A stretch of DNA of 52,216 bases from a virus. How positions within the stretch are numbered: position 1 is the stretch's first letter; each line of letters opens with the position of its first letter. The position numbers were made by a program, and so were the translations under genes. The stretch lies in IMG/VR virus record IMGVR_UViG_3300003177_000008, positions 1 through 52,216 of that record, one strand, 5' to 3'. A model generated the notes under the pieces. That model saw only the letters and a list, made by a program, of their open reading frames with translations, searched no databases and was not told the DNA's origin. Below are positions 1-52,216 of this stretch, in pieces.

Positions 1-88
1 CGTTTGTAGCTAACATATACTTAGGATATTCATTATCCAACTGCTCTAACTCTTCAATTTTCTGAAGTATTTTCTCTTTTGTATTCAT
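1..88 (-). CDS. N-terminal fragment of an unknown protein, runs off the window
   Basis: Only the first 29 codons are inside the window. The ATG lies at 86-88, behind an AAGGAT ribosome site and a full copy of the long early-type promoter module. The visible peptide is charged and helical (MNTKEKILQKIEELEQLDN). Function cannot be judged. Confidence 0.6.
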   Translation of the reverse strand, partial: MNTKEKILQKIEELEQLDNEYPKYMLATN

Positions 89-103
89 CTTTCTATCCTT
101 TTC

Positions 104-140
104 TCTTTATATAATATATTATAGTATAATAAAACTTAAA
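104..140 (-). promoter_or_regulatory. Long early/middle-type promoter module
   Basis: Read on the minus strand it has TTTTAAG, then TATAATATATTATATAAAGAG, then the AAGGAT ribosome site of the next gene. Near-identical modules stand before at least seven other transcription units in this window, which is the main evidence that it is a promoter. Confidence 0.65.
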
Positions 141-153
141 ACAAGTTTAAATA

Positions 154-363
154 TTATCTTTCACTCTTTTCAAATAAATTAATAATGTATTTGTCTCTAG
201 TATCACAGTACTCACCTTCGTATTTTTTCTTCTGAGTTAATCCGCAATCTTTACATTGCCTATAATATTCAGTACCGCTACTCCAGAAACATATATCACT
301 ACAATCATAATATACTTCTTTACATACCCAATTATGCCATATACATTTTCCGAATAACTTCAT
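154..363 (-). CDS. Small cysteine-rich protein, zinc-ribbon-like
   Basis: 69 residues. An FGK-x3-HNWVCKE start and a CKDCG knuckle, with two more cysteines between, suggest a small metal-binding fold like the phage DUF1660 type (family resemblance only). It is followed closely by a run of small unknown minus-strand genes. Function unknown. Confidence 0.55.
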   Translation of the reverse strand: MKLFGKCIWHNWVCKEVYYDCSDICFWSSGTEYYRQCKDCGLTQKKKYEGEYCDTRDKYIINLFEKSER

Positions 364-367
364 TTAC

Positions 368-754
368 CTACCAATCAATATCAATACCGTAATCTCCGGC
401 CTCTAAAAGACCTTTTTCATATAAATCATTAAGTACCATTTGAGTATCTGGATAAAAGTTTCTTTCCCACCATAATTCTAAATCCCCTTCTTTATCGTAA
501 CTTTTTTCATTATCATTTAAGAATTGTTTAGGATCTCTTTCTAACCAAGCTTTAAAGCTAACACCCATTTCAGGACCATTTACAATTTCCGGTACTGTAT
601 CATTTGTAAAATCATCCGCATAATCAGGAACTTTGAAATACTCTATACCTCTTTCTTTACAACCATCTTGTTGTTGAAAACTATATGTTCTATTATAGGT
701 TTCAGTAACTAATTTATCAAACTCAAATACTCCAATTACTTTAACATTTTTCAT
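368..754 (-). CDS. Hypothetical acidic protein
   Basis: 128 residues, acidic and rich in W, Y and D, with no signal peptide or membrane segment. Its ATG overlaps the end of the upstream gene by 14 bases, so the two are probably translated from one mRNA. No family recognised. Confidence 0.6.
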   Translation of the reverse strand: MKNVKVIGVFEFDKLVTETYNRTYSFQQQDGCKERGIEYFKVPDYADDFTNDTVPEIVNGPEMGVSFKAWLERDPKQFLNDNEKSYDKEGDLELWWERNFYPDTQMVLNDLYEKGLLEAGDYGIDIDW

Positions 755-1355
755 CTTTTTCCTCTAATATATCAATAAACTCTAATGGGGCTACATTATC
801 CCAGTACTCTTCTGTATAATCTGCATAATATCTAGCTACTTCATGGCTAGTACCAAAAGTTTCGTCAAGACATTTTGTTCCATATTTACTTACAAAATAC
901 TCATTACAATTATTATCCCAGAATACACATAGTTCACCATTCTTTGGTTCCCACTTTTTAAAGTTCTTTTTAATCATATTTTCATAAGCTTGTATTACAA
1001 AGCCTGAATTTTTATCTTGTACCCAATCACCTACTTTGAATTTTGGTTCATCTGGTTTGATGCGATAATACTTTGCAGGAACAGCTTCTGATATATTAGC
1101 AACATCAATATATTTATGCTTTCTTTCTTCTGGCACACAACCAGGACTCATATTGTGTTGAATACTCTTACCATCAGCTAGTGCTTTACGAAATTCGTAA
1201 TACTCATCGTTTTGAACATAAGCACAGTTTAAATCGAAAGCTGGAGATAAAGTTAACATCCATTCACCAGCTCCGTTCCACCAAACACCTTTGTCAGTAT
1301 TATCTACCCACCATTGAATTACTTCTTTATGTTTTAATGCTTGTTCTTTAGTCAT
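741..1355 (-). CDS. Hypothetical tryptophan-rich protein
   Basis: 204 residues, first gene after a strong promoter module (about 1375-1405), with an AAGGAT site just before the ATG. The middle holds an FKVGDWV stretch typical of small SH3-like beta barrels, followed by a W/C-rich segment (CVFWDNNCNEYFV). No catalytic motif seen; role unknown. Confidence 0.6.
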   Translation of the reverse strand: MTKEQALKHKEVIQWWVDNTDKGVWWNGAGEWMLTLSPAFDLNCAYVQNDEYYEFRKALADGKSIQHNMSPGCVPEERKHKYIDVANISEAVPAKYYRIKPDEPKFKVGDWVQDKNSGFVIQAYENMIKKNFKKWEPKNGELCVFWDNNCNEYFVSKYGTKCLDETFGTSHEVARYYADYTEEYWDNVAPLEFIDILEEKDEKC

Positions 1356-1374
1356 CTTTCTATCCTTCTTTTTC

Positions 1375-1406
1375 TTTATATAATATATTATAGTATAATA
1401 AAGCTT
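1375..1406 (-). promoter_or_regulatory. Long early/middle-type promoter module
   Basis: Minus strand TTTTAAGCTTTATTATACTA followed by TAATATATTATATAAAG. It heads the genes ending at 154. Same module as at 104-140. Confidence 0.65.
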
Positions 1407-1415
1407 AAAAGCAAA

Positions 1416-1673
1416 TTACTTCAACCTATATATGTTGTTATCTTCAGTATCATCACCAAATACACAAGATATTTTTATCTTATCATCTATCTGATGTACT
1501 ACTACATCTTTTGATATATTTTTAGCAAATTTTAATATCTGTTCTGCGACCTTATTATTTTTAGTATATACTACTAGAAGGGGTGCTCCATTATATCCTT
1601 CTTTTATCTCTAAACTATATATATCTAACTCAATAGACATTTTAATAAGACTCTTCATATCTGGTGTATACAT
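1416..1673 (-). CDS. Hypothetical small protein
   Basis: 85 residues, alternating beta/alpha pattern, no recognisable motif. The ATG begins one base after the stop codon of the upstream cREC gene, indicating coupled translation. Confidence 0.55.
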   Translation of the reverse strand: MYTPDMKSLIKMSIELDIYSLEIKEGYNGAPLLVVYTKNNKVAEQILKFAKNISKDVVVHQIDDKIKISCVFGDDTEDNNIYRLK

Positions 1674-1674
1674 T

Positions 1675-1986
1675 TTAACTCACTCTAGATTTAAGATATG
1701 AGTTGAGATACCCCTCAATATTAGCTTTACCTACAGGATTCGCAGAATGAACATTAAATTCAAAAAATTCAGGAATAAACTCACCACCCATATCAATATC
1801 CATTTCTACTAACCATTTAACTATCTTCATAGCATCATCATCCTCACCTAAATCATGATCAAAAGATATATGATCAGGACAACCATATCTCTCAATATAG
1901 TTAATAGTTTCTTGACTTGATCTTGTAATTTTATCAAATTCTCCCTTCGGATTTCTGATATCGTCGATATATAATCTCACTTTCAT
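1675..1986 (-). CDS. Cyclic-phosphate-processing receiver-like (cREC) protein
   Basis: 103 residues. It matches the cREC pattern: YIDDIRNP at the N-terminus (two acidic residues), ISFDHDLGED in the middle, and HSANPVGKANIEGYL at the C-terminus. By family knowledge these receiver-like domains are linked to cyclic nucleotide 2',3'-phosphate processing and often sit in RNA-repair or conflict gene sets. It is the first gene after its own promoter and lies next to the NAD genes. Exact substrate is unknown. Confidence 0.7.
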   Translation of the reverse strand: MKVRLYIDDIRNPKGEFDKITRSSQETINYIERYGCPDHISFDHDLGEDDDAMKIVKWLVEMDIDMGGEFIPEFFEFNVHSANPVGKANIEGYLNSYLKSRVS

Positions 1987-1987
1987 A

Positions 1988-2032
1988 CCTTCTCTTTTAT
2001 TTAATATATTATATTATATATGTTCTTAAAGT
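1988..2032 (-). promoter_or_regulatory. Long early/middle-type promoter module
   Basis: Minus strand CTTTAAGAACATATATAATA followed by TAATATATTAAATAAAAGAG and the AAGG site of the cREC gene. Confidence 0.6.
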
Positions 2033-2036
2033 TAGT

Positions 2037-2729
2037 TTAAATTCTTCTTTTTCTTTTAAAACTATCCCAGTCATTAAAGATAACTGTGACTTTATCACCT
2101 TTAGAAATTTCAATTTTTTGAACATTATGAACAATATTATTTTGACCATCTACCCAAAGAACAACAGAAGATCTGGATTTACAAGTAATTGAAGTTCTTT
2201 TAGGCTCTATTACATAATGGATTTTTCTATTAGTTTTATCACCGGTAATACTCCAGTTTTTTGAGCCTAGTGGAAGGATAACTCCTCCATTATTTTTATT
2301 AATACCTGTAGAACCTTGGGCGGTACTGATAATTACACCTCCACCTTTAAAGCTACCAATAATTTTATCAGCGTCATGAACATTAAATTCAATCCAAGCA
2401 TCCATATCACCACCAAGCATTATTTCATTAAATGCTTGAAATTCTTTAGTTATGGTTGTAGGATCCTTAAGCTTATTTGGTGTTTGATATGTTACCTTTA
2501 CCTTAATGAGTCTAAAAAATTTAAATTTAGCATTATTTGAAATATTTACTGAGTCATTCATAAGAAAGTTCATAGTTCCTGCACCAATACCGAAAAACGG
2601 CTTATTTAGGTGTCTATATTTGTTAATTGCTTTAAGAAGAGTACCATCTCCACCCTTAGCAATTACGATATTCCCTCTTGCATCAATAAATTTATTTTCA
2701 TCGTAACTATCTTGATAAAACATTTTCAA
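2037..2729 (-). CDS. ATP-NAD kinase (NadK-like)
   Basis: 230 residues, shorter than typical bacterial NadK (about 290) but with the defining motifs. GGDGT is at 26-30, followed by the GAGTMNFL loop. The NE/D motif appears as FNEIMLGGD, and the ISTAQGSTGINKNNGG segment binds the nucleotide. It should phosphorylate NAD to NADP. It lies downstream of the NMN adenylyltransferase and nicotinamide phosphoribosyltransferase genes on the same strand, so together the three could make NADP from nicotinamide. NAD kinase is an uncommon addition to phage NAD salvage sets. Confidence 0.85.
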   Translation of the reverse strand: MKMFYQDSYDENKFIDARGNIVIAKGGDGTLLKAINKYRHLNKPFFGIGAGTMNFLMNDSVNISNNAKFKFFRLIKVKVTYQTPNKLKDPTTITKEFQAFNEIMLGGDMDAWIEFNVHDADKIIGSFKGGGVIISTAQGSTGINKNNGGVILPLGSKNWSITGDKTNRKIHYVIEPKRTSITCKSRSSVVLWVDGQNNIVHNVQKIEISKGDKVTVIFNDWDSFKRKRRI

Positions 2730-2741
2730 TCCTCCTATTAA

Positions 2742-3488
2742 TTACCACAGCCATTCTTTAAGTTTAAAATACACTCTCGCATCTAGAAGATGCTTCATAC
2801 CTTCTATATTCTCTCTAATATCTCTAGCATTGGCATTTATTTTTACATCTGTTCTTTTTACAAATTGTACTTGTTTAAGAACTATTCCTCTATCTCTAAA
2901 AATATCAGTATAAAATGTATTTTTATATTTTTTGTTATTAAAAGTAAATGATGTTCTATCTACCTCTTTATTATGACTAAAAAGAACTATATCATTTACA
3001 ATATCACCATTATAGTCAATTTCTTTATGTAGAGTATCTCCTATATCATTTGTAAGATTACTAAACCACATATCCCAATCAGAATAATCTACTCCTCTAA
3101 TAAAAATTATAGGAATGTTAGGGTAAATAAGTCTTATCAGCTCTTTACGTTGTGCATATGTAAGAGGATTTTTAAATCTATCTCTATCGTCATTAGAACT
3201 TCCAAGAACTATAATAGGAGTAAGCCCTTCAAGCAAAATTTCATTTATAATTTCTTGATGACCTTTATGAAATGGTTGGCATCTTCCAATAAACAATCCA
3301 AATTTCTTTTTAGGTTTTTTAGTTTCATCATATGATTTATTTTCTAGAGCTATTTTTACCTTTTCTAGAGTTTCATCATAATTTACATCGAATGAAGTAA
3401 CTACATCTTTAGTTATTTCTTCAGCTTTTATATCATCACCATGAAGTTCTTTATGAATTCTTATGTAGTGGTTAATATTTTCAATCAT
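2742..3488 (-). CDS. Nicotinamide-nucleotide adenylyltransferase (NadM-type)
   Basis: 248 residues. After an N-terminal extension of about 60 residues comes the nucleotidyltransferase signature GRCQPFHKGH (68-77), then the VLGSSNDDRDRFKNPLTYAQR block and a C-terminal NARDIREN segment in the position of the ISSTxxR motif. It should join NMN and ATP into NAD. It lacks the Nudix half found in some NadM/Nudix fusions; a separate Nudix-like gene lies at 5396-5872. It is 12 bases upstream of the NAD kinase gene. Confidence 0.88.
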   Translation of the reverse strand: MIENINHYIRIHKELHGDDIKAEEITKDVVTSFDVNYDETLEKVKIALENKSYDETKKPKKKFGLFIGRCQPFHKGHQEIINEILLEGLTPIIVLGSSNDDRDRFKNPLTYAQRKELIRLIYPNIPIIFIRGVDYSDWDMWFSNLTNDIGDTLHKEIDYNGDIVNDIVLFSHNKEVDRTSFTFNNKKYKNTFYTDIFRDRGIVLKQVQFVKRTDVKINANARDIRENIEGMKHLLDARVYFKLKEWLW

Positions 3489-3538
3489 AATATTCCTTTA
3501 TTTAAAACTAACTATAAAAAACTGCTCGAGGAGTGGTA

Positions 3539-3622
3539 CTAAAAGGGATCTCTTGCATAAATCATCCTATAACATTCATATATAGTTTTCTTATTAAACT
3601 CTACTAAATTTGTTCTACTCAC
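3539..3622 (-). CDS. Possible 27-residue peptide, GTG start
   Basis: A short frame with a GTG start behind AGGAAG at good spacing, in the gap between two genes. It begins MSRTNLVEFNKK. Too short to judge by composition; recorded because the ribosome site is good. Confidence 0.25.
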   Translation of the reverse strand: MSRTNLVEFNKKTIYECYRMIYARDPF

Positions 3623-3662
3623 TTTTATTACTTCCTAATAGTCGATTTAACCATTTTCTTTA

Positions 3663-3944
3663 TTATATATTTTTTTTTAATCTTTTTCTAGTTTTCATAG
3701 TTGGATATACCTCTAAATCATAAATAGATCCATATGCATATGGATAATTTCCTACCCATATTGTGATATTTACGTCATTAAATTTCATAGTATAACGATT
3801 TATCACAATATCTACATCATCATCCATTAATTTATTAAGAAATTTATCATAATCCTTATCTATAAATCCTATATGATTAGAATCTATATAATACCAATAA
3901 AAACTAACACCTATAATGATAAAAGTTAATATAAAAACAAACAT
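3663..3944 (-). CDS. Small single-pass membrane protein
   Basis: 93 residues. Residues 2-19 (FVFILTFIIIGVSFYWYY) form one membrane helix; the rest is soluble and ends in a basic tail (KTRKRLKKNI). It lies 9 bases downstream of the nicotinamide phosphoribosyltransferase gene within the NAD operon. Function unknown. Confidence 0.55.
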   Translation of the reverse strand: MFVFILTFIIIGVSFYWYYIDSNHIGFIDKDYDKFLNKLMDDDVDIVINRYTMKFNDVNITIWVGNYPYAYGSIYDLEVYPTMKTRKRLKKNI

Positions 3945-3953
3945 ATTTTTTCC

Positions 3954-5366
3954 TTAAGCGTTATTTTCTCTTACTTCTGTAAGAGTATATGTTTTAGTTA
4001 TTTCACCATTTTTAAAAACAGTTTCAAGTACATCATAACTACCATTCTCAAAATCAATTCCAACCCTATCAACAAAATATGACTCGGTAGTTGGATTATA
4101 ATATGTAGTAATTTTACCTCTCTTGGATACTTTATTTGGAGCTGTTACAGGATCTTTATAGACATCAATATCTTTTCTAGCACCATTATCATTTATAGTA
4201 ATACTTGAACATTTTACAGCCCACCCTTGAGTATCTCTATCGTGTTGCTGCATAAGCCAACCACCACTACCAAAGGCAATATTTTCAGTACTATATCCAT
4301 TTTTAACAAGAATATCAAGCATAATCTTCATACTTTCCGTATTAATACCATCTCCCCAGATAATTCTCATTTTATTCCAAACCTTAAATCCTTTATTGTT
4401 TATTGTAAATGGAATTTCATTTCTTTCCATAATCTTAAGAGTCTCTGGAATTATTTCAGCTGGATTACCACTATCTGGACGAATTACAAAAATTGGGTAT
4501 TCTTCAGAATTGATTTTCTTTTGAAATTCACTATCCTGTTTAGTAATCGTATCAACACATTTGAAGTAATCATATGAGTCACAAACTGCTGCAATAATAG
4601 GTTTTCCTTTATTATTTTCGAGATGATTCATAATCATATCAAATTCATTTTCTTTTGTCCAAGAAGTTGTGCTTGAGTGTTCAGTAGCTGGAATACTATG
4701 AGCAATTTCATGTATATTTCCAAGATAATTTTGATACGTAAATTTAATACTTTCAAAATTATCAGTTCCCATAAATCCTGCAGCGAGATGCGCCATACCA
4801 CCAATACCTGCTGATTCAACACTACTTGAACCGCGATCTCCAAAGTTATGATAGCTATAAGCTACAAACGGATTATCTTGAGTTTTTTCTGCATATTCTT
4901 CAAGCATTTTTCTAACAAAATAGCTTCTTGTAGCAACATTAGATGTGTACCAAACTTTCATAAGAACTGTTTCCATCCAAGAAGCTACCCAAAATACCTT
5001 AGGATTAGTACTTTCAACTGTAAAAAGAACATTCTTAACTGGAATTACTTTACCTTCTGGAATAGCTTTAATTTCAACCGGAAGTTTACCTCGGAGTTCA
5101 GTTGCAATATATCTCCATCCATTGTACTCAAAATCAATTCCGTGAGCATCAGCATACATTTTAGCTTCATCCACTTCACTCATTGTAATTGGAGTACTAA
5201 AATATTGTTTTAGAATATATTGTAGACCAAAGAAAAGAGTCTTATCATAAACCTTTCCACTTCTTGCTTCAGCATAATCAAACATACTTATTGTATTACT
5301 TGGATATTGTTTTGGGTGACTGTACTTATAACTATCAGCCAACATAATTCTATTTACATTAATCAT
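3954..5366 (-). CDS. nadV: Nicotinamide phosphoribosyltransferase (NadV/NAMPT)
   Basis: 470 residues, full length for the family. Recognisable blocks are DSYKYSHPKQYP (11-22), FGDRGSSSVESAGIGG (175-190), the phosphorylatable histidine in IPATEHSSTTSW (H230), RPDSGNP and the GSGGWLMQQHDRDTQGWA segment. The enzyme joins nicotinamide to PRPP to give NMN. With the downstream NMN adenylyltransferase this is the two-step salvage route that phages use to rebuild NAD after host defences destroy it. Start ATG follows AAAAGGATAG. Confidence 0.95.
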   Translation of the reverse strand: MINVNRIMLADSYKYSHPKQYPSNTISMFDYAEARSGKVYDKTLFFGLQYILKQYFSTPITMSEVDEAKMYADAHGIDFEYNGWRYIATELRGKLPVEIKAIPEGKVIPVKNVLFTVESTNPKVFWVASWMETVLMKVWYTSNVATRSYFVRKMLEEYAEKTQDNPFVAYSYHNFGDRGSSSVESAGIGGMAHLAAGFMGTDNFESIKFTYQNYLGNIHEIAHSIPATEHSSTTSWTKENEFDMIMNHLENNKGKPIIAAVCDSYDYFKCVDTITKQDSEFQKKINSEEYPIFVIRPDSGNPAEIIPETLKIMERNEIPFTINNKGFKVWNKMRIIWGDGINTESMKIMLDILVKNGYSTENIAFGSGGWLMQQHDRDTQGWAVKCSSITINDNGARKDIDVYKDPVTAPNKVSKRGKITTYYNPTTESYFVDRVGIDFENGSYDVLETVFKNGEITKTYTLTEVRENNA

Positions 5367-5395
5367 TTTCTATCCTTTTTCTTCTATATTTTTCA

Positions 5396-5872
5396 CTACA
5401 ACACTGAATTTCCAATAAATTCATTATTATCTAATTCATGTTCAGCATCCTTAGTCTTTTGATATCCAGTAACGTCTACTAAATATAAACTACACATCTG
5501 AGACATCTGAGAGCTAACTAGAGTTTCTCCTACAAATATAATATTTTTTAATGGAATTTCATAACCACTTTCTTCGAGAACCTCTTGCTGACAAATTTCT
5601 TGATAAGGTTTATTATTATCAATAGAGCCTCCAAAAGCCGTAGTCATTTTTACACTACGACCTTCAATTTCATCCCTAGGAGGTTTTGATTCGTTTATTA
5701 AAGCATACTTTTCAGTATTTGAATCCCATAAAATGAAAGCTATTGAATCTATTCCACCTCTTTCTCCATATTCATAATATCCTCTAGACTGTTTTACAGT
5801 AAAGAAAGGATTTCCATCTGGTGTTTTACCTTCACTTTGATATTGAATCTTAGCTGTAAAATCTTCATTCAT
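5396..5872 (-). CDS. Nudix-superfamily hydrolase, variant box
   Basis: 158 residues. The box reads GGSIDNNKPYQEICQQEVLEESGY, i.e. QEVLEESGY where REUxEExGU is expected, and K where the first conserved Glu should be. The metal-binding EE pair is kept. Position at the head of the NAD operon suggests an NAD, NADH or ADP-ribose substrate, but the altered box could also mean a changed or lost activity. Confidence 0.7.
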   Translation of the reverse strand: MNEDFTAKIQYQSEGKTPDGNPFFTVKQSRGYYEYGERGGIDSIAFILWDSNTEKYALINESKPPRDEIEGRSVKMTTAFGGSIDNNKPYQEICQQEVLEESGYEIPLKNIIFVGETLVSSQMSQMCSLYLVDVTGYQKTKDAEHELDNNEFIGNSVL

Positions 5873-5896
5873 TACTTCCTCCTACTTTAATTTATG

Positions 5897-5925
5897 TTAT
5901 TATATAATAAAGATCCTTAAAAGTA
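5897..5925 (-). promoter_or_regulatory. Promoter of the NAD operon
   Basis: Minus strand TTTTAAGGATCTTTATTATATAATAAC, a shorter form of the recurring module, 25 bases before the Nudix start. Confidence 0.55.
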
Positions 5926-5926
5926 A

Positions 5927-6415
5927 CTTATAAATGATAAAGAAAAGTTTGTTGATATTGTCTGGGATCTTCTTACTAAATCATATGCTAACATAGGTGG
6001 AATTAAAGGTTCAGGATTTCAATCTAAAAATAACATGATAGAAAAAATCAAAATGTGGAAAATATCAAGAAGAGATAATAAAATAGTAGCGGGGTTACTT
6101 TACAAAGATAAAGGAATGAGAAAAACTGTAGCTGTATTTACTGATGGATCTTCAGTAGGTAAAAAAGATTTAGAGAAAATGCTTCGTGATGATTTTGAAA
6201 GAAGTTCTATTGAAGTATCTCACTCTCTTATGAAATTTTTAGAAAAGAAAATACCCTCTACGGTTAAAAAGTATGTAGTAGATACCTCTAAAGTATCTGA
6301 TATTTTAGGAAAAGATATAGAGATTATAGATGATACTCACTATAAAAGAGATATTAATGGCACAGTAATTACTAAAATGATGTTAGGAAATATAAAGAAA
6401 TTTTATGAAGTTTAG
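5927..6415 (+). pseudogene. 5'-truncated phage protein of unknown function
   Basis: The frame is open from 5927 and reads like the interior of a conserved phage protein: DKEKFVDIVWDLLTKSYANI, then GGIKGSGFQSK. No start codon precedes this conserved part, and an in-frame TAA lies at 5924-5926. The first available ATG (6035) falls inside the conserved region and has no good ribosome site. I infer that the N-terminus, which in relatives I recall as a capsid-targeting-like MKTF... leader, has been lost. A perfect terminator follows the stop codon, consistent with a once functional unit. Confidence 0.6.
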
Positions 6416-6436
6416 GATTTCATGACTTGCTATTTC

Positions 6437-6461
6437 TAGATTATTGAATCTATGTTTTTTT
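6437..6461 (+). terminator. Rho-independent terminator
   Basis: TAGATT-ATTG-AATCTA perfect 6-bp stem followed by TG and seven T. It ends the plus-strand unit at 5927-6415 and overlaps the 3' end of the convergent gene. Confidence 0.7.
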
Positions 6462-6821
6462 ATAATCTATTAATTCATCTCTACTACCTAGAAGAACTAG
6501 TTCTTCTAAAACTAAAAATTCTGGTGTAGGAATTCTAGGAACTTTCACTTCTAGCCTATTAAATACCTCTTTAATATCAATAACAGGATTAATAGATATT
6601 AGTGGAATGTTATATCTTTCACATGCATTTCTAGCGAGATATGATCCTGTACTAGATGATATAATAAGATCATAACTTTTCATATTTTCTATTATTATTC
6701 TATAATCATTATCTTTTTCATAGTCTATTAGATTAAAATCAATTTTAGTATTTAATATATTTTCTAGAGTTTTAACTTTACTATTCGAACCTCTAAAACC
6801 ATTAACATATAGAATTTTCAT
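6450..6821 (-). CDS. UPF0227/YqiA-like esterase, C-terminally short
   Basis: 123 residues. The N-terminus LYVNGFRGSNSKVKTL and the nucleophile elbow SSSTGSYLA followed by ISINPVID match the YqiA alpha/beta hydrolase family, which normally has about 190 residues. The protein stops just after GSRDELIDY, so it has the serine and probably the aspartate but not the C-terminal segment carrying the catalytic histidine. The end lies in a 7-base A run (minus strand), so a frameshift is possible. Activity doubtful. Confidence 0.6.
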   Translation of the reverse strand: MKILYVNGFRGSNSKVKTLENILNTKIDFNLIDYEKDNDYRIIIENMKSYDLIISSSTGSYLARNACERYNIPLISINPVIDIKEVFNRLEVKVPRIPTPEFLVLEELVLLGSRDELIDYKKT

Positions 6822-6915
6822 TTCATATCCTTCATATATTTAATTATATACTATATTATCTTAAAATCTGCTTAAATTTCTATTTAGTGGATGTATTAAA
6901 GTAGTGGTGGATTAA

Positions 6916-7216
6916 TGGTGGAGTAGTGGGGAATCGAACCCCAGTCTTAAATTATTTTTTCAGTTGATTTTTACAAGTTTTGAAGTAGGCACAAAAAAGT
7001 ACTAAAAAGTACTGTATGTTTTATCTCATTTACCCAAGAGATTGAGGTTCTAGATTCTGTTGCTAGGCTACTAGAAAGCCCCGTAGCATTAAGCTACAAG
7101 CGCCGCTGGCGTATAATCTGTGTTGTTTACAGTTATTTTTGTTAAGAATTTTAAGTTTTCTTAAAACTACTTGAATCAAAAGATAATCATAATCTAATCG
7201 AAACCTTGTCAACCCC
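6916..7216 (-). ncRNA. ssrA: tmRNA (SsrA) with encoded CCA
   Basis: About 301 nt. The 3' end reads GACTGGGGTTCGATTCCCC, then ACTACTCCACCA. The 5' end reads GGGGTTGACAAGGTTTCGAT, as in tmRNA tRNA-like domains. Acceptor halves GGGGTTG and CTACTCC pair with one U:U mismatch and keep the G3:U70 wobble that alanyl-tRNA synthetase recognises. The tag frame at 7089-7130 reads VNNTDYTPAALVA then TAA, starting at a GTA resume codon. The Helicobacter pylori tag is known to start VNNTDYAPA. It should rescue stalled ribosomes and tag the products. Confidence 0.88.
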
Positions 7217-7277
7217 ATAAGTATTAGGAGTTCTTTTATATAGCGTCGTTCCTAATACCAACGCAAAGTCTATCAAC

Positions 7278-7475
7278 TTATTTCATCATATTTTTAGCAA
7301 ATTGAGCCATCTTTCTGACGTGTCCATCATTACTCTTCAAGCCTGCTTCAACTGCCTTCATTGGAATTTCATCATCCATAGAATCTATAAATCCTTGTTT
7401 AATAGCCCATTTATGAAAAGCACCTTTCTTTAGTTGCTCTTCCTCATCTAATCTGAAGTACTGTAGAAAACTCAT
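7278..7475 (-). CDS. Small late protein with possible capsid-targeting leader
   Basis: 65 residues, starting MSFLQYFRLDEEEQ and basic in its second half. A perfect TATAAATA late promoter (minus strand, 7501-7508) lies 25 bases upstream of the ATG. The N-terminus resembles the M-x-F leaders of other late small proteins here but lacks a clear x-E cleavage site. Function unknown. Confidence 0.6.
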   Translation of the reverse strand: MSFLQYFRLDEEEQLKKGAFHKWAIKQGFIDSMDDEIPMKAVEAGLKSNDGHVRKMAQFAKNMMK

Positions 7476-7500
7476 ATTAATTCCTAGTTTTGGTATATAA

Positions 7501-7508
7501 TATTTATA
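7501..7508 (-). promoter_or_regulatory. T4-type late promoter TATAAATA
   Basis: Exact octamer on the minus strand, 25 bases upstream of the ATG at 7475, lying at the edge of the long stem that closes the ncRNA candidate. Confidence 0.65.
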
Positions 7509-8090
7509 GATTTAGAATATCCTACTAATCATAACCTACTAACCTTGGTCGTCTAGGACCTACTCAAAGTGTTCATTAATATTATTTACCCGATAATATA
7601 CATAGTGATTAATAAGATATTCTAAATCTATAGTGGTCAAGCATTAGCTTCTCAGAGGTGTGACAAGGACAAGAACATTCACACTTGAGCCAAAAGATAT
7701 GTAAAGAATTTGCTAACCCGTGTCTTGTCGTTGTCGAGGGTATTCTTTACTCTTTTGAAACCACATGTAAAACTAAAATACCAATACGATTTATAAAACT
7801 AGAAAATACACCTAGATTATAATGCGTTGATATGTAATTATTAGCATTAATTTAAAGTTCAATTTCTTTGAATTAAAAATCGACTCATATTCCTCTTGGT
7901 TTTTACAACCGTAATCTGCTTAGGGACTAAACCCGAATCTCCACTTTCTCCAAAGTGACGTAATAAGTATTTTATACTAAGCAGGTTATTTTAATATAAG
8001 TCTAAGTGTCCTGAGTAAAAACACTTTAAAACCCTAATCTTCTCAAAGGCTTTTTTAAAGTGTTTAGCTCAATTTTAAAAATTCTATCTT
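7507..8090 (-). ncRNA. Large ornate structured RNA candidate (ROOL/GOLLD class?)
   Basis: About 580 nt without a gene, just downstream of a strong promoter module and next to the tRNA array. It contains many perfect stems: 7507-7521 with 7616-7630 (15 bp); 7658-7663 with 7679-7684; 7701-7709 with 7742-7750 (9 bp); 7912-7923 with 7977-7988 (11 of 12); 8019-8031 with 8053-8065 (13 bp). Its length, structure and neighbourhood are those of the giant phage RNAs ROOL and GOLLD. I cannot confirm the family by eye. Confidence 0.6.
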
Positions 8091-8091
8091 T

Positions 8092-8131
8092 CTCTTTATA
8101 TAATATATTATAATATAAAGCTCCTTAAAAA
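8092..8131 (-). promoter_or_regulatory. Promoter of the structured RNA
   Basis: Minus strand TTTTTAAGGAGCTTTATATT followed by ATAATATATTATATAAAGAG. No start codon follows for more than 600 bases, so the transcript is the structured RNA. Confidence 0.65.
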
Positions 8132-8149
8132 CAACTTAATATTATAATT

Positions 8150-8596
8150 TTATTTACTAAATTTATCAGCAGCTGTACTTGCACACCAAGAATCTGGCTT
8201 ACAAACTGGTTCTACACCAACAACACCCATAATATATCCTCGGGCTGCATGATAAGCAACATTAGAACCAGTTCCTTCCTTTGGATTTACATCAATATGT
8301 ATTTCAAAGTCTTTATCATAAAGAACATCTTCAAGAGCATTATATAGTTCTGTAACTTTTTCTACCTCCTTCATCATTCTATTAAATGGACGAGAAAGTT
8401 TTCCATCTGTTATGTTCTCAAAAGTAATATCAGCGAAAATCTTAGCTCCATTACATCCATTATAATGAAGAACTAATACGGTAGCGAACTTAACTCTTTT
8501 TTTCTTTATTCTCTGAGAATCTACTCCGAGATAAATTCTAGCGTTTGGATTCTCTTTAATAAATTCTTTTATATATTTTATGTCAAATTTTTCCAT
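8150..8596 (-). CDS. RNase H-like YkuK-family protein (DUF458)
   Basis: 148 residues, about the normal length of the family. Motifs are IYLGVDSQ near the N-terminus, IHIDVNPKEGTGS in the middle, and VCKPDSWCASTAADKF at the end, matching the YkuK pattern of acidic residues on an RNase H fold. Function of the family is not established; a nuclease acting on RNA is plausible given that the gene lies between the tRNA array and the ncRNA. Confidence 0.75.
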   Translation of the reverse strand: MEKFDIKYIKEFIKENPNARIYLGVDSQRIKKKRVKFATVLVLHYNGCNGAKIFADITFENITDGKLSRPFNRMMKEVEKVTELYNALEDVLYDKDFEIHIDVNPKEGTGSNVAYHAARGYIMGVVGVEPVCKPDSWCASTAADKFSK

Positions 8597-8611
8597 TTTT
8601 CTTTTCTTATT

Positions 8612-8689
8612 TGGTATCCCTGATAGGACTCGAACCTATGACCCTCGGAGTCGAAATCCGACGCTCTAATCCATCTGAGCTACAGAGAT
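8612..8689 (-). tRNA. tRNA-Arg (anticodon TCG)
   Basis: Acceptor ATCTCTG/CAGGGAT, anticodon loop TTTCGAC, T arm ATAGG-TTCGAGT-CCTAT, encoded CCA. It is the only arginine tRNA found here, although AGA is the commonest Arg codon in most of the genes. Confidence 0.92.
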
Positions 8690-8694
8690 ATTTT

Positions 8695-8768
8695 TGGAGT
8701 CGATAGAGAATTTCGAAATCTCAATCCTGAGGTTGCAACTCAGTGCCTTTCCTTTTGGCTATATCGAC
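8695..8768 (-). tRNA. tRNA-Cys (GCA)
   Basis: Acceptor GTCGATA/TATCGAC, loop TTGCAAC, discriminator T as usual for Cys, encoded CCA. Confidence 0.92.
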
Positions 8769-8775
8769 ATATTTT

Positions 8776-8861
8776 TGGTGGATAGTATAGGATTCGAACC
8801 TATGCATGTTTTACCATGACGGGTTAGCAACCCGCTCCTTTAACCACTCAGGCAACTATCC
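8776..8861 (-). tRNA. tRNA-Ser (GCT)
   Basis: Class II with a long variable arm; acceptor GGATAGT/ACTATCC, loop TTGCTAA, encoded CCA. Confidence 0.92.
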
Positions 8862-8866
8862 ATATT

Positions 8867-8940
8867 TGGCAGGGTATAGAAGAATCGAACTCCTGTTAAC
8901 GGGTTTGGAACCCGTTGTTCTACCATTGAACTAATACCCT
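8867..8940 (-). tRNA. tRNA-Trp (CCA)
   Basis: Acceptor AGGGTAT/ATACCCT, loop TTCCAAA, G discriminator, encoded CCA. Confidence 0.92.
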
Positions 8941-8947
8941 ATTTACT

Positions 8948-9018
8948 TGGTGCCTATCCCTGGAATCGAGCCAGGCTATTAGAAGTTATGAGCTTCTACT
9001 GTCACCTTGACGATAGGC
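8948..9018 (-). tRNA. tRNA with CAT anticodon and shortened D arm (Met or Ile2)
   Basis: 71 nt. Acceptor GCCTATC/GATAGGC and loop CTCATAA are good, but the D arm is only GTCA-AGG-TGAC, about five bases short. The G1:C72 pair excludes initiator type. It could be elongator Met, or Ile if C34 is lysidylated. Confidence 0.75.
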
Positions 9019-9019
9019 T

Positions 9020-9094
9020 TGGTGTGATCGCAGGGAATCGAACCCTGGTACCTCGAGTCACAGTCGAGTGTACTAACCACTGTACTACGACCAC
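9020..9094 (-). tRNA. tRNA-His (GTG)
   Basis: Acceptor GTGGTCG/CGATCAC with a G at position -1, loop CTGTGAC, encoded CCA. Confidence 0.92.
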
Positions 9095-9131
9095 CTCAAA
9101 AACTTCCTAAAAAATCTCTAAGGTGATTGTT

Positions 9132-9206
9132 TGGAGCGAACGAGGAATTTCGAAATCCCGACACCCGACTTGGAAGGACGGTGCTCTGCCTCTGAGCTAC
9201 GTTCGC
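9132..9206 (-). tRNA. tRNA-Gly (TCC)
   Basis: Acceptor GCGAACG/CGTTCGC, loop CTTCCAA, T discriminator, encoded CCA. One mismatch in the anticodon stem. Confidence 0.9.
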
Positions 9207-9218
9207 ATATTAAAAATT

Positions 9219-9293
9219 TGGTGGTCTAAGCTGGATTCGAACCAACGACCTATCCGTTATGAGCGGAGGGCTCTACCACTGAGCTATTAGACC
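9219..9293 (-). tRNA. tRNA with CAT anticodon (Met or Ile2)
   Basis: Acceptor GGTCTAA/TTAGACC, loop CTCATAA, full-length D arm, encoded CCA. Elongator type; with the CAT tRNA at 8948 one may serve Met and the other Ile (AUA). Confidence 0.88.
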
Positions 9294-9382
9294 AAAGCGC
9301 TGTTTGTCTAATCACCTCCAGACAAACAAAAGAGGTTTCTTTCTTTCAAATGTTGCGCGCTAACATTATCAATAAAAGTTTA

Positions 9383-9469
9383 TAAAGTTTTAGGGACTCG
9401 AGCCCTATATATACACCAGATCTTAATGGGGATCGAACCCAATACTAACCAATAGAACTTTAAAACTTC
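9383..9469 (-). tRNA. Degenerate class II tRNA-like sequence
   Basis: 87 nt with acceptor GAAGTTT/AAACTTT and a good T arm (TAGGG-CTCGAGT-CCCTA), but a weak D arm and an odd anticodon loop TTCGATC. No CCA is encoded. Probably a decaying Ser/Leu-type tRNA. Confidence 0.35.
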
Positions 9470-9540
9470 GTTAAAGAAAATAGGAGATTAACTCCAAAGA
9501 ATATAAGTTATTTTTACTCTTTGGAAATAACCTTTTATAT

Positions 9541-9570
9541 TTTTTATTATATAATAAAAAACTTAAGTCT
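9541..9570 (-). promoter_or_regulatory. Internal promoter of the tRNA array
   Basis: Minus strand ACTTAAG followed by TTTTTTATTATATAATAAAAA, dividing the array into two parts. The stretch 9470-9578 also holds a CCAAAGA/TCTTTGG hairpin and no gene. Confidence 0.45.
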
Positions 9571-9578
9571 TATTTAAA

Positions 9579-9665
<87 letters not shown>

Positions 9666-9671
9666 ATATTT

Positions 9672-9747
9672 TGGTGCATCCGGTGAGATTCGAACTCACA
9701 TTTTTCCGCTTAAAAGGCGGGTACCATAACCATTAGGTGACGTATGC
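9672..9747 (-). tRNA. tRNA-Lys (TTT)
   Basis: Acceptor GCATACG/CGGATGC (one mismatch), loop CTTTTAA, encoded CCA. Its 5' end can also pair in the hairpin ATGCGAC/GTCGCAT with the spacer upstream (to 9779). Confidence 0.88.
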
Positions 9748-9953
9748 GACGATAAACATTTCTTTATTTAAAGTCGCATCCGTGAACCTATGTCTATCAG
9801 TTCAGGCAACGACTATGATTTTTGAACTCTTCATAGTACCTCTTATTTTTAATTATTTTTTGACATCAATTTCTTGACGGATGGAAACTCATAAACCATC
9901 TATTTTTGTTTCGCTACACTGGAAGAAATATCATCTCCGCTCGATATGTTTTT
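9748..9953 (-). other. Structured spacer within the tRNA array
   Basis: No gene. It holds several hairpins: GTCGCAT pairing back to 9744-9750, CTATGA/TCATAG, and GATGG/CCATC followed by TATTTTTG on the plus strand. It may be a processing spacer or decayed tRNA. Confidence 0.35.
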
Positions 9954-10028
9954 TGGTACTCGATAGTAGATTCGAACTACTGACCAATTCCTTGTAAGGG
10001 AATCACTCTACCACTGAGTTAATCGAGT
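9954..10028 (-). tRNA. tRNA-Val (TAC)
   Basis: Acceptor ACTCGAT/ATCGAGT, loop CTTACAA, encoded CCA. Confidence 0.93.
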
Positions 10029-10031
10029 ATT

Positions 10032-10107
10032 TGGTGGAGATATGCAGACTTGAACTGCACTCTCAAGTTTGCAAAACTTGTGTTCTACCCAGATGAACTA
10101 TATCCCC
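10032..10107 (-). tRNA. tRNA-Ala (TGC)
   Basis: Acceptor GGGGATA/TATCTCC, loop TTTGCAA, encoded CCA. Confidence 0.93.
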
Positions 10108-10121
10108 ATTATTTTAACTAA

Positions 10122-10272
10122 AAGAACATATAGTGCTGTCGACTTCTTCCTGGCCGGTCAATCGACGATGGATAACGATACACCGAAAGTGATGATATTA
10201 TGTACACTTAATCTTCTAAAACCACGCTCGCCACCTCTTACACGCGGAACTTCACTTTCTATATATGTTCTT
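10122..10272 (-). ncRNA. Compact multi-branched RNA element
   Basis: Closed by AAGAACATATA (10122-10132) pairing with TATATGTTCTT (10262-10272). Inside are GTCGA/TCGAC, GTG/CAC and CCGCG/CGTGG stems. It is visibly richer in G+C than the flanks, as expected for a folded RNA. Strand is assumed from the surrounding tRNAs. No known family recognised. Confidence 0.45.
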
Positions 10273-10365
10273 TATAATTAAAATACTACTTAACTCTTAA
10301 TAGCTTAAGATTTTTAGAATTAATTTTTTGATACGGATTATTATATCTTCTATTATAATATCTTC

Positions 10366-10530
10366 TCAAATTTTTAATTTTTTAATGCCATCTTCATAGC
10401 TATATGCTACAATGAATCCTCGTTTTGCTAAACTAAAGGCATCATCTTTCTTAATATAATCAAAATATCTTCCATTATATAGTTTAAAATGTTTTTTATC
10501 AATATAATCTGTAATTATATAACTTCTCAT
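10366..10530 (-). CDS. 54-residue hypothetical protein inside the tRNA array
   Basis: Complete frame MRSYIITDYIDKKHF ... IKKLKI with an AAGGAT site 6 bases before the ATG. The sequence reads as one alpha/beta domain rich in Y, D and K. No homology recognised. Genes this small between tRNAs are easily missed. Confidence 0.6.
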   Translation of the reverse strand: MRSYIITDYIDKKHFKLYNGRYFDYIKKDDAFSLAKRGFIVAYSYEDGIKKLKI

Positions 10531-10548
10531 ATTTTATCCTTCTCTTCT

Positions 10549-10620
10549 TGGTATCCTCATATGGAATTGAACCACAAGTATTTGGCTAAGTTTTACCATA
10601 GCATATCTCGTTAATATACC
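10549..10620 (-). pseudogene. tRNA remnant
   Basis: Has a T arm (TGTGG-TTCAATT-CCATA), 3' TGAGGATACCA and a D-arm-like GCTATGGTAAAACTTAGC, but no anticodon arm and no matching 5' acceptor. From 10621 to 10837 I see no gene or tRNA. Confidence 0.4.
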
Positions 10621-10837
10621 CTATATTATATTAAACCATTCAATAGGGGAATAAATAACAAAAGTCCGTTTTAAGGTTTTCCAGATTACTATGTTGTATT
10701 TTCTTTCTTATATAAGTCGGTTTAGAACTTCTATAATACTCGAAAATTCGTAACTCTATTCTAAATCAATTACTTTTAGAATTTCCTATTTCAAGGACCA
10801 AATACTCCAAACCGCTTGGTGAGGACATTCTTAATTA

Positions 10838-10912
10838 TGGCGCCCCTGAAGAATTTCGAAATCTCGACCTCTCGGCTGACAACCGAGCGCTCTTCCTCTG
10901 AGCTACAAGGGC
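10838..10912 (-). tRNA. tRNA-Asp (GTC)
   Basis: Acceptor GCCCTTG/CAGGGGC, loop TTGTCAG, G discriminator, encoded CCA. Confidence 0.92.
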
Positions 10913-10918
10913 ATATTT

Positions 10919-10994
10919 TGGCTCCGATAGCAGGGCTCGAACCTGCGACCCGATGATTAACAGTCATCTGCTCTACCAACTGAGCTATATCGAA
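10919..10994 (-). tRNA. tRNA-Asn (GTT), canonical
   Basis: Acceptor TTCGATA/TATCGGA, loop CTGTTAA, short variable loop, G discriminator, encoded CCA. Confidence 0.92.
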
Positions 10995-11001
10995 ATATTT
11001 T

Positions 11002-11078
11002 TGGTTGCTGAAATGCCAGAGTTGAACTGACTTAACAAGGGTTATGAGCCCTCGTGAGATTCCGACCTCCCACCAGCG
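11002..11078 (-). tRNA. Initiator tRNA-fMet (CAT)
   Basis: 77 nt. It starts CGCTGGT and ends CAGCAACCA, giving the C1:A72 mismatch of bacterial initiators. The anticodon stem has three G:C pairs beside loop CTCATAA. The D arm is short and the T-arm/acceptor junction has two extra bases. Confidence 0.75.
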
Positions 11079-11086
11079 ATATTTAA

Positions 11087-11162
11087 TGGTGCCTACGGTT
11101 GGTTACGCTCCAACTCCTTTAGTTTTTCAGACTAACGATTCTACTAAGTTATCTTCGTAGGC
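11087..11162 (-). tRNA. tRNA-Phe (GAA)
   Basis: Acceptor GCCTACG/CGTAGGC, loop CTGAAAA, encoded CCA. The T loop is AGCGTAA instead of the usual TTCRANT, so folding may be altered. Confidence 0.85.
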
Positions 11163-11175
11163 ATTGCTTATAATA

Positions 11176-11262
11176 TGGAGGATGTGGTGAGACTCGAACT
11201 CACAACGGTTTGACCCGCACACGGTTTTCAAGACCGGCTGTCTCCCTACTGACTACACATCC
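11176..11262 (-). tRNA. tRNA-Ser (TGA)
   Basis: Class II with a long variable arm; acceptor GGATGTG/CACATCC, loop CTTGAAA, T discriminator, encoded CCA. Confidence 0.9.
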
Positions 11263-11287
11263 AAGTAATTTCAAATAACTCTTTTTC

Positions 11288-11318
11288 TATACATATTATA
11301 TAGAAATAAAGCTTAAAA
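11288..11318 (-). promoter_or_regulatory. Internal promoter of the tRNA array
   Basis: Minus strand TTTTAAGCTTTATTTCTATA followed by TAATATGTATAGA, upstream of tRNA-Ser (TGA). The gap 11263-11577 otherwise holds the structured element at 11472-11547 and no convincing gene. Confidence 0.45.
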
Positions 11319-11471
11319 TTCAATAAATCGAGCGATATTTACTAAATATTTCAATATCTTTTAAAAACTCGATTGTAAGATTTATAAGGATTTTCTTACT
11401 TCCTTTGTCTAGGTTCCCGCTTACATCTTCTAGATATAGAAATCTATTAATGCTGAAAGGCGCTGATTGCC

Positions 11472-11547
11472 TGCATTTTCTCACCACTTTGTTTTTCGAA
11501 GAAACAAAGAAAACTTTCTCAAAGAGACTGTAAACACTCAAAATGCA
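11472..11547 (-). other. Nested hairpin element
   Basis: TGCATTTT (11472-11479) pairs with AAAATGCA (11540-11547), enclosing CTTTGTTT/AAACAAAG (11487-11494 with 11502-11509). Possibly a processing signal or small RNA. Confidence 0.4.
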
Positions 11548-11577
11548 AAGTGCTTATTAATATCTTTGTGTAAAATA

Positions 11578-11662
11578 TGGTGCATCTACCCAGATTTGAA
11601 CTGGGACATCCTAGGATAATGAGTCTTAAGCCCATCGCGTCTGCCAATTCCGCCACAGATGC
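11578..11662 (-). tRNA. tRNA-Leu (TAA)
   Basis: Class II; acceptor GCATCTG/TAGATGC, loop CTTAAGA, encoded CCA. Confidence 0.92.
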
Positions 11663-11670
11663 ATTTTTAA

Positions 11671-11747
11671 TGGTCTGTGTAGTAGGGATCGAACCTACGA
11701 CCTCTCCACCCCAAACGGAGTATTCTACCAATCTGAACTATACACAG
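11671..11747 (-). tRNA. tRNA-Pro (TGG)
   Basis: Acceptor CTGTGTA/TACACAG, loop TTTGGGG, encoded CCA. Confidence 0.92.
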
Positions 11748-11755
11748 ATACTTTC

Positions 11756-11831
11756 TGGTGACGCTATCGGGACTCGAACCCGAAATACTACCGTGAAAGG
11801 GTAGTGAGATAACCAATTTCTCCATAGCGCC
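11756..11831 (-). tRNA. tRNA-Glu (TTC)
   Basis: Acceptor GGCGCTA/TAGCGTC, loop CTTTCAC, encoded CCA. Confidence 0.92.
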
Positions 11832-11832
11832 A

Positions 11833-11908
11833 TGGATGAGGTAGAGGGTCTCGAACCCCCGACATACGCGCTCAAAACACGTCGTTCTACCAACTGAACT
11901 ATACCTCA
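11833..11908 (-). tRNA. tRNA-Gln (TTG)
   Basis: Acceptor TGAGGTA/TACCTCA, loop TTTTGAG, encoded CCA. Confidence 0.92.
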
Positions 11909-11913
11909 ATATA

Positions 11914-12000
11914 TGGTGGAAGTGGTAGGATTTGAACCTACTATCCTAAAAAGGCACGGTTTTACAGACCGCTGTGACTCTCCAACTTCACCGCACTTCC
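11914..12000 (-). tRNA. tRNA-Tyr (GTA)
   Basis: Class II as usual for bacterial Tyr; acceptor GGAAGTG/CACTTCC, loop CTGTAAA, T arm GTAGG-TTCAAAT-CCTAC, encoded CCA. Confidence 0.92.
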
Positions 12001-12004
12001 ATTT

Positions 12005-12088
12005 TGGCTCAGGTAGTAGGATTTGAACCTACATTGTCAAAAGACACTGATTAACAGTCAGCTGCATTACCAAGTCTGCCATACCTGA
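12005..12088 (-). tRNA. Unusual class II tRNA with GTT (Asn) anticodon
   Basis: 84 nt. Acceptor TCAGGTA/TACCTGA, G discriminator, loop CTGTTAA, and a 13-base variable arm with a GTC-TTTT-GAC stem. Asn tRNAs should be class I. The T arm is identical to that of the adjacent tRNA-Tyr. The charging amino acid cannot be told from sequence. Confidence 0.8.
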
Positions 12089-12093
12089 ATATT

Positions 12094-12167
12094 TGGTCCT
12101 CAGGGAAAGAATTGAACTTTCGTCTTTCGATTATCGGTCGAACGTTCTACCATTGAACTACCCGAGG
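12094..12167 (-). tRNA. tRNA-Ile (GAT) with C33
   Basis: Acceptor CCTCGGG/CCTGAGG, loop CCGATAA, encoded CCA. Position 33, nearly always T, is C here. Confidence 0.88.
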
Positions 12168-12172
12168 ATTTA

Positions 12173-12249
12173 TGGTGCCGACATTCAGATTCGAACTGAA
12201 AGTCTTTCGCTTACAAGGCGAATGCATTAGCCAATTTTGCTATGTCGGC
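12173..12249 (-). tRNA. tRNA-Thr (TGT)
   Basis: Acceptor GCCGACA/TGTCGGC, loop CTTGTAA, encoded CCA. First tRNA of the array in the direction of transcription. Confidence 0.93.
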
Positions 12250-12286
12250 AAGTTAAAATTTAGAGTGATTTTTGATTGTTTTGAGG

Positions 12287-12329
12287 AATCAGAAACCACT
12301 TAGTAGCTTCTGATTTGAAAGAAGCTACT
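12287..12329 (-). promoter_or_regulatory. Mutually exclusive hairpins in the tRNA-array leader
   Basis: AATCAGAA (12287-12294) can pair with TTCTGATT (12308-12315), while AGTAGCTTC (12302-12310) can pair with GAAGCTACT (12321-12329). The stems share 12308-12310, so only one can form. This could be an attenuator-like switch ahead of the tRNAs. Confidence 0.4.
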
Positions 12330-12491
12330 TGGTTAAAATCTCCTGATTTAGAATCGGAAAATTCCCGAGTCTAGAATCATTAGAATTTTTCACCATAAAT
12401 AAGGCCGTACTATATGCAGGTTTACAATATGAATGTTGTTTTTCTACTATATACGATAAACGTAACATGTACTTTTTTTCCTTATTTTTAG

Positions 12492-12700
12492 TTTATTTAT
12501 ATTTTTAAAGAAACATATATTTTACTATATATCCCTTTAACTTCTATAATTATATAATAATAATCTTAAACCAAGATTAATTATATAATGTTTTATTTAT
12601 ATTTTTAAAGAAACATATATTTACTATATATCTCTTTAACTTCTATAATTATATAATAATAATCTTAAACTAAGATTAAATATATAATGTTTTATTTATA
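12492..12700 (-). repeat. About 100-bp tandem repeat carrying promoters for the tRNA array
   Basis: Units 12492-12591 and 12592-12690 are nearly identical, with a third partial copy from 12691. Each unit carries a minus-strand TATAAATA (12494-12501, 12594-12601, 12693-12700). The two full units also carry an early-type TTTAAGATTATTATTATATA sequence. So the array could be read both early and late. The gap 12250-12729 holds no gene. Confidence 0.75.
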
Positions 12701-12729
12701 TCTAGATAAATTGTTAAAAAATTTCTTAG

Positions 12730-13122
12730 TTATTTTATAACATTAACTAGATCATCTAGTTTTAGCTTGCTTGGTGATATAGAAAAATAGAAATCTAGCG
12801 AGCTGGGTAGCGGCTTATCATCTGTAGTATCATAATCAGTAACGCCAAAATAATCTTGCAACTTCTCAAGATCTTTATCTGCTGCAATACTTTTTAATAC
12901 TCTTGAATATTTAGTTTTATATTCAGAACCAACAACATACCAGCCATTGTCTAATTGATATACTGTCCATTTTCTTTCTGCACCATCGTAAAAACTACCA
13001 TTAGTAGAAATTTTTATAGTATATGTTTTTAATTTCTTACCTTTAAAACCTTTAGATTTTAAAAGCTTTAAAATATTGGCAGGTGTAACATTTTCTGACT
13101 CTAATAGTTCTCTAAATTTCAT
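12730..13122 (-). CDS. Probable capsid-internal protein
   Basis: 130 residues. The N-terminus MKFRELLE|SE fits a T4-type capsid-targeting leader ending in an L-x-E protease site. The rest is a beta-rich domain (GSFYDGAERKWTVYQLDNGWYVVG). First gene downstream of a set of similar small genes, overlapping the one before by 11 bases. Function after injection unknown. Confidence 0.6.
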   Translation of the reverse strand: MKFRELLESENVTPANILKLLKSKGFKGKKLKTYTIKISTNGSFYDGAERKWTVYQLDNGWYVVGSEYKTKYSRVLKSIAADKDLEKLQDYFGVTDYDTTDDKPLPSSLDFYFSISPSKLKLDDLVNVIK

Positions 13123-13654
13123 AAATATCCTTATTTATTCCTAACTTATTACATTTGTTTTTAAAATCCTGATAGTCTCTCATAAAAACTTCATCATCTA
13201 AAAAGTATGATACTAAATCCTCTGGAGTGCTATTTATAACTATCTGCATTAAGGATGTAGAGCTTAAAATCTTTCTAATTCTCTTCTCTATTTCAGCTTC
13301 TGATGGAGTAACTAGAATAGGAATTTGAAAACTAACTACATATATATTATCTTCACTAAGATTGTCTTCTATACGTATCTTTTCACCACCAAAAGATTTC
13401 GCGTCCTTACTTAATTGTTTATTTACTCTATCATCAGTTATTCTAACGCTAACAGAGTCTTTATTAATACAAAATACTATAAAATATCTTGATGATTCTA
13501 GATAAGTACACTCTCCTTCCTCATCTATTATTTTAGTATTTCCATATTTCTTTTTTAATTTATCTAAAAATTGAGATTTAATATCCTGTACTTCACCTTT
13601 AAAGATATATTTAACACCTTCTTCTATATTAATAAATTTTGATTTAAAACTCAT
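13112..13654 (-). CDS. Hypothetical protein with leader-like N-terminus
   Basis: 180 residues starting MSFKSKFINIEE, a weak match to the capsid-targeting pattern (I-E-E). Mixed alpha/beta, no motif recognised. It is in the same transcription unit as two genes whose leaders are clearer. Confidence 0.55.
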   Translation of the reverse strand: MSFKSKFINIEEGVKYIFKGEVQDIKSQFLDKLKKKYGNTKIIDEEGECTYLESSRYFIVFCINKDSVSVRITDDRVNKQLSKDAKSFGGEKIRIEDNLSEDNIYVVSFQIPILVTPSEAEIEKRIRKILSSTSLMQIVINSTPEDLVSYFLDDEVFMRDYQDFKNKCNKLGINKDIYEI

Positions 13655-13662
13655 TTATTCTC

Positions 13663-13917
13663 CTATAATACACTTATAGATATCTTTTCGAATTTAGTCA
13701 TATATTCATCCATAAGATCTTCATACGCTTCGAAATAATCATCCTCATAATCATCAGGATCTATATTCTTATATTTCTTTCTAAACTCTTTAATAAGTTT
13801 TTCAATTTTTTTCTTATTTTTAATACTAGCTGTTCCTATAATCTCTTGATCAAGATCTTCACCTGTAGTAAATTCGAAAGTCTCTTTAGACTCTACAAAT
13901 AGTTCTCTAAACTTCAT
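13663..13917 (-). CDS. Probable capsid-internal protein, acidic
   Basis: 84 residues. Leader MKFRELFVE|SK, then a highly acidic helical region (YEDDYFEAYEDLMDEY). Size and charge recall T4 internal proteins. Ribosome site AAGGAT precedes the ATG. Confidence 0.6.
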   Translation of the reverse strand: MKFRELFVESKETFEFTTGEDLDQEIIGTASIKNKKKIEKLIKEFRKKYKNIDPDDYEDDYFEAYEDLMDEYMTKFEKISISVL

Positions 13918-13981
13918 TTTATATCCTTTTTATATATTAAAACTAAGACAACCAGAATAATTGGTAGCCATAAATATTGTT

Positions 13982-14257
13982 TTATTTTTTCGATATCTTA
14001 ACCTTAAGATCTTTTTCTGCTTTCTTAAATAGGGGATTTAGTACATCGTCATCCGATAACAAATCCATAGCATCATCATCTCCGTACTCCATACCTTCAT
14101 CTTCTACTTCTTTAATAAAGAGTTTTTCTATATAGTCCTCAAACTTAGAAGCATTCTTTCCTTTAATTAAATAAGTATTACCATCCGGAGCATCAAACTC
14201 TATGCTAGATTTTTTAGATTCACTAAAACCTTCTGTAAATAACTTTCTAAAACTCAT
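13982..14257 (-). CDS. Probable capsid-internal protein, acidic
   Basis: 91 residues. Leader MSFRKLFTE|GF, acidic centre (EDEGMEYGDDDAMD) and basic end. A perfect late promoter octamer lies at 14322-14329 with three 13-bp repeats in the leader between. Confidence 0.6.
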   Translation of the reverse strand: MSFRKLFTEGFSESKKSSIEFDAPDGNTYLIKGKNASKFEDYIEKLFIKEVEDEGMEYGDDDAMDLLSDDDVLNPLFKKAEKDLKVKISKK

Positions 14258-14267
14258 CTTATATCCT

Positions 14268-14306
14268 ATTTAAAGCAAATATTTAAAGCAAATATTTAAA
14301 GCAAAT
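14268..14306 (-). repeat. Three 13-bp direct repeats
   Basis: ATTTAAAGCAAAT three times without spacer (plus-strand reading), between the late promoter and the gene at 13982-14257. Possibly slippage; a protein-binding role is conceivable. Confidence 0.7.
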
Positions 14307-14321
14307 ATTTAATACTTTTTA

Positions 14322-14329
14322 TATTTATA
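14322..14329 (-). promoter_or_regulatory. T4-type late promoter TATAAATA
   Basis: Exact octamer on the minus strand, 65 bases before the ATG at 14257. Confidence 0.6.
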
Positions 14330-14331
14330 TA

Positions 14332-15475
14332 TTACCAGTCATCTAGGGTATCTGTAGTTCTATATACATTCCATTTTAGTGGTTTAGTAATAATTTCTAT
14401 CTTCTTAAGAAAATCTTTCTCCCAGTGTTGTTCATAATCTGCAAATTCTCTAAGATTAATCTCTTTACTAAATCTAGGATCTGTAAAACCTAAGGCACTT
14501 ATAACTCTATATTTATTAGGTTCTCTTACATATACATAACTAAGACTATCTCCTCTTTCAATAGGTGGAAATCTTCCCTCTATACCTAATTCTTTAACTA
14601 GTCTATTATGCTCTAGCGCTGCAGTACTTCCAAGTGGAGCAGTTAGCCAACTTCCATTCTCTTTCTGTCGTTTGTATTTACCATCTTTTTTAATATAATC
14701 TAAATTATTTACTTTAGCAATACGTACAAACTCCACAGGATCTATCTCCCCAAAATCTCTTCTAGCACTATTAATATAATCTTGTAAAGCTCTCTGATCT
14801 TTATCTAAAACTATATCTAATACAGGTCTTAATTTTTGCTTTAAAAACTCCGGAGTACTATATGATACTAAAGATACACCAGTTACTTTCATCTTAGGCT
14901 TAGCTAGAATATGACCATCATTTACTATAACTCTGGTGAAGTATCTTTTACTAGCAAGAGATACAAACCCTCTTGTAATTACCTCATTTTCCATAGCTAG
15001 AGCTGAAGGTTCTCTTAGATTAAAGGTATCTCCTATTTTCTTTAGAGTATCATTAATAATTTTTTGAAGTTTCTCTTCCGAAAACTTCTTAATAAATTTA
15101 ATCTTATCATCATCAGTAAGATCTTTAAATTTTGGAAGTTTCATTAGATTTTGTAAACATACATATCCACTATCTGTATCTGACTGCATAATAAATTCTA
15201 ACTCTTCTCTTTTAGTTTCTAGTCCACAAATATCAGATAAATAATCATTAATAGCCATCATAACCATCTGATTACTCATACGACCACTAGTAGTAATACT
15301 AGCACCTGTTAAAGTACCATTAGCGAATGGGTTGGAATTTAAAGAACTTACCCCGTATGAGCTGTTAAAGTAAAACCTTTAAAACAGTTGAACGATTTTC
15401 ATGAAAATCCTCCTGCTGCTGTATTTTATGTTTAAGACTCAATAATTCAGAGTCAGATAGTTTCTTTATATTCAT
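14332..15475 (-). CDS. 43: DNA polymerase, C-terminal part (gp43B), apparent +1 frameshift
   Basis: An ATG at 15475 sits behind a perfect AAGGAG. It opens a 36-codon frame (MNIKKLSDSELLSLKHK ... STVLKVLL) that matches the fingers region of T4/RB69 polymerase and ends at TAA (15365-15367). The homology continues one base later as NSSYGVSSLN (motif B, NSxYG), then QSDTDSGYVC (motif C, DTDS) and the thumb to 14332. The junction GTT TTA CTT TAA C has the same form as the prfB frameshift site CUU UGA C, with AAAGG upstream. So it is a programmed +1 shift, a mutation, or a one-base sequencing error. Confidence 0.8.
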
Positions 15476-15540
15476 ATATTCTCCTTTTTATATTATATTA
15501 TATAGTAAATTTCTAAAAGTATTATTAAACTTCTAATAAA

Positions 15541-15548
15541 TATAAATA
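15541..15548 (+). promoter_or_regulatory. T4-type late promoter TATAAATA
   Basis: Exact octamer 20 bases before the homing endonuclease ATG. Confidence 0.65.
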
Positions 15549-15567
15549 GTTTATAAAGGTATTTAAA

Positions 15568-16488
15568 ATGATTATAACAAAAGAAAATTATGAAGATATA
15601 TTAGTAGGTAAAAGTCAAAGAATCTCTAGAACAAAAAAGAAACTATATAACTTACCAAAGGATAAATGGTTTAAAAGTATAGCAGAGGCTATTTATTGTT
15701 TTAAACATAATATAGAGGATGAACCTCATTGTTATTGTGGTAATAAATTAGAGTTCGTAAGTACTCTAGAAGGATATCCTTCTCATTGTAGTCTTAAATG
15801 TGCTAGAAGTAAAGAAAGACCTACAGACAATAATGCTAAAGTTCTTACAAAAGATAATGTAAAAGAAATATATTCCGACTCAGGAAAGGTCAAACAAGGA
15901 GCTAGAAATAAGTTTATCATCCCTACAAATTTATACTGGTGTAAATTAATATCGGAAGCAGCTTGTTGTATTATAAACGATATTAAAGAACCTCCAAGAT
16001 GTAAGTGTGGTAAATTGGTTAGTTTCGCTCAGGGAGAGGGTTATAGAAGATTTTGTGGACCTCAATGCTCTAATGGAGATGAAACTACTAAAGACCGAAG
16101 AGCTAAAACTCTTTTAAAGTACTACGGAGTAGAAAATGCATCTCAAGTAGTAACAGGCCTCACTAACTCTAAGAAATATTCACCTGAAAGATATCATCTT
16201 CAAGGCTATTTATATATAATGAGAAGTAAATCGAATAATATGATTAAGGTGGGAGTTTCTACTAATCCAAGAGGTAGGCTAGGTAATTTAAAAAAATATT
16301 GGATAGATCTAAAGCTTGAATTTATATCTTGTTGGATATCTCATGTTTATATGTATGAGGACTTTTTACATAAAAAATATGGAGAATATAATATGAGATT
16401 ATTAGAAGGAGATGGTAGAACTGAATTTTTTCAGGAACATATTTTAAACGATATTAAAGAGGATATCAAAAGTCTAGATATCTTCTAG
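15568..16488 (+). CDS. Free-standing homing endonuclease (GIY-YIG/T5orf172-like) splitting the polymerase gene
   Basis: 306 residues. Two zinc-knuckle-like repeats (CYCGNK ... CSLKC and CKCGKL ... CGPQC) are followed by an RAKTLLKYYGVENASQ DNA-binding segment. A C-terminal GIY-YIG-type domain follows (GYLYIMRSKS ... IKVGVSTNPRGRL). The gene lies antisense between the two polymerase parts, overlaps the end of the N-terminal part by 15 bases and has its own late promoter. Family knowledge: such genes spread by cutting the uninterrupted allele. Confidence 0.8.
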   Translation: MIITKENYEDILVGKSQRISRTKKKLYNLPKDKWFKSIAEAIYCFKHNIEDEPHCYCGNKLEFVSTLEGYPSHCSLKCARSKERPTDNNAKVLTKDNVKEIYSDSGKVKQGARNKFIIPTNLYWCKLISEAACCIINDIKEPPRCKCGKLVSFAQGEGYRRFCGPQCSNGDETTKDRRAKTLLKYYGVENASQVVTGLTNSKKYSPERYHLQGYLYIMRSKSNNMIKVGVSTNPRGRLGNLKKYWIDLKLEFISCWISHVYMYEDFLHKKYGEYNMRLLEGDGRTEFFQEHILNDIKEDIKSLDIF

Positions 16489-19400
16489 ACCCCTTCTTTT
16501 TATTTCCTTTTTAATATCCTCTAATACACCCTCTAATCTCTGAGCCTCTCTCTTCTCCTTAACCCTTTCTAAGAAGAATCTCTCCATCTGAGACGAAAAC
16601 ATACTCTGTTCATCTATTCTATAAAAGTATCCATTAGCAGTAACACATACATTATGCTTCTTAAGAACCTTAGAAATCTCTTCAGAGTTTTCTAATAAAT
16701 TAGTATAATACTCTCTTTCCTCAACAAGATCATTAATCTCACCATTATGTTTTTTAACTATTTCTCCTAATGGTAGGTAGCGACCCTCTTCTATAACGAT
16801 TCCGTCTTTTTCAACCTTATCCGGATACTCTGTTCTATTTAGTTTTTCTTTTATAAAATAATTAAAATATTTTTTTCTTATTTCTTTCAGATCTGGATGA
16901 AGTTCATAATCCTTTACCAAAGTATCTCCACCTATATTAAACGCTCTAATAAGTGAAGGATATAGGGATGTAAAGTCAAAAGATGATACAAAATCATATT
17001 TCCCTGGAACCGTTCGAACCCATCCAGCTAAGAACTGTACATCTTCTTCTGAATATTGTTGTTTTAGTGGTAGAACTAGATTTTTCTTCATAGACTCTTT
17101 AAACATTAAAGCCACCCAGTGTTTTTGAGTACCCCAGTTATCGTCAGGTGATACTCCACAAAAGTATGCAATTTGTAGGTGAGAATCTAAATACTTAGTA
17201 AGATCATCAAGCTCTACAAGAATCTCAACATCTCTCAAAGAATAATCTACGAATCTGTCATATACTACCTGTTCTAACATTTTCTTATTTTCAGGTGTAG
17301 GATCATCTCTATACCTCTTCTGAGCATCAAATATAGGATCTTCTCCTATCTGAGGCTCCTCTAGAGGAAATATGTATCCGTCTCCCGTATAACTACCATC
17401 GAAATTTTTATAAGAGGAGTTATCAATTTTTTGACTTAGACCGAAATGATTAGCTACATTCTTTAAACTATAACTAGGAAGTCCTAAGAAGCCATACTTT
17501 AAAGCTAACTCTCTATAATCAAGTAGTAATCTTCCCCTCCAAAATACCTCAACTCCATCCATTCCATCTAGTGTGTGAGTATCTTTACCATTAACTACAC
17601 CTAGAGGAGATAATCTATTAACATTAGGCATATCTATATAGCTATTTCTCTTATTTAGTTCTTCTTTATAGTTACCATTAAATCCATCAAGAACTCTAGC
17701 TATTCTATTAGTTAAGTAAGGAAAGTCAAACGTTTTACAGTTATGTGTATATATTCCCTGATACTCAAAGTAGTGATTACTAGTCTCTATATCTCTCATT
17801 AGTACACTATCACCCTCTTTTATATCTTTTATACGAATAAAAAAACTACACTTATCTGTTATAAAATATGTAGTATTAAATTGTTTTGATTTTTTTTCTA
17901 GCTTTTCTAACCTTTTAATATTAGTAAATCTCTCTTTAATTTTTATACTATCTTTTAAAATATCTAGAGACTCCGAATCCATGAATGGTCTTAGATACGT
18001 ATTATTCTCTAAAACAAAAGATCCATTCCATCTTAATAATTCTGATACGTTAGAGATATCATTATTAAAATTACAAAAAGTTCCATCTATAGAGCCATCT
18101 CCATCTACTAATCCTGAGTAAAAATATAAAAATTGCTTTTTAGATAGCTGACTTAGTAAGTATATATCTATACATTTTTTAGATTTAGCATTAATATGAT
18201 CATATATTAAAGCTTTAGCTATTAGAAATCTAGCATTACTTAAAAATGCAAATTTAAAAATATATGAATCTTTATGATCTTCAGACTCGAACTTTTTGTA
18301 TTTAAACTTATATTTATCTTTAAGATTTTCAACTACTTTTATATTAGTATTAGTAATAGATGCTTCAGATTTATAACTAGATGTTCCGTCTGTATACCAT
18401 AAACCTGCTAGATACAAAATATCTTCAGATATAACATCATCTAAACGTTCTAATATAGATGTTGTAGGCCTTTTATCTCCATTATATCCGTTATTAAATA
18501 TTTTAATAGATTTACTTCTTTCTATAAATTTAATAACCTCATTCTTTCCTAATTTTTCTAGTATATGTTTACTACTAAAAAAATCCATTTTCTTCTGATA
18601 GATCTCTCCCTCGTAATATTTAGATAGTTTTCTAACTATTTGAGTATCCCTAGTATAAATAAAAATCCCCTTCTTATGAAGAATATCTAAATTTTCAATT
18701 AGTAGTTGTCTATACGTAACATCTCTATTAGTATTATTATGAATTTTATGTTCTAGATATATATAATGATTATCTAGAGAATTAGAAATATTCTCTACAG
18801 TCATGTCCTCTTCTATTAATTCTCCAGAATTATAAGGTGTAAAATATTTACCTTTCGGTACTCTATATGTTTTAAATATATGATCCTTAGATGATGAAAC
18901 TTTCATTCCGTTATCTAATATAATATCAAAAGATTTTTTCTTACTAATAGGAAATATATTTTCTACATATACTCTATCTTCTGACAATCTATCTTTATAT
19001 TTTATATCTGTAAGCTTCTTAATTTTATTATCTGTCCAAATATTAGAATCCAGAGGAATGCAGTTAAAACCAGAAATAATAGAAGGATTATGTTTCTCTA
19101 AAAGCTTTATGAAAAATTCTAGAAGATCTCTCTCATCTTCAATCTTTATAAATTTTACATTATCCTTTTCAAATTTTCCTGTAAAATTCTTTCTTCCTAG
19201 GACTATATATTGATTCGTAAAATTATCATAAATCTGAATCATTGTAATCTCTTCAGGAGCCATATCTGCATGAGGAAAGTGTTGCACTGCATAGTTAGAT
19301 CTAGTCTCAATATCTAGCATCCAAATTCTATGAGTATGAAAACTACTTTCAGAATCAGGAAATGCTCTTTGTAGGAAGGTATGACCTAAATCTAAATATC

Positions 19401-19782
19401 CGAAAGCATCATCTTCAAAGATAGTTTCCTCTATTTCTATCTCTTCTCCATCATACTCAATAGTTTTAATTTCACCTGTCTTTATTTTAATATTTTTTAC
19501 AAATTTATTAAACTCATCTAATGATTCAAAAGATTTTTTAGTAAGAGGTATTTTCTTATCTAAGTAAGACTTATACGGGGAATTTGGTGATTTATTATCT
19601 GAAATAAATATATCAGGAATACTATAATCTGTAACATCTCTAAAAAAAGATTCTTTAGTCTTAGGATCGAAAAGTCTTACTACTACTTGTTTAATTTTTT
19701 TAGTTCTTTTTCCTGATGGTATCTCTTTAGTTAGTGTAAAGATACTTTCATACTGATATTTAGAATAATCTGGTAAATTCAT
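16474..19782 (-). CDS. 43: DNA polymerase, N-terminal part (gp43A) with intein
   Basis: 1102 residues; removing a 441-residue intein leaves about 661. Extein motifs: exo I WMLDIETRS (155-163), exo II N240 rejoined to CKTFDFPYL, exo III YSLRDVEIL (847-855), motif A SFDFTSLYPS (934-943). The part ends in the fingers (REAQRLEGVLEDIKKEI), and the family B palm continues in the separate gene at 14332-15475. Split gene 43 is known in some Aeromonas T4-like phages. The two parts must associate to give an active enzyme. Confidence 0.9.
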   Translation of the reverse strand: MNLPDYSKYQYESIFTLTKEIPSGKRTKKIKQVVVRLFDPKTKESFFRDVTDYSIPDIFISDNKSPNSPYKSYLDKKIPLTKKSFESLDEFNKFVKNIKIKTGEIKTIEYDGEEIEIEETIFEDDAFGYLDLGHTFLQRAFPDSESSFHTHRIWMLDIETRSNYAVQHFPHADMAPEEITMIQIYDNFTNQYIVLGRKNFTGKFEKDNVKFIKIEDERDLLEFFIKLLEKHNPSIISGFNCIPLDSNIWTDNKIKKLTDIKYKDRLSEDRVYVENIFPISKKKSFDIILDNGMKVSSSKDHIFKTYRVPKGKYFTPYNSGELIEEDMTVENISNSLDNHYIYLEHKIHNNTNRDVTYRQLLIENLDILHKKGIFIYTRDTQIVRKLSKYYEGEIYQKKMDFFSSKHILEKLGKNEVIKFIERSKSIKIFNNGYNGDKRPTTSILERLDDVISEDILYLAGLWYTDGTSSYKSEASITNTNIKVVENLKDKYKFKYKKFESEDHKDSYIFKFAFLSNARFLIAKALIYDHINAKSKKCIDIYLLSQLSKKQFLYFYSGLVDGDGSIDGTFCNFNNDISNVSELLRWNGSFVLENNTYLRPFMDSESLDILKDSIKIKERFTNIKRLEKLEKKSKQFNTTYFITDKCSFFIRIKDIKEGDSVLMRDIETSNHYFEYQGIYTHNCKTFDFPYLTNRIARVLDGFNGNYKEELNKRNSYIDMPNVNRLSPLGVVNGKDTHTLDGMDGVEVFWRGRLLLDYRELALKYGFLGLPSYSLKNVANHFGLSQKIDNSSYKNFDGSYTGDGYIFPLEEPQIGEDPIFDAQKRYRDDPTPENKKMLEQVVYDRFVDYSLRDVEILVELDDLTKYLDSHLQIAYFCGVSPDDNWGTQKHWVALMFKESMKKNLVLPLKQQYSEEDVQFLAGWVRTVPGKYDFVSSFDFTSLYPSLIRAFNIGGDTLVKDYELHPDLKEIRKKYFNYFIKEKLNRTEYPDKVEKDGIVIEEGRYLPLGEIVKKHNGEINDLVEEREYYTNLLENSEEISKVLKKHNVCVTANGYFYRIDEQSMFSSQMERFFLERVKEKREAQRLEGVLEDIKKEIKRRGLEDI
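17740..19062 (-). mobile_element. LAGLIDADG intein in the DNA polymerase
   Basis: Residues 241-681 of the N-terminal polymerase part. It begins with C241 (CIPLDSNIW), has a block-B-like SSKDH, two LAGLIDADG motifs (LYLAGLWYTDG at 456-466 and FYSGLVDGDG at 554-563) and ends YTHN before C682. It sits inside the exonuclease II motif, so unspliced protein should lack normal proofreading. Confidence 0.93.
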
Positions 19783-19818
19783 CTCTCTCCTTTTCTCTTT
19801 ATTATATAATAACTTTCT

Positions 19819-20571
19819 TTAATTTCTCATAAAATTTATATTTTTATATAAAAGTTTCATATCCCAGTCTATATCCTCATCGAATATATCATGAATAATA
19901 CTTTTAGGCTTTTCTTCTATATCTTCAAGATCTCTTCTCTCATATGTACAAACTACTGGAAGGCTTGTATCCATACTATCTATAAATTCTAAACCCGGAA
20001 TATTAAACTCTTGAAATTCGTTAGGATGAAGAGAGCCTAGTAAATGATGTTTTCTTTTATGATTAATAACTCCATCTATAAACATCTTTTTAATTACTAT
20101 AGATCTTTTTGTATCTTTCATAAAAGAATCTCCACCTGAAAATGCAATTATATCAGAATCTTTAGAATGCTGATCAAAATATCTATAACACTTAACATAG
20201 TCATCATAATCTCTTCCGTGAACTACTAGAATCTTCTTAAAAGATATAAGTTCAATATTATATTTACTTATCCAATTATTAAACAATTCTATATTAGATT
20301 CTGAAGACTCATATGCGTCAGGTAGAATATAATATGTAGGTTTAATATCTAAAATATAGGCTACATATTTCTTTTCATCGAAGGGGATACCTGTAATTCT
20401 ACGCTCATATAAGCTATTATCTAACCATACCTCTCTACCTAAAGATATAGATTCTTTAAAGAAATTATAATAATCTTTATCATCGAATTTAATATCTAAA
20501 GCGTAATCAAAATCATTAAAGAATCTAGAAATCTGAAGAAGATTTCTAGGGGTTTCGTGACTAAATCTCAT
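19819..20571 (-). CDS. DpdA-like 7-deazaguanine DNA transglycosylase
   Basis: 250 residues. The pattern resembles the TGT/DpdA barrel: YILPDAYESSESNIE, VVHGRDYDDYVKCYRYF, IIAFSGGDS, then HHLLGSLHPNEF and EFIDSMDTSLPV near the end, the last like the HLLG and DTS blocks of phage DpdA. It would exchange guanine in DNA for a preQ0-type base. QueC is encoded two genes upstream and QueE at 31.7 kb, which supports the call. Confidence 0.65.
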   Translation of the reverse strand: MRFSHETPRNLLQISRFFNDFDYALDIKFDDKDYYNFFKESISLGREVWLDNSLYERRITGIPFDEKKYVAYILDIKPTYYILPDAYESSESNIELFNNWISKYNIELISFKKILVVHGRDYDDYVKCYRYFDQHSKDSDIIAFSGGDSFMKDTKRSIVIKKMFIDGVINHKRKHHLLGSLHPNEFQEFNIPGLEFIDSMDTSLPVVCTYERRDLEDIEEKPKSIIHDIFDEDIDWDMKLLYKNINFMRN

Positions 20572-20574
20572 TTT

Positions 20575-21168
20575 CTATCCTTGATATTCTTCCGGATCTA
20601 TTTTTATAGTACGAAGAATTTGTCTCGCTCGTTGCTTAACACTTCCAGAAACTGTAGTATATACTGTTCTAGTACCTTCTAAAAATTCTTTAATATTATT
20701 ATCAATTTCTTTTTGGAATTTTTTACTATCACTTCGAAGATCTTTTGACTCAATCTCAAACTCGATAGGAACATAAAAAGTATAAACTCTAGAATTATTA
20801 TCCTCTAGTAATTTTCTATTATTTTTAAAATTAAGAGATATAAGTTTTCTAAAGTCTTCTTTCATCGTTTTATCTAATGAGTATTTAAGATAAGCATAAC
20901 TATCAGCAAACCCTCTAGAGCTTAGAAATGAAGTATTAGCTAAATATTCACTTGAGGCATATTCATAAATCTTCTTCTGAGCCTCAAGATATCTTTTCGA
21001 CGAAACATCTTTAAAATCATCTTTATTAAAGAATTTCTCAGACATACTATCTATAATTTTAACTCCCGGGTAGTGCTTAGAAATGATATCTTTAATAGCG
21101 TTATTTAGAGTTGTTTTACCCGTACCTTGAGCTCCTGTTAATATAATTTTAATGTTCTTATTTTTCAT
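20575..21168 (-). CDS. P-loop nucleotide kinase-like protein (AAA_28 type)
   Basis: 197 residues from the ATG at 21168, which follows AAGGAATAAA; an ATG 24 bases earlier lies inside queC. Walker A is GAQGTGKTT. A later FYVPIEFEIESKDLRSDSKK block is shared with the protein at 23031-23573, so the two are paralogues. Probably phosphorylates a (deoxy)nucleotide; the substrate is not evident. Confidence 0.7.
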   Translation of the reverse strand: MKNKNIKIILTGAQGTGKTTLNNAIKDIISKHYPGVKIIDSMSEKFFNKDDFKDVSSKRYLEAQKKIYEYASSEYLANTSFLSSRGFADSYAYLKYSLDKTMKEDFRKLISLNFKNNRKLLEDNNSRVYTFYVPIEFEIESKDLRSDSKKFQKEIDNNIKEFLEGTRTVYTTVSGSVKQRARQILRTIKIDPEEYQG

Positions 21169-21169
21169 T

Positions 21170-21910
21170 TTATTCCTTAATATATTTGTCATAAATTTCT
21201 AAAGTTTCTGTGTCTTCCTGACCTCTAGATAATTTAGTACCTACTCTATCCCTAATTTCTTTAATATACTCTTCAGTATAAAAATCTCTAGGATTAGTAT
21301 CATACATATACGATGTATCCTTATACGGCAACATAAATAGCCACTTTCTTACACATGGTTTACATTTTCCGCATTGCTTTTCATTTACCGGAGTATAACA
21401 AGACATGCTTTTTTCTACTAAATCATCTAAATCGTATCCTAGTTTTAGGTACTCATCTACTAGTTGTTTTTTAGTCCAATCTTTATATTTAAGATTAATG
21501 TTAATATCTCTACCTTCTGACCACCAACTATTTGAATAAATTCTACTAAGAAGATTAGATGTTTTTTCTGCAAATTCTAAATCTTTATCTGTAGATCTAT
21601 CTCCAGCAGTAGCTCCTAAAATAATTTCATCACCATAATATGTTCCGATCATAGCTAAAAATAAATTTCTTAAAGGAACCAGAGCTGATTTCATTTCTAC
21701 ATCGCTAAGATCTAATCTTCTATCGATTTCTACCTCTATTCCTTGTTTCTTAAGAAACTCAACTTCTAAATCAGCATATTTACTTCCAGTATGGATATAT
21801 AGAAGAGTGTCGAATTTCTCTAACTTACTAATGATATATGAGTCCATACCTCCACTATATAAAAGAACCTTTCTATTATTAATTTTTCCTAGGTCTTCTG
21901 TTTCAATCAT
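21170..21910 (-). CDS. queC: 7-cyano-7-deazaguanine (preQ0) synthase QueC
   Basis: 246 residues. N-terminal PP-loop SGGMDS, GATAGDRSTDKD in the middle, and a C-terminal zinc site CYTPVNEKQCGKCKPC. It converts 7-carboxy-7-deazaguanine to preQ0 with ATP and ammonia. In phages this feeds DNA modification rather than only tRNA queuosine. Its stop lies two bases before the next ATG. Confidence 0.88.
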   Translation of the reverse strand: MIETEDLGKINNRKVLLYSGGMDSYIISKLEKFDTLLYIHTGSKYADLEVEFLKKQGIEVEIDRRLDLSDVEMKSALVPLRNLFLAMIGTYYGDEIILGATAGDRSTDKDLEFAEKTSNLLSRIYSNSWWSEGRDININLKYKDWTKKQLVDEYLKLGYDLDDLVEKSMSCYTPVNEKQCGKCKPCVRKWLFMLPYKDTSYMYDTNPRDFYTEEYIKEIRDRVGTKLSRGQEDTETLEIYDKYIKE

Positions 21911-21947
21911 TTATTCTCCTCTTATTATTATATAGTAATTTTCTTTA

Positions 21948-22421
21948 CTAAGACTTTATTTTACTCATAAGATATTCAAAAATTTCCTTCCAGTTATCCT
22001 TATACAGAATACATTCAGCATCTTTAACATCTTTAAAGAAAATACTTCTATCATCAATAATATAATCAAAATGAATTCGATGCTTCTCATACATATCTAT
22101 AAATCCATCAAATTGAAAGAATTTTAAAATAAACTCGATTTTAGACTTAAAGTGTTTTGGAGTACAATGACTAACAAAAAATATATGAAAGTGTTTATGA
22201 AGCTCGGAGATATATTTAACAGTGTCTTTAATAGGTCTCTTATCATCATATAAATCTTCTTGATTCCAAAACTCTAACATTCTCTCATCTTCTACAGGTT
22301 TAGAGTAATCAGGAGTAACTCCTAGATTATCCTGACACCATTTAGTCCAGTGAGAGTGCATCTCTACTACAGTTTGATCTACATCTATAGCTATAATAGG
22401 TTTACCTTGTTTATCAGCCAA
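21948..22421 (-). CDS. HAD-family 5' nucleotidase-like protein
   Basis: 157 residues. HAD motif I is IDVDQTVVEMH (DxDxT), motif II serine in FFVSHCTPKHF, motif IV acidic pair in YIIDDRSIFF. It resembles deoxyribonucleotide 5' phosphatases. Located beside MazG-like and kinase genes in the nucleotide block. Confidence 0.7.
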   Translation of the reverse strand: MADKQGKPIIAIDVDQTVVEMHSHWTKWCQDNLGVTPDYSKPVEDERMLEFWNQEDLYDDKRPIKDTVKYISELHKHFHIFFVSHCTPKHFKSKIEFILKFFQFDGFIDMYEKHRIHFDYIIDDRSIFFKDVKDAECILYKDNWKEIFEYLMSKIKS

Positions 22422-22424
22422 AAT

Positions 22425-22979
22425 CTATCTCCTACATTTACTAAAATCTGCTTTATACCAATTAGCTTGAGCTTCAGGAGATTTATCTTTTAGCCATTTT
22501 TTATGTTCTTCAGAATAACTACCAACTCTAGAGTTAATCTCCTTCATAACCTCATCCATACATTTAGAAAAATCATATCCTAACATTTCTACTTCTCTAC
22601 CTGAAGTTACAAACATATTTTTCATAGCTTCAAATTCCTCTTCAGGAGTCTTAGCTTCTAAAAATTTATATAGAAGGTAGTTCATTTCAAAAATATAATT
22701 TTCTGTCTCGAACTCATAAAAAGTATCAGAAAGAGACTCAGTTACATCTTCATTATCTTTAATAGAGGTAACGTCAAATTTTCTTTTATACATATCACCT
22801 ACTGCAAATACAACTATATCACAACAAGCATCTATGTATGCCTCTGCATCTTGTTTAATAATAGCATCAACAGCCTCCCCAATCTCTTCTGCAATAAATG
22901 CACAAAATCCATTTCTATCGGGTGTTTGATTATTAAGTCCTCTTTCTTCAGACCATTTGTAAATTTCAATTAATTTCAT
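22425..22979 (-). CDS. MazG-like nucleotide pyrophosphohydrolase
   Basis: 184 residues. The metal-binding helices read AEEIGEAVDAI (EExxE) and DACCDIVVFAVG (DxxxD), typical of MazG/all-alpha NTPases; a C-terminal part WYKADFSKCRR is seen in phage members. Probably hydrolyses (d)NTPs; starved-cell ppGpp control is a second possibility. It is three bases upstream of the HAD gene. Confidence 0.75.
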   Translation of the reverse strand: MKLIEIYKWSEERGLNNQTPDRNGFCAFIAEEIGEAVDAIIKQDAEAYIDACCDIVVFAVGDMYKRKFDVTSIKDNEDVTESLSDTFYEFETENYIFEMNYLLYKFLEAKTPEEEFEAMKNMFVTSGREVEMLGYDFSKCMDEVMKEINSRVGSYSEEHKKWLKDKSPEAQANWYKADFSKCRR

Positions 22980-23030
22980 TTTTATCCTTTTTATTTTAGT
23001 ATATTATATAGTAATAAATTTATTTTAAAC

Positions 23031-23573
23031 TTAAAATACCTTATCAGCCTCTATATAATCTATTGTTTTTATCATTTTATCATATCTTTCTTTTACATCT
23101 CCGGTAAGAGTAACGTATGGAATTTTATTCTTATCTAGAAATTTTTTAATATTTTTATCTATTTTATTTCTGTATTTTTTATCTTTTGATCTAAATTTAT
23201 CTTGTTCTAAATCAAATTCAATAGGAATATAAAAATGAATAATTTCTTTATCTTTAAGTAATTTTATAAAATCTTTTTTAATTTTCTTATATTGCCTCTT
23301 AGAAATATTTTTAGCCATTTTTGACCAAATCATATAGTCTACTAGGCTTCTATCAGAAATCATAAACTCATTTGTGATAATTTGATGAGACATAAATGCA
23401 GTCACTGCATATTGAAATTCATATGAGGTATCTTCATTTAGAGGAAAATTAAAATAACTATGCATCGTTCTAATAAAATTATCTGGTTTATAATACTGCG
23501 AATGATCTAACAAAAATTTGTCAACCAGCGTAGTCTTACCCACCCCGGATGCTCCTGTAAATAGTATTCTCAT
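23031..23573 (-). CDS. P-loop nucleotide kinase-like protein (AAA_28 type)
   Basis: 180 residues. Walker A GASGVGKTT at 7-15; FYIPIEFDLEQDKFRSKDKK matches the paralogue at 20575-21168. First gene after an AT-rich promoter region (22985-23030). Substrate unknown. Confidence 0.7.
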   Translation of the reverse strand: MRILFTGASGVGKTTLVDKFLLDHSQYYKPDNFIRTMHSYFNFPLNEDTSYEFQYAVTAFMSHQIITNEFMISDRSLVDYMIWSKMAKNISKRQYKKIKKDFIKLLKDKEIIHFYIPIEFDLEQDKFRSKDKKYRNKIDKNIKKFLDKNKIPYVTLTGDVKERYDKMIKTIDYIEADKVF

Positions 23574-23583
23574 TTTTTTCTCC

Positions 23584-23817
23584 TTAAATAAATAAATGTG
23601 GAAATTTTTTTAAATCTTTAATATCTATTAGATTTTTTTTAATAAATTCCAACTCTACACCTGAGACTTTGAGAGAAATATCGTTTTTTGTATCAACTTT
23701 CCCATTAATGTCGGTGACCATAAACGCACATATATTATAATCACTTATCGCTTTGTGTAACTGATAAACAAAAAAGACTTTATGGTTATATATAAAACAT
23801 GAATTTTGCAAAATCAT
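23584..23817 (-). CDS. Small protein ending in the PHLFI motif
   Basis: 77 residues, beta-rich, no domain recognised. Its C-terminus KKFPHLFI shares the proline-hydrophobic-isoleucine ending found on six other small proteins in the window. Confidence 0.5.
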   Translation of the reverse strand: MILQNSCFIYNHKVFFVYQLHKAISDYNICAFMVTDINGKVDTKNDISLKVSGVELEFIKKNLIDIKDLKKFPHLFI

Positions 23818-23853
23818 ATTTTAAAAAGTTCTCTCACATTCAACTCTTTTATA

Positions 23854-24171
23854 TCAGGAAAAAAAGTGATATACTATCATATTATAATATTCATCTGCTA
23901 ATTTTTTATTTTTAAAATAAAAATTTGCTTTTTTAGTTTTAATTATATAATCATAGGTATTCATCTTACTGATGTTTTCATAATCAGGAAATTGATATGA
24001 AAACCGTTGCACTCCAAACATATGTAATTCTATATCTTGCTTTTCTAAAATTATTTGATGTATTGGGTATATAAAATATTCAACTGTATTAAATTCAAAA
24101 TTTGAATCTTTAAATGGGTCCCATATAACTGAGTGAATATATACATCAGGCATATCTTTAACTAATAACAT
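23854..24171 (-). CDS. Hypothetical protein
   Basis: 105 residues, aromatic-rich (RFSYQFPDYENISKMNTYDY), no signal or membrane segment. One base separates it from the upstream gene. Function unknown. Confidence 0.55.
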   Translation of the reverse strand: MLLVKDMPDVYIHSVIWDPFKDSNFEFNTVEYFIYPIHQIILEKQDIELHMFGVQRFSYQFPDYENISKMNTYDYIIKTKKANFYFKNKKLADEYYNMIVYHFFS

Positions 24172-24172
24172 T

Positions 24173-24583
24173 TTAGATTACCAATGTTTCTTTGGTTATT
24201 AGATAACTAGCGAGTTCACTTTCATTTTCAAACTCTTTAGATATAAATGACCGTAACCAAGGAGAATCCGCTTGTTGACTTCGCTTGAGAGATTTACATG
24301 TAAAAGCATATTCTGGAATATTTAATTTAAAAGCTTCATAACATTCAATTATTGCCCCAGTAAGGTGGTGACTGATATCTTGTACTCCAAGATTTAGAAT
24401 TAAAATATGAGAATTTTTAAGCCTTGCTAAATCAGTATGCACTATGAAATTATCAGTGTCTTTGAATCCTGCTTTTGTTGTTCTAAATTTGTGGTTAACC
24501 TTTTCTGCAAATCTTTCTGTCCACGCATTGTAAAATAGTGGTGATGGTGTCATATTTCCTGATAGATATAAAATTGGTTTCAT
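24173..24583 (-). CDS. Nucleoside 2-deoxyribosyltransferase-like protein
   Basis: 136 residues from the ATG at 24583, which follows AAAAAGGAAATAAAA; an earlier in-frame start adds 17 poorly supported residues. LYLSGNMTPSPLFYNAWTE at the start, VHTDLARLKNSHILILNLG in the middle and GAIIECYEAFKLNIPEY follow the deoxyribosyltransferase/RCL fold. It could act on free or phosphorylated nucleosides. Confidence 0.6.
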   Translation of the reverse strand: MKPILYLSGNMTPSPLFYNAWTERFAEKVNHKFRTTKAGFKDTDNFIVHTDLARLKNSHILILNLGVQDISHHLTGAIIECYEAFKLNIPEYAFTCKSLKRSQQADSPWLRSFISKEFENESELASYLITKETLVI

Positions 24584-24603
24584 TTTTATTTCCTTTTTAG
24601 TGT

Positions 24604-24819
24604 CTATAATGATAAAGCAAAAAATAATATACATAGTAAAAATGATATGATCATCTGAATATAATAACTTTTTACTTCATTAATGATTTTTGTTCGAAGA
24701 TTTTTATTTCTATGCAAATTTATGTCTTCAAGATTATCAAGTGTTACTTTTCTTAATTTCAACAAATGATAAAGAGTTACCAGAAACCAAAGCCCTGATA
24801 TAAATGATAATATTAACAT
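24604..24819 (-). CDS. Small membrane protein, two helices
   Basis: 71 residues with hydrophobic stretches at about 1-19 and 53-71 flanking a basic loop (NLHRNKNLRTKIINEVK). No holin gene neighbours it. Function unknown. Confidence 0.55.
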   Translation of the reverse strand: MLILSFISGLWFLVTLYHLLKLRKVTLDNLEDINLHRNKNLRTKIINEVKSYYIQMIISFLLCILFFALSL

Positions 24820-24868
24820 TTATGTCCTTTTTGTTTATATCTAATATTATAATATAAAATAGTTAATT

Positions 24869-25060
24869 TTATATGAAAAACTGAGGAAAGTCATTATAAA
24901 AGTCTTTTTTATTTTCTCTATATCCCATTATATCATCAAGAGGAATTCTTACGACCCTGTGTCCATAGGGGATATTTAAGGATATATTTAAATATCCTCT
25001 TTTTAGATCTTTATAAAGCTCTTTACGTTTTTTAGGTTTATAGTATTGTTCAACTCTATA
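24869..25060 (-). pseudogene. 5'-truncated remnant ending in the PQFFI motif
   Basis: An open frame starts right after a TAA (25061-25063) with no usable start codon until near its end. It reads RVEQYYKPKKRKELYKDLKR and onward to DFYNDFPQFFI. The C-terminal PxFFI ending links it to the small-protein set elsewhere. The rest of 24820-25098 holds no gene. Confidence 0.5.
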
Positions 25061-25098
25061 TTACCCCTCGTAACAGAACAACACAAAACAAGTTTTCA

Positions 25099-26484
25099 TT
25101 AACGAACCCTTTCTTTCATTTCCATTGCCATTTCTTTTTGCTCTAATGCTCTTTCTAAAGTGTCAGTTTCTTTTTCTGGTCCTCTAAGTTCTTGATATCT
25201 TGGGTGACTTAATGCATAATGGTCATTATTTTTACCTTTTGTAATATCATTACAATGAAGTGTCATAACATTTCCAATAACTTTATCACGGTTTTCATGA
25301 AACCAATCCCGTACATCTTCAGATAATGTTGTAACACCTACACTACCTATGATGGTTCCTTCATCATTTGCATATTCGATGCTAGAAAAATAATCTTCGT
25401 TTTTAGTTCCTTTATTTCCTTCTGATAACCCTGTAATACGAACATCTAACTCAATAATTAACTTAACTTTTAGTTGTTTTTTTGAATTGCCGTCTTTATG
25501 CGTCATATCGTATGCTTTGATAACAGTTCCTTCATCACCTCTTTCCGTAACTTCTTGAAAATGTTCATATGCTTCTTTCATATTTTTAACGATTCTGTAT
25601 TCAATAAGTTCGACATTATCTAAATCATTATAACCAAGTAATGTTTCTAACATTTGAAGTCTATCTTCATATAAAGATAATGTTCCAGCTTTTTCTGCAG
25701 CTTTAATTTCGTCTTTAGTCATACCGTATTCTTGAACGGGAACCATATCCCAAACTGTAAACAAAACATCTTCGTGTGGAATATCATCTGAGTTAATGGT
25801 ACCGTTACCGATAGAGCGATTTTGTTCACCCCTAAGAGTCATTTCACCGATGAATACATAACCTTCTATATCTAAAGATTGTAGTTGTTTTTCTATTAAT
25901 GGAAATGAACTTTCTATGCCTGGTCTTGATGTTATTTCAACATTTCCTCCATCTACAACTGCTCTACGAAATGTTCCGTCCATTTTTAATTCGGAATATA
26001 CTTTATTTTTAAAGTTTCCGTTTTTGTCTAAAGGCATATTTTTTAGGATATTTTTTTCTGTACCAATTTCGCAGCGAGTATAAGGAGGTTTTACAATAAG
26101 ATTTTTAAATACTTTATTAATTTCTGTTCTACCTAAACGGATTTTTAAATCACGGTCAAGAATTCTCTCAATAACAATTCTGTCAGTTTCTGACATTGCT
26201 TCTAAAATATTTTCTACTAAACCTATAGCCGCATTTCCAGTTGTGTTTCTTGTTGCTAATTCATTTTCAAGTAAATCCAACGCCCATCCTAATGTATTTG
26301 TGTTTTCAGAAGTACCCGCACGAACATTTTTCATAGTGACGCCGTACGTGAAGCTTACTTTATCATTTGCCATTTTAAGTACTCTTTTAAGTAACTCATT
26401 ATCTTTATATTTTTCAAGTACTGCTTTCTTGTAATTTGAGCCATTTTCTAAGTTGATCTCATTAATGATGCTGTATATATCCAT
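25099..26484 (-). CDS. 30: ATP-dependent DNA ligase (T4 gp30 type)
   Basis: 461 residues, about the size of T4 ligase (487). The adenylated lysine lies in SELKMDGTFRR (KxDG); further nucleotidyltransferase motifs are FIGEMTLRG, VLFTVWDMVP, GTVIKAYD and QLKVKLI. It seals nicks in replication and recombination. It has its own promoter module upstream. Confidence 0.92.
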   Translation of the reverse strand: MDIYSIINEINLENGSNYKKAVLEKYKDNELLKRVLKMANDKVSFTYGVTMKNVRAGTSENTNTLGWALDLLENELATRNTTGNAAIGLVENILEAMSETDRIVIERILDRDLKIRLGRTEINKVFKNLIVKPPYTRCEIGTEKNILKNMPLDKNGNFKNKVYSELKMDGTFRRAVVDGGNVEITSRPGIESSFPLIEKQLQSLDIEGYVFIGEMTLRGEQNRSIGNGTINSDDIPHEDVLFTVWDMVPVQEYGMTKDEIKAAEKAGTLSLYEDRLQMLETLLGYNDLDNVELIEYRIVKNMKEAYEHFQEVTERGDEGTVIKAYDMTHKDGNSKKQLKVKLIIELDVRITGLSEGNKGTKNEDYFSSIEYANDEGTIIGSVGVTTLSEDVRDWFHENRDKVIGNVMTLHCNDITKGKNNDHYALSHPRYQELRGPEKETDTLERALEQKEMAMEMKERVR

Positions 26485-26510
26485 TTCGCTATATCCTTTT
26501 TTCTCTTTAT

Positions 26511-26541
26511 ATATTATATAATAAAATACCTTAAACTTTGA
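26511..26541 (-). promoter_or_regulatory. Promoter of the DNA ligase gene
   Basis: Minus strand GTTTAAGGTATTTTATTATA followed by TAATATATAAAGAG, 27 bases before the ATG. Confidence 0.6.
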
Positions 26542-26564
26542 TTAAATATTTAATTAATCATTAT

Positions 26565-26780
26565 TTATCCTTTAATTTCTTCTAATAATTTTTCATTAAA
26601 TTTAATCGCCCTAATACAATCATTAATACGAATACTATCTCTTATTAAATAATGTTCCTTAATAAGTTTACTAATTAGGGCTTCAGCTAATGAAATTTTA
26701 ATTTCAAGAACTTCTTTATATGCTTTTTGAGATAATCCTCTGAGACTATCTCTTCCGTATAAATATTTAGAATCTTTCAA
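26565..26780 (-). CDS. Hypothetical helical protein
   Basis: 71 residues, almost wholly helical (KEVLEIKISLAEALISKLIK). No motif. It follows the 81-residue gene by five bases. Confidence 0.5.
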   Translation of the reverse strand: MKDSKYLYGRDSLRGLSQKAYKEVLEIKISLAEALISKLIKEHYLIRDSIRINDCIRAIKFNEKLLEEIKG

Positions 26781-26785
26781 TATTT

Positions 26786-27031
26786 CTACTTATAAAACGA
26801 TACAGTATCGTTAGCAACTTCAGTCTCATAACACTCAATCATATCTTCAAGAGTAAACTCTGTAGCCACCATTGATAAAGTATCTCTATGATCTACTAAC
26901 AATGCGCCTGTAGAATCTTCCAACTGGTATGAATATTCACGTCCTAGTTTTGGATTAGGGTTTGGGCATTTACTTTTTATCAAGGTAAGCTCCGGGTTTT
27001 GCTCAAGTGTCAATCTAGTTTCTCTTTTCAT
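26786..27031 (-). CDS. Hypothetical protein
   Basis: 81 residues, starting MKRETRLTLEQNPEL, one small mixed domain, no known motif. First gene behind a promoter module. Confidence 0.5.
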   Translation of the reverse strand: MKRETRLTLEQNPELTLIKSKCPNPNPKLGREYSYQLEDSTGALLVDHRDTLSMVATEFTLEDMIECYETEVANDTVSFYK

Positions 27032-27045
27032 CTTTTTATCCTCTT

Positions 27046-27088
27046 TCTCTTTATATACTATATTATAACATAAAATACCTTAAATCTT
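27046..27088 (-). promoter_or_regulatory. Long early/middle-type promoter module
   Basis: Minus strand ATTTAAGGTATTTTATGTTA followed by TAATATAGTATATAAAGAG. It faces away from the late plus-strand gene at 27124. Confidence 0.6.
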
Positions 27089-27095
27089 GATTAAA

Positions 27096-27103
27096 TATAA
27101 ATA
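27096..27103 (+). promoter_or_regulatory. T4-type late promoter TATAAATA
   Basis: Exact octamer 21 bases before the ATG at 27124; AAAGGA lies between. Confidence 0.65.
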
Positions 27104-27123
27104 AAAAAAAAAGGAATATACAT

Positions 27124-27825
27124 ATGTTTAAAAAATTATTCACGGAAGCTAAACTAAAGCCTCTTGACACCCCTCTGACAGATACAGAACAGAAGAAATT
27201 AAAATCATTAAGAAATATGATAAGTACACACAAAAGATTAAGACCGAGCGCATTGGATCTTTTACAAAACTTAGAAGATAGGGAAAATATAAAGCCCGCA
27301 GAACCTCTTAAATTTGAGTTAATGTCTCTTACCCAAATTAAAAAAACAGGCAACTCCATGAGCGCGCTTAAGGGCGTTTATTATGGTGCTACAGATGGAC
27401 ATTATGCTAAGCAATATTTAAAATATGCAGAAAAAAATCAGAAACTTAGTGCTGATGATATAAAAGAATTTACATTGATGTATAAACCCCAAATGCAAAG
27501 AATGGTAAAATCAAAAGCATTCAAAACTCTTTTAATAAATATTATAAAATCCCAAGCGGAGGAAAATAATTATTGGAGTGATGTACCTAATCAAATTAAA
27601 ACATGGGTATATAACATTTTAGCAAAATCTGATATTAAAGATCTTATTAGTATAGATCCTTGGAAATTATATCAAGACATAGAAGTGAATAACAGCGAAG
27701 AAGGATGGACATCGAGACAAGGCGCTTCAATGACTACTAAAAAAGCGGAGGTTACTTTTAGCATAGGAAACAAAGAGTACAGAGAAGACTTTCATTTAGA
27801 TACTTCAGGATATTGGAACGATTAA
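27124..27825 (+). CDS. Probable capsid-internal protein, 233 residues
   Basis: Leader MFKKLFTE|AKLKP fits the capsid-targeting pattern. The body is basic and helical with W-rich patches (NNYWSDVPNQIKTWV). It is an isolated late plus-strand gene set among early minus-strand genes, with its own late promoter and terminator. Internal proteins injected with DNA often block host enzymes, but nothing in the sequence shows a target. Confidence 0.6.
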   Translation: MFKKLFTEAKLKPLDTPLTDTEQKKLKSLRNMISTHKRLRPSALDLLQNLEDRENIKPAEPLKFELMSLTQIKKTGNSMSALKGVYYGATDGHYAKQYLKYAEKNQKLSADDIKEFTLMYKPQMQRMVKSKAFKTLLINIIKSQAEENNYWSDVPNQIKTWVYNILAKSDIKDLISIDPWKLYQDIEVNNSEEGWTSRQGASMTTKKAEVTFSIGNKEYREDFHLDTSGYWND

Positions 27826-27840
27826 GTTCCAATATTTTTT
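27811..27840 (+). terminator. Rho-independent terminator
   Basis: TATTGGAAC-GATTAA-GTTCCAATA, a perfect 9-bp stem then TTTTTT. The stop codon of the gene lies in the loop. It separates convergent genes. Confidence 0.88.
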
Positions 27841-28939
27841 ATAAACTATCCCATTCATCTTCTGACATCTCAGAAACCATACCTATTTTATAATCTGTAA
27901 TTTCAACTTCCTGTGGAAGGACCTCTTCTCTACCCTGGCCTAACCATTGGTCCATCCAGGGTAACGGATTTTGGGCTACATTTTCAAACATTTTAGGTTC
28001 TCTAATCGCTCGTAGTCTTGTGTTCACAATATATTTCATATATTTTTCAAGTATCTCAGCGTTTAACCCTATAATAGAGCCTTCTTCAAAAAGATATTGT
28101 GCCCATTCAATCTCATTCATAGCTGCATCATAGAACATCTCACGTACATCATCTTTGCAATCTGATATAACTTCTAAAAAACCTTCTTCTTTATCTTTCT
28201 TTAAGATATTAATTAGTTTTTGTGTTACCTGGAGATGAATTAACTCATCCCTAGCAATTAATTTAAGTTCTTGAGCATTACCTGTCATTTTTTGGTTTTC
28301 TGCGAAAGCAAAAGTACATGCAAACGATACGAAAAATCTCACACCTTCGATAATATTCCAAGCTATTAATGCCATCCATGCATATGTTTTCATATCTTTT
28401 AGAGTAGGCCTAGCAGGATCAGATTTTGGTAACGCCTCCCATTTTGCTAATGCAATGTAAAACTTTTCATACGCTTCAGTAATTTTACCTGTATGTTTTT
28501 TAATAATCACATCATCACCAATTTCATCGAAAACTTTTGACGGATCCGGATAAACGTTTCTCAAAATATATGAGTAACTGTCAGAATGATTAACCTCTTG
28601 ACCTTGAAGTTTAGTTATTGCTGCTTCTAACGCAGAATTAGTAGTAATTCTTCCAAAAGTTAATAAGGGGCTTCTCCCTTGGATAGTATCAAGTACCATC
28701 TGTCTTTTTATATTTAATTCAGATATTCTAGATTCACTAGTTTCTAACGCTTTAAAGTCAGCTACATCTTTTTCGAGGGATATCTCTTGAGGTTTCCAAA
28801 AGTTTTCATCCATTTTTTCAGCATATTCATAAAATATCTTATGTTTCATTACATCATATCGTTGTAACCCTCGTCCCGAACCGAAAAATATAGGTTCACG
28901 CATAATATCTATTTTTATATTTTCGTCATAAATTTTCAT
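27839..28939 (-). CDS. nrdB: Ribonucleotide reductase class Ia, beta subunit
   Basis: 366 residues, normal length. EVNHSDSYSYILRNVYPDP is the diiron/tyrosyl helix region (compare E. coli HSRSYTHIIRN); RFFVSFACTFAFAENQKMTG and DELIHLQVTQ carry the further iron ligands. It provides the radical for NrdA. Its start overlaps the upstream kinase-like gene by 14 bases; the three genes form an operon with nrdA first. Confidence 0.93.
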   Translation of the reverse strand: MKIYDENIKIDIMREPIFFGSGRGLQRYDVMKHKIFYEYAEKMDENFWKPQEISLEKDVADFKALETSESRISELNIKRQMVLDTIQGRSPLLTFGRITTNSALEAAITKLQGQEVNHSDSYSYILRNVYPDPSKVFDEIGDDVIIKKHTGKITEAYEKFYIALAKWEALPKSDPARPTLKDMKTYAWMALIAWNIIEGVRFFVSFACTFAFAENQKMTGNAQELKLIARDELIHLQVTQKLINILKKDKEEGFLEVISDCKDDVREMFYDAAMNEIEWAQYLFEEGSIIGLNAEILEKYMKYIVNTRLRAIREPKMFENVAQNPLPWMDQWLGQGREEVLPQEVEITDYKIGMVSEMSEDEWDSL

Positions 28940-29441
28940 TTTTTTCCTTCAAATTTAATATCTTTTTAATATCTTTTATATCATTAATCTCTTTATAATC
29001 AAAATCTTCTAATATATTTAATATTATATCATCAATTTCTTTAGATTCACTTAAATTTTGTTGCCTACCATACTTTTGATATCTAAAATTTCCTCTTTTT
29101 ATAAAAAAGTTTATATTATTATATGAGTTAAATACGGTATCTACTAATGGGTTAAATGTTTTAGGATCTACCGATTTATTATAAATTTTAGAAAACAACA
29201 AAGGACTGTCAACGATTACATAATCTACCTTATTTTGTAACCTAAATAATCTGTGATGTTGTTCAGCAAAAACTAAAAGTTGATCTCTCAGTTTAACATT
29301 TTCATCTGCGTATACAAGATCTTTTGCAAATTCAGTAGATAATTCTACTTTATAATGAAGCTTTTTCATCATCGTAAAGAGTTCTGAGGCAAGGGTAGAT
29401 TTTCCACTACCAGGACCTCCAAATAAATTGATTACCATCAT
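28926..29441 (-). CDS. P-loop kinase-like protein between nrdA and nrdB
   Basis: 171 residues. Walker A is GGPGSGKST near the N-terminus, VDYVIVDSPLLFSKIY is a Walker B-like strand, and RYQKYGRQQNLSES a lid-like segment. AAA_28 or thymidylate-kinase-like. The start overlaps the nrdA stop (ATGATG over TGA). A role in dNTP supply is inferred from the operon. Confidence 0.7.
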   Translation of the reverse strand: MMVINLFGGPGSGKSTLASELFTMMKKLHYKVELSTEFAKDLVYADENVKLRDQLLVFAEQHHRLFRLQNKVDYVIVDSPLLFSKIYNKSVDPKTFNPLVDTVFNSYNNINFFIKRGNFRYQKYGRQQNLSESKEIDDIILNILEDFDYKEINDIKDIKKILNLKEKNENL

Positions 29442-31669
29442 ACTTTACAGCCTCCTCCCTCACAATCATCTTCAAGATCACTATCAGTTTTATTTATTGT
29501 ATCAATAAACGTACTATAATATGTTGTTTTTAATCCTGCTTTATACGCCGCAATAATAGTTTTAATCATTGTTTTGTTTGGAAATTTCATTTTTCCATCT
29601 TTTGGATCTTTGATAAAATCTTTTTCCGGTGTCCAGTACACGTTAGTGCTGATACCTTGATCAATATACAATTGAATTTTACCTAACATTTTAATATACG
29701 CAATATTATCCAGTTCTGTTGCTAGCGTATAATAAGAGGCTCCTTTACTAAAGTTGGGTACTATCTGTTTAGCGTTGCCTACTTTAGATTTTTTAGTAAC
29801 TATCAAATCTCTAGGCATATCAATCCCGGATGTACTATTAGATACATCTGATGAAGTACCTGCTGGGGGAATTGCGCTTAGTGTTAAGTTTCTTAGACCA
29901 TATTTTATGATGTCTTTTCGAAGTTGTTCCCATTCTTCTTTAGGAATAAATCTCCATTTACCATCATTAGGTAACCATCCATCAGCATATTTTGATTTTT
30001 CTCTAAACCACTTAGCTTCACCTTTTTCTTGAGCTAGTTTACACGAAGCTTTTAATAAGTTAAACTGTAAGTGTTCAGCGAATTCTTCTGCTAAATCTAG
30101 GGCCTCTTGGGTGTTATATCTTACTTTTTTCTTTGTTAAATAATGTACCCAATCTGAAATACCAATTCCCAAATATCTCGCGTTCACCGTAGGATTCTCT
30201 GCTGCCGGTATAGGATACTGCTGGATATCTATAATATTATCTAAAAAATATACTAAATTTTCCGTAATTCTAGGAAGTTCCTCTAATTTAACTCTACCAG
30301 CGTTTACATTACTGAGAATACAAAGAGCTACCTGTCCATCTTCTGTCCCATATAAGTCGGTCATCGGTTCTGTAGGTAAAAGAATTTCTAAACATAAATT
30401 TGACATTTTAATAACATCTTTTAAAGGACCTTTATTAATCAAATCTAAAAATATCGGGTAGTATCTACCTGTTTCAAATCTTTCTTTAGCAAATAATTCT
30501 AAAAGTTTTCTTGCTGAAAACTTACGTTTTCTAATCCCTCTTTTCTTTTCATAATCTAAATATGTTTTCTCCCAAAGATTATAGTTATCTAAATTACGGA
30601 TAAGATCTGGTGTTTCTTCAGCACTAAACAATGTTATATCTTCATTATTTTTTACCCGTTCAAAAAATAATCTATTAAATCCAATACCGTAATCTAATTT
30701 TTTAACTGAATTTTCAGGTGTACTTTTATTGGATTTTAAAGTAAGAACCTTGTCAATTTCCCAATTCCAGAACATATGAAAGCTCGTAGCTGAACCACCC
30801 CTAGACCCCTGAGAAGCCCATTTAACGGCGGATTCATGCCATCTGAGAATAGACACAACTCCGTTATGAAGTATTCTTCCATTTTTGACAGATGCGTTAA
30901 TACCTCTAATTGAACCGTTAAAAATACCAATACCTGCAGCGTTTGTGGTCATTAAAGAACACGCGCCATTTGCTGCAATTAATGATCTTGTTGTATCTCC
31001 ACCGTCAATGAGACAACAAGATGCATATGATGTACTCATAGTTCTTAACCCGGACATAATAGGACTAGGTAGTGATTCTTTAAAAGTACTTAGGTCATCA
31101 TAAAATTCTAAGATTCTTTTAACTCTATCTTCTCTGTTTTTAAATGCCACCATTGGAACTAACATAAACAACTCTTGAGGTGTTTCAAGCATTCGTTTAT
31201 CTTTAATTTTAACAATAAATTTATCTATAGTGGTTCTCAGCCCTATATATGTGAAATCTAAATCTCTCTGATATTTTATTTTAGAATTAAAAAAATTGAT
31301 TTCATCTTCAGTATAATACTCTAAAATATTTTCATAATGCCCTGATGCAATATTTTTCTTTACAGTTTCTAGCAATGGTTTAGGATCGTATTGACTCCAA
31401 ACTTCTTTTCTCAGTTCCATGATAAGACTTCGTGCTGCGGCGTATTGATAATTAGGTGATCTCAATGAAATAAGATCTGCCGTTGCTTTAGTAGTAGCTC
31501 TATGAATATCTGCAGTTTTAATACCATCATAAAAATTAGGTCTAGCAGCTAATTCTATTTCAGAAACACTACAACCAGATAATCCCTCTATCGTCCAATT
31601 AACCATTTTATGATACTTTTCAATATCTAATGGTTCTCTTTTACCTTTTCTTTTTGTTACATTAATCAA
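29438..31669 (-). CDS. nrdA: Ribonucleotide reductase class Ia, alpha subunit
   Basis: 743 residues, close to the T4 and E. coli sizes. Motifs seen: SSYASCCLIDGGD (active-site cysteine), GIGIFNGSIRG, LCLEILLPTEPM and ALCILSNVNAG (NxCxE-type finger loop), TSDVSNSTSGID, and the redox tail CEGGGC at the C-terminus. It reduces ribonucleoside diphosphates. No intein or intron interrupts it. Confidence 0.95.
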   Translation of the reverse strand: MINVTKRKGKREPLDIEKYHKMVNWTIEGLSGCSVSEIELAARPNFYDGIKTADIHRATTKATADLISLRSPNYQYAAARSLIMELRKEVWSQYDPKPLLETVKKNIASGHYENILEYYTEDEINFFNSKIKYQRDLDFTYIGLRTTIDKFIVKIKDKRMLETPQELFMLVPMVAFKNREDRVKRILEFYDDLSTFKESLPSPIMSGLRTMSTSYASCCLIDGGDTTRSLIAANGACSLMTTNAAGIGIFNGSIRGINASVKNGRILHNGVVSILRWHESAVKWASQGSRGGSATSFHMFWNWEIDKVLTLKSNKSTPENSVKKLDYGIGFNRLFFERVKNNEDITLFSAEETPDLIRNLDNYNLWEKTYLDYEKKRGIRKRKFSARKLLELFAKERFETGRYYPIFLDLINKGPLKDVIKMSNLCLEILLPTEPMTDLYGTEDGQVALCILSNVNAGRVKLEELPRITENLVYFLDNIIDIQQYPIPAAENPTVNARYLGIGISDWVHYLTKKKVRYNTQEALDLAEEFAEHLQFNLLKASCKLAQEKGEAKWFREKSKYADGWLPNDGKWRFIPKEEWEQLRKDIIKYGLRNLTLSAIPPAGTSSDVSNSTSGIDMPRDLIVTKKSKVGNAKQIVPNFSKGASYYTLATELDNIAYIKMLGKIQLYIDQGISTNVYWTPEKDFIKDPKDGKMKFPNKTMIKTIIAAYKAGLKTTYYSTFIDTINKTDSDLEDDCEGGGCKV

Positions 31670-31680
31670 TTAAATTCTCC

Positions 31681-32448
31681 TTATACACCAGGTTTGTCAT
31701 TCCATGCTCTAATATGTAATCTATCGGAATAATTAAATCCTAACTCAACACATTTTTCCATAACAAATCGACAATTCTCATCTACTTCTGATTTATTTTC
31801 ACCCATAGGCATTAGATATACATTAGCAAATACAGGAATACCTCTTAAAATTTCTTTAATTTCTTTCCAGTCTGAATTCCACGTATCTTTAGATACTACA
31901 AACTTTAAATAACTTTCTGGACAATGTTCAAGAATATTAGTAATATTTTCTATATTTACTCTTTTATGTTCAGGCTCACCTGAGTTAGAAAGCTTTACAG
32001 ACATAGAAAACATAATATCTTCTTGATATTTTCTAGTAAATTCAATATCTAAAGATGCATTTGATTCAATAGTAACCTTGTGACCTCTAGATATATAGTG
32101 AGATAAAACTCTTTGAATTACATCTTCCTTCCAATGAATTAGTGGTTCTCCACCTGTCAAAACAATATCAGGTTTTAGAAGGTTTTCTTTAGATAGATTC
32201 GGCATAGTATTATCTATTCTATTAACTAGATCTAGGTAGTCTACATAATAATCCCATGAATCTTTAAATTTAGTAGATACAGCTCTAATACTATCGCAGC
32301 CCTTAATTATATCTCCATCCGGTGATTTTAAAGAACATCCAAAACCCTCACACTTAAAATTACACAATCCTGTTCTTACAAATACTGAAGGTACGATTCT
32401 TTTACCTTCTCCTTGTATAGAATAGAATGTTTCTACAATTGGTACCAT
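31681..32448 (-). CDS. queE: 7-carboxy-7-deazaguanine synthase QueE
   Basis: 255 residues. Radical-SAM enzyme with N-terminal FYSIQGEGKR and the cluster CNFKCEGFGC, i.e. C-x3-C-x4-C with an insert (KGCDSIRAV) that I recall from Campylobacterota QueE proteins. DIVLTGGEPLIHW binds SAM. It makes the precursor for QueC. It is located 11 bases upstream of nrdA. Confidence 0.88.
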   Translation of the reverse strand: MVPIVETFYSIQGEGKRIVPSVFVRTGLCNFKCEGFGCSLKSPDGDIIKGCDSIRAVSTKFKDSWDYYVDYLDLVNRIDNTMPNLSKENLLKPDIVLTGGEPLIHWKEDVIQRVLSHYISRGHKVTIESNASLDIEFTRKYQEDIMFSMSVKLSNSGEPEHKRVNIENITNILEHCPESYLKFVVSKDTWNSDWKEIKEILRGIPVFANVYLMPMGENKSEVDENCRFVMEKCVELGFNYSDRLHIRAWNDKPGV

Positions 32449-32495
32449 ATTTTATTCCTCTTTTTTAATTATATAATAACTTTATTAAATTATGT

Positions 32496-32846
32496 TTATG
32501 AATTACTAGTTCTAGTTTTTAAATAGCTAGGAATATTATTAATAGCATCGATTACTTTAGCTATATTATAGACCTCTTTTCTATCTATTCCTTCTTTATC
32601 TGCAATAAAATCTACAAAATCACCCTCAAAGTCTCTTGAATTAAATATAAATTCTCGTGATAGATTTGAAAATGTTTCAGATAGGGATTTTTGTATTGTT
32701 TCTTCCTCTAATCGTCTAGAGAAACTTCGAGCATCAATAGTCTCAAATGTAGCAGCTTTATATGCTCTATATTTAATATCTTTTATAATTTCGTAATTGC
32801 TACTAAATGTAGTATCTCTCTTGGGTAGCGTATCTTTATTATTCAT
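32496..32846 (-). CDS. Hypothetical protein
   Basis: 116 residues, charged and helical (SFSRRLEEETIQKSLSETFS), no membrane segment. It has an AT-rich promoter-like region upstream (about 32860-32885). Function unknown. Confidence 0.5.
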   Translation of the reverse strand: MNNKDTLPKRDTTFSSNYEIIKDIKYRAYKAATFETIDARSFSRRLEEETIQKSLSETFSNLSREFIFNSRDFEGDFVDFIADKEGIDRKEVYNIAKVIDAINNIPSYLKTRTSNS

Positions 32847-32903
32847 TTATAGTCCTTTCCTATTAGTTACTATATATTATAGTAGAAAGAACTTAAATGA
32901 TTT

Positions 32904-33215
32904 TTAAAGGGAGTCGTTAATGCGCTGAATATTATTATTAAGGTCTTCTATAATTTTTTTAAGCATTTTAGGTTCAAAACAATCCACCTCAATATGTTTA
33001 GATCCACTTTCACCACCTCTAAATTCTCCATTGATAGTGATACCACGCTTTCTTCTATCTATGAGTGGTTTAAATTCAGATATTTCAATAAATTCTGCAA
33101 TTGCAGACTTAATTCTATTGACACAAGTACCTTCACGTAAGTCATTATATTTAGATAAAATATTATCTATAAGTTTATCTAATCTAGATTCTTTTAGGTA
33201 TGTTTTAAATTTCAT
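32904..33215 (-). CDS. Probable capsid-internal protein
   Basis: 103 residues. Leader MKFKTYLKE|SRLDK with an L-x-E site, followed by a small alpha/beta domain (KRGITINGEFRGGESGSKHI). No clear late octamer lies directly upstream, so the assignment rests on the leader alone. Confidence 0.55.
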   Translation of the reverse strand: MKFKTYLKESRLDKLIDNILSKYNDLREGTCVNRIKSAIAEFIEISEFKPLIDRRKRGITINGEFRGGESGSKHIEVDCFEPKMLKKIIEDLNNNIQRINDSL

Positions 33216-33224
33216 GTTTCTTCC

Positions 33225-33974
33225 TTATATTATATAGTATTTAATGTTATTTTCTTTCAAAAAGTCTAAAACTTTCTCACAAATTATTTCTAAACTATCT
33301 ATATCAGAATAATTCTTGATAGTTATTTTATTAAATTTTTTGATTTTCGTAAAATCTTTAATTTTTTCCTCAAATATATTAGGATCTTTTCTAAATATTT
33401 CTATACAAATATTATCTATACATATATTTACGTCAGTATCTTGAAAGAATATAGTTTCTAGCTCTTGAATTTCGTATAATGTTCTCTTAAGAGTACTCGA
33501 TGTTGAATTTACTATACTAGAGAAGAGAATACTTTTATCTAAATTATCGTCTATATTATTTATCTTCTCTTCAAGTAAATTATAAACCTTCTCATGAGTA
33601 TCTATCCAAAAATTAATAAATTCTAACTCTTTACCTTTAAAATTCTCTCTCAATAATTCCTCATAATATCTTTTACGTTCTCTAGCAAGATCTATTATTT
33701 TAGATTTAATTTCTATTATATTATTTTTTTCATCACATAGTAGAAGTTGTTCAATCTCATTTATCCAATCATACCATATATCATATTTTAATAACATTAT
33801 ATCTTTAGAAACAGTAGAAAATTCGAAATTTGTATTACTGTACATCTGCTTTAATATAAACGCCTGTTGAATCTTAAATAAACTAATATCTTCACTAGAT
33901 TGGATTCTAAATTTTATATTATTATGAATAAACTTTCTAGGATGAAAGTAGTTATTTAATTCTTCTTGTCTCAT
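33225..33974 (-). CDS. Hypothetical protein, possibly tail/baseplate-related
   Basis: 249 residues, helical with FHPRKFIHNNIKFRIQSS at the start and long charged helices. It overlaps the lysis-region gene upstream by four bases. I do not recognise a family; position between lysis genes and early genes gives no firm clue. Confidence 0.5.
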   Translation of the reverse strand: MRQEELNNYFHPRKFIHNNIKFRIQSSEDISLFKIQQAFILKQMYSNTNFEFSTVSKDIMLLKYDIWYDWINEIEQLLLCDEKNNIIEIKSKIIDLARERKRYYEELLRENFKGKELEFINFWIDTHEKVYNLLEEKINNIDDNLDKSILFSSIVNSTSSTLKRTLYEIQELETIFFQDTDVNICIDNICIEIFRKDPNIFEEKIKDFTKIKKFNKITIKNYSDIDSLEIICEKVLDFLKENNIKYYII

Positions 33975-34351
33975 TTTATAGCACCTTTGACACTTAAAAA
34001 CATCATGGTCTCAACTTTAGACGAGATTTGATTTAAGTCTTTCATTAGATTATTAATTTTATCATGAAAATCTTTTTCACTATTTTTAGCATCTTGTTCA
34101 ATCTCACTAATATCTGTTCTTAACTCTTTTAATAATTCTTTTATAGATAATATATTGTCTATAATTTCTTTAGTTTTAATATCCATATGATTTTTATTTT
34201 CTTGAAAGCTAGTAGCATCAGGAATTGAGTTTAAAAATGGTTTTACTCTTTTATAGTAGAATGTAAGTACCGCTACAGTAAGAATCGATATAGAAACATC
34301 TCCATAATGTACTTTTAAAAAGGATAAAATTGAACCTAGAATTATCTCCAC
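33971..34351 (-). CDS. Membrane-anchored coiled-coil protein
   Basis: 126 residues: one hydrophobic segment near the N-terminus (VSISILTVAVLTFYY), then a coiled coil with hydrophobic heptads. Lies in the lysis cluster, so a lysis or entry role is possible. Confidence 0.55.
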   Translation of the reverse strand: MEIILGSILSFLKVHYGDVSISILTVAVLTFYYKRVKPFLNSIPDATSFQENKNHMDIKTKEIIDNILSIKELLKELRTDISEIEQDAKNSEKDFHDKINNLMKDLNQISSKVETMMFLSVKGAIK

Positions 34352-34353
34352 AC

Positions 34354-34590
34354 CTAACCTTTAAATGATTTAATTATATCTGATATTTTATCAAGAGAGT
34401 TTATTCCGAATGTAATAATAATTAGAGCTGCAATAAGTGCATATGTAATTATTTGAACATATCCTATTCCAAGAGGAATTACAAAAGCATATACAAATAT
34501 ACCAATAATAACAAGAACTATTAATCTAGTAAATACTCTATGTTTATCTAAAATATCTACAGGTTTTTTCTTTTCTATATTATTTTCCAT
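34354..34590 (-). CDS. Putative holin, two membrane helices
   Basis: 78 residues. Hydrophobic segments LIVLVIIGIFVYAFVIPLGI and IITYALIAALIIITFGI separated by a few residues, with charged ends. Size, topology and place beside spanin and endolysin genes suit a class II holin, but sequence alone does not prove it. Confidence 0.55.
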   Translation of the reverse strand: MENNIEKKKPVDILDKHRVFTRLIVLVIIGIFVYAFVIPLGIGYVQIITYALIAALIIITFGINSLDKISDIIKSFKG

Positions 34591-34861
34591 CTAAGTTCTC
34601 TTCACACCAGTTTTTATATAGAATCCAATTATTCTTAAGAATGATAGCGTCATTCTTTGGGATTAATATATAATTCTTATTATTTATATTAGTAAAATAT
34701 ATATTATATTTTTCAAACCTAGGCTTTTTAGTAATAGGAGGTCTAGGTATTTCTACATACTTGATCTTTACAGTAGGCTTACACTCATCCTGACTACAGC
34801 CCTGAAATATACTACTTACCAATAGTAGAAACAGAATCGTATAAATTTTTGAATTCTTCAT
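34580..34861 (-). CDS. Outer-membrane lipoprotein, o-spanin-like (Rz1)
   Basis: 93 residues. Lipoprotein signal with lipobox: ILFLLLVSSIFQGC followed by SQ. A short proline-containing segment (PRPPITKKPR) follows, as in Rz1 proteins. It overlaps the i-spanin-like gene by 50 bases in another frame, a typical Rz/Rz1 arrangement. It would fuse outer and inner membranes at lysis. Confidence 0.7.
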   Translation of the reverse strand: MKNSKIYTILFLLLVSSIFQGCSQDECKPTVKIKYVEIPRPPITKKPRFEKYNIYFTNINNKNYILIPKNDAIILKNNWILYKNWCEENLDGK

Positions 34862-35276
34862 CTTTTATATCCTTTCCTTCAATTATAGGAATTTTACAAT
34901 CTTTAATCTTGATAATTTTAGATGGTTTAGTATCTAATTTCTTTTTAAGCAGATGGATATCCTTTCGAAGAGATGATATAATTTCATCTCTAGAGTCTAT
35001 CTGTTTTTTATATATAGACTCTACTTCACTATATCTACTCTTAATAATACTAAGTTCTTTAATATTATTAGCATTAGCATCCTTACAATTATCTCTATCT
35101 ATCTTAACTTTTTCTATTCTTAAATTTAGAATATTTACATCTTTCTTAAGAGACGATATTCTAAAAGTATCATATGTTATCACTGATAGAACCGCAACTA
35201 TTAGAAGAGTCTTTATATTAAAAAGTTTAGAAAAGTTAAAGCTAGATAAAAAACTAAATATAGATAGAAATCCCAT
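34812..35276 (-). CDS. Inner-membrane coiled-coil protein, i-spanin-like (Rz)
   Basis: 154 residues: N-terminal membrane helix (TLLIVAVLSVITYDTF), then a long periplasmic coiled coil. Two cysteines (in DNCKDAN and KDCKIP) could crosslink dimers. Partner of the overlapping lipoprotein. Confidence 0.7.
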   Translation of the reverse strand: MGFLSIFSFLSSFNFSKLFNIKTLLIVAVLSVITYDTFRISSLKKDVNILNLRIEKVKIDRDNCKDANANNIKELSIIKSRYSEVESIYKKQIDSRDEIISSLRKDIHLLKKKLDTKPSKIIKIKDCKIPIIEGKDIKDEEFKNLYDSVSTIGK

Positions 35277-35278
35277 AG

Positions 35279-35692
35279 TTAAGCCTTAAATTTTAAAAGT
35301 TCTGTTCTGCTTCTAGTATCTAAGTGTACCCAAGTAATATCTATTTCTAATCCCTTAATATATGGATATACATCCGGATTATCTATAATATCCTGACGAA
35401 CCTCATCTGGAGTATATTTACTAAATACTATATCTACCGCTCTTCCCCACGAATGCATACTAGAGTATGAATAATATGGACTATCAGGAGTACGAATTCC
35501 ACTCCAGTTTCTATTACCATTCCATAGCCAATTATTAATAGTTGCAGTACCTTCAGGAAATCTCTCTTTAATAGTATCTATAGATTCTATTAATTGAGGA
35601 TCTAGAAAATCCCAACATTTATCTCCATATTTTTTAAAAAGTTCTCGAGGAACTAGTTCCTCAATTTTAAAGTGTTTTGATTTTAAATACAT
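35279..35692 (-). CDS. Endolysin, peptidase M15-like
   Basis: 137 residues. Zinc-site pattern SSMHSWGRAVDI (HxxxxxxD) and C-terminal TWVHLDTRS (WxHxD) identify an M15 D-Ala-D-Ala carboxypeptidase/endopeptidase. It would cut peptide crosslinks of peptidoglycan. No signal peptide, so it needs the holin. First of the lysis genes. Confidence 0.85.
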   Translation of the reverse strand: MYLKSKHFKIEELVPRELFKKYGDKCWDFLDPQLIESIDTIKERFPEGTATINNWLWNGNRNWSGIRTPDSPYYSYSSMHSWGRAVDIVFSKYTPDEVRQDIIDNPDVYPYIKGLEIDITWVHLDTRSRTELLKFKA

Positions 35693-35706
35693 TTCTTCTC
35701 CTTATT

Positions 35707-36591
35707 TTATCCACTAAACATTCCGAGTGCTTCTGAATATCTATTTAATAAATCTTCATCTAATTTTTCTAAAATCGTTTCAGATTCCGACTTCATATCG
35801 GCATAATTAATCTCTGCTCCACCTACTAATGCCTGGGAATATTTTCCTGTTATAGTACCCCATAAATATTTAGTCTTATTAAGAGCATATTCTTTAATCC
35901 ATGGATGATTATATATTTCATCATATTCGGGATTAGGAACATATTCTACAGCTGCCTCTACTAGGAAAGGTCCTGTTACGTTCTCAAATATTCTTAATAT
36001 TTTACTATTACTGTTAAATTCAAAGTTTACACCTACTCCAAATAAAGATTGAAGAGTATCTCTTTGAGATATTGTAACATAAGCATCTACTGCATTATCT
36101 AAAGTACTTCCTGTAGCCAAGCCTCCCGCTATACCACCTGAAATGCCTCCCGCTATACCATTAGCACCTTCTAGACTAGAAACCTCTCCTTGCATAGTAA
36201 TATGAGGAACATATCCTATACCTACCGTACCCCAACCGGGTCCTAGATTAATACCTCCAGCTCCAGGCTGATTAACACTTCCTAAACTATTAGCAAAAGA
36301 GATTGATTGAATTGCTTGTACCCTATAATCTAGAAGATAATCTTGTATATCTTCCTTTCCCTCTATTATAAATGATACAGTTCTCTCTCCTCCATATGCA
36401 TAATCTGAAAATTTACGTATAGTTTCATCTATTACCAATGCTATCTGATCATTAGACACGTCTACCGTTATCATCGGTTCACCTAACATAGTTCGAATAT
36501 AATTAATTAGTTTATCTTCACTATCTATTCTTCGAGATCTTTGCTTAGTATTAACAATATCTGGTTGATTTCTACCTTGCATACTACTCAT
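35707..36591 (-). CDS. Virion structural protein, neck (gp13)-like
   Basis: 294 residues. LINYIRTMLGEPMITVDVSN and DQIALVIDETIRKFSDY resemble the N-terminus of T4-type neck protein gp13 (LGxPxIxVEvTDeQ), close to the T4 length (309). A glycine-rich loop (GIAGGISGGIAGGLATGS) lies in the middle. Driven by a late promoter that overlaps the one for the portal gene. Confidence 0.55.
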   Translation of the reverse strand: MSSMQGRNQPDIVNTKQRSRRIDSEDKLINYIRTMLGEPMITVDVSNDQIALVIDETIRKFSDYAYGGERTVSFIIEGKEDIQDYLLDYRVQAIQSISFANSLGSVNQPGAGGINLGPGWGTVGIGYVPHITMQGEVSSLEGANGIAGGISGGIAGGLATGSTLDNAVDAYVTISQRDTLQSLFGVGVNFEFNSNSKILRIFENVTGPFLVEAAVEYVPNPEYDEIYNHPWIKEYALNKTKYLWGTITGKYSQALVGGAEINYADMKSESETILEKLDEDLLNRYSEALGMFSG

Positions 36592-36615
36592 TTTATACCT
36601 TATGTTTATTTACAA

Positions 36616-36623
36616 TATTTATA
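36616..36623 (-). promoter_or_regulatory. T4-type late promoter TATAAATA (leftward)
   Basis: Minus-strand octamer 25 bases before the ATG of the neck-like gene, overlapping the rightward octamer by two bases. Confidence 0.7.
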
Positions 36624-36629
36624 TAAATA
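36622..36629 (+). promoter_or_regulatory. T4-type late promoter TATAAATA (rightward)
   Basis: Plus-strand octamer 20 bases before the portal ATG. Both directions share the palindrome TATTTATATAAATA (36616-36629). Confidence 0.75.
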
Positions 36630-36648
36630 AATTAAAAATGGAGCTTTT

Positions 36649-38160
36649 ATGGATTTATGGGAGGCAATTAAAAAACCCTTTATTTCAGATACTTCAGATA
36701 TAAAGAAACCTTCTAGTGAGACTAGACCTGAGAATATCACTGTAGAGCTATCTGATGAATATACAGGAGTGGTAGCGTTTTCTTCAGAAGATTCGGGAAA
36801 AGGATTTAACTCTTATTCTGAAACTATGACACCTTTAGAGTATCAAAATAAAGTAATAAAAAAATATAGGGTATTAGCAGAACATTCTGATGTTAATTAT
36901 GCTATTGATATTTTAGTTAATGAGATGATCTTTTCTATAGATAATGATATACTAAAAATTAATGTATCTAATCAGAGTGATAAAATAAAAAAGAAAATTA
37001 TTGAAAAATTTAATAAAATTATAAAAACAGTTAATATAAAAGATAATATAGATATTATATGTAGACAACTATATACAGATGGTCAACTTAATATAGCTCT
37101 AATATATGACAAAAGTGAATTAAAATCAGGTATTAAGTCAGCTAAAATCCTAGAACCTTTTAATCTATTCTATGATAAATCTGATAAATTATGGAAGTTT
37201 GTAGAGAAAGAAAGTGATTCTTTATATTCAACTGAAATTAAATATGATGAAACATACTCTTCAGATGAACTAGTGCATGTAGATTTCAAGCTCTATAAAA
37301 ATATAACACTGAGCGAAGATGAAGTAACTAAAATTAATTATGGATATCTAGAGAGTGTTAGTAAGTATGCTAATCAACTAGATACTTTAGAATCTCTACT
37401 AGTTCCTTTAAGATATTCAAGATCTGTCTCTAGAAGGTTATTTAATATAGATGTAGCAGATCTTCCACCTAAAAAAGCTAAAGAATTAATGAATCAGATT
37501 AGAAATGAGTTTAAATATAAGAAAACATATGATACTACTAATGGTACTATTAAAAATATTAATGCTACTCAGCCTATAGTTGAAGACTACTGGTTATCTA
37601 ATAGAAATGGGGGTCGTGGGACTACCGTTGATACAATGGATGAGAAGGGTGCTCTAATGGATTTAGATGATATTATATTTATCTCTAAAAAACTTTTCAC
37701 CTCTTTAAAAATTCCTAGTAATCTCAACCCATATCTAGATGATATTGGAGATTTTAGTTATGATTCAGATACTGTTTCTGGAGATAATATGTCATTCTAT
37801 CTCTTTATAGATAAATTAAGAAAACCTGTAATATCTCTTATGAAGAGAATCTTAATGAGAGAGTTAATATATACGGGTGATATTACTGAACAAGAATGGT
37901 ATCAACTTGAAGATGATATAGAAATTGATTTTTCTAGTAAATCTCTATTTCTAGAGAATATGAAAAGAGATCTGTTCTTAAAAGGAATAGGAAATTTTCA
38001 GGATATTAAAGAGGATATAGGAAAAATAGTTTCATTAGAAACTGCATTAAAAACTACTCTTGGATGGTCTTCAGAAGATATAAGCGAGGAGCTAGAAAAA
38101 ATTAGAAAAGAAAAGGCTAACCCACTATACAATAATTTTTATAGTGATTCGGAATTTTAA
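36649..38160 (+). CDS. 20: Portal vertex protein gp20
   Basis: 503 residues, close to T4 gp20 (524). The segment QNKVIKKYRVLAEHSDVNYAIDILVNEMIF and the later PKKAKELMNQIRNEFKYKKTYDTTNG are characteristic. It forms the dodecameric portal through which DNA is packaged, and nucleates head assembly. First gene of the head operon in T4 order. Confidence 0.93.
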   Translation: MDLWEAIKKPFISDTSDIKKPSSETRPENITVELSDEYTGVVAFSSEDSGKGFNSYSETMTPLEYQNKVIKKYRVLAEHSDVNYAIDILVNEMIFSIDNDILKINVSNQSDKIKKKIIEKFNKIIKTVNIKDNIDIICRQLYTDGQLNIALIYDKSELKSGIKSAKILEPFNLFYDKSDKLWKFVEKESDSLYSTEIKYDETYSSDELVHVDFKLYKNITLSEDEVTKINYGYLESVSKYANQLDTLESLLVPLRYSRSVSRRLFNIDVADLPPKKAKELMNQIRNEFKYKKTYDTTNGTIKNINATQPIVEDYWLSNRNGGRGTTVDTMDEKGALMDLDDIIFISKKLFTSLKIPSNLNPYLDDIGDFSYDSDTVSGDNMSFYLFIDKLRKPVISLMKRILMRELIYTGDITEQEWYQLEDDIEIDFSSKSLFLENMKRDLFLKGIGNFQDIKEDIGKIVSLETALKTTLGWSSEDISEELEKIRKEKANPLYNNFYSDSEF

Positions 38161-38163
38161 TCT

Positions 38164-38171
38164 TATAAATA
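38164..38171 (+). promoter_or_regulatory. T4-type late promoter TATAAATA
   Basis: Exact octamer three bases after the portal stop codon, 30 bases before the gp67 ATG. Confidence 0.65.
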
Positions 38172-38201
38172 AAAAATATATAACACTTAAAGGAAACTAA
38201 A

Positions 38202-38465
38202 ATGGATCAAGCAAATACTATGGATTTAATCAAATCTGCAGAAGAAAGAAAATATGTTAAATTTGAAGAACTAGCACTAGATACTCTTAAAGATAAGCTA
38301 GATAATCATCCTAAAGTACAGGAATTCAGAGATACCCTAAATTCTATCAGTGAAGCATCTAAAGACGAGGATGAAGATGGTGATGATGATACTACAGAAA
38401 AAGGTGATACTGATAAAGATGAGGATGAAGAGGAAGAAGAGGAAGAAGAGGAAAATAAGAAATAA
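38202..38465 (+). CDS. 67: Prohead core protein gp67-like
   Basis: 87 residues with a strongly acidic tail (DEDEEEEEEEEE), as in T4 gp67 (80 residues). It sits between portal and protease genes, exactly the T4 place. It is a scaffold-core component, normally degraded by gp21. No separate gp68 gene is seen before gp21. Confidence 0.8.
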   Translation: MDQANTMDLIKSAEERKYVKFEELALDTLKDKLDNHPKVQEFRDTLNSISEASKDEDEDGDDDTTEKGDTDKDEDEEEEEEEEENKK

Positions 38466-38484
38466 TTCTTAAATAAGGAAAGTT

Positions 38485-39603
38485 ATGAAGTTAATTCTGG
38501 AAGAAAGCCTAGATATCGAAGCTGTAGTAGAGTTAAATGAAGCTACAGGAGAAAAAACATATGTTATTAAGGGTACTTTTAGCACCCCTGAACTTAAAAA
38601 CAGAAATGGTAGAATCTATCCGATGAAAATCTGGAAAGAGAATGTAGATAGATATCAAAGTGAAATCGAAAATAATACTCAAAATACTTTAATGGAAAAA
38701 GAACATCCTCCTAGAACTGAAGTAGACCCAACTAAGGCTGTTGCCAGAATTCGCAAGCTAGAAATTCGCAACGGTGTAGTATATGGAGAATCTGTAATTT
38801 TTAATAAACCTGAAACAGAGGATATAAGAGAAAGTATAGATAAAGGTCAAAAAGTAGGAGTATCTTCAAGAGGTGTAGGTAGGCTTAATGGTGATATAGT
38901 AGAAGAATTTAATCTTATTACATATGATATAGTAGCTAATCCATCAGATTGGAATGCTAGTTTAGATGGGTTTAATGAATCTTTAATCCTAGAAAGTGTA
39001 GAAATTGAAGCTGATGGACATGGAGGGTGGATATGTACTCCTTCAGGATGTACTCTAGTAGAGTCGAAAGATATTACTAAAGAAGTTGAAAAAAGACTTA
39101 AAAATGAACCTGTTATGATTACAGATGAGACTGGAAATGTTATTACTATTGAACATAAAGATGGTAAGTTTTTCTCTGGAGTAGATCAATATGGTAATGG
39201 TATAGAGTTAAAAGGACTTAAAGGATATATATTAGCAGAGTCTAAAAAAGAAACTCCTTGTACTAAGAAGGCTCTAGAACTAAAAGAAGCATTAGAAAAA
39301 ATTGCTAGATCTAAAGAACTAGAGAAACAACTTAAAGAAGAGAAGGAGCTTAAAGAAAAATTTAAGGTACTTACAGGTACAAAAGATAATCAAGACGTTT
39401 CAGAATCATATATGGAAGATGATATAAAAACTAAAAATATTATAGATTCATTAGAAAATATTCTTAAAGAAATTTTTTCTCTTAAAAAAGGATATAAAGA
39501 TCCTGTTTCTACTAAACATCTTAAAAAGGCTATGGGTGATATAACTCGAGCTTCAGATAGTATAGAATCCTTTTATGAGTATGAATTTGGAAAGGAGTAT
39601 TAA
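38485..39603 (+). CDS. 21: Prohead protease gp21 with C-terminal extension
   Basis: 372 residues, much longer than T4 gp21 (212). The first 175 residues match: NRNGRIYP, MEKEHPPRTEVDP (catalytic His) and VGVSSRGVGRL (catalytic Ser). The remaining 190 residues contain an IEADGHGGWICTPSGCTLVE unit and a charged coiled coil (KELEKQLKEEKELKEKF), so it may be a fusion of protease and core/scaffold segment. It cleaves head proteins after x-x-E sites. Confidence 0.88.
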   Translation: MKLILEESLDIEAVVELNEATGEKTYVIKGTFSTPELKNRNGRIYPMKIWKENVDRYQSEIENNTQNTLMEKEHPPRTEVDPTKAVARIRKLEIRNGVVYGESVIFNKPETEDIRESIDKGQKVGVSSRGVGRLNGDIVEEFNLITYDIVANPSDWNASLDGFNESLILESVEIEADGHGGWICTPSGCTLVESKDITKEVEKRLKNEPVMITDETGNVITIEHKDGKFFSGVDQYGNGIELKGLKGYILAESKKETPCTKKALELKEALEKIARSKELEKQLKEEKELKEKFKVLTGTKDNQDVSESYMEDDIKTKNIIDSLENILKEIFSLKKGYKDPVSTKHLKKAMGDITRASDSIESFYEYEFGKEY

Positions 39604-39863
39604 TGTCCTTATTTAATTTTGAAGAAGTTTTTTCGGAAGCAGTTAAAAATGCTAAAGTACATGGGTATAAGGAATTTTATAAAAGTCCTCTTACTGAAGA
39701 GATAGTATGTTATGTAAACGAAAATAATGATATTTTCGATCTAAATAATAATATTATAGAGAATCAAAGTAGATATAGAGAGATGATAGAGTCATCTGCA
39801 CTTTTAAAAGTAAATAGATTAGATATATCTAAACCACTTTTATCGGAAATTGGATTTATATAA
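39603..39863 (+). CDS. Hypothetical head-cluster protein with leader-like start
   Basis: 86 residues. N-terminus MSLFNFEEVFSE|AVKNA could be a protease-cleaved leader. The start overlaps the gp21 stop by one base, so it is co-translated. It stands between gp21 and gp22, where T4 has no gene. Possibly a core protein. Confidence 0.55.
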   Translation: MSLFNFEEVFSEAVKNAKVHGYKEFYKSPLTEEIVCYVNENNDIFDLNNNIIENQSRYREMIESSALLKVNRLDISKPLLSEIGFI

Positions 39864-39866
39864 ATA
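39859..39866 (+). promoter_or_regulatory. T4-type late promoter TATAAATA
   Basis: Exact octamer overlapping the stop codon of the 86-residue gene, upstream of gp22. Confidence 0.65.
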
Positions 39867-39955
39867 AATATAATAATAAATATTAAGATAGAGTTGAAAA
39901 AGAGTGAAATCATCGATAGATGAGTCTTAATACACAAACAAAAAGGAATTCTCAG

Positions 39956-40684
39956 ATGAATGAATTATTTGAATCGTTAAGTATTGACGATAAAACAAAA
40001 GCTGAATTATCAGAGGCATTTGATAAGGCTGTTATGGCTAAATCTGTTGAACTAATGGAGTCTCATGTTCAAGAAAAAATTGAAGAGGCTAGAGTTGAGC
40101 TAGAAGAAGAATATAAAGAAAAGGTTGAGGATCTTGAGGAAACTCTAGACGGATATTTAACTTCTGTAGTTGAAGAGTTTGTTACTGAAAACGAAGTTAA
40201 GCATCAAAGAATTATTGAAGAGTCAAAAGTAGAAAAACTTTTAGAATCTTTTGATACAATGCTTAAAACTATGGGTGTTGAAATGTTAGAAATTCAAGAA
40301 GCTAAAAGCGAAAAAGAAATTCTAGAGGATGAAAATTCACTAGAAAATAGACTTTCTAGATTAGAAGATAAACTATCTGAAAAAGAACACGAACTTATCG
40401 AAGCTAGAAAAGAAGCTCAAGAATATCTTAGAGCTGGTATTATTGCAGAACTTTCAGAAGGACTTACTCTTACTGAAAAAGAAAAATTCGAAACTTTAGC
40501 TGATATGATTGAATTCTCTAAAGATGAGAAATATGTAAGTGCTCTAGAAACTATTAAAGAAAACTTAATTGATAATAGAGGTGATAGTATTCAGGAATCA
40601 GCAGAAGCATCTCTTCCTGCTAAAGCTTATAAAACTGAAGAAGTAGATGTAGCAGCTGCTACAGATTTTAGTAAATATATCTAA
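39956..40684 (+). CDS. 22: Prohead scaffolding core protein gp22
   Basis: 242 residues from the ATG at 39956, which has AAGGAA at proper distance. An ATG 36 bases upstream (39920) has no clear site. ELFESLSIDDKTKAELSEAF and KSVELMESHVQEKI align with T4 gp22; the rest is a long acidic coiled coil. It forms the scaffold around which gp23 assembles and is destroyed by gp21. Confidence 0.88.
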   Translation: MNELFESLSIDDKTKAELSEAFDKAVMAKSVELMESHVQEKIEEARVELEEEYKEKVEDLEETLDGYLTSVVEEFVTENEVKHQRIIEESKVEKLLESFDTMLKTMGVEMLEIQEAKSEKEILEDENSLENRLSRLEDKLSEKEHELIEARKEAQEYLRAGIIAELSEGLTLTEKEKFETLADMIEFSKDEKYVSALETIKENLIDNRGDSIQESAEASLPAKAYKTEEVDVAAATDFSKYI

Positions 40685-40686
40685 TA

Positions 40687-40694
40687 TATAAATA
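40687..40694 (+). promoter_or_regulatory. T4-type late promoter TATAAATA of the capsid gene
   Basis: Exact octamer just after the gp22 stop, giving a leader of roughly 115 nt before gp23. Confidence 0.7.
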
Positions 40695-40701
40695 CTAAAA
40701 A

Positions 40702-40777
40702 CTTGAAAAGTAGAAGTGAAATAGAGCTGAAACAACAAGGGGTTGGCTTTTCAAGGAACTTCAATCTTTAGATTGAA
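40702..40777 (+). promoter_or_regulatory. Structured 5' leader of the capsid mRNA
   Basis: CTTGAAAAG (40702-40710) pairs with CTTTTCAAG (40747-40755), followed by a perfect TTCAATC-TTTA-GATTGAA hairpin (40760-40777). It probably stabilises the mRNA or sets translation of the most abundant protein. Confidence 0.55.
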
Positions 40778-40821
40778 AACAAAATAAAAATAAAACTAAA
40801 AATAAAAAAAAGGAATTTAAA

Positions 40822-42198
40822 ATGGCTGATTATAAAGCACTTTTAGAAAGTTCAAAATACGCTCCTCTTGGAGAATTTGAAAAAGGCACACTTGCTGCTA
40901 TTATGGAAAACACAGAAAAAGAAACTAAGCAAATGATTGCTGAAGGTACTATTTCTGCAGATATCGCTCAGTTTACACCATTCTTAATGCCAATGTTACG
41001 TAGAATTTATCCTACTCTTATTGCTAATGAATTACTTGGTGTTCAACCAATGTCAGGACCAACAGGTTTCATCTATAGTTTAACTAATCGTTTCGATGGT
41101 AATACTGCTAATGAAATTGATCCTAATATTCAAGCTCAAGTTCTTGACCTAAGTGCTGCTAAAGTTGTTGGAGATACTCTTACAGGTGCTACTTCAGGTG
41201 CTACTGGTACTGTTGTTTATGTTGAACCTGCTACACATGGTTTCGGACATGCTAATAAATTCGCTGGACGTGTTCTTGTTGAATTAAGTGCTGGTTCTGT
41301 TAAGTTTATTGCTGGTGAAGATGTAGATGGTGGTACTACAAGTACAACTGCTGTTTATTCTAATCAAGCTGCATGGCAAGCTATTCTTCCTAACTACTCT
41401 GGTACTTATACTACTGCTGAAGGTGAGGTAAGAGGTACAACTGGTAATGAAATGAATCAAGTTGGTATTGCAGTTGAAAGAAAACAAGTTGAGGCACGTA
41501 CTCGTAAACTTAGAGCTCAATATACAATTGAAATGTATCAAGATCTTAAATCTATGCATGGTGTTCTTGCTGATCAAGAACTTATGAGTCTTATGAACTA
41601 CGAAATCAAATCTGAAACTGACCGTGAAGTTGTTGATTTTGTTAATGCTAACGCTACTGCTCAATCTGACTTCGTTGTAGATGTATCAGGTGCTGGACGT
41701 TCAAGATGGGAAATTGAAGATTATCGTCTTCTTGCTACTAAACTTTCTGATATGAGTCGTGAAATTGGTAGATTAAATAAACGTGGAGCTGCTAACAAGT
41801 TACTTGTTTCTCCAAAAGTTCTTACTATGCTTGAGCAAATCGGTGGATACTATGCTTCTGATGTTGATTCAACTGTTAATCCACAAGCTGCTAATACAGC
41901 TGTAGCTGGTAGATTTGATAATAAATTCTCAGTTGTAGTTGATAACTATGCTAAATCTGATTATGCTACTCTTATCTATAAAGGTTCTAATCAAGATGCA
42001 CTTGGTGTTTGGGCGCCTTATACACCTGTTCAAATCCAAAAAGTAACTAATGTAGAAACTGGTCAACCAGCACTTATTGCTATGACACGTTATGGTCTTG
42101 CAACTAACCCTTGGGTAGATGATGCAGTCTCTATGGGTGAAGCTTCTCCATATGCTTCTACAATTGGTGTAGACTTCGCTAACTCAGTTCTTAAATAA
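40822..42198 (+). CDS. 23: Major capsid protein gp23
   Basis: 458 residues (T4: 521). FTPFLMPMLRRIYPTLIANELLGVQPMSGPTG is the capsid signature. KQMIAE|GT (after residue 41) fits the gp21 cleavage that matures the protein. Many Arg codons here are CGT, unlike the AGA preference of neighbouring genes, suggesting selection for expression. Ribosome site AAAAAAAGGAAT. Confidence 0.95.
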   Translation: MADYKALLESSKYAPLGEFEKGTLAAIMENTEKETKQMIAEGTISADIAQFTPFLMPMLRRIYPTLIANELLGVQPMSGPTGFIYSLTNRFDGNTANEIDPNIQAQVLDLSAAKVVGDTLTGATSGATGTVVYVEPATHGFGHANKFAGRVLVELSAGSVKFIAGEDVDGGTTSTTAVYSNQAAWQAILPNYSGTYTTAEGEVRGTTGNEMNQVGIAVERKQVEARTRKLRAQYTIEMYQDLKSMHGVLADQELMSLMNYEIKSETDREVVDFVNANATAQSDFVVDVSGAGRSRWEIEDYRLLATKLSDMSREIGRLNKRGAANKLLVSPKVLTMLEQIGGYYASDVDSTVNPQAANTAVAGRFDNKFSVVVDNYAKSDYATLIYKGSNQDALGVWAPYTPVQIQKVTNVETGQPALIAMTRYGLATNPWVDDAVSMGEASPYASTIGVDFANSVLK

Positions 42199-42276
42199 GA
42201 ACTAGTTAGTATCTACTAACCTAAACCTCCTCCTGGAGGTTTAAATAGGCTTAAGAGTCTTCCTCCTCCTCTTAAG
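42186..42276 (+). terminator. Four consecutive hairpins after the capsid gene
   Basis: AGTTCTTA/TAAGAACT (42186-42203, spanning the stop codon), GTTAGTA/TACTAAC (42205-42220), AAACCTCC/GGAGGTTT (42223-42242) and CTTAAGAG/CTCTTAAG (42250-42276). No long T run follows, so these may stop transcription inefficiently or shield the mRNA from 3' exonucleases. Confidence 0.65.
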
Positions 42277-42328
42277 TCTACTTAAACTTCTTTAATTCTC
42301 TCTTAAGAAAAAAATCATATAATATTAT

Positions 42329-43730
42329 ATGAAGAAAAATTCTATAAAATCACTAAATATAACTGAAGAATATTTTAAAGAAATATATTTTAATAAATCC
42401 TATAAAGAGATCTGTAGTATGCTCGATATTACAGAGTATGGTATTACCACTATAGCTAAAGATTTAGGATTATCTAAAAAGAAAAAAATTACTTTAGAAA
42501 CTCTAGATCTAACAGAAGAAAAATTTAAAGAGTTATTTTATAGATACTCATATTACGAATTATCAAAAAAATTAAATGTAGGAGAACATATAATTCTTAA
42601 ATTAGCTAGAGAATTATCACTTAAAAAAGATAAGAAAAATATAGTTGATAAGGATAAGTTTATTGAACTATTTAACTCTCATACATATAAAGAAATGTCG
42701 GATATATTAGGCTTAAAAATAGGTACTATTTACAAAATTAAAGATGAATTAGGTATATATAAAGTAAAGAAGATAGATATAGATAATATAGATTCAGAAA
42801 AATTAGCTAAGGATATGAAAAATAAAACATGGAGTGAAATTTCAGAAGAATATAAACTTTGCGGAACCTCTCTTATAAAACTAGCAAAACATCTCAATCT
42901 TAAAAAACATATTAAGTACAATATGGAAGAAAAAATTAATTTCTAAAGAACTTGATATTTATTTTCCTGACTATAACTTTGCTATTGAATATAATGGAAG
43001 TTTATGGCATTCAAAAGGAACTACATTTCCCAATAATTTCGAAAAATTTGAAAACTATCATCTTTTGAAAAAAACAAAAGAATGTGAGCAAAATAATATT
43101 CAATTATATCATATATTCGATTACGAGTATAACGATGAAATAAAAAGGGATATATGGATATCCATGATAAGAAGCAAACTAGGATTATCTGATAGAATAT
43201 ATGCTAGAAAATGTATAATAAAAGAGATAGATACTAAAACATCTAAAGAATTTCTGAATGAAAATCATATGCAGGGTGGAAATGTTCCTAATAATTTAGC
43301 TTTTGGTCTATACTATAATAACGAGTTAGTATCCTTAATGACTTTTGGAAAATCTAGGTTTAATAAAAAATATGATTATGAATTATTAAGATTCTGTAAT
43401 AAGAAAAATACTACAGTTATTGGAGGAGCATCAAAGCTATTAAAGTACTTCACTAAAAATTATCCAGGTTCAGTAATATCTTATGCTAATCGTAGATGGT
43501 CTAACGGAAACTTATATGAAAAAATTGGATTTAAGAAAATAAATGAATCTAACCCTAATTATTTTTATATTAAAGATGGAAAAATATTTTCTAGAAATAG
43601 TTTTCAGAAACATAAACTAAAGAATAAATTAGAAAATTTTAACGAAGATCTATCTGAAGTACAGAATATGATGAATAATGGATATAGACAATTATTTGAT
43701 TGTGGGAATTTAGTATATGAATTAATATAA
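42329..43730 (+). pseudogene. Broken homing endonuclease after the capsid gene
   Basis: The first frame (42329-42946) has at least four helix-turn-helix-like repeats (YKEICSMLDITEYGI and so on). The second frame, open from about 42900 to 43730, reads SKELDIYFPDYNFAIEYNGS, then HIFDYEYNDEIKRDIW and ARKCIIKEI ... NENHMQGG, a phage endonuclease C-terminus. The frames differ by +1 near an A run (42926-42936), and the linker between DNA-binding and nuclease parts looks too short. Probably inactive, or the shift is a sequencing error. Confidence 0.65.
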
Positions 43731-43733
43731 TAC

Positions 43734-43741
43734 TATAAATA
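43734..43741 (+). promoter_or_regulatory. T4-type late promoter TATAAATA
   Basis: Exact octamer only five bases before the ATG at 43746, closer than elsewhere; the leader would be very short unless a later start is used. Confidence 0.45.
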
Positions 43742-43745
43742 TAAT

Positions 43746-44453
43746 ATGAAAGAAAATAAAATAATTGAATCATTTGATCTTAATATCTCAGATACAATAG
43801 GAATTAATAATTTAAAAGAGATATTTACTATAGATCCTTTTTATGATAATAATATATATAATGAATCTCTTCAGGCTCTCGAAAATAATAGAATAAAATA
43901 TGAGGAATTTATCCTACTTAAAAATCCCTATAACTTCTATCTTCGATTAGAAGATAAGAAACTTCCAGTAATGTTAAACTATGAAATGATTAGTAGGTCA
44001 AGGTGGGAATTCTTAGTTACAAAAGTTAGACCATTAGTACCTAGAGATATTTTAAAATTATATAGATTTAATAGAAGTGTATCATCTATTAAAGAATATA
44101 TAAACAATGATGTATTTTCTGAAGCTCTAAAATCTAAAACAACAATAGTATTTAATTATAAAAATAGAGAACAACTCACTAACCTTTCAAAAAAATATGG
44201 AAAAATTTATATTATAGGTAAATACTATAATACATTTAAATTGGCAATATGTTTTAATCCTGAGATTAAAAATGTTCTTCTACCCAATGATGTTTTAATC
44301 ACGCAAGGAGAACATAAGTTAGGAGAGTTGGAATTGAATATTAATAAGAATATTCTAAAATCTAAAGAGAAAATTATTAAGTACACGAGTACACCATATT
44401 TTAAAGATGGGAGGTTCTTTCCTACTTCTCCTGTATCTCCTATTAAGGTTTAG
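43746..44453 (+). CDS. Hypothetical late protein
   Basis: 235 residues, no membrane segment. NPYNFYLRLEDKKLPVMLNY and SRWEFLVTKVRPLVPRDILK are notable stretches. Upstream of gp4-like gene with a two-base gap, so probably a virion or assembly protein. No family recognised. Confidence 0.55.
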   Translation: MKENKIIESFDLNISDTIGINNLKEIFTIDPFYDNNIYNESLQALENNRIKYEEFILLKNPYNFYLRLEDKKLPVMLNYEMISRSRWEFLVTKVRPLVPRDILKLYRFNRSVSSIKEYINNDVFSEALKSKTTIVFNYKNREQLTNLSKKYGKIYIIGKYYNTFKLAICFNPEIKNVLLPNDVLITQGEHKLGELELNINKNILKSKEKIIKYTSTPYFKDGRFFPTSPVSPIKV

Positions 44454-44455
44454 AA

Positions 44456-44971
44456 ATGAAGAATATATTTAAAACTGCTTCTAAAAAAGCTAAAGATTTT
44501 GTAAAAGATTTTAAAAAACTAGGAAGAAGTGCAAAAAAGAAATTCCTGAGAAAATTTCAAAAAGAGAATAAAACTAAAAAGGCCCCTAGTTCATTTAAGG
44601 AAGGAAACTTTTTATTCTTTAAATATAATGCAATCCATGAAGAACATAAATTTGATAGAAATCCCTTAATAATATGTTTAGGTAAATCTAGACAAAATCA
44701 AAAACATATTTTAGGATTAAATGTTCACTGGATGCCTGAGAATCAGAGAGTACTCTTAGCTTCTCTTATATCTGAAATAAAGAAGAGAAATAGTGGTAGA
44801 GTAGTCTATGAGGATATAAAACCTCTTATAAAAAGATTTGAAGGATCTCCTATCTTAAGAAGATATGCTATAAGAAGAATTTCTAATACTATCTTACAGA
44901 TGGATGACAATGAATACTTAGCGGCTGCTTCAATAAGCTTTCCAGAATGGTCTCAAATATCTGAAAGGTAA
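44456..44971 (+). CDS. Conserved-type late protein, basic N-terminus
   Basis: 171 residues. A very basic start (KTASKKAKDFVKDFKKLGRS) precedes a domain with FFKYNAIHEEHKFDRNPLII and GLNVHWMPENQRVLL. A similar F-K-Y ... PL ... GxNxHYLP ... R pattern occurs in T4-like phage proteins of unknown role. It may bind DNA in the head. Confidence 0.55.
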   Translation: MKNIFKTASKKAKDFVKDFKKLGRSAKKKFLRKFQKENKTKKAPSSFKEGNFLFFKYNAIHEEHKFDRNPLIICLGKSRQNQKHILGLNVHWMPENQRVLLASLISEIKKRNSGRVVYEDIKPLIKRFEGSPILRRYAIRRISNTILQMDDNEYLAAASISFPEWSQISER

Positions 44972-44975
44972 ATAA

Positions 44976-45440
44976 ATGATTTCAAGAGCAAAAAGATTTC
45001 AAGCTAAAAGAAAAAGATATAGAACTAATAAAGAGGGTGGTAGAAGTCGTTTCGAAAGAGGTTTTTATCAGCCTATAAATGAGGACAAATATCGTAGACC
45101 TCTTAATAATTATATGAATAAACATGAATTTCCTGAGTATAGAAGTTCCTGGGAGAAAAAGTTTATGAAATACTGTGATCTTAATAAAGATATAGAGTAT
45201 TGGACTACTGAGCCCTTTGCTATTGAATATATATCTCCTAAAGATAATAAAAAACACAGATACTTTCCAGACTTTCTAATAAAATTTAAAGACGGAAAGA
45301 AGAGATTAATTGAGATCAAACCTGAAAATCAGTGGAATGATCCAATTAATATAGCTAAATGGAAATCAGCTGAAAAGTTTTGTAAATTTCATGAATTAGA
45401 ATTTGTAGTGCTTGGTGAAAAAGAACTAGGGATAAAATAA
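44976..45440 (+). CDS. 4: Head completion protein gp4-like (PD-(D/E)xK fold)
   Basis: 154 residues, same size as T4 gp4 (150). YRSSWEKKFMKYCD, HRYFPDFLIKFKDGKK and RLIEIKPENQ align with T4 gp4 and give the D ... E-x-K nuclease-like site. Needed to close the head before tail joining. Last gene of the plus-strand late block. Confidence 0.8.
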   Translation: MISRAKRFQAKRKRYRTNKEGGRSRFERGFYQPINEDKYRRPLNNYMNKHEFPEYRSSWEKKFMKYCDLNKDIEYWTTEPFAIEYISPKDNKKHRYFPDFLIKFKDGKKRLIEIKPENQWNDPINIAKWKSAEKFCKFHELEFVVLGEKELGIK

Positions 45441-45456
45441 AATTTTTATATAGAAA

Positions 45457-45687
45457 TTAATCTATAAAGATCGAACTTCCATCTATTTTATCTGTTTTAG
45501 CTACTTTAGCAGCAGTTTCAGCGTCTTTAGTATTAAAAAGCTTTACCTCTATCCCGAATCTAGTAGGAATAATTTGCTTAATCTTTACTTCTTTTCTAAT
45601 TTTTTCTAAGATATCTTCTGTATTAGAACTTTTTTCTATAATCTCTTCTTGCTTACTAGATTCTTTAAAGAATTTTTTAAAATTCAT
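45457..45687 (-). CDS. Probable capsid-internal protein
   Basis: 76 residues. Leader MNFKKFFKE|SSKQEE, then a small alpha/beta domain (IPTRFGIEVKLFNTKDAET). A perfect late octamer lies at 45707-45714 on the minus strand. It converges with the gp4-like gene. Confidence 0.6.
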   Translation of the reverse strand: MNFKKFFKESSKQEEIIEKSSNTEDILEKIRKEVKIKQIIPTRFGIEVKLFNTKDAETAAKVAKTDKIDGSSIFID

Positions 45688-45706
45688 AATAAACCTCTTT
45701 TATTTT

Positions 45707-45714
45707 TATTTATA
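45707..45714 (-). promoter_or_regulatory. T4-type late promoter TATAAATA
   Basis: Minus-strand octamer 19 bases before the ATG at 45687, overlapping the end of the next gene upstream. Confidence 0.65.
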
Positions 45715-45997
45715 TTAGTAAATGTGGTATAGAATTTTTTATTTTATTAGTAGCCTTATATATAAAATCATCTACATTCTCTATTTTATTAGTATTAATA
45801 GTAATACTTTTATTTTTTATACCAGCACTACTCCAAATTTCTACTACCATAAAAATATACTCTCTATAATATCCGTTAAAATTAATAAAAATTTTATCCT
45901 CTTCATCTTTAGATATCATTTGATTAATATTCTGCTCAATATTTAATGCTATTTTTATATAATCAGAATCCTTCGATAGTAATTTAGATATTTTCAT
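45710..45997 (-). CDS. Small protein ending PHLLI, paralogue set member
   Basis: 95 residues. Beta strands (FINFNGYYREYIFMVVEIW) then a helix and the C-terminus KNSIPHLLI. The next two genes have the same order of strands, final helix and P-x-L-x-I end. Function unknown. Confidence 0.5.
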   Translation of the reverse strand: MKISKLLSKDSDYIKIALNIEQNINQMISKDEEDKIFINFNGYYREYIFMVVEIWSSAGIKNKSITINTNKIENVDDFIYKATNKIKNSIPHLLI

Positions 45998-46005
45998 ATA
46001 GATCC

Positions 46006-46221
46006 TTATATAATAAGAAAGGGATATTTTTTAGTCATTTCTTTCTCTATTATGTTTTTTTGTAGATTATAATTAACAACACTAACCACCTTTATTACTA
46101 TATGTGGCTTATAAAACTTTATACGTAAATGAGTAGCTAGATCTTGTTCTAATACTATATCTACCTCGACTTCTCTACCGGTTATATTTTTAATAAAATT
46201 TTTTATTTTATATGTAATCAT
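46006..46221 (-). CDS. Small protein ending PFLII, paralogue set member
   Basis: 71 residues: two strands, a helix and the end KKYPFLII. Its start overlaps the stop of the previous gene. Function unknown. Confidence 0.5.
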   Translation of the reverse strand: MITYKIKNFIKNITGREVEVDIVLEQDLATHLRIKFYKPHIVIKVVSVVNYNLQKNIIEKEMTKKYPFLII

Positions 46222-46478
46222 ATTACTAGATTCGGTCTCAATCTTTGAATATTTTCATAAATTACTTGTTTTTTAATATTTGTTCCGGTTACATCAAATT
46301 TAATAGTATCATCAATATCTTTAAAATTTATAGTCATAATAAATACTCCAAGTCTGGTTAAATCCTCTACTATTTCTATAGAGTTTTTCAGACCTGTTAT
46401 AGATTCCACCTCCGATACTAACATAAAATACTCACTAAAAGCATAATCAATATCTAAAAATGTATCATCTGTCACCAT
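46218..46478 (-). CDS. Small protein ending PNLVI, paralogue set member
   Basis: 86 residues from the ATG at 46478 (GGAAG upstream), which overlaps the nuclease gene by 14 bases. A TTG start 54 bases earlier is less likely. Ends RLRPNLVI. Function unknown. Confidence 0.5.
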   Translation of the reverse strand: MVTDDTFLDIDYAFSEYFMLVSEVESITGLKNSIEIVEDLTRLGVFIMTINFKDIDDTIKFDVTGTNIKKQVIYENIQRLRPNLVI

Positions 46479-47202
46479 CGCAGTACTTCTTCCATCCGCA
46501 GTAGTCACATAATTTTGTAATATGTTTTTCAAACCTAGAATCTACTTCTATATTTCTAATATTTTTTAAAAGAAACTTTATATATGTATTAAGATTTTCT
46601 CTTTTCATTGTATAGGTGCTAAATGTTCCGTGTTCTACAAACACATACATTAACTCAATTTCATCTACAGGAAAGTTATGAAAATACCATGCTGCATAAT
46701 AAATTAATTGATCAGGTTTTTGAGCAAACTGTCCTGCAGATCTATCTTTCCCCGTTTTCCAGTCAATTATGAATACTTTATCTGTTTCTCTATCAACACA
46801 CACATAATCAATCTTACCCCTAAATACACAATCAGGATCTAAAAAATCGCAAGTTACTATATTTTTACTTTCTATTTTTAATCCTACATCTAATTCAGCA
46901 CCCAAAGGAAAATATGAAAATATTTTTTTACCTAATGGAGATTGTATAAAATCATTATAAATTCTTTTAGACTCTATTACAATTTCTTTTGGAATTTTTT
47001 CTTTTTTAATTTCCTTGAGAATTTTTTCTTTAGAAAATTTAGCAGTATGATTTTCTAAAAACAGGTGAGTACAAAAACCTTTCTTGAGAGGTGTATCATC
47101 CTGAGGCTCTCTAGGAATTTTATCAATGTAGCTGTACTTAAAAGATCTAGGACATTGATTCCAAAGAGCTATTCTAGAAGCTGAATATGGTGAGTATTTC
47201 AT
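46465..47202 (-). CDS. Cas4/RecB-like PD-(D/E)xK exonuclease with Fe-S cysteines
   Basis: 245 residues. SASRIALWNQCPRSFKYSY is the N-terminal helix with the first cluster cysteine. GKIDYVCVDR and FIIDWKTGKDRSAGQ are the nuclease site. CDYCGWKKYC at the end supplies three more cysteines, completing an Fe-S cluster pattern as in Cas4 and AddB. No cas1 or cas2 nearby. Probably a recombination or DNA-processing exonuclease. Confidence 0.82.
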   Translation of the reverse strand: MKYSPYSASRIALWNQCPRSFKYSYIDKIPREPQDDTPLKKGFCTHLFLENHTAKFSKEKILKEIKKEKIPKEIVIESKRIYNDFIQSPLGKKIFSYFPLGAELDVGLKIESKNIVTCDFLDPDCVFRGKIDYVCVDRETDKVFIIDWKTGKDRSAGQFAQKPDQLIYYAAWYFHNFPVDEIELMYVFVEHGTFSTYTMKRENLNTYIKFLLKNIRNIEVDSRFEKHITKLCDYCGWKKYCDGDR

Positions 47203-47699
47203 TATAATGCCTCTTCTCTAACCATTCCATATAGGGATGCATCTTTTTTAATCATATTTTTAACACTTTCTATAAGAATAGCATCATTTGAATCTTCTTT
47301 AAGTTCACTTACCATTTCTTTAAAAGCCTTATCTACTGCAGTAACTTTAATACCCTCATCCTTCATTTCATCTTTAAGCTCTTTAAGCTCTTCTTTTAGG
47401 GCTTTAATTTCCTCATTGATTCTATATCTCTCACTAAGGTATTTTTTTACACTATCCTGAATATCTTCAATATATTCTTCTAAGTACTTATCTGAATCTT
47501 CGGATTTTTTAGCTTTTTTCTTAGTATCTTCTAATGAATACTTATGAACAAATTGAGATATATCATCTATTTCTACAGTATCATTTACAGTATCATCTAC
47601 CTTTATAGCTTCTAGATCTACATTATTTTCTGTAGAATAATCTTCATTTGTATCAGAACTAACTTCATTTAATAGTTCGTCTAGATCTAAATCACTCAT
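47202..47699 (-). CDS. Acidic coiled-coil protein
   Basis: 165 residues: acidic, low-complexity first third (DTNEDYSTENNVDLE), then a helical hairpin SERYRINEEIKALKEELKEL ... GIKVTAVDKAFKEM that loosely resembles GapR/DUF2312 DNA-binding proteins. Its stop overlaps the start of the nuclease gene by one base, so the two may work together. Confidence 0.5.
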   Translation of the reverse strand: MSDLDLDELLNEVSSDTNEDYSTENNVDLEAIKVDDTVNDTVEIDDISQFVHKYSLEDTKKKAKKSEDSDKYLEEYIEDIQDSVKKYLSERYRINEEIKALKEELKELKDEMKDEGIKVTAVDKAFKEMVSELKEDSNDAILIESVKNMIKKDASLYGMVREEAL

Positions 47700-47700
47700 C

Positions 47701-48153
47701 CTACTCTCCTTTATTTTTTATTAGTATAGATAATTCATTAGAAGATCTAATGAGATCCTCTTCTGTACTAAAATCATAATATACAGCACTAGAAGTTATC
47801 TTATAGGAATCTTTTAAAGTAGCACCTACATTCATATTAAAGATTAATCTAAATTTAGGATTATGTCCTAATCTAATATACTCTTTAATAAATGTTACAT
47901 TATCTAGATTAACATAAATATTAGAGTTATCTGATAGTTCGAAGGTAATAAAACCTTCACTCTTCAGAGTCTCTTTTAATTCTTTTCTTTCTAATGCGTC
48001 AATTTCCACATATGTATAATCTGGAGAAATCATTCCATCTACTATAGATATCTCACTATTATAGTTAAAAATAACTCGATTCGTCTCAAACTTAATACTA
48101 GTTACATTACGTAAATTGATATAATTAGTTCCTACTTCTATAAACTTTCTCAT
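47701..48153 (-). CDS. Hypothetical protein with internal repeat
   Basis: 150 residues. Two halves each hold an FxEVGTNYINLRNVTSIKFE-like strand set (FELSDNSNIYVNLDNVTFIK in the second), so it is probably an internally duplicated beta domain. One base upstream of the coiled-coil gene. Function unknown. Confidence 0.55.
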   Translation of the reverse strand: MRKFIEVGTNYINLRNVTSIKFETNRVIFNYNSEISIVDGMISPDYTYVEIDALERKELKETLKSEGFITFELSDNSNIYVNLDNVTFIKEYIRLGHNPKFRLIFNMNVGATLKDSYKITSSAVYYDFSTEEDLIRSSNELSILIKNKGE

Positions 48154-48227
48154 CTCTTCTTTCCTTTTTTTATATATTATATATTTTTTATTTTAAAATA
48201 CACTTAATCTCATGTCATTTTTATCTC

Positions 48228-49475
48228 CTATTTATTCTTAATATTAAAAATTTTATGATGTCTAAGAATTTCAGGCATCTCTCCTGATGTACTTAGCCAA
48301 AGAACAGGTTTTTTAAATTCTCTCCAATTACTATCTGAAGTAATATCTTCGATAAACATATCAGAAATCATAATAAGAACATCACACTTTTCTTTTTTAG
48401 ATTTAATAAATTCCGGACAGGCTCCCATATATGTACCACCATATCCCTTTCTCTTAAATCTTTTAAAATTATTTTTATCAAAAGATTCTACTCTTTTAAT
48501 ATTTGTATCGATCTGAATAATTTTAAGCTCTCCTACATTTTTGATAACTTCATTAATTTCTATTAAACCGTCTAAAACATCACTATCATTCATAGAACCT
48601 GAAGTATCTACACCTACTAACACTATCTGCTTATCTTTCTGTACTTTTTTACCTCTTAGGTCAGCTCTATGTGGAAATCTTCTATTTTTTCTTTTGATAG
48701 TCTCAATTCTAGATCCATTCCTAGAGCTAAGAATTTTTCTTAGCTCCTTTTTCCATGAGATCTTTGCCTTACGCTTAAGTAACTTAAGAATTTGTTCGAT
48801 ATCTCCTGGTGTGTTTCCTCTAGATTGAGAAATAGCTTCCTTCACCATATTCTCAGTAGTAGATTTCATAAGTTCCTCTATACTACTATCACACTCAGAA
48901 TCTTTCCACTCATGAACATCTAATGTCTCATCACCATCTAAATCTGTAAGGTCTGGTTTTTGTTCACCTTGTGAGTTATCTTCAGGTCCATTCCAATCTT
49001 GACCTTGAGATTCTGCCTTATCTTTATCTTTTTGTTGATCTTCTTGTTCTTGCTTTAGTAGTTCATAGTATGTTTCAGCACTTTCATTCTCTGGAAAATC
49101 ATAATCACTAGGATATTGTACACCCTCTGGTAGATTGTCAATTAATTGATTGATTGCAATATCTGCAGCAATATTAAATAATTTATGATCTCTCTCACCT
49201 TTACGAATTAAATGTAGACCTAAAATATGTCTACACTCATGAATAAGAACCGCTATTCTTTCTTCTTGACTGAGTGTATTAAAATAATTACCAATTTTTA
49301 GATTATAATTAATAGAGTCTTTATCGAAATTTACTCCTAAAGTAGGAAATTTAGGATCAAAAATAACATTCATCTTAGCTAAAATAAATCCATAAAAACT
49401 TAATTTCACGTATGTAGGATTGCTAATTAATTTAACAATTGATTCTTGATAATTTTGTTTAATTAAATCTTTCAT
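48228..49475 (-). CDS. Putative metallopeptidase with VWA domain (DUF2201 type)
   Basis: 415 residues. Zinc motif LIHECRHILGLH (HExxH) lies in the N-terminal third. An acidic/glutamine linker follows (EQEDQQKDKDKAESQGQDWN), then a C-terminal von Willebrand A domain with MIDAS DTSGSMNDS. Such proteins pair with MoxR AAA+ ATPases, and one is encoded at 50729-51826. The target is unknown. Confidence 0.8.
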   Translation of the reverse strand: MKDLIKQNYQESIVKLISNPTYVKLSFYGFILAKMNVIFDPKFPTLGVNFDKDSINYNLKIGNYFNTLSQEERIAVLIHECRHILGLHLIRKGERDHKLFNIAADIAINQLIDNLPEGVQYPSDYDFPENESAETYYELLKQEQEDQQKDKDKAESQGQDWNGPEDNSQGEQKPDLTDLDGDETLDVHEWKDSECDSSIEELMKSTTENMVKEAISQSRGNTPGDIEQILKLLKRKAKISWKKELRKILSSRNGSRIETIKRKNRRFPHRADLRGKKVQKDKQIVLVGVDTSGSMNDSDVLDGLIEINEVIKNVGELKIIQIDTNIKRVESFDKNNFKRFKRKGYGGTYMGACPEFIKSKKEKCDVLIMISDMFIEDITSDSNWREFKKPVLWLSTSGEMPEILRHHKIFNIKNK

Positions 49476-49489
49476 CTTTCTATCCTTCT

Positions 49490-49530
49490 CTCTTTATATA
49501 ATATATTATAGTATAATATAGATTAAATCT
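49490..49530 (-). promoter_or_regulatory. Long early/middle-type promoter module
   Basis: Minus strand ATTTAATCTATATTATACTA followed by TAATATATTATATAAAGAG, before the VWA gene. Confidence 0.6.
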
Positions 49531-49539
49531 AGATAAAAT

Positions 49540-49788
49540 CTAGATAAAATACTGAGGTAACAACTCTATAACTTGAGTTCTAATAGATTTAATTTCAGGT
49601 AGTATTTTAATAATATTACTATAATATATTGTTTCTGGTTCTGTATACCACTCTCTTAGAGATATCGCGATCTCTGGATTGACCTCTAAACTATCATTAG
49701 AAAGACTTATAATATTACCTACATATAAATCGTGATTTTCAGAATCCTCATATAAAATAAAATCACCAATATTTAAATCATTTTTCAT
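49540..49788 (-). CDS. Small protein ending PQYFI
   Basis: 82 residues. IGDFILYEDSENHDLYVGNI looks like a small SH3-like barrel; the end is ELLPQYFI. Start overlaps the phosphoesterase end by 11 bases. Similar architecture to the protein at 50497-50727. Confidence 0.5.
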   Translation of the reverse strand: MKNDLNIGDFILYEDSENHDLYVGNIISLSNDSLEVNPEIAISLREWYTEPETIYYSNIIKILPEIKSIRTQVIELLPQYFI

Positions 49789-50359
49789 CTAAATCCTGCT
49801 TATCTAAATCCTGCTTGAGAGAAACCTTTCCATTTATAGTAGTCATTCTCTCATCTCCTAAAAGTCGAGTCTCTTCTACTCTTTCAAAATACTCTTTAAT
49901 TTTTTCAAAATCTACTAGTTCAAAATTATGTTTTTCTGGAGACACATCATAATATCTAGGATCATCTAAAATACTTGCGTGAAGGTGTCCATGAATATTA
50001 CCCTTTCGATTTCTTAGCTCTTGAGAATGGATCGGACAATGACTTAACCAATAGCTTTTATAACTTCTAAAGGCAAATACCTCGTCGAAAACTTCTAAAT
50101 ATTTTTCAACATCTAAATAATCATGATTTCCTAAATACAAGACTTTCTTACAATAATTAAGTTCTTTTAATTTATCTAATCCCTCTTCAGTAAAAGCAAT
50201 ATCACCAAGAAAAAATACCGTGTCTCTCTTTTTAATAATTTTATTAAAGTTATCTATAAATGTTTGATCATGTTCATCTATTGAATTAAATTGAGGTCTG
50301 TACCTCAATATATTCCCATGGCCTAAATGCCAGTCTGAGCAAAAGTATGTTTTTGACAT
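49778..50359 (-). CDS. Calcineurin-like metallophosphoesterase
   Basis: 193 residues from the ATG at 50359, which follows AGGAGG. Motifs: FCSDWHLGH (DxH), FFLGDIAF (GD), LYLGNHDYL (GNHD), LSHCPIH and NIHGHLH (GHxH). Complete metal site, so likely active on a phosphoester. The C-terminus has a short duplication (KQDLDKQDLDEK). Confidence 0.85.
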   Translation of the reverse strand: MSKTYFCSDWHLGHGNILRYRPQFNSIDEHDQTFIDNFNKIIKKRDTVFFLGDIAFTEEGLDKLKELNYCKKVLYLGNHDYLDVEKYLEVFDEVFAFRSYKSYWLSHCPIHSQELRNRKGNIHGHLHASILDDPRYYDVSPEKHNFELVDFEKIKEYFERVEETRLLGDERMTTINGKVSLKQDLDKQDLDEK

Positions 50360-50487
50360 CAAAATACCTCCTTATTTACATAGCGACTTAGATTCCATAC
50401 AAAGAAGACTATTAATAAGAAGTATATAGAGACTAATCCTAAAACTATTAAACAAAAAACTAATAATAAATATAGAAATATATTCAT
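50359..50487 (-). CDS. 42-residue membrane protein
   Basis: MNIFLYLLLVFCLIVLGLVS continues hydrophobic to about residue 32, then SRYVNKEVF. Its TGA overlaps the ATG of the phosphoesterase (ATGA-type coupling), and its end encodes that gene's ribosome site. Possibly holin-like, but far from the lysis genes. Confidence 0.55.
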   Translation of the reverse strand: MNIFLYLLLVFCLIVLGLVSIYFLLIVFFVWNLSRYVNKEVF

Positions 50488-50496
50488 ATTTTTCTC

Positions 50497-50727
50497 CTAT
50501 ATAAAATATTGAGGATTATTTTTCTCAATATCATTAATTTTTATAAAACTTCTATTATTTAGAGCTACATCGTAGTCCTCTGTATCTGATTTAGCATATA
50601 AATCTCCTATTGTAGGAGTTATATCATAACTTAAAACAGTACCTGTTTTAAATACACCATTCATACACCATAATATTCGATCACCTGGCTTAACAGGTAA
50701 TCCGAAAAAATCTTTTATGTTTTTCAT
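50497..50727 (-). CDS. Small protein ending PQYFI
   Basis: 76 residues from the ATG at 50727, directly behind the stop of the MoxR gene; a longer upstream frame lies inside that gene. VKPGDRILWCMNGVFKTGTV suggests an SH3-like barrel. Ends KNNPQYFI. Confidence 0.55.
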   Translation of the reverse strand: MKNIKDFFGLPVKPGDRILWCMNGVFKTGTVLSYDITPTIGDLYAKSDTEDYDVALNNRSFIKINDIEKNNPQYFI

Positions 50728-50728
50728 C

Positions 50729-51826
50729 TTAATTGTTAGCGATCTTAAGAATTTTTCTAAAGATATAGTAATCAGGAACAGTTTCACTCCAGTTAAGGTA
50801 AAAAGATTCAGTATCTGAATCTTCTTTCCAAGTTTTAACAATACTTGTGAATACTTCTACATTTAAACTATCAAGATAAATAGTTAGAATATCATTCCAG
50901 ATTGCATCTTTTTCAGTAAGTTTCTTCATCTTATTAGCAAGCTCTGAAGCAGCTAATGCTTCGATATCTTTTGTAATTTCAGAAACCTTTTTTGCTTCCT
51001 TTTCGAAATAATCTTGATCTTTTTTAAGATTTTCTATATCTATAAGATCTTTAATATCTTCTGGTTTAACAATTTTAACATAGTTGTTATAGAAGTGGAG
51101 GAAGCTATATCCTACAGTTTCTCCTAACTTACTATTAATAATTTCACTAAAAATACCCTTGTTAATTTCAAGAGATTCTACACTTTTAATAATATCTGAA
51201 AGCTTAGCCCAAGATCTTGGTGTAGCACCCTTATCATTTTCATCCTCTGGAATAAAGTGAAGCTTATCCGGAAACTCTGCTATATAATCAGAAATTACAG
51301 GTGAAATATTACAAGCTCTAGCCCAATTTAACCAACCCTGAACATCTACAGTATAGTTTCCGAATCTGTCTAGAAGTGCATCATCAAGTTCATCTGTTTG
51401 ATAGATATCACTTGGATTATCAGCAGCTACTATTAAAGTTTTTAAGTCATTTAGTCTTGGAAGTTCGTGTTCATGAATTCTTCCTTCAAGTACTAATTGT
51501 AATGCACTTTGTCTCACTTCAATTGGAGCTCTTGCGAGTTCATCTAGAAAAAGAACACAGTGTTTACCTTGTCTGTTAGCTTCTAACATTCGTTCTAACC
51601 AAATAGGTCTTGTCCAATAAGTAACTCCATCTTTCATATCTGGAATACCGATAAGATCCGCAACTTCGTTCTGACTTAAGAACAATGTCTCAATATGATA
51701 ATCATTTTCTATAGCGAATTGTTCAACTACCTGAGATTTACCAATACCGTGAAGACCTACCATACGAACTGCATCATTACTCATATGAGCAACTTTAAAA
51801 ACATCTTTCATTAATGAAATTTTCAT
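50729..51826 (-). CDS. MoxR-family AAA+ ATPase
   Basis: 365 residues. Walker A GLHGIGKSQ, Walker B CVLFLDELARAP, sensor I VAADNPSD and arginine finger region DDALLDRFGNY. By family knowledge it remodels a target together with a VWA partner, here probably the protein at 48228-49475. First gene after a strong promoter module. Confidence 0.88.
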   Translation of the reverse strand: MKISLMKDVFKVAHMSNDAVRMVGLHGIGKSQVVEQFAIENDYHIETLFLSQNEVADLIGIPDMKDGVTYWTRPIWLERMLEANRQGKHCVLFLDELARAPIEVRQSALQLVLEGRIHEHELPRLNDLKTLIVAADNPSDIYQTDELDDALLDRFGNYTVDVQGWLNWARACNISPVISDYIAEFPDKLHFIPEDENDKGATPRSWAKLSDIIKSVESLEINKGIFSEIINSKLGETVGYSFLHFYNNYVKIVKPEDIKDLIDIENLKKDQDYFEKEAKKVSEITKDIEALAASELANKMKKLTEKDAIWNDILTIYLDSLNVEVFTSIVKTWKEDSDTESFYLNWSETVPDYYIFRKILKIANN

Positions 51827-51839
51827 TTTCTATCCTTCT

Positions 51840-51880
51840 TTCTTTTTATATAATATATTATAGTGTATTTTAACTTAAAT
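51840..51880 (-). promoter_or_regulatory. Long early/middle-type promoter module
   Basis: Minus strand ATTTAAGTTAAAATACACTA followed by TAATATATTATATAAAAAG, before the MoxR gene. Confidence 0.65.
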
Positions 51881-52216
51881 CTAGATTAATCTGTGAGGAA
51901 ATTTAACTCCTATATATTCATCAAATATATCATCACTTAAATCTGTATGATTTTCTTTCTGAAATGGAAGATGTTCTAGAGAAGTTAATTGATTATTATA
52001 ACAATAGAAATTATCCTTTACAGTCCTTGGAGCACCCTCTAGAGAAGTTAGTTGATTATTATTACAATCAAAACTACCCTCTACAAACTTTGGTGCACCC
52101 TCTAGAGAAGTTAGTTGATTATTATTACAATAAAAACTACCTACAACCTTAGGAGTTCCTTCTAGAGAAGTTAGTTGATTATCGCTACAATCAAAATATC
52201 CACTTACAGTCTTAGA
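51881..52216 (-). CDS. C-terminal part of a leucine-rich-repeat protein
   Basis: Runs off the right end; 111 residues visible. Four tandem repeats of about 21 residues, consensus GSFxCNNNQLTSLEGAPKxV, with a 63-bp DNA period. The end is a non-repeat cap (KENHTDLSDDIFDEYIGVKF). Such repeats form solenoids that bind proteins. Role in phage unknown. Confidence 0.75.
   Translation of the reverse strand, partial: SKTVSGYFDCSDNQLTSLEGTPKVVGSFYCNNNQLTSLEGAPKFVEGSFDCNNNQLTSLEGAPRTVKDNFYCYNNQLTSLEHLPFQKENHTDLSDDIFDEYIGVKFPHRLI

Follow-up and report, generated by a model that had tools for sequence, protein, structure and literature searches.

The tmRNA gene and its genomic surroundings

The stretch of DNA analysed here (the window) is a 52,216-base IMG/VR record that represents a fragment of a T4-like myovirus. 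It harbours genes for a gp20-type portal, a gp21-type protease, a gp23-type capsid protein, NrdA, a ligase, NAMPT and a B-family DNA polymerase, and, as judged by the capsid protein, the isolated phages closest to it infect Vibrio (47% identity) and Campylobacter (45%). tmRNA releases ribosomes that have become stuck and marks incomplete proteins for degradation. A gene for such an RNA had been proposed at positions 6916-7216 in a first-pass annotation that left the strand unstated, together with a covariance-model search and ARAGORN as checks. Both were run and matched the same 301 nt, on the minus strand. The match to Rfam RF00023 covers model positions 1-374 and scored 100.3 bits (gathering score 47, E 4.3e-38). 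The tmRNA is real, and its identity is far beyond chance. A permuted tmRNA (RF04321) was rejected, as its match of 32 bits stayed below the cut-off of 47. The features of the locus are as follows:

6916-7216, minus strand: one-piece tmRNA (ssrA) gene, encoding CCA (ARAGORN, Rfam RF00023)
6998-7013, minus strand: simple hairpin AGUACU-UUUU-AGUACU, where hosts carry further pseudoknot sequence (from the sequence)
7023-7046, minus strand: short pseudoknot PK3 (CUCA:UGGG, AUCUC:GAGAU), a tentative prediction (H-type search; weaker counterpart in the sister phage)
7048-7081, minus strand: pseudoknot PK2 (GGGCU:AGCCU, UUCUAG:CUAGAA) (H-type search; 5 of 6 pairs of S2 covary in the sister phage)
7083-7097, minus strand: P5 hairpin GUAGC-UUAAU-GCUAC with the tag stop codon (Rfam alignment)
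7089-7130, minus strand: tag reading frame GTA...TAA, VNNTDYTPAALVA (ARAGORN; the sister orthologue reads VNNTDYTPAAQVA)
7142-7168, minus strand: pseudoknot PK1 (AGUU:AACU, UUAAGAA:UUCUUAA) (H-type search; equivalent PK1 in the sister phage)
7221-7258, minus strand: 5' flank with the 21-nt block ACGACGCTATATAAAAGAACT (7229-7249) between inverted-repeat arms (identical block in the sister phage)
8150-8596, minus strand: RNaseH_like (PF04308) ORF between the tRNA cluster and the tmRNA (Pfam E 8.5e-19; synteny with the sister phage)
8612-12249, minus strand: 23 tRNA genes for all 20 amino acids, on the tmRNA strand (ARAGORN, Rfam; same arrangement in the sister phage)

The tRNA-like ends with a G3:U70 wobble, which had been read from the letters, were confirmed. 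The tmRNA has a tRNA(Ala)-like acceptor with G3:U70, as found in all 92 tmRNAs compared, as well as the UUCGA motif and an encoded CCA; one pair elsewhere in the acceptor stem is a U:U mismatch. The Rfam scan of the 52,216-base window revealed no riboswitch. A nucleotide search with the tmRNA against 50,697 phage records gave no match, and the same was true for the first 25 kb of the window.

A sister phage is represented by a 183-kb contig (IMGVR 3300033146_005641; loci L004/L008, G001) with a capsid protein that is 92% identical. It carries 23 tRNAs and a 288-nt tmRNA, and the order DNA polymerase, tRNA cluster, RNaseH_like ORF, tmRNA is common to both phages. Directly before the tmRNA 5' end, the block ACGACGCTATATAAAAGAACT is identical in the sister (corresponding flank at L004 6845-6890) and single-copy within the window, while the arms around it differ (GTATTAGGA/TCCTAATAC in the window, CGTCAG/CTGACG in the sister). 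The 5' flank is thus a candidate for an RNA leader hairpin or for a promoter in a palindrome.

Several further observations were made in the two phages. The DNA polymerase B ORF (16474-19782, minus strand) contains a long in-frame insert that is absent from the sister phage, begins with CIPLDS, ends with THN|C and includes two LAGLIDADG-like stretches; it is likely an intein in the exonuclease part, as judged from these motifs. The polymerase is also split (14332-16488), with a T5orf172-domain, homing-endonuclease-like ORF on the plus strand (15568-16488) between the two parts and the region of the conserved NSxYG motif lying upstream of the second ORF in two reading frames. In the sister phage the polymerase is a single 1006-aa gene, and the split may reflect an intron, a frameshift or an assembly error. 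NAD kinase-like, nicotinamide-nucleotide adenylyltransferase-like and NAMPT genes stand in a row at 2037-5366 (minus strand), and possibly serve to rebuild NAD+ during infection. Dispersed repeats of about 40-75 nt (75-155, 1352-1416, 8082-8118, 27025-27100, 49470-49539 and 51820-51889), of which the sister phage has some 30 copies, are possibly repeated promoters with ribosome-binding sites. Leucine-rich-like repeats of 63 nt (21 aa) are found at 51974-52216 of the window and at about 6050-6660 of L004, and are strongly amplified in the sister phage. A MoxR-like AAA ATPase and a putative metallopeptidase-domain (DUF2201/VWA-like) protein are encoded near each other (48228-49475 and 50729-51826, minus strand).

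The proteolysis tag and its C-terminal end

The tag frame was expected to start at GTA, and ARAGORN indeed placed it from 7130 down to 7089, predicting the tag (A)VNNTDYTPAALVA, with small or hydrophobic C-terminal residues. The tag is of the xNNTxYxPA type of the Campylobacterota tmRNA lineage, whose host tags read ANNTDYRPA and the like, so that by its residues the assignment as Campylobacterota-like holds. The narrower pattern VNNTDY(T/A/S/P)PA occurred in one contig only of our genome collection, a Campylobacterota MAG with the isolate name EPR_DSHV; H. pylori was absent from these matches, and the collection may lack or mask this species.

Comparison with 90 Campylobacterota tags, which stem mostly from the best-scoring genomes of a tmRNA scan and are not a random sample, showed the host tags to be diverse. 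Their last residues are KAA (23), AVA (18), KVA (17), AAA (11), LAA (6), VAA (6) and others, and their final two residues are AA in 52 cases, VA in 37 and IA in one. An LVA or QVA ending was found in none of the 90 sampled tags. The last two residues of the phage tag nevertheless lie inside the host range, and an altered choice of protease is therefore not supported. The tag of H. pylori ends with AKAA, and a tagged protein became only slightly more stable when the last two tag residues were replaced (PMC2584231), so that inferring a protease switch from the end residues would be too simple. Together with the QVA ending of the sister tag, these data leave little weight to the earlier proposal that a change from AKAA to ALVA redirects proteolysis.

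Size, structure and conservation in the sister phage

Both phage tmRNAs, of 301 nt (window) and 288 nt (sister), fall below the length range of the 90 Campylobacterota tmRNAs compared (352-394 nt, median 371). The prediction of a short gene with a reduced set of pseudoknots was thus correct: in the tmRNA alignment the region 3' of PK2, including the hairpin region at 6998-7013, is shrunk compared to the hosts, while PK1 and PK2 are kept. An H-type search found PK1 and PK2 in both phages, and a PK3 in the window with a weaker one in the sister. PK1 and PK2 are clear, whereas PK3 is tentative, because the search used a crude energy model without shuffled control and also reported spurious overlaps with the tRNA-like domain (TLD).

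The tmRNAs of the two phages are 69% identical. Their tags differ in three codons, two of them synonymous, and the sole residue change is L/Q. In PK2, TTCTAG:CTAGAA in the window corresponds to TATAGT:ACTATA in the sister, the longer stem of which was registered by hand; five of six pairs are changed on both sides and all remain paired. One both-sided change each, with pairing retained, was also observed in PK1, P2 and the T-arm. Both phages have UUCGAU and AGAC, where the hosts have UUCGAC (89 of 90) and GGAC (81 of 90), which according to the Rfam structure is a compensatory change from C:G to U:A at the first P2 pair. The covariation between the phages rests on one comparison of two sequences. 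As judged from these two sequences, the orthologue in the same place with its compensatory helix changes speaks for selection for a working structure rather than for a relic. Two further loci (L109 and L110) that matched a conserved string of the tag region lie in unrelated sequence lacking a tmRNA, and their matches are due to chance.

Origin and role of the phage tmRNA

The phage likely infects Campylobacterota, because of the tag, the Campylobacter phages among its closest relatives and a ClpP-like gene of the sister phage that matches Campylobacter phages. A tmRNA match was present in 200 of 200 Campylobacterota genomes, in 199 of them above the cut-off. A tree built from 92 tmRNAs places the two phages on a branch of 0.9 beside Helicobacter-like rows with VNN tags (unstarred support 88/83; the group names Helicobacter-like and Nautiliales-like were read from the tag type). 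Grouping of the phages with the Nautiliales-like rows was not rejected (p-AU 0.15), in a tree with a long phage branch that cannot test other phyla, since all rows are Campylobacterota. A single clade of the phages and the vent MAG L005 was marginally rejected (p-AU 0.043) despite nine common tag residues. The capture from a Campylobacterota host suggested in the first-pass annotation is plausible, with the tree pointing to no single donor lineage. A 19-kb piece, compared to 60 genomes for a host link by shared DNA, gave no more than two weak short matches, and naming the host by tRNA similarity was discarded, such similarity being too widespread.

Phage tmRNAs are known from mycobacteriophages (Bxz1, Catera, Wildcat) and Bacillus phage G (PMC4131195, PMC7474061), which likewise carry a complete ssrA but infect other host phyla than the likely Campylobacterota here. 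In huge phages tmRNA was reported along with SmpB (PMC7162821). A survey from 2022 counted tmRNA in 402 of 18,146 phages (PMC9004378), in agreement with the annotated view that they are uncommon, and the tmRNA of the window is therefore a new example of a trait known from a few per cent of phages. No report of a tmRNA in a Campylobacterota phage was found in a limited literature search of open-licence papers. The T4-like methylophage Melnitz (PMC9004378), likewise a marine myophage with T4-like genes, also carries a tmRNA from a bacterial lineage; this RNA is two-piece permuted and comes with a glutamine riboswitch, whereas the tmRNA of the window is one-piece and Rfam revealed no riboswitch there. 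By their capsid and portal proteins, the Campylobacter phages CP220 and CPt10 (Firehammervirus group) rank among the nearest isolated relatives, and they share a ClpP-like gene with the sister phage, but the two Campylobacter phages scanned, CP220 and CC_R7, had no tmRNA match. With the bacterial one-piece ssrA of Campylobacterota the phage tmRNAs have in common the TLD with G3:U70, the encoded CCA, a resume codon, the xNNTxYxPA tag, PK1, P5 and PK2; they differ in their length, in having less pseudoknot sequence after PK2, in the U:A at the first P2 pair, in the tag ends ALVA/AQVA and in being phage-borne.

The complete TLD with G3:U70, the resume codon, the Campylobacterota-type tag, PK1 and PK2 and the conservation in the sister make us fairly confident that this is a functional, vertically inherited phage tmRNA. 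It most likely sustains ribosome rescue during infection, beside the full tRNA set. By analogy with tmRNAs in general, host AlaRS would charge it with alanine, and the charged tmRNA would bind host SmpB and EF-Tu. In the infected cell it could then enter ribosomes that have stalled on broken (non-stop) mRNAs and add (A)VNNTDYTPAALVA, by which the ribosome would be freed and the tagged protein delivered to host AAA+ proteases. SmpB was not detected in the window, which is a fragment, in the 183-kb sister or in four further contigs; since neither phage was found to encode it, host SmpB is probably used. The benefit would be the supply of ribosomes during infection, with the tmRNA and the tRNAs for all 20 amino acids acting as a translation-RNA set.

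A different selective reason for the same rescue activity would be that the tmRNA and the tRNAs replace host RNAs cut by toxins or anticodon nucleases, the phage copies differing enough to survive. The presence in both phages of a complete tRNA set next to the tmRNA and the distance to host tmRNAs (branch of 0.9) are consistent with such defence-resistant replacements, but an old phage gene would be expected to diverge in any case, and we regard this special case as possible though rather doubtful. It is very unlikely that the short RNA acts as an inhibitor, titrating SmpB of the host and blocking its trans-translation. Hudson et al. (PMC4131195) mentioned possible inhibition by a phage RNA that consists of hardly more than a TLD, but here the tag frame with its stop codon as well as PK1 and PK2, none of which an inhibitor would need, are kept and conserved in both tmRNAs. 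The shortened 3' part and the long branch would also suit a host gene picked up in passing and now decaying, a reading which the in-place orthologue with 69% identity, paired changes and a conserved tag renders extremely improbable.

It is also conceivable that the tag end directs tagged proteins to a different protease, perhaps the ClpP-family protein of the sister phage (256 aa, L140 1312-2082), which has Ser and His motifs and an 84% identical counterpart in a second relative. This would fit the lack of LVA and QVA endings among the sampled hosts. However, -VA endings are common there (37 of 90), end residues carry little weight in H. pylori (PMC2584231), the ClpP-like gene also occurs in Campylobacter phages (best phage matches CP21, CPt10 and CP220), the two scanned being without tmRNA match, and its PHROG matches comprise head-maturation as well as ATP-dependent proteases. 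We consider such reprogramming very unlikely. The same holds for a tagging route of the phages' own, in which the compact tmRNA with its phage-specific tag end, the phage ClpP-like protease and the full tRNA set work together; if true, phage translation would depend little on the small RNAs of the host.

Ribosome rescue by a functional phage tmRNA thus remains our preferred reading. The finding adds an apparent Campylobacterota-type tmRNA to the list of phage tmRNAs, in a phage with tRNAs for all 20 amino acids. The orthologue pair suggests a phage tmRNA that is selected for structure and tag while host pseudoknot sequence was lost, and the reason why phages retain ribosome rescue may therefore be tested by comparison.
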